From Xestospongia muta (taxonomy: Eukaryota > Porifera > Demospongiae > Haplosclerida > Petrosiidae), in the NCBI GenBank assembly GCA_963693285.1, contig OY848921.1:6771229-6835228 (forward strand): a stretch of 64,000 nucleotides of DNA, in the 5' to 3' direction. The position numbers and the translations under genes are program-made. A model generated the notes under the pieces. That model was not told the origin of the DNA. It did not search any database and saw only the letters and a program-made list of their open reading frames with translations. Each line of letters begins with the position of its first letter. Positions within the stretch are counted from its first letter, which is position 1. Shown in pieces: positions 1 to 64,000 of the stretch.

Positions 1-1358
<1,358 letters not shown>

Positions 1359-4300
1359 ATGCCTATAAGAGAGCTCTAGCAGAGGGAGAAATGGATGTAG
1401 CATATGGACGTGTTATGTTACTTGGTTCAGCTGGTGTAGGAAAAAGTAGCTTAAAGCGATCATTGATGAAGTTACCATGGCAACCCCACACTACCAGCAC
1501 CATCATATCTGATGTCAGTTGTGTTCGACCATTTGGACATGAGTGGTATGCAATGAGCCTGGAAGATACTGACGATAAATGGAGAGAAGTAACCTTTGAA
1601 GATGAGATAGAAGAAATGGCACAGCTACTTGCTATGGTATATAAAGATTGTTCCAGTCCTAGATCTGTGCTAAATACAGTGGCAGCCTCAGTACTCTACC
1701 CTATAGCTGCCATGATGAGGGCTTCATCCTTATCTTCACAGCTGGTTCAAGATATAGAGACCACCAAAGTCAATGAAATTCTTTCAAAAGCTATAGCTCG
1801 TTCCAAGCATATATCCACAGATGTTCTTAGCAATATTAAACCTCAGCCATTTTTACACATCTGGGATTGTGGTGGTCAGCCTGTTTTTCTTGAAATCCTC
1901 CCTGCCTTCCTTACTTCTCGTACATTGTTCCTCCTCCTGTTTGATGCTTCTAAGGATCTTAATGAAATGTGGCAGTCTGTACAGAATATTGAGGGGAGGC
2001 AAATTTTTGGTGAAAAGGAAAACATCAGCACACTTGATCTGATGCTCAACTGGATGGCTAACATTCATGGTCACCTCATTCATCGTGAGAAAGAAGGCAG
2101 TCTTTGTGAGTACCCTCGTATGTACTGCATTGGTACCCATGGTGATGTCCTAAAGACCAATGAGAAGAAGAAAGCAATTGTAGATGAGCTGGAGTCCAAC
2201 TACAAAGATAAAGCATTTATGGAACTTGTTAAAGAAACTTTGATTATCGACAACACCACTTCTGGTAAAGGAAAATGTGAAGATCCAAATCTCATCAAGC
2301 TACGTACAGCTATTTGTCAGTTCACATATGAAAAGCTCATTGTCAAGACTCCAGTTAGCTGGGTTCTCTTTCGAAAAATAATTCAAATGTTTGAAAAAAA
2401 TGTAATTGATCTTAAAGAAGCTCATGCTATTGGAGTAGCTTGTAAAATACCTCATGATGATGTTCCAAAGGTCCTCCTGTTTTATCATGATCTAGGAGTA
2501 GTGCTGTTCTATCCCCACATTACTGGTTTGAGAAACAAAGTTATCATCAATCCCAAATGGTTTGTGGAAACACTTGGAAAAGTGTTCACACTAGATGGAC
2601 AAGCTGATGGACAAACAAGACTAATGTGGACATTACTACAGGAAAAAGGCATTCTAGTAGAGCCATTTTATATGTCCCTTTGGAAAGAATGTAGAGCAGA
2701 CCTTAGTCCAGAAGCAATAATTGAACTTTTAGTTCATTTTCGTCTTGCTGCTAAAGTTACTACTAAAGAATATTATGATCGAACAGTCAAGCAGTATTTT
2801 TTGCCAGCCACACTTCCAACTTTCAAGGGAGATCCCAACAAAGCTCTACCAAGTTATCGTAATCAAGCTACTCCACTACATATCACTTTTAGCACAAAAT
2901 TTGTACCTCCTGGTTTCTTCACACGTCTCATTACCTCTCTGGCTAGTAATCCATCTTGTGAGCTTATGTTTAAATGTGGTATATACCGCAATCGTGTCAC
3001 TTTTGTATATCACAAATCAGATGATCACATCATAATCACTGATCTCCACTATGCCATACAAGTTGATGTATTACGATATGCTCCAGCTAGCTTAGACATT
3101 CCATCCTTTGATACAATATGTCAAGAACTATTGAGTGTTCTTAAAAGTTGTGGAGATCTCGTTGAACAAACTCTTACAGGTCATTGGGGAATGATGAATG
3201 AATTTACTCAATCTGTCTCTATTGAGAGGGAATTTCAATATGTATGTAGATCAAAAGAATGTGATCAATCTGAGGTTCATTACTTCAATATATCTGTAGA
3301 CAAGTGTTCCATTCACTGTGAAAAGAGTATGTATAGATCATATCGTAGACCAACTGCTAAGGAAAGAGTCTGGTTTGATGGATGGAATATACCAGAAGAG
3401 GTACAGTTCATGAGAGTTCATTATAATGTCTCAATGTATTCTTTATAGGCAGTATCTCTTGAATCATCATCACCTCCTGTAACCATGGTGTCTAGTGCTA
3501 CTGGTCAAAGTTGTCAGCAAGAGTTTCTTGAAGGTGAAATAGGTAAGTCAGTCTATGCATGTGAATTTTTATGGGGCCATTACAACTTATGATAAATATA
3601 TGTACATAATCAGATTAATATTCTGTGGTCTTAATTAGTTTGAACATGTGTATAGTCATCAAATAATACCACCTATATTGTACGATATATAAGCTCAGAT
3701 CTACATTACACAATGTATTTGTCGTAGATATTTCTGACATTTTGTCAAAGGTTCATAGTGAGTATAATCAAATAATGTACTAACAAAGAATAAATATTTG
3801 TAATTTGAATGAAGCCATTCATTTTGCATATTGTGACAGATATTACTGAAATGTTTTCTTTTTTGTTATTTATTGAATTTTCTTCTTTTTTTCCATTCAG
3901 GTACATCTATTACTTATGATAGAGGTGTAAAGCGTAAAGCTGAAGGTGAGTGTTAACTTAATGCAGCACTTTTTATTTATATTTTGTCTCTTCACTATAG
4001 ATGATACTCTAAACTGTGAAATATGTAGAAGAACATTAATTCGATGTACTGATACTATTGTTCAGTCAAATATTGAACCCATTTCCTTAGCAAGAAAACT
4101 GTATTCAGAAGAAATTATTTCTGAGGATGTTTACAAAATTGTTAAAGACAAGAAAACAGGAGATACTAATGCAGATCGTCTTGACTATATTCTTGATGAT
4201 CTAAAGGATCGTGTCAAATACAGTTCTAGCGCCTTCATTATTTTCCTGGATATTTTGAGAGATGATAGTTTAAATCAACAAGACTTAGCTGACAAAATAA

Positions 4301-4386
4301 TGTCAAAATATAAAGGTATGATATATTAAATGCTTGCTGTAATAATTACTCTTTTTTTTCTTTTAGAACTAGTTACACAAAAGTAA
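1359..4386 (+). CDS. Roc-COR GTPase with C-terminal CARD-like domain (copy 1, 5' end outside window)
   Basis: Five exons are supported: 1359-3400, 3449-3542, 3901-3945, 4001-4315 and 4367-4386 (TAA). The large exon begins in phase 1, reading DAYKRALAEGEM, and carries a Roc GTPase. Counting from the Met at 1391, the P-loop is GSAGVGKS at residues 12-19, switch II is WDCGGQP at 158-164, and a G4-like THGD lies at 249-252. A COR domain follows (about 330-560, with the VIINPKWFVETL core). I place a 48-nt intron at 3401-3448 rather than ending at the TAG there, because the next exon (SLESSSPPVTMV) is preserved in several paralogues. Exon 4 (LNCEICRRTLIRCTD to LADKIMSKYK) fits a six-helix CARD. Roc-COR proteins are multidomain GTPases; Death-fold partners suggest innate or apoptotic signalling (inference). 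The upstream exons lie outside the window. All exon phases agree. Confidence 0.82.
3728..3785 (+). pseudogene. Truncated Death-domain exon inside an intron of copy 1
   Basis: After a GTCGTAG acceptor the sequence reads DISDILSKV, the start of the Death exon kept in copies 2 and 4. It then diverges abruptly at about 3753 (TTCATAGTGAGTATAATC) and soon stops. The same junction occurs at about 25381-25415. Copy 1 therefore appears to have lost its Death exon, and the CARD exon at 4001 now ends the protein. Confidence 0.75.
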
Positions 4387-4971
4387 AAATTCAAAAAGAG
4401 ATCATTTTCATTTTACTAGTAAACAACATTAAGCACACTTTACACATTATAAACACATTTGTAATCATAATGTTTAGTTTGTTATTGTTGAGTTTGTATA
4501 ATTTCTTACACTAAAAATGTTAAATGCTCCAATTAAAATTATAATGTGTTTATTTTGATAAGACATTATTTCTATATTATTTATACTTCTATACTATTTT
4601 ACTTAATTCTCTGATTCATTAAGATTTAAATTTAAAATGTAGCACACGCACATACAGACTACAGTAAACATATCCTGAAGAGGTTACTTTTTTTCTATAA
4701 AAATTGTGTAAAGAATGTGTGATGACAATAACTTGCACTAAAGTTTTGATAATGAAGACAAAAGAGTTAACAGAAGATTGGTGTTAATTGTAGTAGGTAA
4801 CAATATTTGGCTTTGATGTAAGTACTTATGTTTTTTGTTCCAAAGCTAGATATATGTTTTGGCCCATTTGCAAATCTAGCCAGTATATATGTGAGCTGTT
4901 TGGTTCAATTTTAAGCTGTTTTGCATTGCTTGCTTGCTTTTAAGTTGCCTATAGCAAATGTCAGAAATCTT
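4387..4971. other. Intergenic, no gene seen
   Basis: AT-rich sequence after the stop of copy 1. No splice-bounded open frame or structured RNA was recognised. Confidence 0.6.
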
Positions 4972-7294
4972 TGCCACCCATACTTCCAACTTTCAAAGGA
5001 GATCCCAACGAAGCTCTACCAAGTTATTGTCTTCAAACAACCCCACTACATATCACTTTTAGCACAAAGTTTGTACCTCCTTGTTTCTTTACACGTTTCA
5101 TTACCTCTCTGACTAGTAATTCTTCTTGTGAGCTTATGTTTGAATGTGGTATATATCACTGCTGAGGAAAGAATCTGGTTTAAAGGATGGAACATACCAG
5201 AAGAGTTACAGTTCAAGAGAGTTTATTATAATGCCTCAATATATTCTTTATAGATAGTAGTATCTCTTGAATTGTCATCACTTCCTGTAACCATGGTTCA
5301 AGTACTACTACTGGTCAAATTTATAAGAAAGAGTCTCTTAAAAGTCAAAAGAGTAAGTCGGCCTATGCATGTGAACCTTCATGTATCCATTTAAATTTAT
5401 AATAAATACATGTACATAATCAGATTAATGTTTTGTGGTCTTAATTAGTTTGAACGTGTGTATAGTCATCAAATACTACCACCTATATAGCATGATATAT
5501 AAGCTCAGATCTATGTTTATGCATATTGTATTTATTTCTGACATTTTGTCAAAGGTTCCTATTTTTAAAGATGCTCTCTCTTTACTCATCCCTATTATGG
5601 ATCAGCAATATACTATTGGTTGTGCTTTAGCCTCAATTCTAGCAAGCTTGATAGTTTACAACAAAGTCATGAAGCAGTTACAAGCAAGCTCTCTAAAGTC
5701 ATTACATATTGGCTAAGAGAAAAAGCTAGTACAGCTACATGGAAAGAGCTACTTGAGGCAGTTGAAGGTAATATCGTAGATAATCGTCAAGTTGGTGAGG
5801 ATATTCGTCAGTTTCTGACAAACCAAGTATACTTCAAAGGAGGTATGTTATTTGACATAATGCTATGGAGTTTATGTAAAGGATTTCTTATTGTATGTGA
5901 TTTTCAAAGGCACCAACGAAATTAATCCACATTAAGTAACTGCCAATGGATATTATAATCAATGAATGTAATTACTGCTACTGCAAGCATCAAAATAATC
6001 TAATATGTTTTTATGATCATAATCTTGTTTATATCTATACAGATTTTCTATTAGCAAGATGTGTAAACATAAATATTTAGGTTAATGCTTAAATACATTT
6101 TGTCCCCTTTAAACTGAAGGACCAGTCATTTTAATTTTATGGTATGTAGTATAACAATCTTATATTAGTACTCAAGTAAGTGTAAACAATAGCTTAAATA
6201 ATACAAAATTGTTAGTCATATTAATGAATGAAAGGATGGAGATATATAGAAGTAAAGGGCACTAAATAAAAGTTTTCACAGAAAGCCATTTATTATGAAT
6301 AATTAATAAATTAAACTTTTGGCTGCACAGCCTGCACTTGTGTCTCATCATACTTTAGCTATAATCAAAAGAACCAAGGTACACATTGTTGTAAGTATAG
6401 GTTACACTATAGTTTAATATTTAGTGTAATAAAACAAGTAATATACAGTGTTAAACAGTGTTATTTTATGGTAAGAAAATGTTTTCTCTGCACGAAGAGA
6501 TCATCAGTGACAATTCTTAGCACATAATTATCATACAGGATACCACATATTTAGCTAAGCAAAAAAATGTTGTGCATAACAATTTTGTATGATAACATTA
6601 TTCCCTTTTATCTGCAAAATTATTAATTCTATCTTTGAAATATGCAATCAAAATAAAAATTGAATGTTTGTTAAAGACTGTTATAAGTGAAATGATTTGC
6701 AAAAAAAAATATACAGTGTCCAAATTTCCAGCGCAATGATACATGCATTGCTAAATTACTTTGTGGACACCCATTAGCTCCATATTTCCATAACCTACTT
6801 ACATCCTTTATCTGTATCCTTCCATTTTATAGATTCTCAAAATGAAGAAGAAAGTTCTAAATTCATTAAGCCTCAAAAAACAAGTAGGCTTACTCCATCA
6901 ATAGATTTAAACGTACCTATAATAATGATAATGAAGTTACAATAGTTACCTAGCCAATTTAAAAACCCATCTATTTTTAATTTTAGCCATTTTAAGTTCT
7001 GATGCCTAATTTAACATGTTTTTAACTTTGACAGTTTGGTGGTATAACTCTTGCTCCTAAATTTAAAATCAATAATTATGTCAAATAAACGGAATTATTT
7101 GACTATCTGATCAAGGCTCTAATGTATTTACACTTATATTCTTTACTCCAGGCACTTGTGGCAGCCAAAGCAAATACTATCTCCTTTATTTTGGTATATT
7201 TGTAATAGTCTTGATTGCTGCTGTCATTATTGGCTATTTGGTACATTTTTATAAACATAGTAATTTCTTGGATAAATTTTATCCCTTTTTCTAG
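4972..7294 (+). pseudogene. Relic of a Roc-COR-Death-transmembrane gene (3' part)
   Basis: The relic starts within the COR tail (LPTFKGDPNEALPSY, 4978-5160). A deletion then joins it to the last part of the COR exon (about 5158-5210). The linker exon is recognisable at 5255-5350. The Death exon (5527-5840) has lost its TAG acceptor and carries a 1-nt deletion near 5630 (reads CALASILASL instead of CALAINPSKLDSL). A further exon at 6833-6883 (DSQNEEESSKFIKPQKT) and a final exon at 7152-7294 follow. The final exon has one hydrophobic helix (YLLYFGIFVIVLIAAVI), then a TAG. The helix indicates that the ancestral protein was a C-terminally membrane-anchored Roc-COR-Death protein. Confidence 0.75.
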
Positions 7295-8092
7295 ACTATT
7301 CCACTTCCTAAACAGTTTTGTTAATGGATTGTTATGTATTGACTTTATGTAGATCTTTTTAAGTGAATTCAGTTTCTTTATTTTCCATAAGACTTCACAA
7401 CATGTACATAAAGAACAAAATTTCTATTACACGTTTGGATGTCCTTTAGTAAACTTTTGCCAGTAAAATTAACTTTAACAATGGATGATTTAAGGTAAAA
7501 AAAGATGTGACTGAGGTTTGCAAAATCTTATATCTAAATAGTTGGAATAGTTGAGTATTGTATACAATTATAAGTAATATCAAGCGCCAGGGCACAATAG
7601 AGACAGCAAACATATACAAAGAATAATTTTTTAAAATGCCTTGTAAGAATAATAATAAACCAAAAGAGCAGAACGACAGCTGGGTAAAACTTTATATAGC
7701 AGTAACAATACCAGTTTTACATGCTAGTATCATATAGAGTTTTCTTGATAACTAATTGTTATTGGGATGATATGTTAACTGCCATTGTACTATCTCCACA
7801 TCAATGAAGCATATTGGTGTAAAACTTGTGACAATAATTTGAGGCATTAGTAAGCTAACGTTTCTATAACCAGTATCATAAGAACAATATGTCAGACTAC
7901 TTGCTAGTTTCTACTTTAACACTACTTTAATGCTTAACTAAGAGTTTGATTGCTTTGGAACACTCATATATGAGAGTTAGATGTATATAAAAGACTGTAA
8001 AATTGTTGTATATGAGACGTGAGGCCATTATATATACATCAATGGGAATGTGATGTAATATTTTCTTCAATTTTATGTTGTTTCTTGTGTTT
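7295..8092. other. Intergenic, duplicated at about 30956-31735
   Basis: No gene was seen. The whole stretch recurs nearly unchanged in the second block, so it is part of a segmental duplication. Confidence 0.6.
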
Positions 8093-8764
8093 AAGCCACC
8101 CCTATCCTCTACAAAAGAAAAACAATCCAGTCAATTAATAATAGAAAGAGATTATATGCAATTGTTAAACATATTATTTTAATCATTCTACTGTAGGTGT
8201 CTTGTCAGTGCCCTGTGGTTTGAAAAATGGAAAGCATATGTCAAGAGTGCCACTAAAACAGGAGTTGTTACTGATTGTCCTGGTTCAGTACTAACTCCAT
8301 GTAAAAAACGTAAAAATCATCAATGTAGTCTTAAAGACAAACTGAGTAGAGGTACACATTACATACTGGTTCCTGAGATAATTTGGGATCTGTTGATACA
8401 TTGGTATGGATTAAGTGAGAAGTCCACCTATATTACAAAGTTAGTTTTGTTTGTGTCTTGTGAAGTAAATATATTGTAATCCATTTATGATGTTTATACT
8501 ACTAAGATTGACCACGTTGATATAACATTGTATAGCCAATAATTATATGATTGATTAGTTATCTTAAGTGTTCACATGCTAACTTATTAAATGACATTTT
8601 AATATAATTAAATAACCCTAGCCAACTGCTATAGGAAAGTTGTAAAATTCAAAGACATGCTATCACAGAATTTATAGTGGAGGTGTATCCATTACATATT
8701 CATGTAACACTAAGTTCTAGCAAAACATTAAGACCATATACAGTTCAACAAAATGATAGAGTTG
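8093..8764 (+). pseudogene. DUSP-Ubl exon relic without kinase exon
   Basis: These are counterparts of exons 2-4 of the pseudokinase gene. Exon 2 (about 8093-8159) has lost its acceptor AG and holds stops. Exon 3 (8197-8439) is still open and reads CLVSALWFEKWKAYVKSAT, the DUSP start. Exon 4 (8635-8764) has a 1-nt deletion in GTTGTAAAATTC, which breaks the frame. No kinase/coiled-coil exon lies upstream. Confidence 0.8.
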
Positions 8765-9032
8765 GTAAGTTGTTAACATGTCTTCTACCAGTCTGTAATA
8801 CTATATTATAAGTATTATAATATATTATATTATGTAATTGATGAGTAACCTTCCATTTATCAAAATTATATCTAAACATAATATCTTAATGCTGTATCTA
8901 TATTTCAACCCTGCATTGTTTGTATTGTGTACCCTCGTTGCCACAGGTTTAGTGAGCATTTTGACTGTAGGTTTGTATGAGGCACCATTTGTATCAAAAT
9001 TGGAAAATTATCATAATATATTAAATAACTTT

Positions 9033-9120
9033 TGATTTACTTCTTATTTATTTAATAAATCATACATTATTTAGTAAATCACAAGTTATTTAATAAATAA
9101 TGACCATTAAAAGTAAATCA
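9033..9120. repeat. Short hairpin element with TGATTTACTT termini
   Basis: The ends TGATTTACTT and AAGTAAATCA are exact inverted repeats around an AT-rich core with further TTTAATAAAT symmetry, as in a MITE-like hairpin. A second copy lies at 32643-32730, carried by the block duplication. Confidence 0.6.
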
Positions 9121-10887
9121 TAACATGCTAACTGTTCCATTGAATGCATATTCAATTTTGACACAAATGGCACCCCATAGGATTGCACTTAGTTATTAAA
9201 GCTTTAATGGCACCTTTCAAGCTTTCTTCAACACTATAACACTCCCTAAATTTAAATATCTGAGCTCTGAAATAAATAGTTGCTCCTCAACACAGTGGAT
9301 GCTCAACAATAAGACCTAAAGTGAACAGCATCACACATTATATTATAATTAGATGCTGAGGACAGGGATCTACATGATTCATGACCCAAAGAAGATATAT
9401 ACCAAGTGTGACGTAGTTATGGCTTCTTATTTAGAGTGTTCATCAATGCCATGTCCTTAAATAAAAAAAACACTAAAATTAAAGATAGAAAAAGGAAGAC
9501 CTTTCAAAAGGAGGATGGCTAAGATGGATGGGTTGATTGCTTTTAAAATCCTATTGTGTGTACAGAATACATCAATTTACAAATTCATCGTGGAATTTCA
9601 CCAATGTTTCCCTCCGAAGTTATGCAGTTTCACTCATTTGACTGTCTTATTTGTTATCAGTTTATAGACACATTTGGAGATAGCCATTACTGTCATGAAA
9701 CTTCTGGTATAATTGGTGTTTCAAATCTTTTATTTTTGTCTACTTAACATGTAGCTTAACCAAAGAATAGAGCCATGAAAGCCCATAAATGGTGTCTATG
9801 GAAAACCTGCAAGTTGCAATGCATATATAGATACTGCAGTGTGGGCTCTGTACTTTATTGCTTTTCATTGTACTATTATAACAATTGAATTCATGGCCCT
9901 CAATTGTGTACAGAGTTAATAAGTAGCTTTCATACTGTCATTTCTACCATTGTCTAGTTTAAGATGTGTCCCTAATTTCATGTTTTTTTAGTAATATTGA
10001 TACACATAGAATAATTGTTCTTGAATTTGCATTCTTTCCTCTTTTATGTTAATTATTGTAATTATATCACATTGTTACAACATTAATGAGTGCATTGCTA
10101 AAATCTGTCACTACTTCATATGATTATACAAACTGTATAATATAATAATATCACCATTGTTGTTGAATTAGATTCTTTCTTTTTTTTATTATGACAGTGA
10201 ATCTGTTATTAAAATTTATCAATCTCAATGTTTCTGTCACAATGAAATATGATGATACATTTTAGATAATAGTGCATGTAATTACACATTAAAATTTGTT
10301 TGATATTTATGTAATGAATTCTAGCTGATAATAATTTTTATCAATGATTCATTTTCCACTCTTCTATATGTTCCTGTAATAATGTTAATTTCTCTTCTGA
10401 TGCTAACTAATAAAAGCTGGTTAATTAATACAAACTACACAGCGTACAATATAACTTTTACCTGTCTGTTTGTTTATATCACCTCATCACAAAAATTGAA
10501 ACTACAATATTATAACTAATTAATAACTTTTTACTTACTTTTTTTATGTTTTCTGCAAATCTACATTTAATGTTTCCAAAGTCACCAACAAGCAACGAAA
10601 GAGGTAGAAACTGTAAGAGTAAATGCATGAGTTAATTGTATAGATATAAATATGGTTTTAATTAGCTATATAATTCTTTTATACAAAGACAGCCATCTCT
10701 TAATATACATATCCTATTTTTAGTGGTCGTAAATAATATCATTAGTAATAGTCTAGCTGGACTTGTTATATAGAGAACCTATATGAGTCAACATTATGTT
10801 TAATTAATAGGATACAATAGTATTATAATGATTATCAATCAAACATGTTTTGTATAGATGAATCTCTTACACTTTTTTGTATTATAG
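9121..10887. other. Intergenic, no supported gene
   Basis: There is a small open frame at about 9556-9747 with a similar frame at 33056-33289, but frameshifts between the copies and the lack of a known motif give no coding support. The rest is AT-rich sequence that recurs in the 32.7-34.1 kb block. Confidence 0.5.
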
Positions 10888-11202
10888 ATATTCAGAAGAT
10901 TCTCCCAAAAGTTCCAGAAAACAAAGATGTCTTAATGTTACTACTTCTTGTTAAGGAGAGTTGGTACATTATTGGTACTGCACTTGGAGTCAATCCCAAA
11001 AAGCTGAATAGCTTGGAAAGAAGTAGTAACCAACCATAGATCACTCTGTCAATGATCATAAATAAATGGCTTATGGAGAAAGACAAAAAACCACATGATA
11101 ATAGAGGCAGTGGACAGTTCAGGCAGCCATGACACATGTGATAATATTCAAGAATTCTTAATGAAACCTGATGTGTACACAAAATACTCTAAACAATATT
11201 AA
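10888..11202 (+). pseudogene. Broken Death-domain last exon
   Basis: After a TATTATAG acceptor the frame reads DIQKILPKVPENKDV, then SWYIIGTALGVNPKKLNSLE, a Death domain. A TAG at about 11037 follows SSNQP. After KWLMEKDKKPH the frame slips, and the ancestral tail (NIQEFLMKPD, then YTKYSKQY and TAA at 11200-11202) continues in another frame. The tail closely parallels that of copy 4 (EFLRKPDIYTKYSGQ). The frameshift is shared with 34083-34397; the TAG is private to this copy. Confidence 0.8.
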
Positions 11203-13326
11203 CTGATGAGTGCATTGTCCTAACTTGTATGCAATAATACTATAGGTTTTTTTGTGTGTGATTATATGATCTTCATGCTAATTATTCATAGCAATTTCTT
11301 TAGTTTCTTTGCTCACAGATCCAGATAGCTGCATGTTTGTATATGCAGCTATCAATTGTAATTAAAGAAGTAATTTTGTATATTTACTTTCATATATCAT
11401 CACATCTACAGGAAATATTGCTACAAACATGTATTATTCATTGAGCTCTACTGATATCTAGGTCAGGTAAAATGTTCTTTCTATCTAGAAGCCTGAAAGA
11501 AATGCCTAAGTTAAAAACCAACTGATTCTAGAAGGACTAGCTTATCATTAGATCTATTATAATAGACAATGAGTGTAGAGACTTATTCCTTAGTTGGAAT
11601 TTTATTTTGTAGTCTGATTATTATAATCTTTAAAAAGGTTTTTACTTAATTAAATGGTAGAGATGTATCACTTTGAGGTACTTATATAAGTATTTACAAC
11701 TTGAATTAATGTATTTGAATGAAAGATACAATGTTCTTCACCAATAATCTTACAATGAAGACTAGTGCTCCAAATATGTGCTCATAATCAGGAGCCTGTA
11801 TATCAATTTACCAGCAGCTTTTGTCATGCTGTCAGTGAAACTGTCATGCTGATTAGTTCCAAAATAGAATATCACAATATCATTTTATGATCACATATTC
11901 ACAAACATTATATGTATATACATCCCAATAGCTTGAATCAATCTTAAAATTCCATGTACAATATTGTTTTGATTAATTTATTTTTTATAGTTATTAAGTA
12001 AATATATCACTAAATGCTGATTGATTTGATATCAACACTAAAGTCCTATTTATGGTTACCACTTGTAAAGTTAACTTAGACAAAAATCTAAAGTGAAATA
12101 TATTGAGGCATACAGACATATTTTACACTATACATAATTATACTTTAGAGCCAACAACCAAGAATATTAGTGTCTTATCATTGCCTTCATACTTCAATTA
12201 TCATTAATAGTTGATGTCATACATACACTCAACTGCAAACTCTAATTACATTATTTTTATTATTTTTTTTATACTGACATATAGTCTAGATCTTTCAAAC
12301 CAAACTAAGCTCTATGACTTAACAACAGATAGGGAAATGACTAACTGTGACATTGCTATTTCTTCATATTCATATTCACAGTAAAGAACAAGTTGAGAAA
12401 TCTAAATAGTCAGCTCAATTAATAATAACACACCCTACATGCTATTTTAACACGTGTGTTAAAATGCCATATCCAACTATGTTAGCACATGTGACCTGAT
12501 TTGTTATAATAAGGCATCACTTCTATCAAAACATTTGTGACCTAATTTGTGAAAAGGGAATACTTTAAAAACACCTCAAAGACAGCTTCATATACATACA
12601 GTTACCACAAATAGTTGTGCAGATATAACAACTTATGTATATACAAGTATTTTTTGAGATTTTTTAATAGTGGTTGGTCCAACTGTCTTGCCAGAAGTGT
12701 TTCCTTAGTGTTAATCATGTAACAACTACATGTTCTATGTTTTAATAAATCAGAGCTAGAAAATGTGCAAAACTATTATAGTATTGTTTAAATAGTCATT
12801 CAGCATAATATGAATTGGATTAACATTGACAAATTACATATTAAAAGTATGCACCTTTTTTGTGTGCACAATGATATGTACTGTTGGCAGATTTCAGTTA
12901 ACAAAATATATTGCTCATTTATTCTACACATTTTTCTAACATGCCAATAGTACACAGTAAACAGTCAGTGAATTTATGATCTGATGACATTGTCTATATA
13001 TTGGCATTAGCGACTTCACTATACTGTCTTGATGGATGTATAATATATAAATAATAGGCAGTGTTAAAAATTAAACATTAAAGTACAACTTTCTATTACC
13101 AACATGCTGACTGCTACCTAAATAATAAATAGTACTTCATAAGGAATTACGCTTGCAGTTTAATAGCTAGTTGTAGTGTCACCTTTTCTTGATCAGGCTT
13201 GATGTAACAATAACGTTTCTGCCTACACTGTTCTCCACGCTTTACTGCAAGAAATGATGATACCATATAACTACACAAAGTAAAAATTTTAGCTCCTCCC
13301 TTTCTAAGGATATCCTAGGGCAAAAG
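11203..13326. other. Intergenic region upstream of K1
   Basis: No gene was seen. Its second half (about 11850 on) recurs before K2, K3 and K4, so it is the conserved 5' flank of the kinase family. The last 100 bases, including TTTTAGCTCCTCCCTTTC just before the ATG, are the best kept part and probably hold the promoter and 5' leader (inference). Confidence 0.55.
12444..12465. repeat. Inverted repeat in the kinase 5' flank
   Basis: Ten-base arms ATTTTAACAC and GTGTTAAAAT are separated by 2 bases here and by 4 bases in the copies at 28188-28211 and 35638-35661. A degraded copy lies near 58769. It could be a regulator site or a cruciform, but only its symmetry and position are seen. Confidence 0.5.
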
Positions 13327-16300
13327 ATGGATTTGGAGTTGTCATTGATGAACCAAATACAGCCACTATTACTAGATGAAGTAATAAAGCAAGACATCGA
13401 AATAGGCCGTGGTACGTACGCTACTGTGTTCGAAGTACAAGTTCATGGGATAAAATGTGCGGGTAAGCGATTGATTCTAGAATCCGTGCTGCAACAAAAT
13501 GACAAGTTTAAAAAGAAATTCGTTGCTGAGTGTTTGCTGCACAGCTACCAACGTCATCCTAACATAGTCCAGTTAATTGGAGTGTGTATTACACCAGAGC
13601 CAACTTTAGTAATGGAGTGTCTTCCAATGAATCTAACTTGTTGTTTGGACACTCACCAAGATCTTCCAGAGTGGATAAAATCAAGTATTCTTTATGACAT
13701 TTCTAAAGGCCTCAATTTTCTTCATAATCAGAAAGCTTCTATAGCTCATTTTAGTGTGACAAGCAACAATGTTCTTCTCACTGCTCACCTTCAGGCTAAA
13801 ATTACAGATCTCTGTGTTTCAAGGCTATTTAAGGAGATATCAACTGACAGTGTTGGCTTAATCACTGATGACACATCCTCTAACCACTTAGCATTTATGC
13901 CACCAGAATATTTCACTGATCATACATCATGTAGTACCAAATTTGATATATTCTCCTTTGGTTGTATTATGATACATGTTTTAAGTCAAGAGTATCCCAA
14001 TCCATCAGAAAAGTTTGACGATAGCTTCATTGATACTGCTATGACTGAATCTAGCTTTACTCAAATCTCTGAATGGGAACGTCGTGAACACAATCTTGCT
14101 GATGTGTCATCTCATCATCCACTCTTACCACTCATAGAGAATTGCTTGGATAATGATCCAGAAGAAAGACCTCAAATATCTGAGGTTATAAAGGCCATTG
14201 AAAATGCATCACCACCTATACCATCTCCATATAGTGATGGAATAATAGCATTAATAGAGACTCTGAACAAAAAAGACAGTCAAGTCAGGGAGGCACGCAA
14301 AGCTGTCAAGACCAAAGTTAATGACCTACAGGAGATACTAAATGCCAAAACAAGATCTGTTACTCGACTTGAAAATGTTGTAGAGAAAACAAAAAAAGAG
14401 TACAATGACATAGTTACAGAGAAACAAGAAGAGACCAGTCATCTTCAAAGTAAAGTCAGTAGTAACTTAGTTACAATCAGTGATCTCAAAGAGAAATCAG
14501 CAGAACAAGAGAAACAAGTTAAGTCATTAGAAAAACAAATGGGTCTACAATCTACTGTTATTGAAGAACTTGAACAAAAAATGCAAATGAAAGATGACAA
14601 ATTATTAACAATGGAAGGAGATCTTGCAGAAAAAGAATCAAAGATAGATGAACTTAGGAAGATAGCCTCAAGTGTAAAATCACAAACTGATCGCAATAAT
14701 GAACTTCAACAAGAAATGAAGGTAATGTTGGAAAACCAGGAGCGACTTCAGGCAATTACATCTAATCAACAACTTCAAATTGACAGCCTTCATCAACAAT
14801 TGAATACAACAACAGCCAACAATGTCCTATTAGAGACTACCAAGAATAACTTAGTATTATTACAAGATACTATACTACAAGACAAGGCAGATATCATTGA
14901 CCAACATCAAGCAGAAGTAACTGCTCTCAGAGCAGCCAATGACCTAACATCTGTCAGACAACAAGCTTTAGAGTTAGAGATAAATATACTTCAAGAAAAA
15001 AACAAACAACTCACAGAGTCTACAGTCTCTCTCAAGGAAAGTCTTGATACCACAATGAGACACTTGAAAGAACAATCTGACCTTGTTAAGAAATTATCTC
15101 CGACACAAGATAAGCTGCTAGAAGCTATAACAAAGATAAGTATCAATGGTAAGTAAAAAAATATTCTTCAATTTCATAATTATTGTGTCCTGTGTTTAGG
15201 CCCACCTTTATCTCAACAAAAGAAAATAATTCAGTCAATGATGAAGCAAAGACTAATAGAAGGAGACTCATGGTATATACACTAATTGTTAAATACATTA
15301 CTTTAGTCATTCTACTGTAGGTGTCTTGTCAGTACCCTGTGGTTTGAAAAATGGAAAGCATATGTAACTAGAGTTGTTACTGATAGTCCTGGTCCAGTTA
15401 CTAACTTCATGTTGTTGGAACGTAAAGATCATCAACGCAGTCTTAAGGAGAATTTGGATAGAGGTACACATTACATACTTGTTCCTGAGATAGCCTGGGA
15501 TCTATTGATACAGTGGTATGGATTAAGTGAGATGTCCACCTACATTGCAAGGTTAGATTTGTTTGTATCTTGTGAAATATAATTACGATGTTTATACTAC
15601 TAAGATTGACCACATTGATATAATGTTATATAACCAATACTTGTATGAATGCTTAGTTATTTCAAGTGTTCACATGCTAACATAATAAATGGCATTTTAC
15701 TATAATTATTAAATGATCCTTATCATCTGCTATAGGAAAGTTGTAAAAATTCAAAGACATGCTATCACAGTATTTATAGTGGAGGTGTATCCATTACATA
15801 TCCATGTAACACTAAGTTCTAGCAAAATATTAAGACCATATACAGTTCAACGAAGTGATAAAGTTGGTAAGTTATTTAACATGTCTCTCCTATTAGTCTA
15901 AATACTATATTATATGTAGCTTATTTGATGGAGAAACTCCGTAAGCAGTACAATGTAGGAGATAGCATTGAGACCAGACTATGGTTATGTCATGAGAGTA
16001 TTAACACTATACTAAAACCCACAGACACTATGGGATGTAATCAATCACATTATTCAGTAGAACCTAATGATGTAAGTACACTGTTCAATAATTGATAATA
16101 CACTTTTACATTAAATATAGACACTGTTACTTGAGACTAAGATTGGTACTTGGTTAATACAGGAGTCAACTAGTAATGGACAAATATTTAATAAACCAAA
16201 AGAAGGTATATTAACAAATATTAACTGAAATTAATTAAGAAGTAATTAATGTGTGACCTTCCATTTATAAAAATTGCATAATCTAACCTTTAATCACAAT

Positions 16301-16600
16301 GCCTTATATAGTATGCAAATAGCTACAATGACGTAAAGTGGACTCAGCTAATATAATAATATAAGTATTGAGAGAGCTAATGTAATTACTGCTCATTCAT
16401 AATAATGGTATAAATATTAGAGAATGTTTTTAATATTATGTGCTGTTTATTTCTTTTTTCCAGCTAAATTATCATGTGTTGTACCTTCTGATGATCAACA
16501 TATATTACTAAAATCAAATCCCTCCTATATGTATAAACATTTATCACCAGTGGTACCATCGTTTGAAGAATCTGCTGACTATGAGACAATGTCATCTTAA
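13327..16600 (+). CDS. K1: pseudokinase-coiled coil-DUSP-Ubl protein, intact
   Basis: Seven exons in consistent phase: 13327-15148, 15200-15272, 15321-15551, 15736-15866, 15920-16071, 16121-16205 and 16464-16600 (TAA), giving 876 aa. Residues 20-290 form a TKL-type kinase fold: glycine loop GRGTYATVFEV (27-37), beta-3 Lys47, helix-C Glu68, DLC in place of DFG (161-163), PPE (192-194) and FDIFSFG (206-212). The HRD motif is HFS (141-143), so the catalytic Asp is missing and the domain is probably inactive. Residues about 310-605 are heptad-rich coiled coil. Residues about 608-710 (GDSWCLVSTLWFEKWKAYV to QWYGLSEMSTYIAR) match the DUSP domain of USP4/11/15, and about 710-835 (KVVKIQRHAITVFIVEVYP, then TRLWLCHES) match the Ubl domain that follows it there. 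No USP catalytic domain is present. A scaffold role in ubiquitin signalling is inferred. Confidence 0.85.
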
Positions 16601-17019
16601 TTTATAACAAGACACACTTACAATATACAATTTATGTCCTAAGTTTATATGGACTCCTGTTATATTAACAATGTGCAATTTATCAGTTTATATTAAGGTA
16701 ATTGTTAATAGCCATTAGGTATGATGATGTTTTATTAATTATTATTATATAAATTTTATTTTTATTTATGCAATGTCATCTAATTACTGTATTTTGAACT
16801 TTATAATGTCTTCTAATATTATACAACCAAATATTGTCCTTCACATGATAGTCATATGTTGTTTTGTCATCATTTTTTCAAAAATATTTTTTGGTTACAA
16901 ATTTAGCTGATCCAGTATCACTCACTAACTATCAATATCCAAAATAAATCTTTTAAAATGATTTGTTCTTTAGACTTTATGCTTTGAAACTATAATTGTT
17001 ACAATGAAATGTTTAAGAG
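16601..17019. other. 3' flank of K1, duplicated after K3
   Basis: The sequence matches 39806-40190, then stops matching just where the 3' end of spt4 begins in the other block. No gene is present. An AATAAA near 16944 may serve polyadenylation. Confidence 0.55.
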
Positions 17020-17095
17020 TTTGCACCCACCTTGAACCATGCCTACAAATTACAGAGCCGATCGAGCAACAAATATTGAATTTTGTTGGCACATG
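17020..17095 (+). promoter_or_regulatory. Remnant promoter and leader exon of the array-A Roc-COR gene
   Basis: CCTTGAACCATGCCTACAAA at 17031-17050 closely matches 43174-43193 (CCTTGAACCACGCCTACAAA) in the divergent promoter of spt4 and the array-B gene. A GTAAGC donor at 17096 follows GGCACATG, so the leader exon would end in ATG. spt4 itself is missing here: K1's 3' flank runs directly into this promoter. Confidence 0.5.
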
Positions 17096-18859
17096 GTAAG
17101 CAATGAATTTAATATAATTTACTACAAGCACTATGATCTTAGGTATGACTATTTAAATCTTAACATTCTATAACTGAAATATTTCTTAGCTAGCACTATA
17201 TAGCCATTATAATTATTAACTCTCCAGTCTTTAATATTACATAATTTTCAATATCAAAATGAATCTTAAGAACCTTTTATAATTATTATCTTGTTCATTA
17301 TCAACAAATAAACTTTACTATTTATATGCTAGATCATCAAAACAGTCAAGTTTGGTTGTTAATATATTATTAATAATATATTATAGCTTAGTGCTACAAC
17401 TGATTGCATATTTGTCTGGGTATCACAAATAGCTATCAAAGCTGTGATGAGTTTAATTATGATAAGAACAAGCCAAAACAATAGTATGTGTATCCCCCCT
17501 TATAGATTAGAGTATATAAAGATTACATCAGATAAAGTGGTTCACAGATAGCTACAATACATATCATTGTTGTGATGAGTTAAATTATCATAAGAACATA
17601 CTACAACTATAGTATGTGTACTCTCCTCATATATAGATCAGAATATATGATGTTTATATCAGATAAAGTGGTATATATTAGTAATATAATAATATAATAA
17701 AATTTATTTAAGGCTACAGTTTATACAATTATAAAGTTTATGATTAGTCCACTACATGCTTGAATCAGATTTTATAAAAGATATACAACAATATCCTTTA
17801 TAAATATCTATAATATTTTTCACAAGTGTGATAATTGAAAGCAATATATGAAACAAAACTACATACTTTAACCTCCAGTACATATAGCAATCAATGAGTT
17901 TTATTAATGACAACTGTGAGTTTGTGACAAGGGTTGTGACCAACTATGCTTGAAGCTTCTCATTATTTACACTATATAGCTTGCTTCTCAGCCTACATTT
18001 CTAGCTATAGTATTCCACAGGTACTTGCTAATCATACACTCCATTCAATGTTTATAAAAGTCACTTTTTTCCAAGACAATTATTTGATGTTTTTCATTGT
18101 GATCTTGTTTTGTAGCATACAGTTTAGTAATATCCCCCATTATATATGATGTTTGATGCTACTTTAATGTAATGATTACAGTACTTAAAGATAAACATCA
18201 CACATAATTTATTCTCTTGTGACAAGTATAGAATTAGTCAAATTGATACATTCGAATACAAAGATTGTCTCATAGATAAGTAAAAAGGTGAAACTAGCCA
18301 AGACAATTTGAATATATAACTAGTTTTCTATAGGCTCAAAGATGAGCATTATTAAGACTAATATTAATTATTTTATATATAAAAATCAATTTTATCTTAG
18401 AAGTACATATCATTGACTTCATAAAGATCAATGCAAATATTTCCTACCTATTAATGACACTAGTAGAATGTAACAAATTGATAATAATAGCTCCAGTGTG
18501 ATTGATGAAATAAATGTTTGCTTACTGTTAACATTATTATTATTTGTATTTACAATATACACATCATCCTTTATAACAGTTCATATGTTCAGTATTCATG
18601 TTGTTTAAATGTTCTTACTAGTCCAGTGAAGAAATATACTAACTATACATTTAATGTTGACTATGTAATATAATATGTACAAGAATTATTATATCATGTT
18701 TTATTACTAGCAACAATGTCAATACACCTCACTAAAATAATGGTGCCACTAAACTGAATATTTTTATTAATATATTAGCCATGGTATTAAGTTAAGCTAA
18801 TAGTACCATTAAATGTCTTCTTTCAATGCATAGTTTCAAATTATGTAATAGATGTTACA
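17096..18859. other. Long AT-rich stretch, probably the first intron of the array-A gene
   Basis: No exon or RNA gene was recognised. Two related stretches at about 17450-17540 and 17565-17660 (each with AGTATGTGTA and CAGATAAAGTGG) form a local direct duplication. Confidence 0.45.
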
Positions 18860-19660
18860 TTGTAATGACATTCCATGTTACTATGTGTCTTTCTTTCTTT
18901 TATGTTCCTGTAACAATATCCTGTATTCTCATTGCATAACAATTTATAGAAAGTAAGTATGTATAATGGCAATTCATGAGATCTTGTTTACATTTTATTC
19001 TGATTGTGTATTTTTAATAATATTTTTATAATAATAAAGTTATTAACTGTTATTGATAGTCCTTGTTACTGTGTCATTATTTTTTTATGTTCTATAATGA
19101 CAAACTATAATCTAAATCTAACAACTACTTATAGTCGGTCAGTATGTACGATATTAATTCATGTGAACACATTTATGTTTTATCTTGATTGTGTAGTTGT
19201 TTAAAATAATTAAAATTATTAGGTTTTAATGACAATCCATGTTACTCTGTGTCTTTCTTCCTTTTTATGTTCCTGTGGTAAAATTTATGCATATTCTCAT
19301 TGTCATATAAACTATTTATAGAGGGTAAGTATGCACAATATCAATTCTTATGATCAAAGTTAGTAGACTTTTATGTCAGTCCTTGTTACTATGTGTCTTT
19401 CTTTCCTTTTATGTTTCTGTAATGTCAAATATATATTCTTATTCTCACAACTATTTTACAGACTGTAAGTATCTACTATATTAATTCATGTGGTCACTTT
19501 TACATTTATTCTCATTATGTATTTGTTTATATTAATTCAAGTTATTAACTTTTAATAACTGTCTTATATGTTTTTTTTTCTTTTGATGTTCCTGTAATGG
19601 AATGCCTATGCTCTTATTATCACAACTATTAATAAAATGTAAGTATGAACAATGTAAATT
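18860..19660 (+). repeat. Array A: 5-unit degenerate array of 3-nt microexon candidates
   Basis: Five diverged units share CCTTGTTACTATGTGTCTTT, a TTTATGTTCCTG block, TCTCATT and then acceptor-triplet-donor. The triplets are AAA (18950-18952), TCG (before GTCAGT, about 19134), AGG (about 19320), ACT after TTTACAG (about 19464) and AAT (about 19636), where the acceptor AG is changed to AA. The first four would encode K, S, R, T. It lies upstream of a 16-nt exon at 20250, in the same order as array B. Confidence 0.7.
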
Positions 19661-20249
19661 AATGTGATCATGTTTATATTTTTCTCTGAATGTGTGAAAG
19701 TCACATATATCTATAAATTAATATTTTGAAATTTAGACTACTGCTATAGACTACTGATTGTAGAAAATGTGACGAAAGGTTATCAAAGTTTACAAAATAT
19801 ACAGCTTAGCAAAAGAACAGAGTCAAAAAGGGCCACCACTAGTAAACATATGACTGTCCAAGACACACCCGTTATAGTTAAAAGAGTTGCCACAATTGTG
19901 TTTTTTAACACAGAACCTTTAGTATTGATTATTCTATTTAGTATGGCTACCCATCAGTCAATGTAATTCAGCTACCAGCCTACCACAATGGCAAGGGTTC
20001 TGCATTAGTAGTTTAGTGCTTTTTAATTTTCAATAGTTTTCAACTAATTTTTTCCTAATGCTGTTTGTTTTTTTAAAAGTCCTTTCTAATCAACAATGTT
20101 AATAATAACATGTTCTTGTTGTTGTTGTTGTTATATTCTTGTAAGTTATATAAATTACTTAAAATTTACAGAGTACTTAAATTAACTTGTTGTTTATTTT
20201 TATATCAACTATTAACCTGCTGATATCAAATGTACATATACGTGTATAG
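19661..20249. other. Spacer between array A and the 16-nt exon
   Basis: No gene was seen. The part from about 20040 recurs at 22860-23040, marking a tandem duplication. A short (GTT)n run lies at about 20117-20132. Confidence 0.5.
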
Positions 20250-22645
20250 AAGGAAGATGAAAGAGGTAAAGTATTTATGTATTATTTAATATAACATTAT
20301 AATGCTACAAAAGATAACAATACAACTTTGTCAATCATTAGCTCTACCAAGTTATCGTCTTCAAGCTACTCCACTACACATCACTTTTAGCACAAAATTT
20401 GTACCTCCTGGTTTCTTCACACGTCTCATTACCTCTCTTGCCAGTAATTCATTTTGTGAGCTGATGTTTAAATTTACTATATCGCAATTGTGTCACTTTT
20501 GTTTATCACAAATCAGATGATTACATCACACTCACTGATCTCCACTTTGCCATACAAGTTGATGTATTATGATATGCTCCAGTTACCTTGGACATTCCAT
20601 CCTTTGATATAATATGTCAAGAACTATTGAGTGTTCTTAAAAGTTGTGGAGATCTCGTTGAACAAACTCTTACAGGTCATTGGGGAATGATGAATGAAGC
20701 CACTCAATCTGTCTCTATGGAGAGGGAATTTCAATTGTATGTGATCAAAAGAATGTGATCAATCTGAGGTTCATTACTTCAATATATCAGTAGACAAGTC
20801 TTCCATTTACTGTGAAAAGAGTATGTATAGATCATATCGTAGACCTACTGCTGAGGAAAGAGTCTGGATTGATAAATGGAACATATCAGAAGAGGTACAG
20901 TTCAGGAGAGTTCATTGTAATGTCTCAATGTATTCTTTATAGGGAATATCTCTTGAATCATCATCACCTCCTATAACCATGGTGTCTAGTGCTACTGGTC
21001 AAATTTGTCAGCAGGAGTCTCTTGAAAGTAAAATAGGTAAGTCAGTCTATGCATGTTAACTTTTATGTATCCATTATAACTTATGATAAATACATGTACA
21101 TGATCAGATTAATGTTTTGTGGTCTTAATTAGATTGAACATGTGTATAGTCATCAAATAATCCTGCCAATATTACACAATGTATAAGCTCAGATCTATAC
21201 TTATATATATATTCTATTTATTGTAGATATTTCTGACATTTTGTCAAAGGTTCCTATTTTTAAAGATGTTCTCTCTTTGCTCATTCCCATTATGGATCAG
21301 TGGTATACCATTGGTTGTGCTTTAGCCATCAATCCTAGCAAGCTTGATAGTTTAGAACAAAGGCCTGAAGCAGTTAAAGTAAAGCTCTCTAAAGTCATCA
21401 CATTTTGACAGATAGAAAAAGCTAATGCAGCTACATGGAGAGAGCTACTTGAGGCAGTTGAAGGTAAAATTGTAGAGAATCATCAAGTTGGTGAGGATAT
21501 TCATCAGTTTTTGACAAACCAAGTATACTTCAAAGAAGGTATGTTATTTGAAGTAATGCTATTGAGTTTAAGCAAAATTTTAGTTATTGTATATGATTTT
21601 CGAAGCTACCAAATAAAATTAATCCATATGAAGTAACTGCCAGTTCATATTGTAATCAATGAATATAATTACTGCTACTGTGAGCATCAAAATAATCTAA
21701 GGATGTTTTTAATGATCGTTATCTTGTTTCACCTATATATCTATACAGAGTTTAGCAAGGTGTGTTAGCATAATCATTCAGGTTAATAATAAAATTAATA
21801 CATTTTGTCTTCTTTAGGCTTAGGAAACAGTCATTAATTTTATAGTATGTAGTATAACAATCTTATAACAGTACTTTTTAATTATTTTGTTAAGAAGATA
21901 ATAGTTCCGAAAGTTAGCATAAGTAAGTGTAAGCAATAATTTAAATGATACAAAATGGTTAGTCATGTTGATGGATAAAAGGATAAAGATATATAAGAGG
22001 AAAGGAGTTGCCACAAAAACCTATTTCCTATAAATAACTAGTAATGATGCTTTCAGCTTCACTTGAGTCCCATCATACTTTAGCTATCATCAAAAGAACA
22101 TGAGTAAGGTAAACATTGTTGTAAGCATAGGATACATTGAGTTTTATATTTACAATACTAAAACAAGTAAAATACAATATTGTACTTTGTTATTTTAATA
22201 GTGAAAAAAATTTTTTACTCTACAGCAAGAGATCAAAAGTAACAATTCTTAGCACATAATTATCATACAGGATACCTCATATTTAGCTAAGCAAATAAAT
22301 GTTGTGTATAACATTTTTATATAATAACATTGTTCCTTTTATCCAAAAAATTATTATTTCTATCTTTGAAATATGCACTCAAAAAAGTGAGTGTTTGTTA
22401 AAGCCTATAGACTAGAAGATTGATATAAGTAAAATGATTTGCAAAAGATAATATGTAGTGTATTATCTTTATACAGTGCAAATTTCCAGCACATTGATGT
22501 ATATGCATTGCTAAATTATTTTGGGACACCCATTAGCCCCATATTTCCACAACCTAGTTATATCCTTTGTCTGTATCCTTCCATTTTATAGATTCTCTAG
22601 AGAAAGGAGTTGTTCATTTGAAATTCATTGACACTTCGAAAACAA
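20250..22645 (+). pseudogene. Roc-COR copy 2, lacking the Roc domain
   Basis: A 16-nt exon (20250-20265, KEDER plus one base) is followed, without any Roc exon, by the COR tail starting at about 20340 (ALPSYRLQATPLHITF). The tail has a deletion at 20470-20480, an in-frame TGA (TTATGA for TTACGA at about 20570) and further slips. The linker exon is at 20943-21036. The Death exon is at 21227-21539 (DISDILSKVPIFKDVLSLL), where Trp TGG has become TGA near 21406. The next exon (DSLEKGVVHLKFIDTSKT) is at 22592-22645. The terminal membrane exon is absent. Confidence 0.8.
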
Positions 22646-23040
22646 GTAAGCCTAGCCCATCTCTAGAATTTTAAACATACCTATAATAATGATAACGAAA
22701 TTGCAACAGTCACCCAACCAATTTAAAAACTTGTCTCTTTTTAATTTAAGACATTTTAAAGTTCTGAAGCCTAATTTTAATAGGTCTTTAACTTTGACAA
22801 TTTAGTAGTATTACTTCTTGCCTCCAAATTTAAAATCAATATGTCAAATATTTTTAACTCATTTTTTGCTTATGCCATTTGTTTTTAAAAATGTCTTTCT
22901 AATCAATAATGTTAATAATAACATATTCTTGTAAGTTATATAAATTACTTACAATTTACAGGGTACTTAAATTGACTTGTTGTTTATTTTTATATCAACT
23001 ATTAACCTGCTGATATCAAATGGAACATATACATGTATAG
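22646..23040. other. Duplication junction between Roc-COR copies 2 and 3
   Basis: Sequence matching the intron after the DSQN exon runs to about 22860, then changes to a repeat of 20040-20250. No gene is present. Confidence 0.55.
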
Positions 23041-25200
23041 AAGGAAGATGAAAGAGGTAGAGTAATTATATATTACTTAATATAACATTATAATGCTACA
23101 AGAGATAACAATACAACTTTGTCAATCATTAGAACAGACCATATTTTATGATGATGTACAGGTAATTATAAGACACTCAATAAGTAATTAAAAAGTGTGA
23201 TACTGTATAGGTTATTTTTCATTAGAATTTTTTTGGAAGCATCCCACAATGTTTGAAAATTAAATTCCATAAAAATCAACATTGCATCATTTATTTCTAG
23301 TTCTAAACTTTTAAAACAGCACTGATTGGAACATTTATATGTAATTATGTAAGTATCAATTGTACTAACTTAGAAGGATCGAGAAAGACAGCTATATCAA
23401 AAAAAGGTTCTCTTCTGCAATAGAAAAGAGTTTTTTATTGTCATCATTGTTTATATAGAATTAACAGTGATATGTAAATCTCATTTCACCCATATTATAG
23501 CATTACTAGTTATGAAGTAATTGTTTTGGTAAATATCATATTAAATGGAACAACTGTCATGACTTATAATATTAAATGAAATGTAATTGTTATTGTAGTT
23601 TTTATCAAAACACAATAGTCTAGTAAATGTATATTGAATTTTAATTTGTTAGTGTACATATAGAATTACCCTCTAAATAGATATATTATATCAAAATAAT
23701 ATTTAATGATGCTAACAATTATTGTTTAATTTTATCCGATAGATGCCTTTAAGAGAGCTCTAGCAGAGGGAGAAATGGATGTAGCATATGGACGTGTTAT
23801 GTTACTTGGTTCAGGGGGTGTAGGAAAAAGTAGCTTAAAGCCATCATTGATGAAGTTTCCATGGCAACCTTGCACTACTAGTAAGATAATATCTGATATT
23901 AGCTATGTTCAACCATTCGGACATGATTGATATGCTATGAGCCTGGAAAATACTGACAACAAATGGAGAGTAGTAACACCTGATGATGAAATAGAAGAAA
24001 TGGCACAACTCCTTACTTTAGTATATAAGCATGGTTCTGGTCCCAGATCTGTGCTCAATACAATGTCAGCCTCAGCACTCTACCCTATAGCTGCTATGAT
24101 GAAGGCTTCAACCTTATCTTCACAGCTAGTTCAAGATATAGAGACCACCAAAGTTAATGAAATTCTTTCAAAAGCTATAGCTCGTTCTGAGCATATATCC
24201 AGAGGTGATCTTAGCAGTATTACACCTCAGCCATTTTTGCATATTGGGATTGCAGTGGTCAGCCTGTTTTTCTTGAAATCCTCCCTGCCTTCCTGACTCC
24301 TCGTACATTGTTCCTCCTTCTGTTTGATGCCTCTAAGGATATCAATGAAAGGTGGCAGTCTATACAGAATATTGAGGGGAGGCAAATTTTTGGTGAGGAA
24401 GTAAACATCAGCACACTTGACCTGATGCTCAACTGGATGGCTAACATTCATGGTCACCTCATTTGTCGCGACAAAGAAGGTAGTCTTTGCGAAGGTAGTC
24501 TTTGCATTGGTACTCATGGTGATGTCCTAAAGACCGATGAGAAGAAGAAAGCAGTTGTAGATGAGCTGGAGTCCAACTATAAAGATAAAGCATTTATGGA
24601 ACTTGTTGAAGAAACTTTGATTATCAACAACACCACTTCTGGTAAAGGAAAACATGAAGATCCAAATCTCATTAAGCTATGTAGAGCTATTTGTCAGTTC
24701 ACATATGAAAAGCTCATTGTCAAGACTCCAGTTAGCTGGGTTCTTTTCGCAAAATAATCTAAATGTTTAAAAAATGTAATTTATCTTAAAGAAGCTCGTG
24801 CTATTGAAGTAGCTTGTAAAATACCTCATGATGATGTTCCAAAGGTCCTCCTGTTTTATCATGATTTAGGAGTAGTGCTGTTCTATCCCCACATTACTGG
24901 TTTGAGAAACAAACTTATCATTAATCCTAAATGGTTTGTGGAAACACTTGGGAAAGTGTTGACACTAGATGGACAAGCTGATGGACAAACAAGACTAATG
25001 TGGACATTACTACAGGAAAAAGGCAACCATTTTTATGTGTCTCTTTGGAAAGAATGTAGGGCAGACCTTAGTCCAGAAGATATAATTGAACTTTTAGTTC
25101 ATTTTCGCATTGCTGCCAAAGTTTTTACTAAAAAATAATATGATTGAAAAGTGAAGCAATATTTTTTGCCAGCCACCTTCCAACATTCAAAAGAGATTCC
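23041..25200 (+). pseudogene. Roc-COR copy 3a, broken
   Basis: A 16-nt exon at 23041-23056 (KEDER) precedes a Roc exon at 23743. The P-loop is kept (GSGGVGKS). Lesions are: TGA at 23928-23930 where other copies have Trp; a 1-nt deletion at about 24244 just before the DCGGQP motif; an indel at about 24490 that removes EYPRMY; a frame slip at about 24750 (TTCGCAAAATAA); and TAA in place of codons near 25136. The copy stops in the COR tail at about 25200. Confidence 0.88.
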
Positions 25201-25227
25201 AACAAACTTTACAAGAAACTTTTCCAT

Positions 25228-27612
25228 TTAAATATATGTACATAATCAGATTAATATTCTGTGGTCTTAATTAGTTTGAACATGTGTATAGTCATCAAAT
25301 AATACCACCTATATTGCACGATATTTAAGCTCAGATCTATATTACACATTGTATTTGTCGTAGATATTTCTGACATTTTGTCAAAGGTTCATAGTGAGTA
25401 TAATCAAATAATCTACTAACATTTTTGCATATTGGGATTGCAGTGGTCAGCCTGTTTTTCTTGAAATCCTCCCTGCCTTCCTGACTCCTCGTACATTATT
25501 TCAATGAAATAAACATCAGCACACTTGACCTGATGCTCAACTGGATGGCTAGCATTCATGGTCACCACATTCATCATGAAATAGAGGGTGGTCTTTGTGG
25601 GTACCCTCGTATGTACTGCATTGGTACTCATGGTGATGTTTTAATAACCAATGAGAAGAAGAAAGCAGTTCTAAATGAGCTAGAGTCCAATTACAAAAAT
25701 AAAGCATTTATTGAACTTGTTAAAGAAACTTTGATTATCGACAACACCACTTCTGATAAAAAAAATGTGAAGATCCAAATCTCATTAAGCTACATAGAAC
25801 TATTTCTCAGTTCACATATGAAAAGCTCATTGTCGGGACTCCAGTTAGCTGGGTTCTCTTTCGTAAAGTAATCCAATTGTTTGATAAAAATGTAATCAAT
25901 CTTGAAGAAGCTCATGCTATTGGAGTAGCTTGTAAAATACCTCATGATGATGTTCCAAAGGTCCTCCTGTTTTATCATGATCTAGGAGTAGTGCTGTTCT
26001 ATCCCCACATTACTGGTTTGAGTAACAAAGTTATCATTAATCCTAAATGGTTTGTGGACATGCTTGGAAAAGTGTTGACACTAAATGGACAAGCTGATGG
26101 ACAAACAAGACTAATGTGGACATTACTACAGGAAAAAGGCATTCTAGTACAACCATTTTATGTGTCCCTTTGGAAAGAATGTAGGGCAGACCTTAGTCCA
26201 GAAGATATAATTGAACTTTTAGTTCATTTTCGTCTTGCTGCTAAAGTTTCTACTAAAGAATATTATGATCGAAAAGTAAAGCAATATTTTTTGCCAGCCA
26301 CACTTCCAACATTCAAAAGAGATTCCAACAACCTTTACAAGATTATCGTCTTCAAGCTATCCCACTACATATCACTTTTAGCACAACATTTGTACCTCCT
26401 GATTTCTTCACACATTTCATTACCTTCCTTGTCAGTAATCCATCTTGTGAGCTTATGTTTGAATGTGGTATATATCGCAATCATGTCACTTTTGTATATC
26501 ACAAATCAGATGATCACATCATACTCACTGATCTCCACTATGCCATACAAGTTGATGTATTACGATATGCTCCAGCTAACTTGTACATTCCATCCTTTGA
26601 TACAGTATGTCAAGAGCTATTGAGTGTTCTTAAAAGTTGTGGAGATCTCGTTGAACAAACTCTTACAGGTCATTGGGGAATGATGAATGGATCCACTCAA
26701 TTTGTCTCTATGGAGAGGGAATTTTAATATATATATATAGATCAAAAGGATATGATCAATCTGAGGTTTATTGCTTAAAAAGATCAGTAGACAATTCCTC
26801 CATTCACTGTAAAAAGAGTATGTATAAATCATATCATAGACCTACTGCTGAAGAAAGAGTCTAATTTGATGGATGGAACATACCAGAAGAGGTACAGTTC
26901 AAGAGAGCTTATTATAATGTCTCTATATATTCTTTATAGGGATTGTCTCCTGAATCATCATCACCTCCTGTAACTATGGTGTCAAATGCTACTGGTCAGG
27001 TCAAATGTATAAGCAAGAGTCTCTTGAAAGTCAAAAGGGTAAGTCAGTCTATGCATGTGAACCTTCATGTATCCATTTAAATACATGTACATAATCAGAT
27101 TAATATTCTGTGGTCTTAATTATTTTGAACATATGCATAGTTATCAAATAATAATGTGAGTATAATCAAATAATGTACTAACAAAGAATAAATATTTGTA
27201 ATTTGAATGAAGCCATTCATTTTGCATATTGTGACAGATATTACTGAAATGTTTTCTTTTTTGTTATTTACTGAATTTTTTTATGAGTATATATATATTG
27301 TAAGATATATATACTCATATCTATATTTATGTATATTGTATTTATTGTAGATATTTCTGACATTTCGTCAAAGGCTCCTATTTTTAAAGATGCTCTCTCT
27401 TTGCTCATTCCTATTATGGATCAGTGGTATATTGTTGGTTGTGCTTTAGGCATCAATACTAATAAGCTCAATAGTTTACAACAAAGTAATGAAGCGGTTA
27501 AAATGAAGCTCTCTAAAGTCATGACATATTGCCTAAGCAAAAAAGCTAATGAGGCAGTCGAAAGTAATATTGTAGATAATCGTCAAGTTAGTGAGGATAT
27601 TCATCAGTTTCC
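25228..27612 (+). pseudogene. Roc-COR copy 3b, broken
   Basis: A short stretch of the post-Death intron with the truncated Death exon (25364-25415) runs straight into a Roc exon fragment at about 25423 that carries the same 1-nt deletion as copy 3a. A 100-odd base deletion then joins TCGTACATT to AAACATCAGC. The COR region (25877-26340) is largely open, and its tail is frameshifted near 26325. The linker exon is near 26941. A Death exon at 27351-27612 (DISDISSKAPIFKDALSLL) has an internal deletion and is cut off at 27612, where kinase 5' flank begins. Confidence 0.85.
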
Positions 27613-29106
27613 AAAATAGAATGTCACAGCATTATTTTATGATCACAGTTTCACAAACATTATATGTATATACATCCCAATAGCCTGAATCAATCTTAAA
27701 ATTCCATATACAATATTGTCTTGATTAATTAATTTATATAGTTATTAAGTAAATATATCACTAAATGTTGATTGGCTTTGATATCAACACTATAGTGCTA
27801 TTTATACTCACCATTTGGAAAGTTAACTGAGACAAAAATCTAGTGGGAAATATATTATGAGCCATACAGACATATTTTACACTATACATAATTATACTTT
27901 AGAGTCAACAACCAAGAATATTAGTGTCTTATCATTAACTTCATGCTTCAGTTATCATTAATAGTTGATGTCATACATACACTCACTGCAAACTCTAATT
28001 ACATTATTATTATCTTTTTTTATACTGACATATAATCTTTTAAACCAAACTAAGCTCTATGACTGAACAACATATAGGGAAATGACTAACTGTAACATTG
28101 CTATTTCTTCATATTCATATTCACAGCAAAGAACAAGTTGAGAAATCTAAATAGTCAGCTCAATTAATAATAACACACCCTACATGCTATTTTAACACAT
28201 GTGTGTTAAAATGCCATATCCAACTATGTTAGCACATGTGACCTGATTTGTTATAATAAGGGATCACTTCTATCAAAACATTTGTGACCTAATTAGTTAA
28301 AAGGGAGTGCTGTAGAAACACCTCAAAGACAGCTTCATATACATACAGTTACACAAATAGTTCCGCCGATATAGCAACTTTATGTATATACAACTATTTT
28401 TGAGATGTTTTAATAGTAGTTGGTCCAACTGTCTTGCCAGAAGTGTTCCCTTAGTGTGAATCATGTAACAACTACATGTTTTATGTTTTAATAAATCAGA
28501 GTTAGAAAATGTGCAAGTTACCTTAGCATTGTTTAAAATAGTCATTCAGCATATTTTCCACTAAATTAATACTGGCAAATTACATCATAAAATTATGTAC
28601 CTTTTTGTGTGCACAATAATATGTACTGTTGAAAGATTTCAGTTAACAAAATATATTGTTTATTCTACACTTTTTACTATTGTCACTGATAAGCTCAAAC
28701 AAACATTTTTTTAGAAGTTATACCTTGTTTGTAGAATAATTAAGTTTACATTATTATAGTTTAGATGCAACATTCAGTGAATTTATGATCTGATGACATT
28801 GTCTATATATTGGCATTAGCGACTTCACTATACTGTCTTGATGGATGTATAATATATAAATAATAGGCAGTGTCTAAAATTAAACATTAAAGTACAACTT
28901 TCTATTACCAACATGCTGACTGCTACCTAAATAATAACTAGTATTTCATGAGGAATTATGTTTGCAGTTTAATTACTAGCTGTAATGTCACCTTTTTTTG
29001 ATCAGGCTTTGTTGCAAGACATGTTAGTGATGATACCATATAACAACACAAACTAAAATTTTAGCTCCTCCCTTTCTAATCATACAATAGGGCAATCATT
29101 ACAAAG
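27613..29106. other. 5' flank of K2
   Basis: Matches the flanks of K1 and K3 from about 11860 and 35050 onward. No gene was seen. The inverted repeat ATTTTAACAC/GTGTTAAAAT is at 28188-28211. Confidence 0.55.
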
Positions 29107-30168
29107 ATGGATTTGGAGTCATCATTGATGAACCAAATACAGCCACTATTACTAAATGAAGTAATAAAGCAAGACATTGAAATAGGCCGTGGTACGTACG
29201 CTACTGTGTTCGAAGTACAAGTTCATGGGCTAAAATGTGCGGGTAAGCGATTGCTTCTCGAATCTGTGCTGCAACAAAATGACGAGTTCAAAAAGAAATT
29301 CGTTGCTGAGTGTTTGCTGCACAGCTACCAACGTCATCCTAACATAGTCCAGTTAATTGGAGTGTGTATTACGCCAGAGCCAACTTTAATAATGGAGTAT
29401 CTTCCAATGAATCTAACTAGTTGTTTGGAAACTCACCAAAATCTTCCAGAGTGGATAAAATCAAGTATTCTTTATGACATTTCTAAAGGCCTCAATTTTC
29501 TTCATAATCAGAAAGCTTCTATAGTTCATTTTAGTGTGACAAGCAACAATGTTCTTCTCACTGCTCACCTTCAGGCTAAAATTACAGATCTTTGTGTTTC
29601 GAGGCTATTTAAGGAGATATCAACTGACAATGTTGGCTTGATCTCTGATGACACATCCTCTAACCACTTAGCATTTATGCCACCAGAATATTTCACTGAT
29701 CATACATCATGTAGTACCAAATTTGATATATTCTCCTTTGGTTGTATTATGATACATGTTTTAAGTCAAGAGTATCCCAATCCATCAGAAAAGTTTGACG
29801 ATAGCTTCATTGATACTGCTATGACTGAATCTAGCTTTACTCAAATCTCTGAATGGGAACGTCGTGAACACAATCTTGCTGATGTGTCATCTCATCATCC
29901 ACTCTTACCGCTCATAGAGAATTGCTTGGATAATGATCCAGAAGAAAGACCTCAAATATCTGAGGTTATAAAGGCCATTGAAAATGCATCACCACCTATA
30001 CTATCTCCATATAATGATGGAATAATAGCATTAATGGAGACTCTGATCAAAAAAGACAGTCAAGTCAGGGAGGCACGCAAAGCTGTCAAGACCAAAGTTA
30101 ATGACCTACAGGAGATACTAAATGCCAAAACAAGATCTGTTACTCGACTCATCAGTGACAATTCTTAG
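29107..30168 (+). pseudogene. K2: pseudokinase exon cut off after the kinase domain
   Basis: The 353-residue frame is intact and keeps GRGTYATVFEV, the beta-3 Lys, HFS in place of HRD, DLC and PPE. Right after TRSVTRL the sequence switches at about 30149 to an intron sequence that matches 6503 onward, adding ISDNS and a stop. The coiled coil and the DUSP-Ubl exons are gone. It could still yield a free pseudokinase domain, so 'pseudogene' is a judgement based on the truncation. Confidence 0.75.
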
Positions 30169-30480
30169 CACATAATTATCATACAGGATACCACATATTT
30201 AGCTAAGCAAAAAAATGTTGTGCATAACAATTTTGTATGATAACATTGTTCCCTTTTATCTGCAAAATTATTAATTCTATCTTTGAAATATGCAATCAAA
30301 ATAAAAATTGGATGTTTGTTAAAGACTGTTATAAGTGAAATGATTTGCAAAAGATAATATACAGTGGCCAGATTTCCAGCGCAATGATACATGCATTGCT
30401 AAATTACTTTGTGGACATCCATTAAATCCATATTTCCACAATCTACTTAAATCCTTTATCTGTATCCTTCCATTTTATAG

Positions 30481-30955
30481 ATTCTCAAAATGAAGAAGAA
30501 AAACAAAAAACAAGTAGGCTTACTCCATCAATAGATTTAAACATACCTATAATAATGATAATGAAGTTACAATAGTTACCTAACCAATTTAAAAACCCGT
30601 CTATTTTTTAATTTTAGCCATTTTAAGTTCTGATCCCTAATTTAACATGTTTTTAACTTTGACAGTTTGGTGGTATAACTCTTGCTCCCAAATTTAAAAT
30701 CAATAATTATGTCAAATAAATGGAATTATTTGACTATCTGATCAAGGCTCTAATGTATTTACACTTATGTTCTTTACTCTAGGCACTTGTGGCAGCCAAA
30801 GCAAATACTACCTCCTTTATTTTGGTATATTTGTAATAGTCTTGATTGCTGCTGTCATTATTGACTATTTGGTACATTTTTATAAAGATAGTAATTTCTT
30901 GGATAAATTTTATCCCTTTTTCAAGACTATTCCACTTCCTAAAGAGTTTTGTTAA
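30481..30955 (+). pseudogene. Orphan 3' exons of a Roc-COR-Death-transmembrane gene
   Basis: The first exon (30481-30513, with an internal deletion relative to 6833-6883) is followed by the membrane exon at 30783-30955. The latter reads GTCGSQSKYYLLYFGIFVIV, then a hydrophobic run and a 20-residue polar tail ending PLPKEFC. This copy lacks the TAG found at 7292 and so shows the longer ancestral C-terminus. No Roc, COR or Death exon remains upstream. Confidence 0.75.
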
Positions 30956-31739
30956 TGGATTGTTATGTATTGACTTTATGTAGATCTTTTTGAGTGAATT
31001 TAGTTTCTTTTTTCCATAAGACTTCACAACATGTACATAAAGAACAAAATTTCTATTACACATATGGATGTCCTTTAGTAGTTAACTTTTGCCAGTAAAA
31101 TTAACTTTAACAATGGATGATTTAAGGTAAAAAAAGATGTGACTGAGGTTTGCAAAATCTTATATCTAAATAGTTGGAATAGCTGAGTATTGTATACAAT
31201 TATAGGTAATATCAAGCGCCAGGACACAGTAGAGATATATAGCAAACATATACAAAGAATAATTTTTTTAAATGCCTTGTAAGAATAATAATAAATCAAA
31301 AGAGAAGAACCACCACAGCTGGGTAAAAGTCCATATAGCAGTAACAATACCAGTTTTACATGCTAGTATCATTTAGAGTTTTCTTGATAATTAATTGTTA
31401 TTGGGATGATATGTTAACTGCCATTGTACTATCTCCACATCAATGAAGCATATTGGTGTAAAACTTGTGACAATAATTTGAGGTATTAATAAGCTAACGT
31501 TTCTATATAACCAGTATCATAAGAACAATATGTCAGACTACTTGCTGGTTTCTACTTTAACACTACTTTAATGCTTAATTAAGAGTTTGTTTGCTTTGGA
31601 ACATTCATATATGAGAGTTAGATATATATAAAAGACTGTAAAATTGTTGCATATGAGACGTGAGGCCATTATATATACATCAATGGTAATGTGATGTAAT
31701 ATTTTCTTCAATTATATGTTGTTTCTTGAGTTTAAGCCA

Positions 31740-32362
31740 CCTCTATCCTCTACAAAAGAAAGCAATCCAATCAATAAATGATAGAAAGAGATTATATGCA
31801 ATTGTTAAACACATTATTTTAATCATTCTACTGTAGGTGTCTTGTCAGTACCCTGTGGTTTGAAAAATGGAAAGCATATGTCAAAAGTGCTACTAAAACA
31901 AGAATAGCTACTGATTGTCCTGGTTCTGTTACTAACTACATGTAAAAATGTAAAAATCATCAATGTAGTCTTAAAAACAAACTGAGTAGAGGATACAGTG
32001 GTATGGATTAAGTGAGAAGTCCACCTATATTACAAAGTTAGGTTTGTTTGTGTCTTGTGAAATAAATATATTGTAATCCATTTATGATGTTTATACTACT
32101 AAGATTGACCACGTTGATATAACATTGTATAGCCAATACTTATATGATTGATTAGTTATTTTAAGTGTTCACATGCTAACTTATTAAATGACATTTTAAT
32201 ATAATTAAATTACTCTTGCCAACTGCTATAGGAAAGTTGTGAAAATTCAAAGACATGCTATCACAGAATTTATAGTGGAGGTGTATCCATTACATATCCA
32301 TGTAACACTAAGTTCTAGCAAAACATTAAGACCATATACAGTTCAACAAAGTGATAAAGTTG
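31740..32362 (+). pseudogene. DUSP-Ubl exon relic, second block
   Basis: The counterpart of 8093-8764. Exon 3 starts at 31837 and has a stop (ATGTAA, about 31940) plus a deletion that removes the THYILVPEI region. Exon 4 (32232-32362) is intact in sequence. No kinase exon lies upstream. Confidence 0.8.
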
Positions 32363-32642
32363 GTAAGTTATTAACATGTCTCCTACCAGTCTGTAATACT
32401 ATGTTATAAGTATTATAATAATATAATTGATGAGTAACCTTCCATTTATCAAAATTATATCTAAACATAATATCTTAATGCTGTATCTATATTTCAACCC
32501 TGCATTGTTTGTATTGTGTACCCTCATTGCCACAGATTTAGTGAGCATTTTGACTGTAGGATTGTATGAGGCACCGTTTGTATCAAACTTGGAAAATTAT
32601 CATTATATATATTAAATAAGTCATTGTTTATTAGATAACTCT

Positions 32643-32730
32643 GGATTTACTTCTTATTTATTTAATAAATCATACATTATTTAGTAAATCACAAGTTATT
32701 TAATAAATAATGAGAATTAAAAGTAAATCA
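32643..32730. repeat. Second copy of the short hairpin element
   Basis: Same inverted termini (GGATTTACTT and AAGTAAATCA) and core as 9033-9120. Confidence 0.55.
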
Positions 32731-34082
32731 TAACATGCTTCAATGACACCTTTCAAGCTTTCTTTAACATTATAACCCTCCCTAAATTTAAATATCTGAG
32801 CTCTGAAATAAATAATTGCTCCTCAACACAGTGGATGCTCAACAATAAGAAATAAAGTGAACAGCATGCATCACGCATTATATCATAATTAGATGCTGAG
32901 GACAAGGAACTACATGATTCATGACCCAAAGAAGAAATATACCAAGTGTTAGGTAGTTATGGCTTCTTGTTTAGAGTGTTCATCAATGCCATGTCCTTAA
33001 TTTAAAAAAAACATTAAAATTAAAGATAGAAAAAGGAAGACCTTTCAAAAGGAGGATGGCTGAGATGGACAAATTGATCACTTTTAAAATCCTATTGTGT
33101 GTACAGAATACATTAATTTACAAATTCATCGTGGAATTTCACGAATGTTTCCTTCCAAAGTTATGCAGTTTTCACTTATTTGACTGTCTTATTTGTTATC
33201 AGTTTATAGACACATTTGGAGATAGCCATTACTGTTATGAAACTACTGGTATAATTGGTGTTTCAAATCATATATTTTTGTCTACTTAACATGTAGCTTA
33301 GCCAAAGAATAGAGCCATGAAAGCCCAAACTGTATAATATAATAATATCACCATTGTTGTTGAATTGGATTCTTTCTCTTTTTTACTATGACAGTGAATC
33401 TGTTATTAAAATTTATCAATCTCAATGTTTCTGTCACAACGAAATATGATGATACATTTTAGGTAATAGTGCATGTAATTACACATTAAAATTTGTTTGA
33501 TATTCATGTAATGAATTCTAGCTGATAATAATTTTTATTAATGATTCATTTTACACTCTTCTATATGTTCCTGTAATAATGTTAATTTCTCTTCTGATAC
33601 TAACTAATAAAAGCTTGTTAGTAAATATAAATTACACAGCATACAATATAACTTTTACCTGTCTGTTTGTTTATATCACCTCATCACAAAAATTGAAACT
33701 ACAATATTATAACTAATTAATGACTTTTTACTTACTTTTTCTATGTTTTCTGCAAATCTACATTTAATGTTTCCAAAGTCACCAACAAACAACAAAAGAG
33801 GTAGAAACTGTAAGAGTAAATGCATGAGTTAATTGTATAGATATAAATATAGTTTTAATTAGCTATATAATTGTTTTGAACAAAGACAGCCATCTCTTAA
33901 TACACATATCCTATTTTTAGTGGTCGTAAATAATATCGTTAGTAATTGTCTAGCTAGACTTGTTATATAGAGAACATATGAGTCAACATTATGTTTAATT
34001 AATAGGATACAATAGTATTGTAATGATTATCAATCAAACATGGTTTGTATAGCTGAATCTCTTACACTTTTTTGTATTATAG
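32731..34082. other. Intergenic, no supported gene
   Basis: Aligns to 9121-10887 with a deletion of about 500 bases near 33325, where GAAAGCCC is joined to AAACTGTATAAT. Confidence 0.5.
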
Positions 34083-34397
34083 ATATTCAGAAGATTCTCC
34101 CAAAAGTTCCAGAAAACAAATATGTCTTAATGTTACTACTTCTTGTTAAGGAGAGTTGGTACATTATTGGTACTGCACTTGGAGTCAATCCCAAAAAGCT
34201 GAATAGCTTGGAAAGAAGTATTAACCAACCAGAGATCACTCTGTCAATGATCATAAATAAATGGCTTATGGAGAAAGACAAAAAACCACATGATAATAGA
34301 GGCAATGGACAGTTCAGGCAGCCATGACACATGTGATAATATTCAAGAATTCTTAATGAAACCTGATTTGTACACAAAATACTCTAAACAATATTAA
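34083..34397 (+). pseudogene. Broken Death-domain last exon, second block
   Basis: Reads DIQKILPKVPENKYV through NKWLMEKDKKPH, without the TAG seen at 11037. The same frameshift follows, so the tail NIQEFLMKPDLYTKYSKQY (TAA at 34395-34397) is out of frame. No other exon of a Roc-COR gene is attached. Confidence 0.8.
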
Positions 34398-36518
34398 CTG
34401 ATGAGTGCATTGTCCTAACTTGTATGCAATAATACTATAGGTTTTTTGTGTGTGATTATATGATCTTCATGCTAATTATTCATAGCAATTTCTTTAGTTT
34501 CTTTGCTCACAGATCCAGATAGCTGCATGTGTGTATATGCAGCTATCAATTGTAATTAAAGAAGTAATTTTGTATATTTACTTTCATATATCATCAGATC
34601 TACAGGAAATATTGCTACAAACATATATTATTCATTGTGCTCTACTGACATCTAGGTCAGGTAAAATGTTCTTTCTATCTAGAAGCCTGAAAGAAATGCC
34701 TAAATGAAAAACCAACTGATTCTAGAAGGGCTAGCTTATCATTAGATCTATTATAATAGTCAATGAGTGTAGAGACTTATTCCTTAGTTGGAATTTTATT
34801 TTGTAGTCTGATTATTATAATCTTTAAAAAGGTTTTTACTTAATTAAATGGTAGAGATGTATCACTTTGAGGTACTTATATAAGTATTTACAACTTGAAT
34901 TAATGTATTTGAATGAAAGATACAATGTTCTTCACCAATAATCTTACAATGAAGACTAGTGCTCCAAATATGTGCTCATAATCAGGAGCCTGTATATCAA
35001 TTTACCAGCAGCTTTTGTCATGCTGTCAGTGAAATTGTCATGCTGATTAGTTCCAAAATAGAATATCACAATATCATTTTATGATCACATATTCACAAAC
35101 ATTATATGTATATACATCCCAATAGCTTGAATCAATCTTAAAATTCCACGTACAATATTGTTTTAATTAATTAATTTGTATAGTTATTAAGTAAATATAT
35201 CACTAAATGCTGATTGATTTGATATCAACACTATAGTCCTATTTATGCTCACCACTTGTAAAGTTAACTGAGACAAAAATCTAGAGTGAAATATATTGAG
35301 GCATACAGACATATTTTACACTATACATAATTATACTTTAGAGTCAACAACCAAGAATATTAGTGTCTTATCATTACCTTCATGCTTCAGTTATCATTAA
35401 TAGTTGATGTCATACACACACTCAACTGGAAACTCTAATTACATTATTTTTATTATCTTTTTTTATACTGACATATAGTCTAGATCTTTCAAACCAAACT
35501 AAGCTCTATGACTTAACAACAGATAGGGAAATGACTAACTGTAACATTGCTATTTCTTCATATTCATATTCACAGCAAAGAACAAGTTGAGAAATCTAAA
35601 TAGTCAGCTCAATTAATAATAACACACCCTACATGCTATTTTAACACATGTGTGTTAAAATGCCATATCCAACTATGTTAGCACATGTGACCTGATTTGT
35701 TATAATAAGGGATCACTTCTATCAAAACATTTGTGACCTAATTTGTGAAAAGGGAATACTTTAAAAACACCTCAAAGACAGCTTCATATACATACAGTTA
35801 CCACAAATAGTTGTGCAGATATAACAACTTATGTATACAAGTATTTTTTGAGATTTTTTAATAGTGGTTGGTCTGACTGTCTTGCCAGAAGTGTTTCCTT
35901 AGTGTTAATCATGTAACAACTACATGTTCTATGTTTTAATAAATCAGAGCTAGAAAATGTGCAAAACTATTATAGTATTGTTTAAATAGTCACTCAGCAT
36001 AATATGAATTGGATTAACATTGACAAATTACATATTAAAACTATGCACCTTTTTTGTGTGCACAATGATATGTACTGTTGGCAGATTTCAGTTAACAAAA
36101 TATATTGCTCATTTATTCTACACATTTTTAACATGCCAACAGTACACAGTAAACAGTCAGTGAATTTATGATCTGATGACATTGTCTATATATTGGCGTT
36201 AGCGACTTCACTATACTGTCTTGATGGATGTATAATATATAAATAATAGGCAGTGTCTAAAATTAAACATTAAAGTACAACTTTCTATTACCAACATGCT
36301 GACTGCTACCTAAATAATAACTAGTACTTCATAAGGAATTACGCTTGCAGTTTAATAGCTAGCTGTAGTGTCACCTTTTCTTGATCAGGCTTCATGTAGC
36401 AATAACGTTTCTGCCTACACTGTTCTCCACGCTTTACTGCAAGAAATGATGATACCATATAACTACACAAAGTAAAAATTTTAGCTCCTCCCTTTCAAAG
36501 GATATCCTAGGGCAAAAG
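34398..36518. other. Intergenic region upstream of K3
   Basis: Nearly the same as 11203-13326, including the inverted repeat at 35638-35661. No gene was seen. Confidence 0.55.
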
Positions 36519-39500
36519 ATGGATTTGGAGTTGTCATTGATGAACCAAATACAGCCACTATTACTAGATGAAGTAATAAAGCAAGACATCGAAATAGGCC
36601 GTGGTACGTACGCTACTGTGTTCGAAGTACAAGTTCATGGGCTAAAATGTGCGGGTAAGCGATTGCTTCTCGAATCCGTGCTGCAACAAAATGACAAGTT
36701 TAAAAAGAAATTCGTTGCTGAGTGTTTGCTGCACAGCTACCAACGTCATCCTAACATAGTCCAGTTAATTGGAGTGTGTATTACACCAGAGCCAACTTTA
36801 GTAATAGAGTATCTTCCAATGAATCTAAGTTGTTGTTTGGAAACTCACCAAGATCTTCCAGAGTGGATAAAATCAAGTATTCTTTATGACATTTCTAAAG
36901 GCCTCAATTTTCTTCATAATCAGAAAGCCTCTATAGCTCATTTTGGTGTGACAAGCAACAATGTTCTTCTCACTGCTCACCTTCAGGCTAAAATTACAGA
37001 TCTCTGTGTTTCGAGACTATTTAAGGAGATATCAACTGACAGTGTTGGCTTGATCTCTGATGACACAACCTCTAACCACTTAGCATTTATGCCACCAGAA
37101 TATTTCACTGATCATACATCATGTACTACCAAATTTGATATATTCTCCTTTGGTTGTATTATGATACATGTTTTAAGTCAAGAGTATCCCAATCCATCAG
37201 AAAAGTTTGCCGATAGCTTCATTGATACTGCTATGACTGAATCTAGCTTTACTCAAATCTCTGAATGGGAACGTCGTGAACACAATCTTGCTGATGTGTC
37301 ATCTCATCATCCACTCTTACCGCTCATAGAGAATTGCTTGGATAATGATCCAGAAGAAAGACCTCAAATATCTGAGGTAATAAAGATCATTGAAAATGCA
37401 TCATCACCTATACCGTCTCCGTATAGTGATGGAATAATAGCATTAATGGAAACTCTGAACAAAAAAGACAGCCAAGTCAGGGAGGCACGCAAAGCTGTCA
37501 AGACCAAAGTTAATGACCTACAGGAGATACTAAATGCCAAAACAAGATCTGTTACTCGACTTGAAAATGCTGTAGAAAAAACAAAGAAAGAGTGCAATGA
37601 CTTAGTTACAGAGAAACAAGAAGAGATCAGTCGTCTTCAAAGTGAAGTCAGTAGTAACTTAGCTACAATCAATGATCTCAAAGAAAAGGCGGCAACACAG
37701 GAGAACCAAGTTAAGTCATTAGAAAAACAAATGGGTCTACAATCTACTGTTATTGAAGAACTAGAACAAAAAGTGCAAAAGAAAGATGACAACTTATTAA
37801 CAATGGAAGGAGATCTTGCAGAAAAAGAATCAAAGATAGATGAACTTAGGAAGATAGCCTCAAATGTAAAATCACAAACTGATCTCAATAATGAACTTCA
37901 ACAAGAAATGAAGGTAATGTTGGAAAACCAGGAGCGACTTCAGGCAATTACATTTAATCAACAAGCTCAAATTGACAGCCTTCATCAACAATTGGATACA
38001 ACAACAGCCAACAATGTCCTATTAGAGACTACCAAGAATAACTTAATTCAATTACAAGATACTATACTACAAGACAAGGCAGATATCATTGACCATCATC
38101 AAGCAGAAGTGACTGCTCTTAGAGCAGCCAATGACCTAACTGCTGTCAGACAACAAGCTTTAGAGTTAGAGATAAATATACTTCAAGAAGAAAACAAACA
38201 ACTCACAGAGTCTACAGTCTCTCTCAAGGAAAGTCTCGATACCACAATGAGACACATGAAAGAACAAACTGACCTTGTTAAGAAATTATCTCCAACACAA
38301 GATAGACTGCTAGAAGCTGTAGCTAACATAAACATCCATGGTAAATAAAACAATAGTTTTTCAATTTTATAATTATTGTGTCTTGTGTTTAGGCCCACCT
38401 TTATCTCAACAAGAGAAAATAATTCAGTCAATGATGAAGCAAAGACTAATAGAAGGAGACTCATGGTATATACACTAATTGTTAAATACATTACTTTAGT
38501 CATTCTACTGTAGGTGTCTTGTCAGTACCCTGTGGTTTGAAAAATGGAAAGCATATGTCAAGAGTGCCACTGGAACTGGAGTTGTTACTGATAGTCCTGG
38601 TCCAGTTACTAATTTCATGTTGTTAGAACGTAAAAATCATCAACGCAGTCTTAAGGAGAATTTGGATAGAGGTACACATTACATACTGGTTCCTGAGATA
38701 GCCTGGGATCTGTTGATACAGTGGTATGGATTAAGTGAGAAGTCCACCTACATTGCAAGGTTAGATTTGTTTGTGTCTTGTGTCAAATAATCCAATTATG
38801 AAGTTTATACTACTGAGACTGACCATGTTGATATAATATTGTATAACCAATACCTATATGACTGCTTAATTACTTCATGTGATCTCATGTAACATACTAT
38901 GTTACATTTTAATATAATTAAATGATCTTTACCATCTGCTATAAGTTGTAAAAATTCAAAGACATGCTATCACAGAATTTATAGTGGAGGTGTATCCATT
39001 ACATATCCATGTAACACTAAGTTCTGGCAAAACATTAAGACCATATACAATTCAACGAAGTGATAATGTTGGTAAGTTATTTAACATATCTCTCCTACTA
39101 GTCAATAATACTATATTATATGTAGCTTATGTGATGGAGAAACTCCGTAAGAAGTACAATGTAGGAGATAGCATTGAGACCAGACTATGGTTATGTCATG
39201 AGAGTAATAAGACTATACTAAAACCCACAGACACTATGGGATGTAACCAATCACATTATTCAGTAGAACCTAATGATGTAAGTACACTGTTCAATAATTG
39301 ATAATACACTTTTACATTAAATATAGACACTGTTACTTGAGACTAAGATTGGTGCTTGGTCAATACAGGAGTCAACTAGTAATGGACACATATTCAATAA
39401 ACCAAAAGAAGGTATATTAACAAATATAACTGATATTAGTTAACAAGTAATTGATGTGTGACCTCCCATTTATCAAAGTTGTATCTAACCTTTAACCACA

Positions 39501-39805
39501 ATACCTAATATGGTATGTCAATAGACAAAATGACATAAAGTGGGCACAGCTGAAATGATAACATGATAAGATACTGAGAGATCTAATGTAATTGCTGCTC
39601 AGTCATATAATGGTATAAATATTAGAGAATGTTTTTAATATTATGTGCTGTTTATTTCTTTTTTCTAGCTAAATTATCATGTGTTGTACCTTCTGATGGT
39701 CAACATCTATTACTAAAATCAAATCCCTCCTATATGTATAAACATTTATCACCAGTGATACCATCCTTTGAAGAATCTGCTGACTATGAGACAATGCCAT
39801 CTTAA
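36519..39805 (+). CDS. K3: pseudokinase-coiled coil-DUSP-Ubl protein with a damaged splice acceptor
   Basis: Exons correspond one to one to K1: 36519-38340, 38393-38465, 38514-38759, about 38944-39071, 39126-39277, 39327-39411 and 39669-39805 (TAA). The kinase-like domain has HFG at residues 141-143 (no HRD Asp) and DLC at 161-163. The DUSP exon is 15 nt longer than K1's (YVKSATGTGVV against YVTRVV). Before exon 4, the CTATAGGAAAG of other copies is CTATAAG: a 4-nt deletion has removed the acceptor AG and the first coding bases. The nearest AG would join out of frame, so the Ubl half is probably lost or altered unless another site is used. Everything else is open, so the lesion looks recent, or it could be an assembly error. 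Confidence 0.8.
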
Positions 39806-40219
39806 TTTATAACAAGATACACTTACAATATACAATTTATGTCTAAGTTTATATGGACTCCTGTTATACTAACAATGTATAATTTATCAGTTTATATTAA
39901 AGTAACTGTTAGTAACTATAATGATAACTTATTAATTCCTATTATATAGATTTTATTTTTATGCAATGTCACATATTTACTGTATTTTGAACTTTACTTT
40001 ATAATGTCTCCTAATATTATAACACCAAATATTGTCCATCACATGATTGCTTTGTCATCATTTTTTGGTTACATATTTGGCTGATCTAGTATTACTCACT
40101 AGCTATCATTTTCCAAAATAAATCTTTTAAAATGATTTGATCTTTAGACTTTATGCATTGAAACTATAATTGTTACAATGAAAATATTTTAGATGAAGTG
40201 ATGTATTTATCATAGAGTG
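39806..40219. other. Convergent 3' region between K3 and spt4
   Basis: K3 (plus) and spt4 (minus) end toward each other about 415 bases apart. An AATAAA at about 40120 may end the K3 transcript. No other feature was seen. Confidence 0.5.
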
Positions 40220-43143
40220 TTAGGCTCTGTCTGATGTATCTCTAGATTGATAGACCACACCTCTTTCTCTTAACTCATCTAGCACATCTTCAGGAAGTTC
40301 TCCCGATACTGATATTGCATAACATGCCTTAGTAAATTTATCTAAAGATAAAGAAATTGATGACATTATAAATACTTAGTAAATTAAATTAATCATATTA
40401 GAAGAGGTAATCATATAGACAAATGCTTATATTAAAGATCAGCAAATGAATCGTGTTGAGCCACACCCACAAAAGCACATACAATTATCAACAAATGTCA
40501 AATGCATTTCTAAAATGTCTCAACAATAAAACAGACTATATCAAATATATATATATATATAATATTATTATTTCCTAAGAAATAGTTTTGTAGACTCTAT
40601 ATCATGTAGAAGTAATTTTTAATTTTGAGTTTGCTATGAGCCTAAATGAGAGAACATTATCCAATCCCTACATAGGGTAGTGCTACCATCTACCTAATGA
40701 TATATACCACTGGTTACTTATGTAGTAAATACTAATAATACTTACCTATTCTCTGCCATTTAGCTACCCAGCTATCTTCATTACCCATCATAGCTATCAT
40801 CCTAACAAGAGATGCAATATAATATTATCATCATTAAGTTTAATGATGATATAAGTTTAATCTTTTTTTCATTTGTAATAATTTAAAAATAATAAACTCT
40901 CACTACATTCTTGTACAGATATAGGCAATTTCAAAGAATGCATCATTTCTTATTATTCTTTTGTCAAATGCTTTTAAAATAAAAGTGGAAATATTTGCAG
41001 GCCATGGAGTCAAAATTCACCATTATTATTAGAAATGAACAGACATTAATGTATTTTGTATATTTAATCTTATTAATTGTTATACGTCATTGTCTAGAGA
41101 TTTAAGTTTTTGAGTATCTCTGTAATGCTTTTCTCTGTGGACATAGACAGTGACTTCAACTATATTAGTACTGCTATTAACAGATACAAGTCAAGCAATA
41201 ACAACAATCATCTGTATAATAATGATATAGTATGTATCAAAGGATTGTGTATGTGACTTTCTGATTTGAGTAGGACTATCATGTGATTGTAGTGTAGGAG
41301 TAAATATTTACAGGACATTAGAGTCATCGCTACACTATTGAATATCTGAGCATAAAATAACACAATAGAACTAACCCTCTATTTCTCTCCTTATCCTTCA
41401 AGCACACATATACATACTACTAACAAACTATTATATAGGGATGATCCTAATGTCCTGTATTTATTTGTTTTCCTTTAGTGTTGTTATTTATATTGTATGA
41501 CCATCCTTAAATTTTCATTAATTTCTTGTGATAAATGGTATGAAGAGATTAATATTTTCTGTAAAAATATTTAAACTCTCCATAGATTTGTAGTGGCAAG
41601 GGATTTATCATTTATCATTTATCAAAAGCATTATCATTGACAATGATGGTTTTTACCCACATAGTAAGTAGGATATACAATGTATACTGTTGTGAGTTAA
41701 TTTATTAGTGCTATCTGAGAGGTCCAAAACAAGACAGATTTGTATACGAAATTTCAATAATTTTTCACTGATTTCTAGCCCTGTGTACAGATATAAAATG
41801 TTTTTGCCAATGATTTCAGACTAAGATTTCTGATTTAAAACTGAAAGTTTAAATTATTATTATTATGACAGACGATCTAAAGTTAGCTGTCAGTTTACAA
41901 CAAGAAGAATATTAAAGAAGAGTATATTCTGAAAGCTCTGGTGCTATAGGTTTAGAATATGTGGAGGTAAAATCAGAGTTATTAGCAGTAAAACTAGACT
42001 AGAAAAGCTTGGAGAAAAAGTAGTATAGCTTCAAAGAGAAGAGAAAAACGCTGATAAAGAACTAAGTCCTCAATTAGAAAGTGACGAAGTTTTAGCAAAA
42101 AATCTGACAGAACAGTTAATGAAGGAATTTAAAGACAGTCAGATGAATGTGTCATTACAGATTGAATCCGATAGAAAATTGCCGAAGATTTAAATAGGTT
42201 TCTAAACTCATCTGTCAAGGATCGTAACACAGTGATTGCTTCTATTAAGACAATATCTGTTAAAAAACCAGCTTCTCCTACAACTAGTCGGAATAAAAAG
42301 ACTGCTAAAAGAAGGAAAATTGATGTAGTGTCGGCTTAAAACATTGGTTTAAGACATAGTTTAGTAGCAAATTATAAAGAGATGATCCTAATGTCCTGTA
42401 TTTATTTGTTTTTCTTTAGTGTTGTTATTTATATCATGTAACCATCCTTAAATTCTTGTTAATTTGCTGTGATAAATGGTATGAAGAGATTAATATTTTC
42501 TGTAAAAATACTTTAATCTCCTCGTAGATTTGTGGTGGCAAAGGACTTATAATGGCATTTTCATTGACAATGAGGGTTTTTAGAAACAAAGTAGGTAAGA
42601 CACAATGTACACTGTTGTGAATGAATTTATTAGTGCTGTCTAAGGAATCTGAAACAAGACAGAAATGTGTACGAAATTAATTTCAAAAATTATTCTGTGA
42701 TTTTAAACATCTTCTGATTTCTAAGCTCTGTGTACAGATATAAACAGTCTTTGTTAGTGATTTTTGACTAACATTTCTCATTTAATATTGAAAGTGTACA
42801 AGATGTCAGCTTCAATTATTACATCAGACTCCTAGGTGCATGATGTATTTGATATTATGTATTACATGTAGGTATTTATATGTTATATTTGATAGACTTA
42901 CCCATCAAAATTTGAACTAGTACAATCATTGACTTTTCCTCTGTTTCCTTTGAGATGAAGATATCTCTCACAATTATCACATCCAGTATAGAGAAACTGA
43001 TCAAATGATAGATATTATTATCACTAACATTGTAGAGTAGACTTCTACTTCATAATACATCACTAAAAACTTACCTTTACCATAGAACATAGCTTACAAG
43101 CTCGTAGTCCTCGAAAATCCTTAGGAATAGATTTTAAAGACAT
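40220..43143 (-). CDS. spt4: Transcription elongation factor SPT4
   Basis: Four exons on the minus strand: 43143-43075, 42996-42902, 40801-40746 and 40341-40220, giving 113 aa (human SPT4 has 117). The protein begins [20 protein letters not shown] and has the zinc-finger pairs C16-C19 and C29-C32 (GCDNC), then [35 protein letters not shown] and the C-terminus [23 protein letters not shown]4 pairs with SPT5 (DSIF) to control RNA polymerase II pausing and elongation in the nucleus. Intron 1 is 78 nt. Intron 2 (2.1 kb) hosts an inserted element. With the only AG acceptor, four residues of the usual loop between VK and F are skipped. The 5' end faces the microexon gene across a short divergent promoter. 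A near-identical copy lies at 61089-64000. Confidence 0.92.
41440..42796 (+). mobile_element. Inserted element with about 410-bp direct terminal repeats around a dead reading frame
   Basis: Direct repeats 41440-41848 and 42381-42796 (both starting at GATGATCCTAATGTCC) are roughly 80-85% alike by eye. Between them, 41865-42339 holds an intronless broken frame starting [13 protein letters not shown] and ending [14 protein letters not shown]. It has several stops and at least one frameshift (length 475, not a multiple of three). The N-terminus looks like a ubiquitin-interacting helix and the C-terminus like a nuclear localisation signal. This could be a processed pseudogene with a duplicated 3' part or an LTR-like element; the family was not recognised. 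It lies in spt4 intron 2, antisense to spt4. Confidence 0.5.
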
Positions 43144-43274
43144 GGTGGAAATTTTTAACCCGTTGAGTTTGTACCGCCTTGAACCACGCCTACAAAAATC
43201 TACACAGGAAGCGCACAACAAAACAAGAGAAGGGCAAAAATTTGCACTACTGTAAATTTAGTTCAAGAAAGGAA
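43144..43274. promoter_or_regulatory. Divergent promoter of spt4 and the microexon Roc-COR gene
   Basis: It lies immediately upstream of the spt4 ATG (43143, minus). On the plus strand the shared block CCTTGAACCACGCCTACAAA (43174-43193) is followed by a stretch free of ATG that ends at a good donor, AAGGAA|GTAAGT (43275). I read this as a non-coding first exon for the plus-strand gene. Absence of an ATG in the leader fits the start codon being the first microexon at 43814. Confidence 0.55.
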
Positions 43275-43715
43275 GTAAGTTGAATATCACCTTATCTGAT
43301 TGCTAATATAGCTTACATTATAAGTAAGTTTAACTAAATGACTAAGTCTGTATTATTTTAATTTGTCTAAGTCAATAAGGAGATCATGACACTGGTAATA
43401 GTCACCTGACTATGACAATTATTGACCAAGTTCTGGGTGTCTCTAAGCTTGATAAAATTCTGTAAGAGATAGGAAGGAGTTTAACAACAAGTGTATATAC
43501 TAGCAGAAGCTGTAAATATATAGCATCCACAACTCATGTCAGGTCAAGTCAGATCATGTCCAGTCAGGACTGCCTCATATAACAATATAATAAAACAAAG
43601 GAGTGGAGATTAAATTTAAATAACACAAAATATTGAATAGCTTCATAACATTATTGACCTGGTCATGCTGTCTTCTTTCAATGTGATTATAAACTTATAG
43701 TATATATATAAAGAA

Positions 43716-46700
43716 GTTGGTTTTAATGACAGTCCTTGTTCCTATGTGCCTTTCTTCCTTTTTATATTCCTGTAATGAAAAATCTATACTCTCATTGTCA
43801 CAACTATTTATAGATGGTACGTATGTGCAATATTCATGTGATCTCATTTACATTTTACCTTACTTGTGTAGTTGTTTATATTAATTAAAGTTATTAGGTT
43901 GTAATTACAATCTTTGTTACTATGTGTCTTTCTTTGTTTTTTTATGTTCTTATAATGACCAATATATGCTCTCATTGTCACAACTATTTATAGGCGGTAA
44001 GTATGTACAATGTCAATTCATGTGATCTTATTTGCAGTTTATCTTAATTGTGTATTTGTTTATATTGATTATTTAAATTGTGTAGTTGTTTATATTAATT
44101 AAAGTTATTAGCTTTTAATTACAATTCTTGTTATTATATGTCTTTCTTCTTTTTTATGTTCCTATGACGACAAACCTATACTTTCATTGTCACAACTATT
44201 TTTAGGGTGTAAGTGTGTACAATGTCAATTCATGTGATTTTATTTGCATTTTGTATTAATTGTGTATTTGTTTATATTAATTAAAATCCTTGTTACTATG
44301 TGTCTTTCTTTGTTTTTTATGTTCCTATGACGACAAACCTATACTCTCATTGTCACAACTATATATAGTTTGTAAGTATTTACAATGTCAATTCATGTGA
44401 TCTTATTTGCTTTTTATCTTAATTATATGGTAGTTTATATTAATTAAAACTTATTAGGTTTTAATTACAATTCTTGTTATTATATGTCTTTCTTCTTTCT
44501 TATGTTCCTATGATGACAAACCTATACTCTCATTGTCACAACTATTTATAGTTTGTAAGTGTGTACAATGTCAATTCATGTGATCTTATTTGCATTTTGT
44601 ATTAATTGTGTAGTTGTTTATATTAATTATAGTTATTAGGTTTTAATTAAAATCCTTGTTACTGTGTGTCTTTCTTCTTTTTTATGTACCTATGATGACA
44701 AATCTATACTCTCATTGTCACAACTATTTATAGAGGGTAAGTATGTACAATGTCAATTCATGTGATCTTATTTCCATTTTGTATTAATTGTGTAGCTGTT
44801 TATATTAATTAAAATCCTTATTACTATGTGTCTTTCTTTGTTTTTTATGTTCCTATAATGACAAACCTATACTCTCATTGTCACAACTATTTACAGTGGG
44901 TAAGTATTTACAATGTCAATTCATGTGATCTTATTTGCTTTTTATCTTAATTATGTGGTAGTTTATATTAATTAAAAGTTATTAGGTTTTAATTACAATT
45001 CTTGTTATTATATGTCTTTCTTCTTTCTTATGTTCCTATGATGACAAACCTATACTCTCATTGTCACAACTATTTATAGTTTGTAAGTGTGTACAATGTC
45101 AATTCATGTGATCTTATTTGCATTTTGTATTAATTGTGTAGTTGTTTATATTAATTATAGTTATTAGGTTTTAATTAAAATCCTTGTTACTATCTGTCTT
45201 TCTTCTTTTTATGTACCTATGATGACAAATCTATACTCTCATTGTCACAACTATTTATAGCAGGTAAGTATGTACAATGTCAATTCATGTGATCTTATTT
45301 GCATTTTGTATTAATTGTGTAGTTGTATATATTAATTAAAGTTATAAGGTTTTAATTATAGCCCTTGTTACTATGTGTTTTTCTTTTTTTCATATTCCTA
45401 TGATGACAAACCTATACTCTCATTATCACAATTATTTATAGAAGGTAGGTATGTGCAATGTCAATTCATGTGATCTTATGTACATTTTATCGTAATTCTA
45501 TAGTTGTTTATATTAATTAAAGTTATTAAGGTTTAATTATAGTCCTTGTTACTATGTGTCTTTCTTTGTTTTTTATGTTCTTTTGATGACAAACCTATAC
45601 TCTCATTGTCACAACTATTTATAGGAGGTAAGTATGTACAATGTCAATTCATGTGATCTCATTTGCATTTTATCTTAATTGTATAGTTGTTGTTCTTATT
45701 AACTAAAGTTATTAGGTTTTAATTGCAGTCCTTGTTATAATATGTCTTTCTTTCATTTTATGTTTCTATGATGATAAACCTATACTCTCATTGTCACATC
45801 TATTTATAGAAGGTAAGTATGAATAATGTCAATTCATGTGATCTTATTTGCATTTTATCTTAATTGTGTATTTGTTTATATTAATTAAACTTATTTGGTT
45901 TTAATTACAATTCTTGTTATTATATGTCTTTCTTCTTTTTTATGTTCCTATGATGATAAACCTATACTCTCATTGTCACATCTATTTATAGAAGGTAAGT
46001 ATGTACAATGTCAATTCAAGTGATCTTATTTGCATTTTATTTTAATTGTGTATTTGTTTATATTAATTAAAGTTATTAGGTTTTAATTGCAGTCCTTGTT
46101 ATATTATGTCTTTCTTTCTTTTTATGTTCCTATGATGACAAACCTATACTCTCATTGTCAAAACTATTTATAGAGGGTAAGTATGTACAATGTCAATTCA
46201 TGTGATCTCATTTGCATTTTATCTTAATTGTGTATTTGTTTATATTAATTAAAGTTATTAGATTTTGATTAAAATCTTTGTTACTATGTGTCTTTCTTTG
46301 TTTTTTATGTTTGTATGATGACAAACCTATACTCTCATTGTCAAAATTATTTATAGATGGTAAGTATGTACAATGTCAATTCATGTGATCTTATTTGCAT
46401 TTTATCTTAATTGTGTATTTGTTTATATAAATTAAAGTTATTAGGTTTTAATTGCAGTCCTTGCTATATTATGTCTTTCTTTTTTTATGTTCCTATCATG
46501 ACAAACCTATACTCTTATTGTCACAACTATTTATAGCTGGTAAGTATGTACAATGTCAATTCATGTGATCTTATGTGCATTTTATTTTGATTGTGTAGTT
46601 GTTTATATTAAATAAAGTTATTAGGTTTTAATTACAATCCTTATTACTATGTGTCTTTCTTTGTTTTTTGTGTTCCTATGATGACAAACCTATACTCTCA

Positions 46701-47880
46701 TTGTTACATCTATTTATAGCCGGTAAGTATGTTCAATGTCAATTCATGTGATCTTATGTATGCTTTATTTTGATTGTGTAGTTGTTTATAATATTTAATG
46801 TTATTAGGTTTTAATTACAGTCCTTATTACTATGTGTCTTTCTTTGTTTTTTATGTTTCTATGATGACAAACCTATACTTTCATTGTCACAACTATTTAT
46901 AGGAGGTAAGTATGTACAATGTCAATTCATGTGATCTTATGTGCATTTTATTTTGATTGAGTAGTTGTTTATAATAATTAAAATTATTAGGTTTTAATTA
47001 TAGTTCTTATTACTATGTGTCTTTCTTTGTTTTTTATGTTCCTATGATGACAAACCTTTACTCTTAATGTCACAACTATTTATAGGAGGTAAGTATGTAC
47101 AATGTCAATTCATGTGATCTTATATACATTTTATTTTGATTGCGTAGTTGTTTATAATATTTAAAGTTAATGGGTTTTAATTACAGTCCTTATTACTATG
47201 TGTCTTTCTTTGTTTTTTATGTTCCTATGATGACAAACCTATACTCTCAATGTCACAACTAATTATAGGAGGTAAGTATGTACAATGTCAATTCATGTGA
47301 TCTTATGTACATTTTATTTTTATTGCGTAGTTGTTTATAATATTTAAACTTATTAGGTTTTAATTACAGTCCTTATTACTATGTGTCTTTCTTTGTTTTT
47401 TATGTTTCTATGATGACAAACCTATACTTTCATTGTCACAACTATTTATAGGAGGTAAGTATGTACAATGTCAATTCATGTGATCTTATGTGCATTTTAT
47501 TTTGATTGAGTAGTTGTTTATAATAATTAAAATTATTAGGTTTTAATTATAGTTCTTATTACTATGTGTCTTTCTTTGTTTTTTATGTTCCTATGATGAC
47601 AAACCTTTACTCTCAATGTCACAACTATTTATAGGAGGTAAGTATGTACAATTTCAATTCATGTGATCTTATATACATTTTATTTTTATTGCGTAGTTGT
47701 TTATAATATTTAAACTTATTAGGTTTTAATTACAGTCCTTATTACTATGTGTCTTTTTTTGTTTTTTATATTCTTATGATGACAAACCTATACTCTCATT
47801 GTTACATCTATTTATAGAGGGTAAGTATGTACAATGTCAATTCATGTGATTTTGTTACATTGATTGTGTAGTTTTTTTAT
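43716..47880 (+). repeat. Array B: 23 tandem ~183-bp units, each with a 3-nt microexon
   Basis: Each unit has a pyrimidine tract (GTGTCTTTCTTTGTTTTTTA), TCTCATTGTCACAACTATTTATAG, a triplet, then GTAAGTATGTACAATGTC. Spacing between triplets is 180-185 bp, apart from two 163-bp units and one of 212. Triplet starts: 43814 ATG, 43994 GCG, 44206 GGT, 44369 TTT, 44552 TTT, 44734 AGG, 44897 TGG, 45080 TTT, 45261 CAG, 45442 AAG, 45625 GAG, 45810 AAG, 45992 AAG, 46174 AGG, 46357 ATG, 46537 CTG, 46720 CCG, 46903 GAG, 47086 GAG, 47269 GAG, 47452 GAG, 47635 GAG, 47818 AGG. Donors are GTAAGT in 21 units, GTACGT in the first and GTAGGT in the tenth. All acceptors end in AG. No triplet is a stop. Confidence 0.93.
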
Positions 47881-50800
47881 ATAAATTCAATGTCAGTGAA
47901 AGGCACTAAAGTGCCAAACCTTGCTGCAGTTTCTAAGTTATTTATAAATACTATGCCAGTTAGGCCTAGCTTTGATGTTGCTAGGTAGCATTGCAAGAAA
48001 ATTTATTAACATTCTAGAAGGTGTGGTCACAATTATCAATATTTCATATACAAAAGTTATTGTAACTTGAAGGTGAAACATTCTTTGGAAATGTCCTGTA
48101 GTACGCATATAAGTCAATATATTGTCTATTAGTAGTATTTTTTTAGTGCTTTGAGACGTTTCCTGAATGTGTCACTTCAATCGAAGTCCGTGTACAATCT
48201 TGAAAACACTTTTCAGAACTTTTATGATGATTGCTTTGACCAACGGCCTTCTGTCTTCTGATGCGTATTCCTAAGATTGTCTACAACATACTAAAAAGTC
48301 TCCACATTAATTTTTTTACTTTTTGAGAAATGGCAACTTGACCTCTGCAGTCTGAAAATTCTTTTGCAAGTTTTAAGCTTTCGTTTTCCTTGACAATGAT
48401 GTTCTTGATACTACTATTGTAAAGTCCACACGTTTTATATTCATTGCTAAACGTTGGTAGCTGCTAATGCTTCGCTTGCCAAATTATAGCAGTTCAAAAA
48501 CAATCCCCGGTAACAGGCAATGCAGACACACACACACACACACACTGACAGACTACAGTAACCTTGCTATGCGCCCAAGTACAGTGAGGTTAATGAAATC
48601 AAACTTAATAAAATGACACATATAGCAATGAATGAATATTATTATCGTGAGCGCTTTGAAGTGGGTGTGATTGTTGGAAACTTCTGTGTTTTTAACCCAA
48701 AGAAAGATATTTAAGCAGTTACATAGCTTGTATTAATTCTCAAATTATAATGCACATACATTCATTCCCTTATATCAACAACAGTATCATATTGGGTTGA
48801 TATTTAGAAACATTTTTCTTGATCATATTGTTGTTTGTGTAATGAGTGTATTACAACAAACCTTGTCTGTATGTTATGTAATGTATTTATCATATGTTTG
48901 ACTAATTATTTTAGTTGTCAATTAAGACCTTACCTTTGTCTATTGTCAGACTGTAGTGTCAATTAGTGTTAGTCAGTCCTTTTCATACTTGGTTTGTATC
49001 TCTTTTGTTGCCTTCCTCTTGTTTATTGTTCTTTGTTCTGTGCACTCTATTTAAGTTCACTGTGTTTTCAAAGTTATGTGTGTTCTATTATTGTGTTTGT
49101 TGTTATAACAAGAGACAGTCTGCATTTGTATTAATTGAAAATTATTAGGTTTTAATGACATTCCTTGTTACTATGTGTCTTTCTTTCTTTTTATTTTATG
49201 TAATGATAAACTTATATTGTAATTGTCATATTCTTTCATTGAGCTTGCTAATACTTTGATTGGTGTCTTAGAACATATGCATATTGTAAACTACCTTATT
49301 GGAAATATTGTTAACTCTCATTCCTTTCAGTATGGACAAAGATTACAGTACTTGCTTTGTGTGTGTGTCTGTCTGTTAACAGTCATTGTACTATGTACTG
49401 CTTGAACTCAATAAAGACAGTGTCTTACAGCTGCATTAGTTGGCAGTGAGATGAAAACGTTCTATAAATTCTTTCTAGCTAACAAGCTACTAAAGCACAG
49501 AAAAGGTGGAAGAGTTGATTGGTACAATAAAACTACAATAATTTTCTAATAAGATGCAGGAATTTTCATAGAAATGCTTCATTTTGAAGTTATGAAGTCA
49601 AAAAACAGCCACTTGCAAACATATGATTGTTAGTGACACCTGTTATGATTAAATAGTTACCAGTCCTATGGTTTTTATCACCATATAGCACAGCCATTAA
49701 TTTTTATTTAGCAAGTTCTCAGGTAGTGGCAGTATAACTATAACTAACATCATTCAGTATAATTCAGCCACCACTGCAGCAAGGGTTCTGCATTTTTGAA
49801 CTAAGCTTTTCTTATGTCTTTTATACTTCTTTAAAATACCATTTGATAATTTGTTCTTAACAGTTATTACAAATTTACAGGATACTTAAATTGACTTGTT
49901 GTTTATTTTTTATGTCAACCTTTTACCTGCTAATGTCAAACGGAACATATACATGTATAGAGGGAACTTGAAAGAGGTAAAGTATTTATATATTATTTAG
50001 TATTAGATTATAGTGCTAGGAAAGTTAGCAATATGATGTTGCTTCAAGTATACCTCTATAGAGTTACCATTGTCAGGGTTTCGTTTAGGGGTGTGAGGGC
50101 ATTCACTCCCCCTCTTGGAAATTAGGTTAGCCATTTTTTCAAGGGTTAATTGGATGTAATGACTACAGAACTGAAACTCAACACAAGGAATAAGCAACAT
50201 AAGATAGCTTTAGGCTAAATACAAGGAGAATGTACAGTTTTTAACCTAAACAGCTATTCTTCTACTCTTTCTGTTTCATGTATCTACAATGTCTTCAAGG
50301 TCACTATCCAGCAAAGTGTCAGGAGATTCAATGGCTATTTTCATAAGGTGTGAAAGGCTGGTGTTACTTAAGCGGTTGCGTTGACAAATTTTTATTAACT
50401 TCATCTGATAGAAGCTTCTCTCTACAAAGGCAGTAGCAATGGGAATGGACAGACTGATGGTTGTAAATGTGTTCAAGTTCAGAAACATACTTTTAAGCAT
50501 TTCATTTGTTGCTAATTCCTTCAATATGCAGAAATATGGTCATCTCATCATGTCATTTGAAAACCACAAATGATCTGGAAATGTGCCAGAAGCGATCTCA
50601 GAGGGTCTAAAATTTTAAAATTTCTGACCGGCATGCCTCCAGACCCCCCTAAAGAGCGCACTGTCACACAGTCCCTTCACCTCCTCCCCCCCCCCCAATT
50701 TTCTCTAAATATTATTTGCCCCCTTGTCCATTTTTCTAAATGAAACCCTGATTATTTGTCTGCCATTGAGTTTTACTATTTAGTTGAAGTATAATATCAT

Positions 50801-53800
50801 CATCAGCAATATTGTTTATATCATTATTCTTATATCTTGTATCTGTGTAACTAGTCCTAATAACGTCTGTTAACTGGGTCTCAACCTTTCAATTTTCAGT
50901 TGAGGCATACCACAAATTACATTTGATGTTATTATAGTGTTGAATTTTGATAATAATATTGTATTACCAAATTATTCAGAAGCCTGATATTCCTATTGCA
51001 CATTATTTAAGTTAATGTAATCATTTCCTGTCACAGTATTTAATACCAAATCTTCATTTTTTGTGAATTGATGCTTCACAAATTTTAAATACCACCTATT
51101 TTCATTAACCAATAAATCTGTAGATAATAAAACAATTGTGACAATAATTAAATCCCTTAAAATGGTGACAGTTACTAGTCAAGTTTAAACTCTTGCAAAT
51201 TTTATCATTTTATTAACTCTTCAGGTAGATGCTTTGAAGCATGATTGATCACACCCATATTATAGCATTTGTAGTTATGAGGTAATCCTTTTGGTTAAAA
51301 CAATATTAATTGGAACAACTGTCATGACTTATAATATTAAATGAAGTGTAATTATTATTGAAGTTTGGTCAGAAACACAATGGTTTAGTAAATTTATATT
51401 CAATTAACAATGGTGGTTAAATTTATCTGATAGATGCCTATAAGAGAGCTCTAGCAAAAGGAGAAATGGATGTAGCATATGGACGTGTTATGTTACTTGG
51501 TTCAGCAGGGGTAGGGAAAAGTAGCTTAAAGCGATCGTTGATGAAGTTACCATGGCAACCTCACACTACCAGTACAATTATATCTGATGTCAACTGTTTT
51601 CGACCATTTGGACATGATTGGTATGGTACGAGCCTGGAAGATATTGACGACAAATGGAGAGAAGTAACCTTTGAAGATGAGATAGAAGAAATGGCACAGC
51701 TACTTACTATAGTATATAAAGATCGTTCCAGTCCCAGATCTGTGCTCAATACAGTGGCAGCCTCAGCACTCTACCCTATAGCTGCTATGATGAGGGCTTC
51801 ATCCTTATCTTCACAACTAGTTCAAGATATAGAGACCACCAAAGTTAATGAAATTCTTTCAAAAGCTATAGCTCGTTCTAAGCATATATCCACAGATGAT
51901 CTTAGCAGTATTAAACCTCAGCCATTTTTACACATCTGGGATTGTGGTGGTCAGCCTGTTTTTCTTGAAATCCTACCTGCCTTCCTTACTTCTCGTACAT
52001 TGTTCCTCCTCTTGTTTGATGCTTCTAAGGATCTTAATGAAATGTGGCAGTCTGTACAGAATATTGAGGGGAGGCAAATTTATGGTGAAAAGGAAAACAT
52101 CAGCACACTTGATCTGATGCTCAACTGGATGGCTAACATTCATGGTCATCTCATTCGTCGGGAGATAGAAGGCAGTCTTTGTGAGTACCCTCGTATGTAC
52201 TGCATTGGTACTCATGGTGATGTCCTAAAGACCGATGAGAAGAAGAAAGCAGTTGTAGATGAGCTGGAGTCCAACTATAAAGATAAAGCATTTATGGAAC
52301 TTGTTAAAGAAACTTTGATTATCGACAACACCACTTCTGGTAAAGGAAAACATGAAGATCCAAATCTCATTAAGCTACGTAGAGCTATTTGTCAATTCAC
52401 GTATGAAAAGCTCATTGTCAGGACTCCTGTTAGCTGGGTTCTCTTTCGAAAAATAATCCAAATGTTTGAAAAAAATGTAATCAATCTTGAAGAAGCTCAT
52501 GCTATTGGAGTAGCTTGTAAAATACCTCATGATGATGTTCCAAAGGTCCTCCTGTTTTATCATGATTTAGGAGTAGTGCTGTTCTATCCCCATATTACTG
52601 GTTTGAGTAACAAAGTTATCATTAATCCCAAATGGTTTGTGGAAACACTTGGAAAAGTGTTCACACTAGATGGACAAGCTGATGGACAAACAAGACTAAT
52701 GTGGACATTACTACAGGAAAAAGGCATTCTAGTAGAGCCATTTTATGTGTCCCTTTGGAAAGAATGTAGAGCAGACCTTAGTCCAGAAGCAATAATTGAA
52801 CTTTTAGTTCATTTTCGTCTTGCTGCTAGTGTTACTACTAAGGTATATTATGATCGAACAGTCAAGCAGTATTTTTTGCAGCCACACTTCCAACTTTCAA
52901 AGGAGATCCCAACAAAGCTCTACCAAGCTATCGTCTTCAAGCTACTCCACTGCATATCACTTTTAGCACAAACTTTGTACCTCCTGGTTTCTTCACACGT
53001 TTAATTACCTCTCTGGCTAGTAATCCATCTTGTGAGCTCATGTTTGAATGTGGTATATATCGCAATCATGTCACTTTTGTATATCACAAATCAGATGATC
53101 ACATCACACTCACTGATCTTCACTATGCCATACAAGTTGATGTATTACGATGTGCTCCAGCTAGCTTGGACATTCCATCCTTTGATACAATATGTCAAGA
53201 GCTATTGAGTGTTCTTAAAAGTTGTGGAGATCTCGTTGAACAAACTCTTACAGGTCATTGGGGAATGATGAATGAATCCACTCAATCTGTCTCTATGGAG
53301 AGGGAATTTCAATATGTATGTAGATCAAAAGAATGTGATCAATCTGAGGTTCATTACTTCAATATATCAGTAGACAAGTCTTCTGTTTACTGTGAAAAGA
53401 GTATGTATAGATCATATCGTAGACCTACTGCTGAGGAAAGAGTCTGGTTTAATGGATGGAACATACCAGAAGAGGTACAGTTCAGGAGAGTTCATTATAA
53501 TGTCTCTATATATTCTTTATAGGCAATGTCTCTTGAATCATTATCACCTCCTGTAACCACGGTGTCAAGTCCTACTGGTCAAATTTGTCAGCAAGAGTCT
53601 CTTGAAATAGGTAAGTCAGATCATTGTGTATATGAATTGTTATGTAACTTGTGATAATTACATGTACATAATGTTTTGTGGCCTTTATTATTTTGAACAT
53701 GTTTATAGTCATCAAAACTGGTTGGATTATTCCTATTACATAGTGAATACATATTGTATTTATTGTAGATATTTCTAGTGTTCTATCAAAAGTTCCTACT

Positions 53801-54094
53801 GGTAAAGATGCCCTCTCATTACTCATTCCTATTATGAATCAGTGGTATATCATTGGTGGTGCACTAGACATTAATCCTGGTAAGCTCGACAGTTTAGATC
53901 AAAGTCAGGATCCAGTCAAGACAAAGCTTTTCAAAGTCATCACAACATGGCTGAATGAAAAAGGTAGGGCAGCTACTTGGGGAGAACTCCTTGAAGCAGT
54001 TGAAGGTGACATTGTGGAAAGTCGTCAAACTGGTGAGAATATTCGTGAATTTCTAAGAAAACCAGATATATACACAAAATATTCTGGTCAATGA
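43814..54094 (+). CDS. Roc-COR-Death GTPase (copy 4) with an N-terminus encoded by one-codon microexons
   Basis: Proposed exons: 23 three-base exons (43814-47820), 49961-49976 (RELER plus G), 51434-53474, 53523-53610 and 53769-54094 (TGA). Phases agree: triplets in phase 0, the 16-nt exon ends in phase 1, and the Roc exon starts AT GCC TAT, giving DAYKRALAKGEM. The microexons would give MAGFFRWFQKEK, then KRMLPEEEEER, leading into RELERDAYKRA, a charged helix before the Roc domain. The Roc P-loop is GSAGVGKS, switch II DCGGQP, G4-like THGD, followed by COR. A C missing at about 52879 (TTTTTTGCAGCC against TTTTTTGCCAGCC in copy 1) shifts the frame in the COR tail; the rest is open. The last exon is a Death domain (DISSVLSKVP, WYIIGGALDINPGKLDSLD, ATWGELLEAVEGD) ending TKYSGQ. 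The coding exons are certain; use of the microexons is inferred. Confidence 0.7.
47881..49142. other. Insertion-like spacer interrupting the array
   Basis: This sequence is unlike the array and somewhat richer in GC around 48150-48550. It holds a (CA)n run at 48525-48545. No coding frame with a recognisable motif was found. Array sequence resumes at 49143, so it looks like an insertion into the end of the array, but no terminal repeats were found. Confidence 0.45.
49143..49235 (+). repeat. Truncated 24th array unit without its splice sites
   Basis: TTATTAGGTTTTAATGACAT, then CTTGTTACTATGTGTCTTTC and a diverged TGATAAACTTATA stretch match an array unit up to the TCTCATTGTCA region, then stop before the acceptor. 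It carries no microexon. Confidence 0.7.
49236..49960. other. Intron between the array and the 16-nt exon
   Basis: No supported gene. The end of this stretch (from about 49850, ending ACATGTATAG) matches the flanks of the 16-nt exons at 20250 and 23041. An AATAAA at about 49410 belongs to unidentified sequence. Confidence 0.5.
49961..49976 (+). other. 16-nt coding microexon (RELER)
   Basis: AGGGAACTTGAAAGAG sits between ACATGTATAG and GTAAAG. Counterparts at 20250-20265 and 23041-23056 read AAGGAAGATGAAAGAG (KEDER), with both splice sites kept. It ends in phase 1, matching the phase of the Roc exon, and starts in phase 0, matching the triplets of array B. Confidence 0.75.
50074..50750 (-). 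mobile_element. hAT-like DNA transposon remnant
   Basis: Terminal inverted repeats CAGGGTTTCGTTTAG (50074-50088) and CTAAATGAAACCCTG (50736-50750) match in 14 of 15 positions. A minus-strand frame (50276-50524) reads LSIPIATAFVERSFYQMKLI, then RNRLSNTSLSHLMKIAIESP, as in the C-terminal dimerisation region of hAT transposases of the ZMYM/DUF4371 kind. The rest of the transposase is missing, so the copy cannot move by itself. A clear 8-bp target duplication was not seen. It lies in the intron before the Roc exon of copy 4. Copy 1 (about 785-820) shows the empty site. Confidence 0.85.
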
Positions 54095-54498
54095 GTTGGT
54101 TGTTTTTGTTAGACAAAATACATTTATTTTTAGAACTTGGACACATTTTTCAAGTTGCTCTACATAACATTAAATATTTTGATAATAAGTTTGTCTTCTT
54201 AGTTTTGATATTAGTTTTAATATGAGTTTGTATTAAAGTGCTAGTATATCTTTATGAAGTTTTATTAGTGATTTCTACTTTCTAGTCAACATACATGATC
54301 TATTATTTGGTCTTATATTTACACATATTGTGTCATATTATGTAATTAGATTAATAAGCTTTGTCATGATAACACAATTGTTTATATCACATGTTAGACC
54401 AGACAAGCCATAATTTACACTCACACTGTGTGTTAGTATAAAAGCTTAGTAATCTCCTGTTACAGTTTACTAGTATTTAGCTTGTACATCTAGTAACA
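54095..54498. other. Intergenic region between copy 4 and the Reeler gene
   Basis: No gene was seen. TAGTATAAAAGCTTAG at about 54433 is TATA-like and lies about 60 bases upstream of the Reeler ATG, so it may be its core promoter. Confidence 0.45.
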
Positions 54499-55713
54499 AT
54501 GAAGTTAAACTACTTTGCTGTTCTGGTCCTTACAATATTATTGATAGAGACTAGTAATGCATTCAGTAGTGGAGCTCCTTCAGATGCATGTAGTACTATG
54601 CAACCAAGTCATGGAGCTAATGTACCTAGTGATTGTGGACCTAATTGTCCATTTAATGTTGTAGTAACTAATATTGGTGGACAACCAGTTCAAGGCAATG
54701 TTGATTATCGATGTGGACAAGTACATACAAGTAAGTAAAATGACTCTATTATGATTTGTACCAGTACATTAGAGAAATGATTGACTAATATAGTTACTAA
54801 TATTATTAATATTATATTAATTCATTATTGTAGTTTGTTGATATAATGAAAGATATCTACTAACATTATTAGGAGAGATTGAATCAAATTATATTAATAT
54901 CTTGTCATCTTTCTCTATTAGTTGTAGTATCTACTGATGATCCATCAGTTTAATTTCGTGGCTCCATGTTAGAAATAAGAGAGACCACTAATACTTTTGA
55001 TAACCAGTCACCATTTGTTGGTCAGTTCGTAAACTTTGGAGTATCACAAGCTGGTACATGTCCTGGTGTTGGACCTGTAAGTAGTTTATAGAATATGTAT
55101 TTTATAATAGTATGTACACATTAATATAAACTGTTGTATTACATTATATCTTTCTAAGTAGTTTAATATAATGATACAATGATTATATTAATGCTCTATA
55201 TTTTGGGGCCACATTACTTGTTGAAGATTTGTCAGGTCAAAACAACAATTTTAGCCTCAATAATGAACTTGGTTGATCTCTACAGCTAAATAATGTCTAT
55301 CTTAAATGTATGATGTATTTACTGTAACAAATATACTTTGTTTAAAGTTCATAACTATACAACATATAGTTATGTCAGACCATCATTATAGTCTAGTTAT
55401 AATATAACACTGTGTTATAGGGTGCTTATGGTACACACACTGAGAACAGTGATAAGACTTCTCTCACCTTTCAATGGTTAGCACCTTCTAATGGTAATGC
55501 TCCTTCATCAGTGACTATATGGTAAGGTCTTCATGATACATCATTAATGTTCTCTAATTTTGTTAGGTTCACTGTGTGTAGAATGTTTAGTTTGTTTCAT
55601 GTTACACTGAGAGGTCCTGATCTTGTAAGTAAATATGTTGTCATTTTATGTCATATGTATGTAATATGTATGTAGATACCGGAGCCAGTGTTTTGTGATA
55701 CTGCCATTACACC

Positions 55714-56133
55714 AACTACTCCACCCACACTCCACCCACTACTCCACCCACTACCATACCAACTACTCCACCAACTACTCCACCCACTACCCCACCAACT
55801 ACTCCACCAACTACTCCACCAACTACCCCACCAACTACTTCACCCACTACTCCACCCACTACCCCACCTACTACTCCACCAACTACTCCACCCACTACCC
55901 CACCAACTACCCCACCAACTACCCCACCCACTACCCCACCAACTACTCCACCCACTACCCCACCAACTACTCCACCCACTACCCCACCAACTACTCCACC
56001 AACTACTCCACCAACTACCCCGCCAACTACTTCGCCAACTACTCCACCCACTACCCCACCAACTACTTCACCCACTACTCCACCCACTACCCCATCAACT
56101 ACCCCACCCACTACTCCACCCACTACATCTACA
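55714..56133. repeat. 12-bp minisatellite (ACTACTCCACCA type)
   Basis: About 34 copies of ACTAC(T/C)CCACC(A/C) in tandem, encoding TTPP in the intended frame. Because the unit is a multiple of three with no stop in most frames, open frames also appear in the other plus frames and on the minus strand (VGGVVGGV). Those are artefacts of the repeat. Confidence 0.95.
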
Positions 56134-57076
56134 CAGCCTACACTACCGTCAAGTAAAATACTTTAAATGTATTAATTTTTAAATTTATATTTATTGTTAA
56201 CAAAACGACCCAAGAAATTCAAAATTTCTCTACTCAGAGATTCTCCGATAATTAGAGGTAACAGTCTACTTGCTTACATCAAGACATCACATAGGAGTAT
56301 TAAATTGTCCTGTAAAATAACTGGTAGAAAATGGAGGGATTGTAAGTTATATATATTACATGTAACATATAAAATCAATGAACATGTACAGGTAGTTCTG
56401 GAATTGTTAGATTTTATGATCTTCCTTCACGAAGTAGACCTTATTATTTGAATATACGTGGTTATTCTTATTATGGATATGATGAATTTCACAGGATTTT
56501 TTGGATTGGTAAGTCATATTATGTGTTCTATTAAGTAGATGAGGTATCTGACAGATGAATAGCTCTGTTATGACATTACAATTGAGACTGACCCTATAAT
56601 TATATAGTTCTTATAGCTAATTACTACATGTGATATTATGATAATATGATATTTCATAGGTAAACCACTGTTCTGTGCTATCGGCTTTATCAATAACGGT
56701 CTTACAATTAGTAATTCTAATGTTGTTGCCGAGTATAAAGCTGTTGGGAAAGCTGTAGAGTCTCTATTATGTCAACTAGATAATGGAGACTATTATCCCT
56801 GTAAGTCACTCTTGTTGTACAATAACATCACATACATACATACTTTGAAATTTTTACAAATACCATGATCTACTAGAATTAGACATGTATCCTCACATAC
56901 TGATAATCTATACTGTGTACTGGTATCTGTGGTGTCCAATTTAGAAACCCTAGAGCCTTTGCTAATTACCTTTAATGATAATAAGTGAGGCTGTATTAGG
57001 TTTTTAGGTTTGTGGTTTCTAAAACCAAAAAAACTAAATGTATAAACATATAACTTTATGTACATATAACCACTAA

Positions 57077-57107
57077 TGTATATAATATATATATATATAT
57101 ATATAAT
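57077..57107. repeat. (TA)n microsatellite in the last Reeler intron
   Basis: A run of about 13 TA units. Confidence 0.9.
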
Positions 57108-57454
57108 TACTGTAATGTGTAATGTTATCTTGTTCATTCTATTTCTCTCTCATGTATTAAGGTACCAGTCCTGTTACTATTGAGAATTTAAGTTCTGGTA
57201 AACACACATTTATCATAAAACCACAAGGAATAAACTGTACCAGGAAAAGAGCTGTAGCCATCCGTTTCTATATCTGAAGACCTCATCTTCATTTATTTAT
57301 ATATACATATTTCAGTTATAAAAAAATAATTTATTTAAATTGCAAGGCCTTTAGAAATATTCAATACAATCTATAGTGCTAATAAAGATTAAAATGTACA
57401 GTGTTAACAAAGATTAAAATGTCAGTTAAAACATGCTATCATTAGTAAAATAAT

Positions 57455-58184
57455 CTAATTGTTAGGGAGGGCTAGTTCAGGTATATTGTAGTAGAGATCA
57501 AGAGAACTAGGATTAGCTAGAGCTCCACGTTGTTTGATGTCACCTCCTGAAATAATCCTCTTGACAGCTACCTCAACTTTCTTGGAATTGATAGTATACT
57601 GGAGAGAGAGAGACAAGGACTTAGCATAATGTAAATAGTCAGTAATATAACAAATGTTTTGTCCACTATTAATACTGTTGTTTTATACACTTACAATAAC
57701 TATATTTATTATATCCATAGTTACCTGTGACAATGGCTACTGTATTTTAAGTGTGATAATTATAACCAGTATATGTTACTAGAGACAAAACTTACTGGAA
57801 TATCTTGAATCTTTAGTATGACAGCTGGAACATGTCGTGCTGATAGTTCACGTCTAATGACAGTCTTCACTTTACTAACTAGCTCTGGAGTGAATCTAAC
57901 CACAGTAATATAACAAGATGACTTTTAAGTATAGAGTCATACCTGTATCCATCTGCCATTTTCAAAAAGAGGATGACCCTTTCATCAGAGCCAGTAGATT
58001 GTCCTACACAAACACTATCGGCAACTTCATCAAATTTCTCCACTAGAAATGACACAAATGTAATATAACACATCACATATCCATACATATATGTATCTTA
58101 ATGAGCAGTAACAGCAAGTTTGTGTTAGGTGTTTTAGAACAGTTTTAGGACTAACAGAACAGTAGTCACCGTGTGCCCAAACAT
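57455..58184 (-). pseudogene. aacs: 3' fragment of acetoacetyl-CoA synthetase
   Basis: Minus-strand exons: 58184 to about 58141 (DVWAHGDYCSVSPKT, then lost), 58042-57943 (VEKFDEVADSVCVGQ, DERVILFLKMADGYR), 57895-57796 (FTPELVSKVKTVIRRELSAR, HVPAVILKIQDIP) and 57598-57455 ([20 protein letters not shown], then [15 protein letters not shown] and TAG). These match the C-terminal subdomain of AACS, the cytosolic ligase that activates acetoacetate with ATP and CoA, including the lysine-bearing [10 protein letters not shown]. The exon that should lie between the first and second (GGxxxLGRSDGTLN region) is missing, and all 5' exons are absent: kinase 5' flank starts at about 58380. The three last exons are clean and in phase, so the fragment may be recent. 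Confidence 0.85.
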
Positions 58185-59800
58185 CTATAATACACAGATA
58201 TTGTAACTAGACTATATATTAGTCTATTATACTAGATATTACAAACAGATAATAGATACATGACAAAATTAAACAAATAACATATTAACTCTAGATCGTC
58301 AATGTCTAGTGTTGTCTTCACATACAACAACAATATCATAATATATCTAACTTCTTATTCCATATGTCCAATAGTTGTGTAAAGTAAATATACCACTAAA
58401 TGTTGATTGACTTTGATATCAACACTATAGTGCTATTTATGCTCACCACTTGGAAAGTTAACTGAGGCAAAAATCTAGAGTTAAATATATTATACTTTAG
58501 AGTCAACAACCAAGAATATCAATGTCTTATCATTACCTTCATACTTCAGTTATCATCAATAGTTGATGTCATACACACACTCATTGCAAACTGTAATTAC
58601 ATTATTATTATCTTTTTTATACTGACATATAGTCTTTCAAACCAGACTAAGCTCTATAACTGAACAACAGATAGGGAAGTGACTGTCACATTCTTATTTC
58701 TTCATATTCATATTCACAGCAAAGAACAAGTTGAGAAATCTAAATATTCTGTTGACACCCTACATGCTATTTTAAGACATATATGTTAAAATGCCATATC
58801 CAACTATGTTAGCACATATGACCTGATTTGTTATAATAAGGCATCACTTCAGTTCTATCAAAATATTTGTGACCTCATTTGTGAAAAGGCAGCACTGTAA
58901 AAACACCTCAAAGACAGCTTCATTTACACACACTTACCATAAATAGTTGTGCAGATATAGCAACTTTATATATGCAAATATTTTTTGAGATGTTTTAATA
59001 GTGGTTGGTCTGACTGTCTTGCCAAAAATGTTCCCATATTACAACTCATGATCAGGTCACAAATACATGTTTTATGTTTTAATAAATCAGAGCTAGAAAG
59101 TGTGCATAAAATTAATACTGACAAATACATCATTAAAACTATGCACCTTTTTGTGTGCACAATAATATGTACTGTTGAAAGATTTCAGTTAACAAAATAT
59201 ATTGTTTATTCTACACTTTTTACTATTGTCACTGATAAGCTCAAACAAATATTTTTTGTTAAAGTGTAACACCTTGTTGGTAGAATCATTATATTTTAGA
59301 TGTCAATACGACAGTGAGTGAATTTATGATCTGATTTCTGTTGGCATCATTAATTCCATTATACTGATGTATAATATATAAATAATAGGCAGCATCTAAA
59401 GTACTAGTAATCAAATTCCATATTTTAATGTGAAATTAAAACATTTAGGTTCCTGTGATTAAGGTTTAGGGTCTAGGGTAAATATAGTATTAATTTCACA
59501 TTAAAGTATGGCATTCTATTACTGACACACTAGACACTGCTGCCTAAACATTAACTAGTAATTGAAAAGGAATTAAGTTGTAGTTTAATAGCTAGCTGTA
59601 GTGTTAATTTTCTTTGATCAGGCTTGATATACAGTGAGAACAATTAGAATGGTTATATAACATAAACATGAGCTTTCCTGCCTATATTGTTCTCTATGTT
59701 TTATTGCAAGACATGTTAGTGATGATACCACATAACTATACAAACCAAAAATTTTTAGCTCCTCCCTTTCTTATCATACCCTAGAGCAATCGTCACAAAG
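58185..59800. other. Intergenic, mostly 5' flank of K4
   Basis: From about 58380 the sequence follows the flanks of K1-K3 with several deletions. The inverted repeat near 58769 is degraded. No gene was seen. Confidence 0.55.
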
Positions 59801-60325
59801 ATGGATTTGGAGTTGTCATTGATGAACCAAATACAGCCATTATTACTAAATGAAGTAATAAAGCAAGACATTGAAATATGTCGTGGTACGTACACTACTG
59901 TGTTCGATGTACAAGTTCATGGGCTACAATGTGCGGGTAAGCGATTGCTTCTCGAATCCGTGCTGCAACAAAATGACGAGTTCAAAAAGAAATTCGTTGC
60001 TGAGTGTTTGCTGCACAGCTACCAACGCCATCCTAACATAGTCCAATTAATTGGAGTGTGTATTACACCAGAGCCAACTTTAGTAATGGAGTATCTTCCA
60101 ATGAATCTAACAAGTTGTTTGGAAACTCACCAAGATCTTCCAGAGTGGATAAAATCGAGTATTCTTTATGACATTTCTAAAGGCCTCAATTTTCTTCATA
60201 ATCAGAAAGCTTCTATAGCTCATTTTGGTGTGATAAGCAACAATGTTCTTCTCACTGCTCACCTTCAGGCTAAAATTACAGATCTCTGTGTTTCGAGGCT
60301 ATTTAAGGAGATATCAAGTAATTGA
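59801..60325 (+). pseudogene. K4: pseudokinase exon truncated in the kinase domain
   Basis: Reads MDLELSLMNQIQPLLLNEV and follows the family to FKEIS, then at about 60314 (GATATCAAGTAATTGATG) switches to sequence matching 39447 onward, the intron before the last K3 exon. The kinase C-lobe, coiled coil and DUSP-Ubl exons are deleted. The first glycine of the loop is Cys (CRGTYTTVF), and HRD is HFG. The last K exon (60543-60674, ending TAA) remains downstream, separated from any upstream coding sequence. Confidence 0.88.
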
Positions 60326-61088
60326 TGTGTGACCTCCCATTTATCAAAGTTGTATCTAACCTTTAACCACAATACCTAATATGGTATGTCAATAGACAAA
60401 ATGATATAAAGTGGGCAGCTGAAACGATAATATGATAAGATACTGAGAGATCTCATGTAATTGCTGCTCAGTCATATAATGGTATAAATATTAGAGAATG
60501 TTTTTAATATTATGTGCTGTTTATTTCTTTTTTCCAGCTAAATTATCATGTGTTGTACCTTCTGATGGTCAACATCTATTACTAAAATCAAATCCCTCCT
60601 ATATGTATAAACATTTATCACCAGTGATACCATCCTTTGAAGAATCTGCTGACTATGAGACAATGCCATCTTAATTTATAACAAGATACACTTACAATAT
60701 ACAATTTATGTCTAAGTTTATATGGACTCCTGTTATACTAACAATGTATAATTTATCAGTTTATATTAAAGTAACTGTTAGTAACTATAATGATAACTTA
60801 TTAATTCCTATTATATAGATTTTATTTTTATGCAATGTCACATATTTACTGTATTTTGAACTTTACTTTATAATGTCTCCTAATATTATAACACCAAATA
60901 TTGTCCATCACATGATTGCTTTGTCATCATTTTTTGGTTACATATTTGGCTGATCTAGTATTACTCACTAGCTATCATTTTCCAAAATAAATCTTTTAAA
61001 ATGATTTGATCTTTAGACTTTATGCATTGAAACTATAATTGTTACAATGAAAATATTTTAGATGAAGTGATGTATTTATCATAGAGTG
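60326..61088. other. Duplicated K 3' flank, including the last K exon
   Basis: Near-identical to 39455-40219. The last-exon sequence (LSCVVPSDGQHLLLKSNPSY and on to TAA) is preserved after a TTTCCAG acceptor at about 60537, but has no intact partner exons. Confidence 0.7.
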
Positions 61089-64000
61089 TTAGGCTCTGTC
61101 TGATGTATCTCTAGATTGATAGACCACACCTCTTTCTCTTAACTCATCTAGCACATCTTCAGGAAGTTCTCCTGATACTGATATTGCATAACATACCTTA
61201 GTAAATTTATCTAAAGATAAAGAAATTGATGACATTATAAATACTTAGTTATTAAATTAATCATATTAGAAGAGGTAATCATATAGACAAATGCTTATAT
61301 TAAAGATCAGCAAATGAATCGTGTTGAGCCACACCCACAAAAGCACATACAATTATCAACAAATGTCAAATGCATTTCTAAAATGTCTCAACAATAAAAC
61401 AGACTATATCAAATATATATATATATAATATTATTATTTCCTAAGAAATAGTTTTGTAGACTCTATATCATGTAGAAGTAATTTTTAATTTTTAGTTTGC
61501 TATGAGCCTAAATGAGAGAACATTATCCAATCCCTACATAGGGTAGTGCTACCATCTACCTAATGATATATACCACTGGTTACTTATGTAGTAAATACTA
61601 ATAATACTTACCTATTCTCTGCCATTTAGCTACCCAGCTATCTTCATTACCCATCATAGCTATCACCCTAACAAGAGATGCAATATAATATTATCATCAT
61701 TAAGTTTAATGATGATATAAGTTTAATCTTTTTTTCATTTGTAATAATTTAAAAATAATAAACTCTCACTACATTCTTGTACAGATATAGGCAATTTCAA
61801 AGAATGCATCATTTCTTATTATTCTTTTGTCAAATGCTTTTAAAATAAAAGTGGAAATATTTGCAGGCCATTGAGTCAAAATTCACCATTATTATTAGAA
61901 ATGAACAGACATTAATGTATTTTGTATATTTAATCTTATTAATTGTTATATGTCATTGTCTAGAGATTTAAGTTTTTGAGTATCTCTGTAATGCTTTTCT
62001 CTGTGGACATAGACAGTGACTTCAACTATATTAGTACTGCTATTAACAGATACAAGTCAAGCAATAACAACAATCATGTGTATAATAATGATATAGTATG
62101 TATCAAAGGATTGTGTATGTGACTTTCTGATTTGAGTAGGACTATCATGTGATTGTAGTGTAGGAGTAAATATTTACAGGACATTAGAGTCATCGCTACA
62201 CTATTGAATATCTGAGCATAAAATAACACAATAGAACTAACCCTCTATTTCTCTCCTTATCCTTCAAGCACACATATACATACTACTAACAAACTATTAT
62301 ATAGGGATGATCCTAATGTCCTGTATTTATTTGTTTTCCTTTAGTGTTGTTATTTATATTGTATGACCATCCTTAAATTTTCATTAATTTCTTGTGATAA
62401 ATGGTATGAAGAGATTAATATTTTCTGTAAAAATATTTAAACTCTCCATAGATTTGTAGTGGCAAGGGATTTATAAAAGCATTATCATTGACAATGATGG
62501 TTTTTACCCACATAGTAAGTAGGATATACAATGTATACTGTTGTGAGTTAATTTATTAGTGCTATCTGAGAGGTCCAAAACAAGACAGATTTGTGTACGA
62601 AATTTCAATAATTTTTCACTGATTTCAAACATTTACTGATTTCTAGCCCTGTGTACAGATATAAAATGTTTTTGCCAGTGATTTCAGACTAAGATTTCTG
62701 ATTTAAAACTGAAAGTTTAAATTATTATTATTATGACAGACGATCTAAAGTTAGCTGTCAGTTTACAACAACAAGAATATCAAAGAAGAGTATATTCTGA
62801 AAGCTCTGGTGCTATAGGTTTAGAATATGTGGAGGTAAAATCAGAGTTATTAGCAGTAAAACTAGACTAGAAAAGCTTGGAGAAAAAGTAGTATAGCTTC
62901 AAAGAGAAGAGAAAAACGCTGATAAAGAACTAAGTCCTCAATTAGAAAGTGACGAAGTTTTAGCAAAAAATCTGACAGAACAGTTAATGAAGGAATTTAA
63001 AGACAGTCAGATGAATGTGTCATTACAGATTGAATCCGATAGAAAATTGCCGAAGATTTAAATAGGTTTCTAAACTCGTCTGTCAAGGATCGTAACACAG
63101 TGATTGCTTCTATTAAGACAATATCTGTTAAAAAACCAGCTTCTCCTACAACTAGTCGGAATAAAAAGACTGCTAAAAGAAGGAAAATTGATGTAGTGTC
63201 GGCTTAAAACATTGGTTTAAGACATAGTTTAGTAGCAAATTATAAAGAGATGATCCTAATGTCCTGTATTTATTTGTTTTTCTTTAGTGTTGTTATTTAT
63301 ATCATGTAACCATCCTTAAATTCTTGTTAATTTGCTGTGATAAATGGTATGAAGAGATTAATATTTTCTGTAAAAATACTTTAATCTCCTCGTAGATTTG
63401 TGGTGGCAAAGGACTTATAATGGCATTTTCATTGACAATGAGGGTTTTTACCAACAAAGTAGGTAAGACACAATGTACACTGTTGTGAATGAATTTATTA
63501 GTGCTGTCTAAGGAATCTGAAACAAGACAGAAATGTGTACGAAATTAATTTCAAAAATTATTCTGTGATTTTAAACATCTTCTGATTTCTAAGCTCTGTG
63601 TACAGATATAAACAGTCTTTGTTAGTGATTTTTGACTAACATTTCTCATTTAATATTGAAAGTGTACAAGATGTCAGCTTCAATTATTACATCAGACTCC
63701 TAGGTGCATGATGTATTTGATATTATGTATTACATGTAGGCATTTATATGTTATATTTGATAGACTTACCCATCAAAATTTGAACTAGTACAATCATTGA
63801 CTTTTCCTCTGTTTCCTTTGAGATGAAGATATCTCTCACAATTATCACATCCAGTATAGAGAAACTGATCAAATGATAGATATTATTATCACTAACATTG
63901 TAGAGTAGACTTCTACTTCATAATACATCACTAAAAACTTACTTTTACCATAGAACATAGCTTACAAGCTCGTAGTCCTCGAAAATCCTTAGGAATAGAT
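61089..64000 (-). CDS. spt4: Second SPT4 copy, cut by the window edge
   Basis: Minus-strand exons 63864-63770, 61667-61612 and 61210-61089, plus the 3' part of exon 1 (64000-63943); the ATG lies outside the window. All splice sites and frames are intact. Differences from the first copy seen by eye include Met to Val at the start of exon 3 (GTGATAGCT), Ala to Val in exon 4 (AAGGTATGTTATGC), and AAA for the AAG codon at the exon 1 donor. Both copies carry the same inserted element in intron 2. The duplication is therefore young and both copies may be expressed. Confidence 0.9.
62306..63664 (+). mobile_element. Second copy of the direct-repeat element in spt4 intron 2
   Basis: Corresponds to 41440-42796. 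The dead frame is at 62733-63207. It reads [12 protein letters not shown] where the first copy has a stop (EEY then TAA), so the first copy has an extra lesion. The other stops and the frameshift are shared, so the element was already dead before spt4 was duplicated. Confidence 0.55.

What the first reader, a model, noticed from the sequence alone, without database searches (positions are those of the whole stretch)
43814..47820. Twenty-three consecutive 3-nt exons may encode the N-terminus of a Roc-COR GTPase
Seen directly: 23 tandem units in which a 3' splice site (usually TTTATAG) and a 5' splice site (GTAAGT) are exactly three bases apart. The first triplet is ATG and no triplet is a stop. 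In order they read MAGFFRWFQKEK then KRMLPEEEEER. They are in phase with the downstream 16-nt exon (RELER plus G), which is in phase with the Roc exon (DAYKRALAK), so the predicted run E-E-E-E-E-R-R-E-L-E-R-D is a continuous charged helix. The leader upstream has no ATG. I know of no described gene with a serial array of single-codon exons on this scale, though single 3-nt microexons are known.
Basis: partly seen in the sequence, partly recalled or inferred. Interest (0 to 1): 0.97.

Follow-up and report, generated by a model that had tools for sequence, protein, structure and literature searches.

The report
Protein tails written one-codon-per-exon
A likely sponge genome carries hundreds of head-to-tail repeats, each holding a single codon between two splice sites and none of those examined holding a stop codon, which are predicted to be spliced one after another into the variable front ends of a family of Roc-COR GTPases, a gene layout that our literature searches did not find described.

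Summary
In detail: 23 units at 43814-47820, each AG + three bases + GT, first triplet ATG, no stops. It is one array of a large set in one ~0.7-Mb cluster of the unnamed host genome. A scan of 319 kb (window plus fetched DNA) found 575 units; 0 of 575 triplets are stops, against 42.8 expected from base composition, and 0 of 268 after collapsing near-duplicates (14.7 expected). Triplet positions 1 and 2 are almost random (1.98, 1.94 bits) inside nearly invariant flanks. Imperfect donors are rarer where the codon does not end in G, as U1 pairing predicts. The other frames hold 10 and 53 stops. A 16-nt exon recurs in 11 copies, in phase with the Roc exon. Best reading: serially spliced single-codon exons writing hypervariable N-terminal tails. 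No transcript was available; splicing and serial inclusion are inferred. Against: the window's own Roc-COR exon has a one-base frame break, a few units are dead, and two arrays start without an ATG triplet (they have another candidate start exon).

The parts
43200..43274 (+). leader (5' UTR) exon ending at donor GAA|gtaagttg; 5' end not known
   Evidence: sequence; leader region 82-90% identical upstream of seven other arrays
43814..47820 (+). array of 23 single-codon exons, period ~183 bp, MAGFFRWFQKEKKRMLPEEEEER
43814..43816 (+). exon 1 ATG (M), donor GTACGT
43994..43996 (+). exon 2 GCG (A)
44206..44208 (+). exon 3 GGT (G)
44369..44371 (+). exon 4 TTT (F)
44552..44554 (+). exon 5 TTT (F)
44734..44736 (+). 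exon 6 AGG (R)
44897..44899 (+). exon 7 TGG (W)
45080..45082 (+). exon 8 TTT (F)
45261..45263 (+). exon 9 CAG (Q)
45442..45444 (+). exon 10 AAG (K), donor GTAGGT
45625..45627 (+). exon 11 GAG (E)
45810..45812 (+). exon 12 AAG (K)
45992..45994 (+). exon 13 AAG (K)
46174..46176 (+). exon 14 AGG (R)
46357..46359 (+). exon 15 ATG (M)
46537..46539 (+). exon 16 CTG (L)
46720..46722 (+). exon 17 CCG (P)
46903..46905 (+). exon 18 GAG (E)
47086..47088 (+). exon 19 GAG (E)
47269..47271 (+). exon 20 GAG (E)
47452..47454 (+). exon 21 GAG (E)
47635..47637 (+). exon 22 GAG (E)
47818..47820 (+). exon 23 AGG (R)
49961..49976 (+). 16-nt exon AGGGAACTTGAAAGAG (RELER + first base of D)
   Evidence: found at the same length in 11 copies by an indel-free pattern
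51434..53522 (+). Roc-COR exon; frame breaks by one base at about 52872-52917
   Evidence: Pfam Roc and COR-A; paralogue at 1361-3448 open throughout
1359..3448 (+). open Roc-COR exon of the preceding gene; its 142-unit array (FEDFEEEFEPP repeats) lies just upstream of the window at C5:6744135-6769905
18950..19638 (+). decayed mini-array, 5 units (AAA TCG AGG ACT AAT), one acceptor lost, one donor GTCAGT, beside a broken Roc-COR copy
63868..64000 (+). start of the next leader region; an ATG unit follows at C5:6835904 just past the window

Best explanation
The window holds 23 tandem ~183-bp units, each with an acceptor, one codon and a donor, and these are predicted to be spliced in series as single-codon exons that write the N-terminal tail of a Roc-COR GTPase. 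The tail would run MAGFFRWFQKEKKRMLPEEEEER, then RELER from the 16-nt exon, then the Roc domain. The likely mechanism is stepwise intron definition: each ~180-nt intron is recognised on its own, its acceptor joins one codon to the growing upstream exon, and the donor three bases on, which is strong enough (GTAAGT) to depend little on the codon, is then used for the next step. This is like recursive splicing except that three bases are kept at each step. Shown: 3-nt spacing, intact splice-site motifs, absence of stops, one open phase, in-phase downstream exons in paralogues, donor compensation. Inferred: that the units are spliced at all, that most or all enter one mRNA, and the order of steps. 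Across the cluster the tails appear to evolve by duplication of one-codon cassettes and of multi-codon blocks, with codons far more diverse than the introns around them.
For: 0 stops in 575 units against 42.8 expected from column composition; 0 of 268 after collapsing near-duplicates, 14.7 expected. Genome-wide, TTTATAGNNNGTAAGT has 778 forward and 19 reverse hits, control 11 and 10; the stop-triplet forms give 1 hit and 0, and that one is not in an array. Exon positions 1 and 2 carry 1.98 and 1.94 bits; each flank position from -40 to +34 is below 1 bit, and four of the next ten reach 1.0-1.3. AG in 571 and GT in 575 of 575. Frames +1 and +2 of the joined triplets hold 10 and 53 stops, frame 0 none. 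265 of 548 spacings are not multiples of three, so this is not a disguised long ORF. Scans that let the exon length vary gave three bases for nearly all units, the few others being alignment shifts. Donor compensation: 60 of 442 units ending in G have an imperfect GTAAGT, 3 of 128 of the others (Fisher P 9e-5; collapsed set 35 of 201 and 2 of 67, P 0.002). Paralogous arrays G3 and G5: up to the first amino-acid difference, 21 codons, 0 of 42 first/second positions differ and 3 of 21 third positions do, all synonymous (P 0.03; the cut is post hoc). The 16-nt exon recurs at the same length in 11 copies. In the 200-kb stretch five Roc-COR exons are open over all 695 codons and each follows an array. 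Arrays G6 and G8, which do not begin with an ATG triplet, share a candidate start exon (MAERNERPGL, MAERNKRLYL) before a gtaagtca donor in phase 0.
Against: No RNA evidence: the protein search returned ORFs without splicing information and some Amphimedon gene models; by eye none of the 120 listed shows a tail like these. The window's Roc-COR exon has a one-base frame break, so this particular gene may be dead or mis-assembled. Dead units exist inside or beside arrays: C5:6290326 lost exon and donor, 6422629 has GG for AG, the ATG unit of G4 (6357264) has TG for AG, 6338817 and 6401586 lost AG, and 6323708, 6364332, 6387124 and 6770090 are decayed or partial. G1 keeps a 52-unit array without stops although its Roc-COR exon is largely gone, and its first ATG is the third unit. 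The start exon of G6/G8 was found by a search that listed only phase-0 donors, and the two loci are homologous, so it is one weak observation. After codon 21 the G3/G5 comparison has 14 nonsynonymous and 3 synonymous differences and 3 unpaired units, in a stretch where unit alignment is doubtful.
Confidence: 0.83

Rival explanations
1. The triplets are real exons but are used alternatively: one or a few per transcript, chosen mutually exclusively or at random, so each gene makes many tails that differ by single residues.
For: Every array triplet is symmetric and in phase 0, so any subset keeps the frame. Near-identical introns would make acceptor choice easy to vary.
Against: Runs of the same codon (five GAG in the window) and 11-codon higher-order repeats (FEDFEEEFEPP) would be pointless for one-of-many choice. 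G8 ends in a coherent basic run PKKKRVRR across consecutive exons (NLS likeness recalled). No paired docking sites were sought.
Confidence: 0.1
2. The array is bypassed: the mRNA joins leader to 16-nt exon or starts at the Roc methionine, and the triplets are relics of an older coding array.
For: ORFs of relatives often start at MDVAYGR or at the P-loop methionine. The window gene has a frame break, and dead units exist.
Against: Relics would collect stops and lose splice sites; 0 of 575 stops, 571 of 575 acceptors AG and 575 of 575 donors GT. The decayed mini-arrays beside broken Roc copies, by contrast, have lost sites.
Confidence: 0.05
3. Mobile introns (introner-like) inserted at every codon of an ordinary N-terminal exon.
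For: Introns are near-identical while the bases between them are unrelated.
Against: Insertion at exactly every third base in one phase, up to 142 times in a row, with higher-order repeats of 11 units, looks like tandem duplication. Exact 21-base unit hits are all forward, and those listed (100 of 575, and 100 of 104 T-first) lie in one cluster of one contig.
Confidence: 0.02
4. Satellite DNA or assembly artefact without function; splice-like motifs by chance.
For: The arrays are tandem repeats.
Against: Greatest diversity confined to three bases between nearly invariant AG and GT, with no stops, one phase only and donor compensation.
Confidence: 0.01

Closest known systems
Schistosome micro-exon genes (MEGs)
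   Same: Small symmetric exons in series, used for alternative splicing that changes a few amino acids (passages of PMC4350168).
   Different: There, most of the coding region is made of very small symmetrical exons. Here the array exons are 3 nt, introns are tandem near-copies, and the array is only the N-terminal tail of a protein whose body is one large exon.
Isolated 3-nt exons (mouse Ncam, Drosophila troponin T)
   Same: A single codon used as an exon; shows that the spliceosome can do it (passages of PMC8042270).
   Different: Described there as a 3-nt exon of the gene, not as 23 to 142 in a row.
Recursive splicing at ratchet points (Drosophila Ubx, Bx, kuz)
   Same: Acceptor and donor side by side, stepwise removal (passages of PMC8605326).
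   Different: Ratchet points lie in long introns, look like zero-nt exons, and add no codon per step.
1-nt microexons of plant APC11 and VPS55
   Same: Extremely short exons with conserved strong donors GTRAGT (passages of PMC8831610).
   Different: Conserved sequence; no array in the passages seen.
Dscam-type arrays of tandem exons (recalled)
   Same: Tandem duplicated exons in one gene.
   Different: Dscam exons are ordinary in size and mutually exclusive.

Membership tests
ROCO (Roc-COR) GTPases | Roc domain followed by COR domain | tested here: met
   PF08477 43.1 bits (cut-off 27) and PF16095 47.3 bits (cut-off 35.3) in the window exon; same families in the open paralogue
ROCO (Roc-COR) GTPases | kinase on the same chain, as in LRRK (recalled; not needed for all ROCO proteins) | tested here: inconclusive
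   kinase ORFs lie several kb downstream of the Roc-COR exons; three of five paralogues in the 200-kb stretch have a stop at the aligned end of the exon, two read on; no transcript
Micro-exon genes (MEG) | small exons whose length is a multiple of three | tested here: met
   array exons are 3 nt in scans that let the length vary; the scan assumed 3 nt
Micro-exon genes (MEG) | most of the coding region in micro-exons | tested here: not met
   69 nt of micro-exons against a Roc-COR exon of about 2.1 kb in the window gene
Micro-exon genes (MEG) | isoforms by alternative splicing of the micro-exons | not testable with these tools
   no transcripts
Recursive splicing ratchet points | juxtaposed acceptor and donor (AG|GT) | tested here: not met
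   three bases lie between AG and GT in the units
Recursive splicing ratchet points | stepwise splicing intermediates | not testable with these tools
   needs nascent RNA
Mutually exclusive tandem exons (Dscam type) | one exon chosen per transcript | not testable with these tools
   needs transcripts; the order and repeats of codons argue against it

The most novel reading that the evidence does not exclude
A codon-cassette system: an animal gene family writes its N-terminal tails from tandem one-codon exons, and by adding, losing and swapping cassettes in the germ line, and by skipping them in RNA, makes a vast repertoire of tails on one GTPase body, possibly for self/non-self recognition. 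Units with identical flanks over 165 bases but different codons (GTG and TTT; CCG and AAT, all three bases changed; 2 of 59 identical-flank classes) hint at wholesale codon swapping, for example by short gene conversion or a directed process.
Probability: 0.25. Interest if true: 0.98.

Novelty: categorically new. Interest (0 to 1): 0.94.

Why it matters
If confirmed, a protein segment is encoded with one intron per codon, up to 142 times in a row in the arrays read here, far beyond the isolated 3-nt exons that are known. It gives a natural test bed for how the spliceosome handles exons too short to hold both neighbours at once, and shows a way for a gene to edit its protein one residue at a time. 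Gene callers and short-read aligners would be expected to miss it, so similar arrays may be hidden in other genomes. The diversity concentrated in the codons, with introns nearly constant, points to selection on the tails.

Tried and rejected
Tried without result: exact-pattern scans of viral contigs and bacterial/archaeal genomes found no such units; no other animal genome could be searched. The protein search for relatives found 673 proteins; of the 120 listed seven are named, all Amphimedon queenslandica, and by eye none of their N-termini shows a tail like these. P0116 has an acidic N-terminus, but its gene structure could not be seen. Whether unit ancestry predicts the codon between arrays: it does not (same codon 53 of 570, expected 53.6, leaving out G3-G5 links; with those links 104, expected 55.9).

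Rejected: satellite without function, chance motifs, and a disguised long ORF. The one genome-wide stop-triplet hit (C5:6938907) is a chance match outside any array. The two-, four- and five-base 'exons' reported by my first scans were alignment shifts; all resolve to three bases by eye.

Dropped or limited: the scan assumes a 3-nt exon and similarity to the consensus. A profile search found 33 further forward-strand hits: five valid units, three plausible further AGG units, seven dead or partial, four copies of a decayed fragment downstream of arrays, and 14 with E above 1; it also gave two reverse-strand hits with E above 1. The five valid ones were added and the two mini-arrays (10 units) removed for (570 units). 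205 of 575 exact hits lie in DNA that was not fetched. The genome-wide T-first list shows 100 of 104 hits, the lists the first 100 only. At least 29 of the 797 hits are on other contigs and are not array units of this cluster. The 16-nt exon was sought with a pattern that allows no indels.
Full report
WHAT IS THERE. The window is C5:6771229-6835228 of an unnamed 158-Mb genome in 28 contigs. The named relatives of its Roc-COR proteins among the 120 listed are all from the sponge Amphimedon queenslandica (7 of 7, 45-52% identical), so the host is probably a sponge; this is inference. The triplets read MAGFFRWFQKEKKRMLPEEEEER. Downstream lie a 16-nt exon at 49961-49976 and the Roc-COR exon from 51434, in the same phase.

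IT IS ONE OF MANY. The pattern ATTTATAGNNNGTAAGTATGT has 575 forward and 0 reverse hits in the genome and none in the reversed control; the 100 listed, and the 100 of 104 T-first hits listed, are on C5 between 6.23 and 6.89 Mb. I read 200 kb, 26 kb and 34 kb of that cluster plus the window. A scan of 319 kb of this found 575 units (a coincidence in number) in nine arrays and two mini-arrays: 52, 35, 59, 50, 58, 25, 123, 142 and 23 units, and 4 + 4. In this report G1 to G8 are the first eight in that order. Tails read, for example, MGNPFPFRRPRREPQPEPFPQLEPFLRPRRRPPPRPIRPRPPPRPIPTNE (G4, C5:6357264), MAWWDYTEGLSVTDPESPYYEDPEEKERKEREREERWREREREEEERRREREREEEERR (G3, 6323872), and a 142-codon array with the 11-codon repeat FEDFEEEFEPP that ends KKKRVRR (G8, 6744135) just upstream of the window's first Roc-COR exon. 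A second repeat family with a 202-bp period and similar ends gives 25 units, mostly CAG and CTG, at C5:6213752-6218793, preceded by an ATG triplet between AG and GTAAGT, and a further group of hits lies at 6604626-6617589; none of its 28 exact hits is a stop. Hits to ATG units and T-first units show more arrays that were not fetched.

WHY THE TRIPLETS ARE CODONS. (1) No stops: 0 of 575, expected 42.8 from the base composition of the three columns. Units are related, so I collapsed near-copies: 0 of 268, expected 14.7, P about 3e-7. Genome-wide, with looser flanks, there are 797 hits on both strands (the reversed control has 21, so some tens are not units), with one stop triplet, which lies outside any array. 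(2) One phase: joined triplets have 0, 10 and 53 stops in the three frames; 30 of the 53 come from the repeats of one array. (3) Diversity is greatest there: positions 1 and 2 of the exon have 1.98 and 1.94 bits; positions -40 to +34 around it have less than 1 bit each, and four positions from +35 to +44 have 1.0 to 1.3. No other three-base window from -60 to +42 that does not overlap the exon exceeds 2.9 bits, against 3.9 for the exon. (4) Splice sites kept: AG 571 of 575, GT 575 of 575; 568 of 570 AG in the nine arrays. (5) Donor compensation: when the codon does not end in G, the donor is almost always GTAAGT (125 of 128, against 382 of 442), also in the collapsed set (65 of 67 against 166 of 201, P 0.002). 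(6) Purifying change: G3 and G5 are paralogues; up to the first amino-acid difference, 21 codons, the only three differences are synonymous third-position changes (0 of 42 against 3 of 21, P 0.03). The cut is post hoc. Further on, in the E/R-rich block where alignment of units is doubtful, there are 14 nonsynonymous and 3 synonymous differences and 3 unpaired units. (7) Spacing: 265 of 548 unit spacings are not multiples of three, so the array is not an unspliced ORF.

THE REST OF THE GENE FITS. The leader region of the window recurs upstream of seven other arrays. The 16-nt exon recurs in 11 copies at the same length, with codons for RELER, RKLER, RDDER, KEDER or, read by eye, REHKR. The acceptor of the Roc exon, GATAG|ATGCC, is present in nine of nine copies looked at. 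In the 200-kb stretch five Roc-COR exons are open over 695 codons and each follows an array. G6 and G8 do not begin with an ATG triplet; both have a conserved stretch with MAERNERPGL or MAERNKRLYL before a gtaagtca donor in phase 0. That search listed only phase-0 donors and the two loci are homologous, so it counts once and weakly. G1 begins GAG CCG ATG, and its Roc-COR exon is mostly lost.

RESULTS AGAINST. There is no RNA or peptide evidence. The window's own Roc-COR exon is broken by one base near 52.9 kb. A few units are dead: 6290326 has lost exon and donor, and others have lost AG; 6422629 (tatgg) and the ATG unit of G4 (ttg) would need skipping or a noncanonical acceptor. An ATG upstream of the stated leader (43142) opens a 37-codon frame ending at 43253, which would be an upstream ORF if the transcript starts that far up. 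The window by itself would not have rejected chance by stops (1.4 expected).

HOW IT LIKELY WORKS. An exon of three bases cannot hold the acceptor and donor machineries at once (established knowledge), so exon definition is unlikely; introns of about 180 nt suit intron definition. I propose 5'-to-3' stepwise splicing: each intron removed adds one codon and places the next GTAAGT directly after it. The compensation between codon base 3 and donor fits use of these donors. Steps and completeness are untested. Array triplets keep phase, so skipping would change the tail without breaking the frame.

HOW IT EVOLVES. Blocks of units are duplicated (11-unit repeats at about 2013 bp in G8; a large repeat in G7). 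Between arrays, intron relatedness does not predict the codon (53 of 570 same, 53.6 expected, leaving out G3-G5 links), and pairs of units from different arrays with flank similarity score 0.90-0.95 share the codon in 13% of 712 cases. Within arrays, close units usually do share it: 84% of 1013 pairs at 0.95 or more. Among 59 classes of units with identical 165-bp flanks, 2 hold different codons, one with all three bases changed. Either codons change fast under selection, or introns are homogenised by exchange while selection keeps codons apart; short-tract conversion could do both. I cannot decide between these.

LITERATURE. None of the listings described a serial array of single-codon exons. 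Most subscription papers are not in the library. I saw passages only of PMC8042270 (3-nt exons in Ncam and troponin T), PMC8605326 (recursive splicing), PMC4350168 (schistosome micro-exon genes) and PMC8831610 (plant 1-nt microexons).

VERDICT. Transcript proof is the missing step. The architecture fails a defining feature of micro-exon genes (most of the coding region in micro-exons) and of ratchet points (acceptor and donor juxtaposed), so I file it as a new kind.

Noticed in passing
window 42870-43150, minus strand: A divergent Spt4-like gene (first exon [23 protein letters not shown], second [35 protein letters not shown]; Pfam Spt4 E 5e-13) starts next to the leader, and its first-exon region recurs with the leader upstream of seven other arrays: the arrays may use a duplicated bidirectional promoter.
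   Followed up: partly
window 13261-15156, 29080-30168, 36453-38348, 59759-60325: Protein kinase ORFs (two of the four tested, both Pkinase) lie between the Roc-COR genes; in the 200-kb stretch array, Roc-COR and kinase repeat about every 30-35 kb.
   Followed up: partly
window 52872-52917: One-base frame break in the Roc-COR exon relative to the open copy at 1361-3448.
   Followed up: partly
Roc-COR exons starting at C5:6372843 and C5:6403516 (in L023 and L026): In two of five open Roc-COR exons the codon where the other three have a stop reads Q, so the frame runs on.
   Followed up: no
window 20237-26936: Two broken Roc-COR copies with 16-nt exons (KEDER) and a decayed five-unit mini-array just upstream; a paralogous mini-array lies at C5:6272015.
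   Followed up: partly
C5:6744135-6769905 (L032-L034): Tail of 142 codons with FEDFEEEFEPP repeats and a basic end KKKRVRR that resembles a nuclear localisation signal (motif recalled).
   Followed up: no
window 55710-56126: 12-bp minisatellite CACCAACTACTC, about 35 copies, open in several frames.
   Followed up: no
window 49150-49260: A decayed fragment of an array unit downstream of the array; the same fragment recurs at three other places downstream of arrays.
   Followed up: no
G000 C1:14366655-14367868, C1:15162284-15167947, C1:15336941-15343696, C4:9511337-9560286: Small sets of AG-NNN-GTAAGT sites with the same triplet, spaced 284-630 bp in the first set and 2.5-23 kb in the others: perhaps 3-nt exons of other duplicated genes, or chance.
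   Followed up: no
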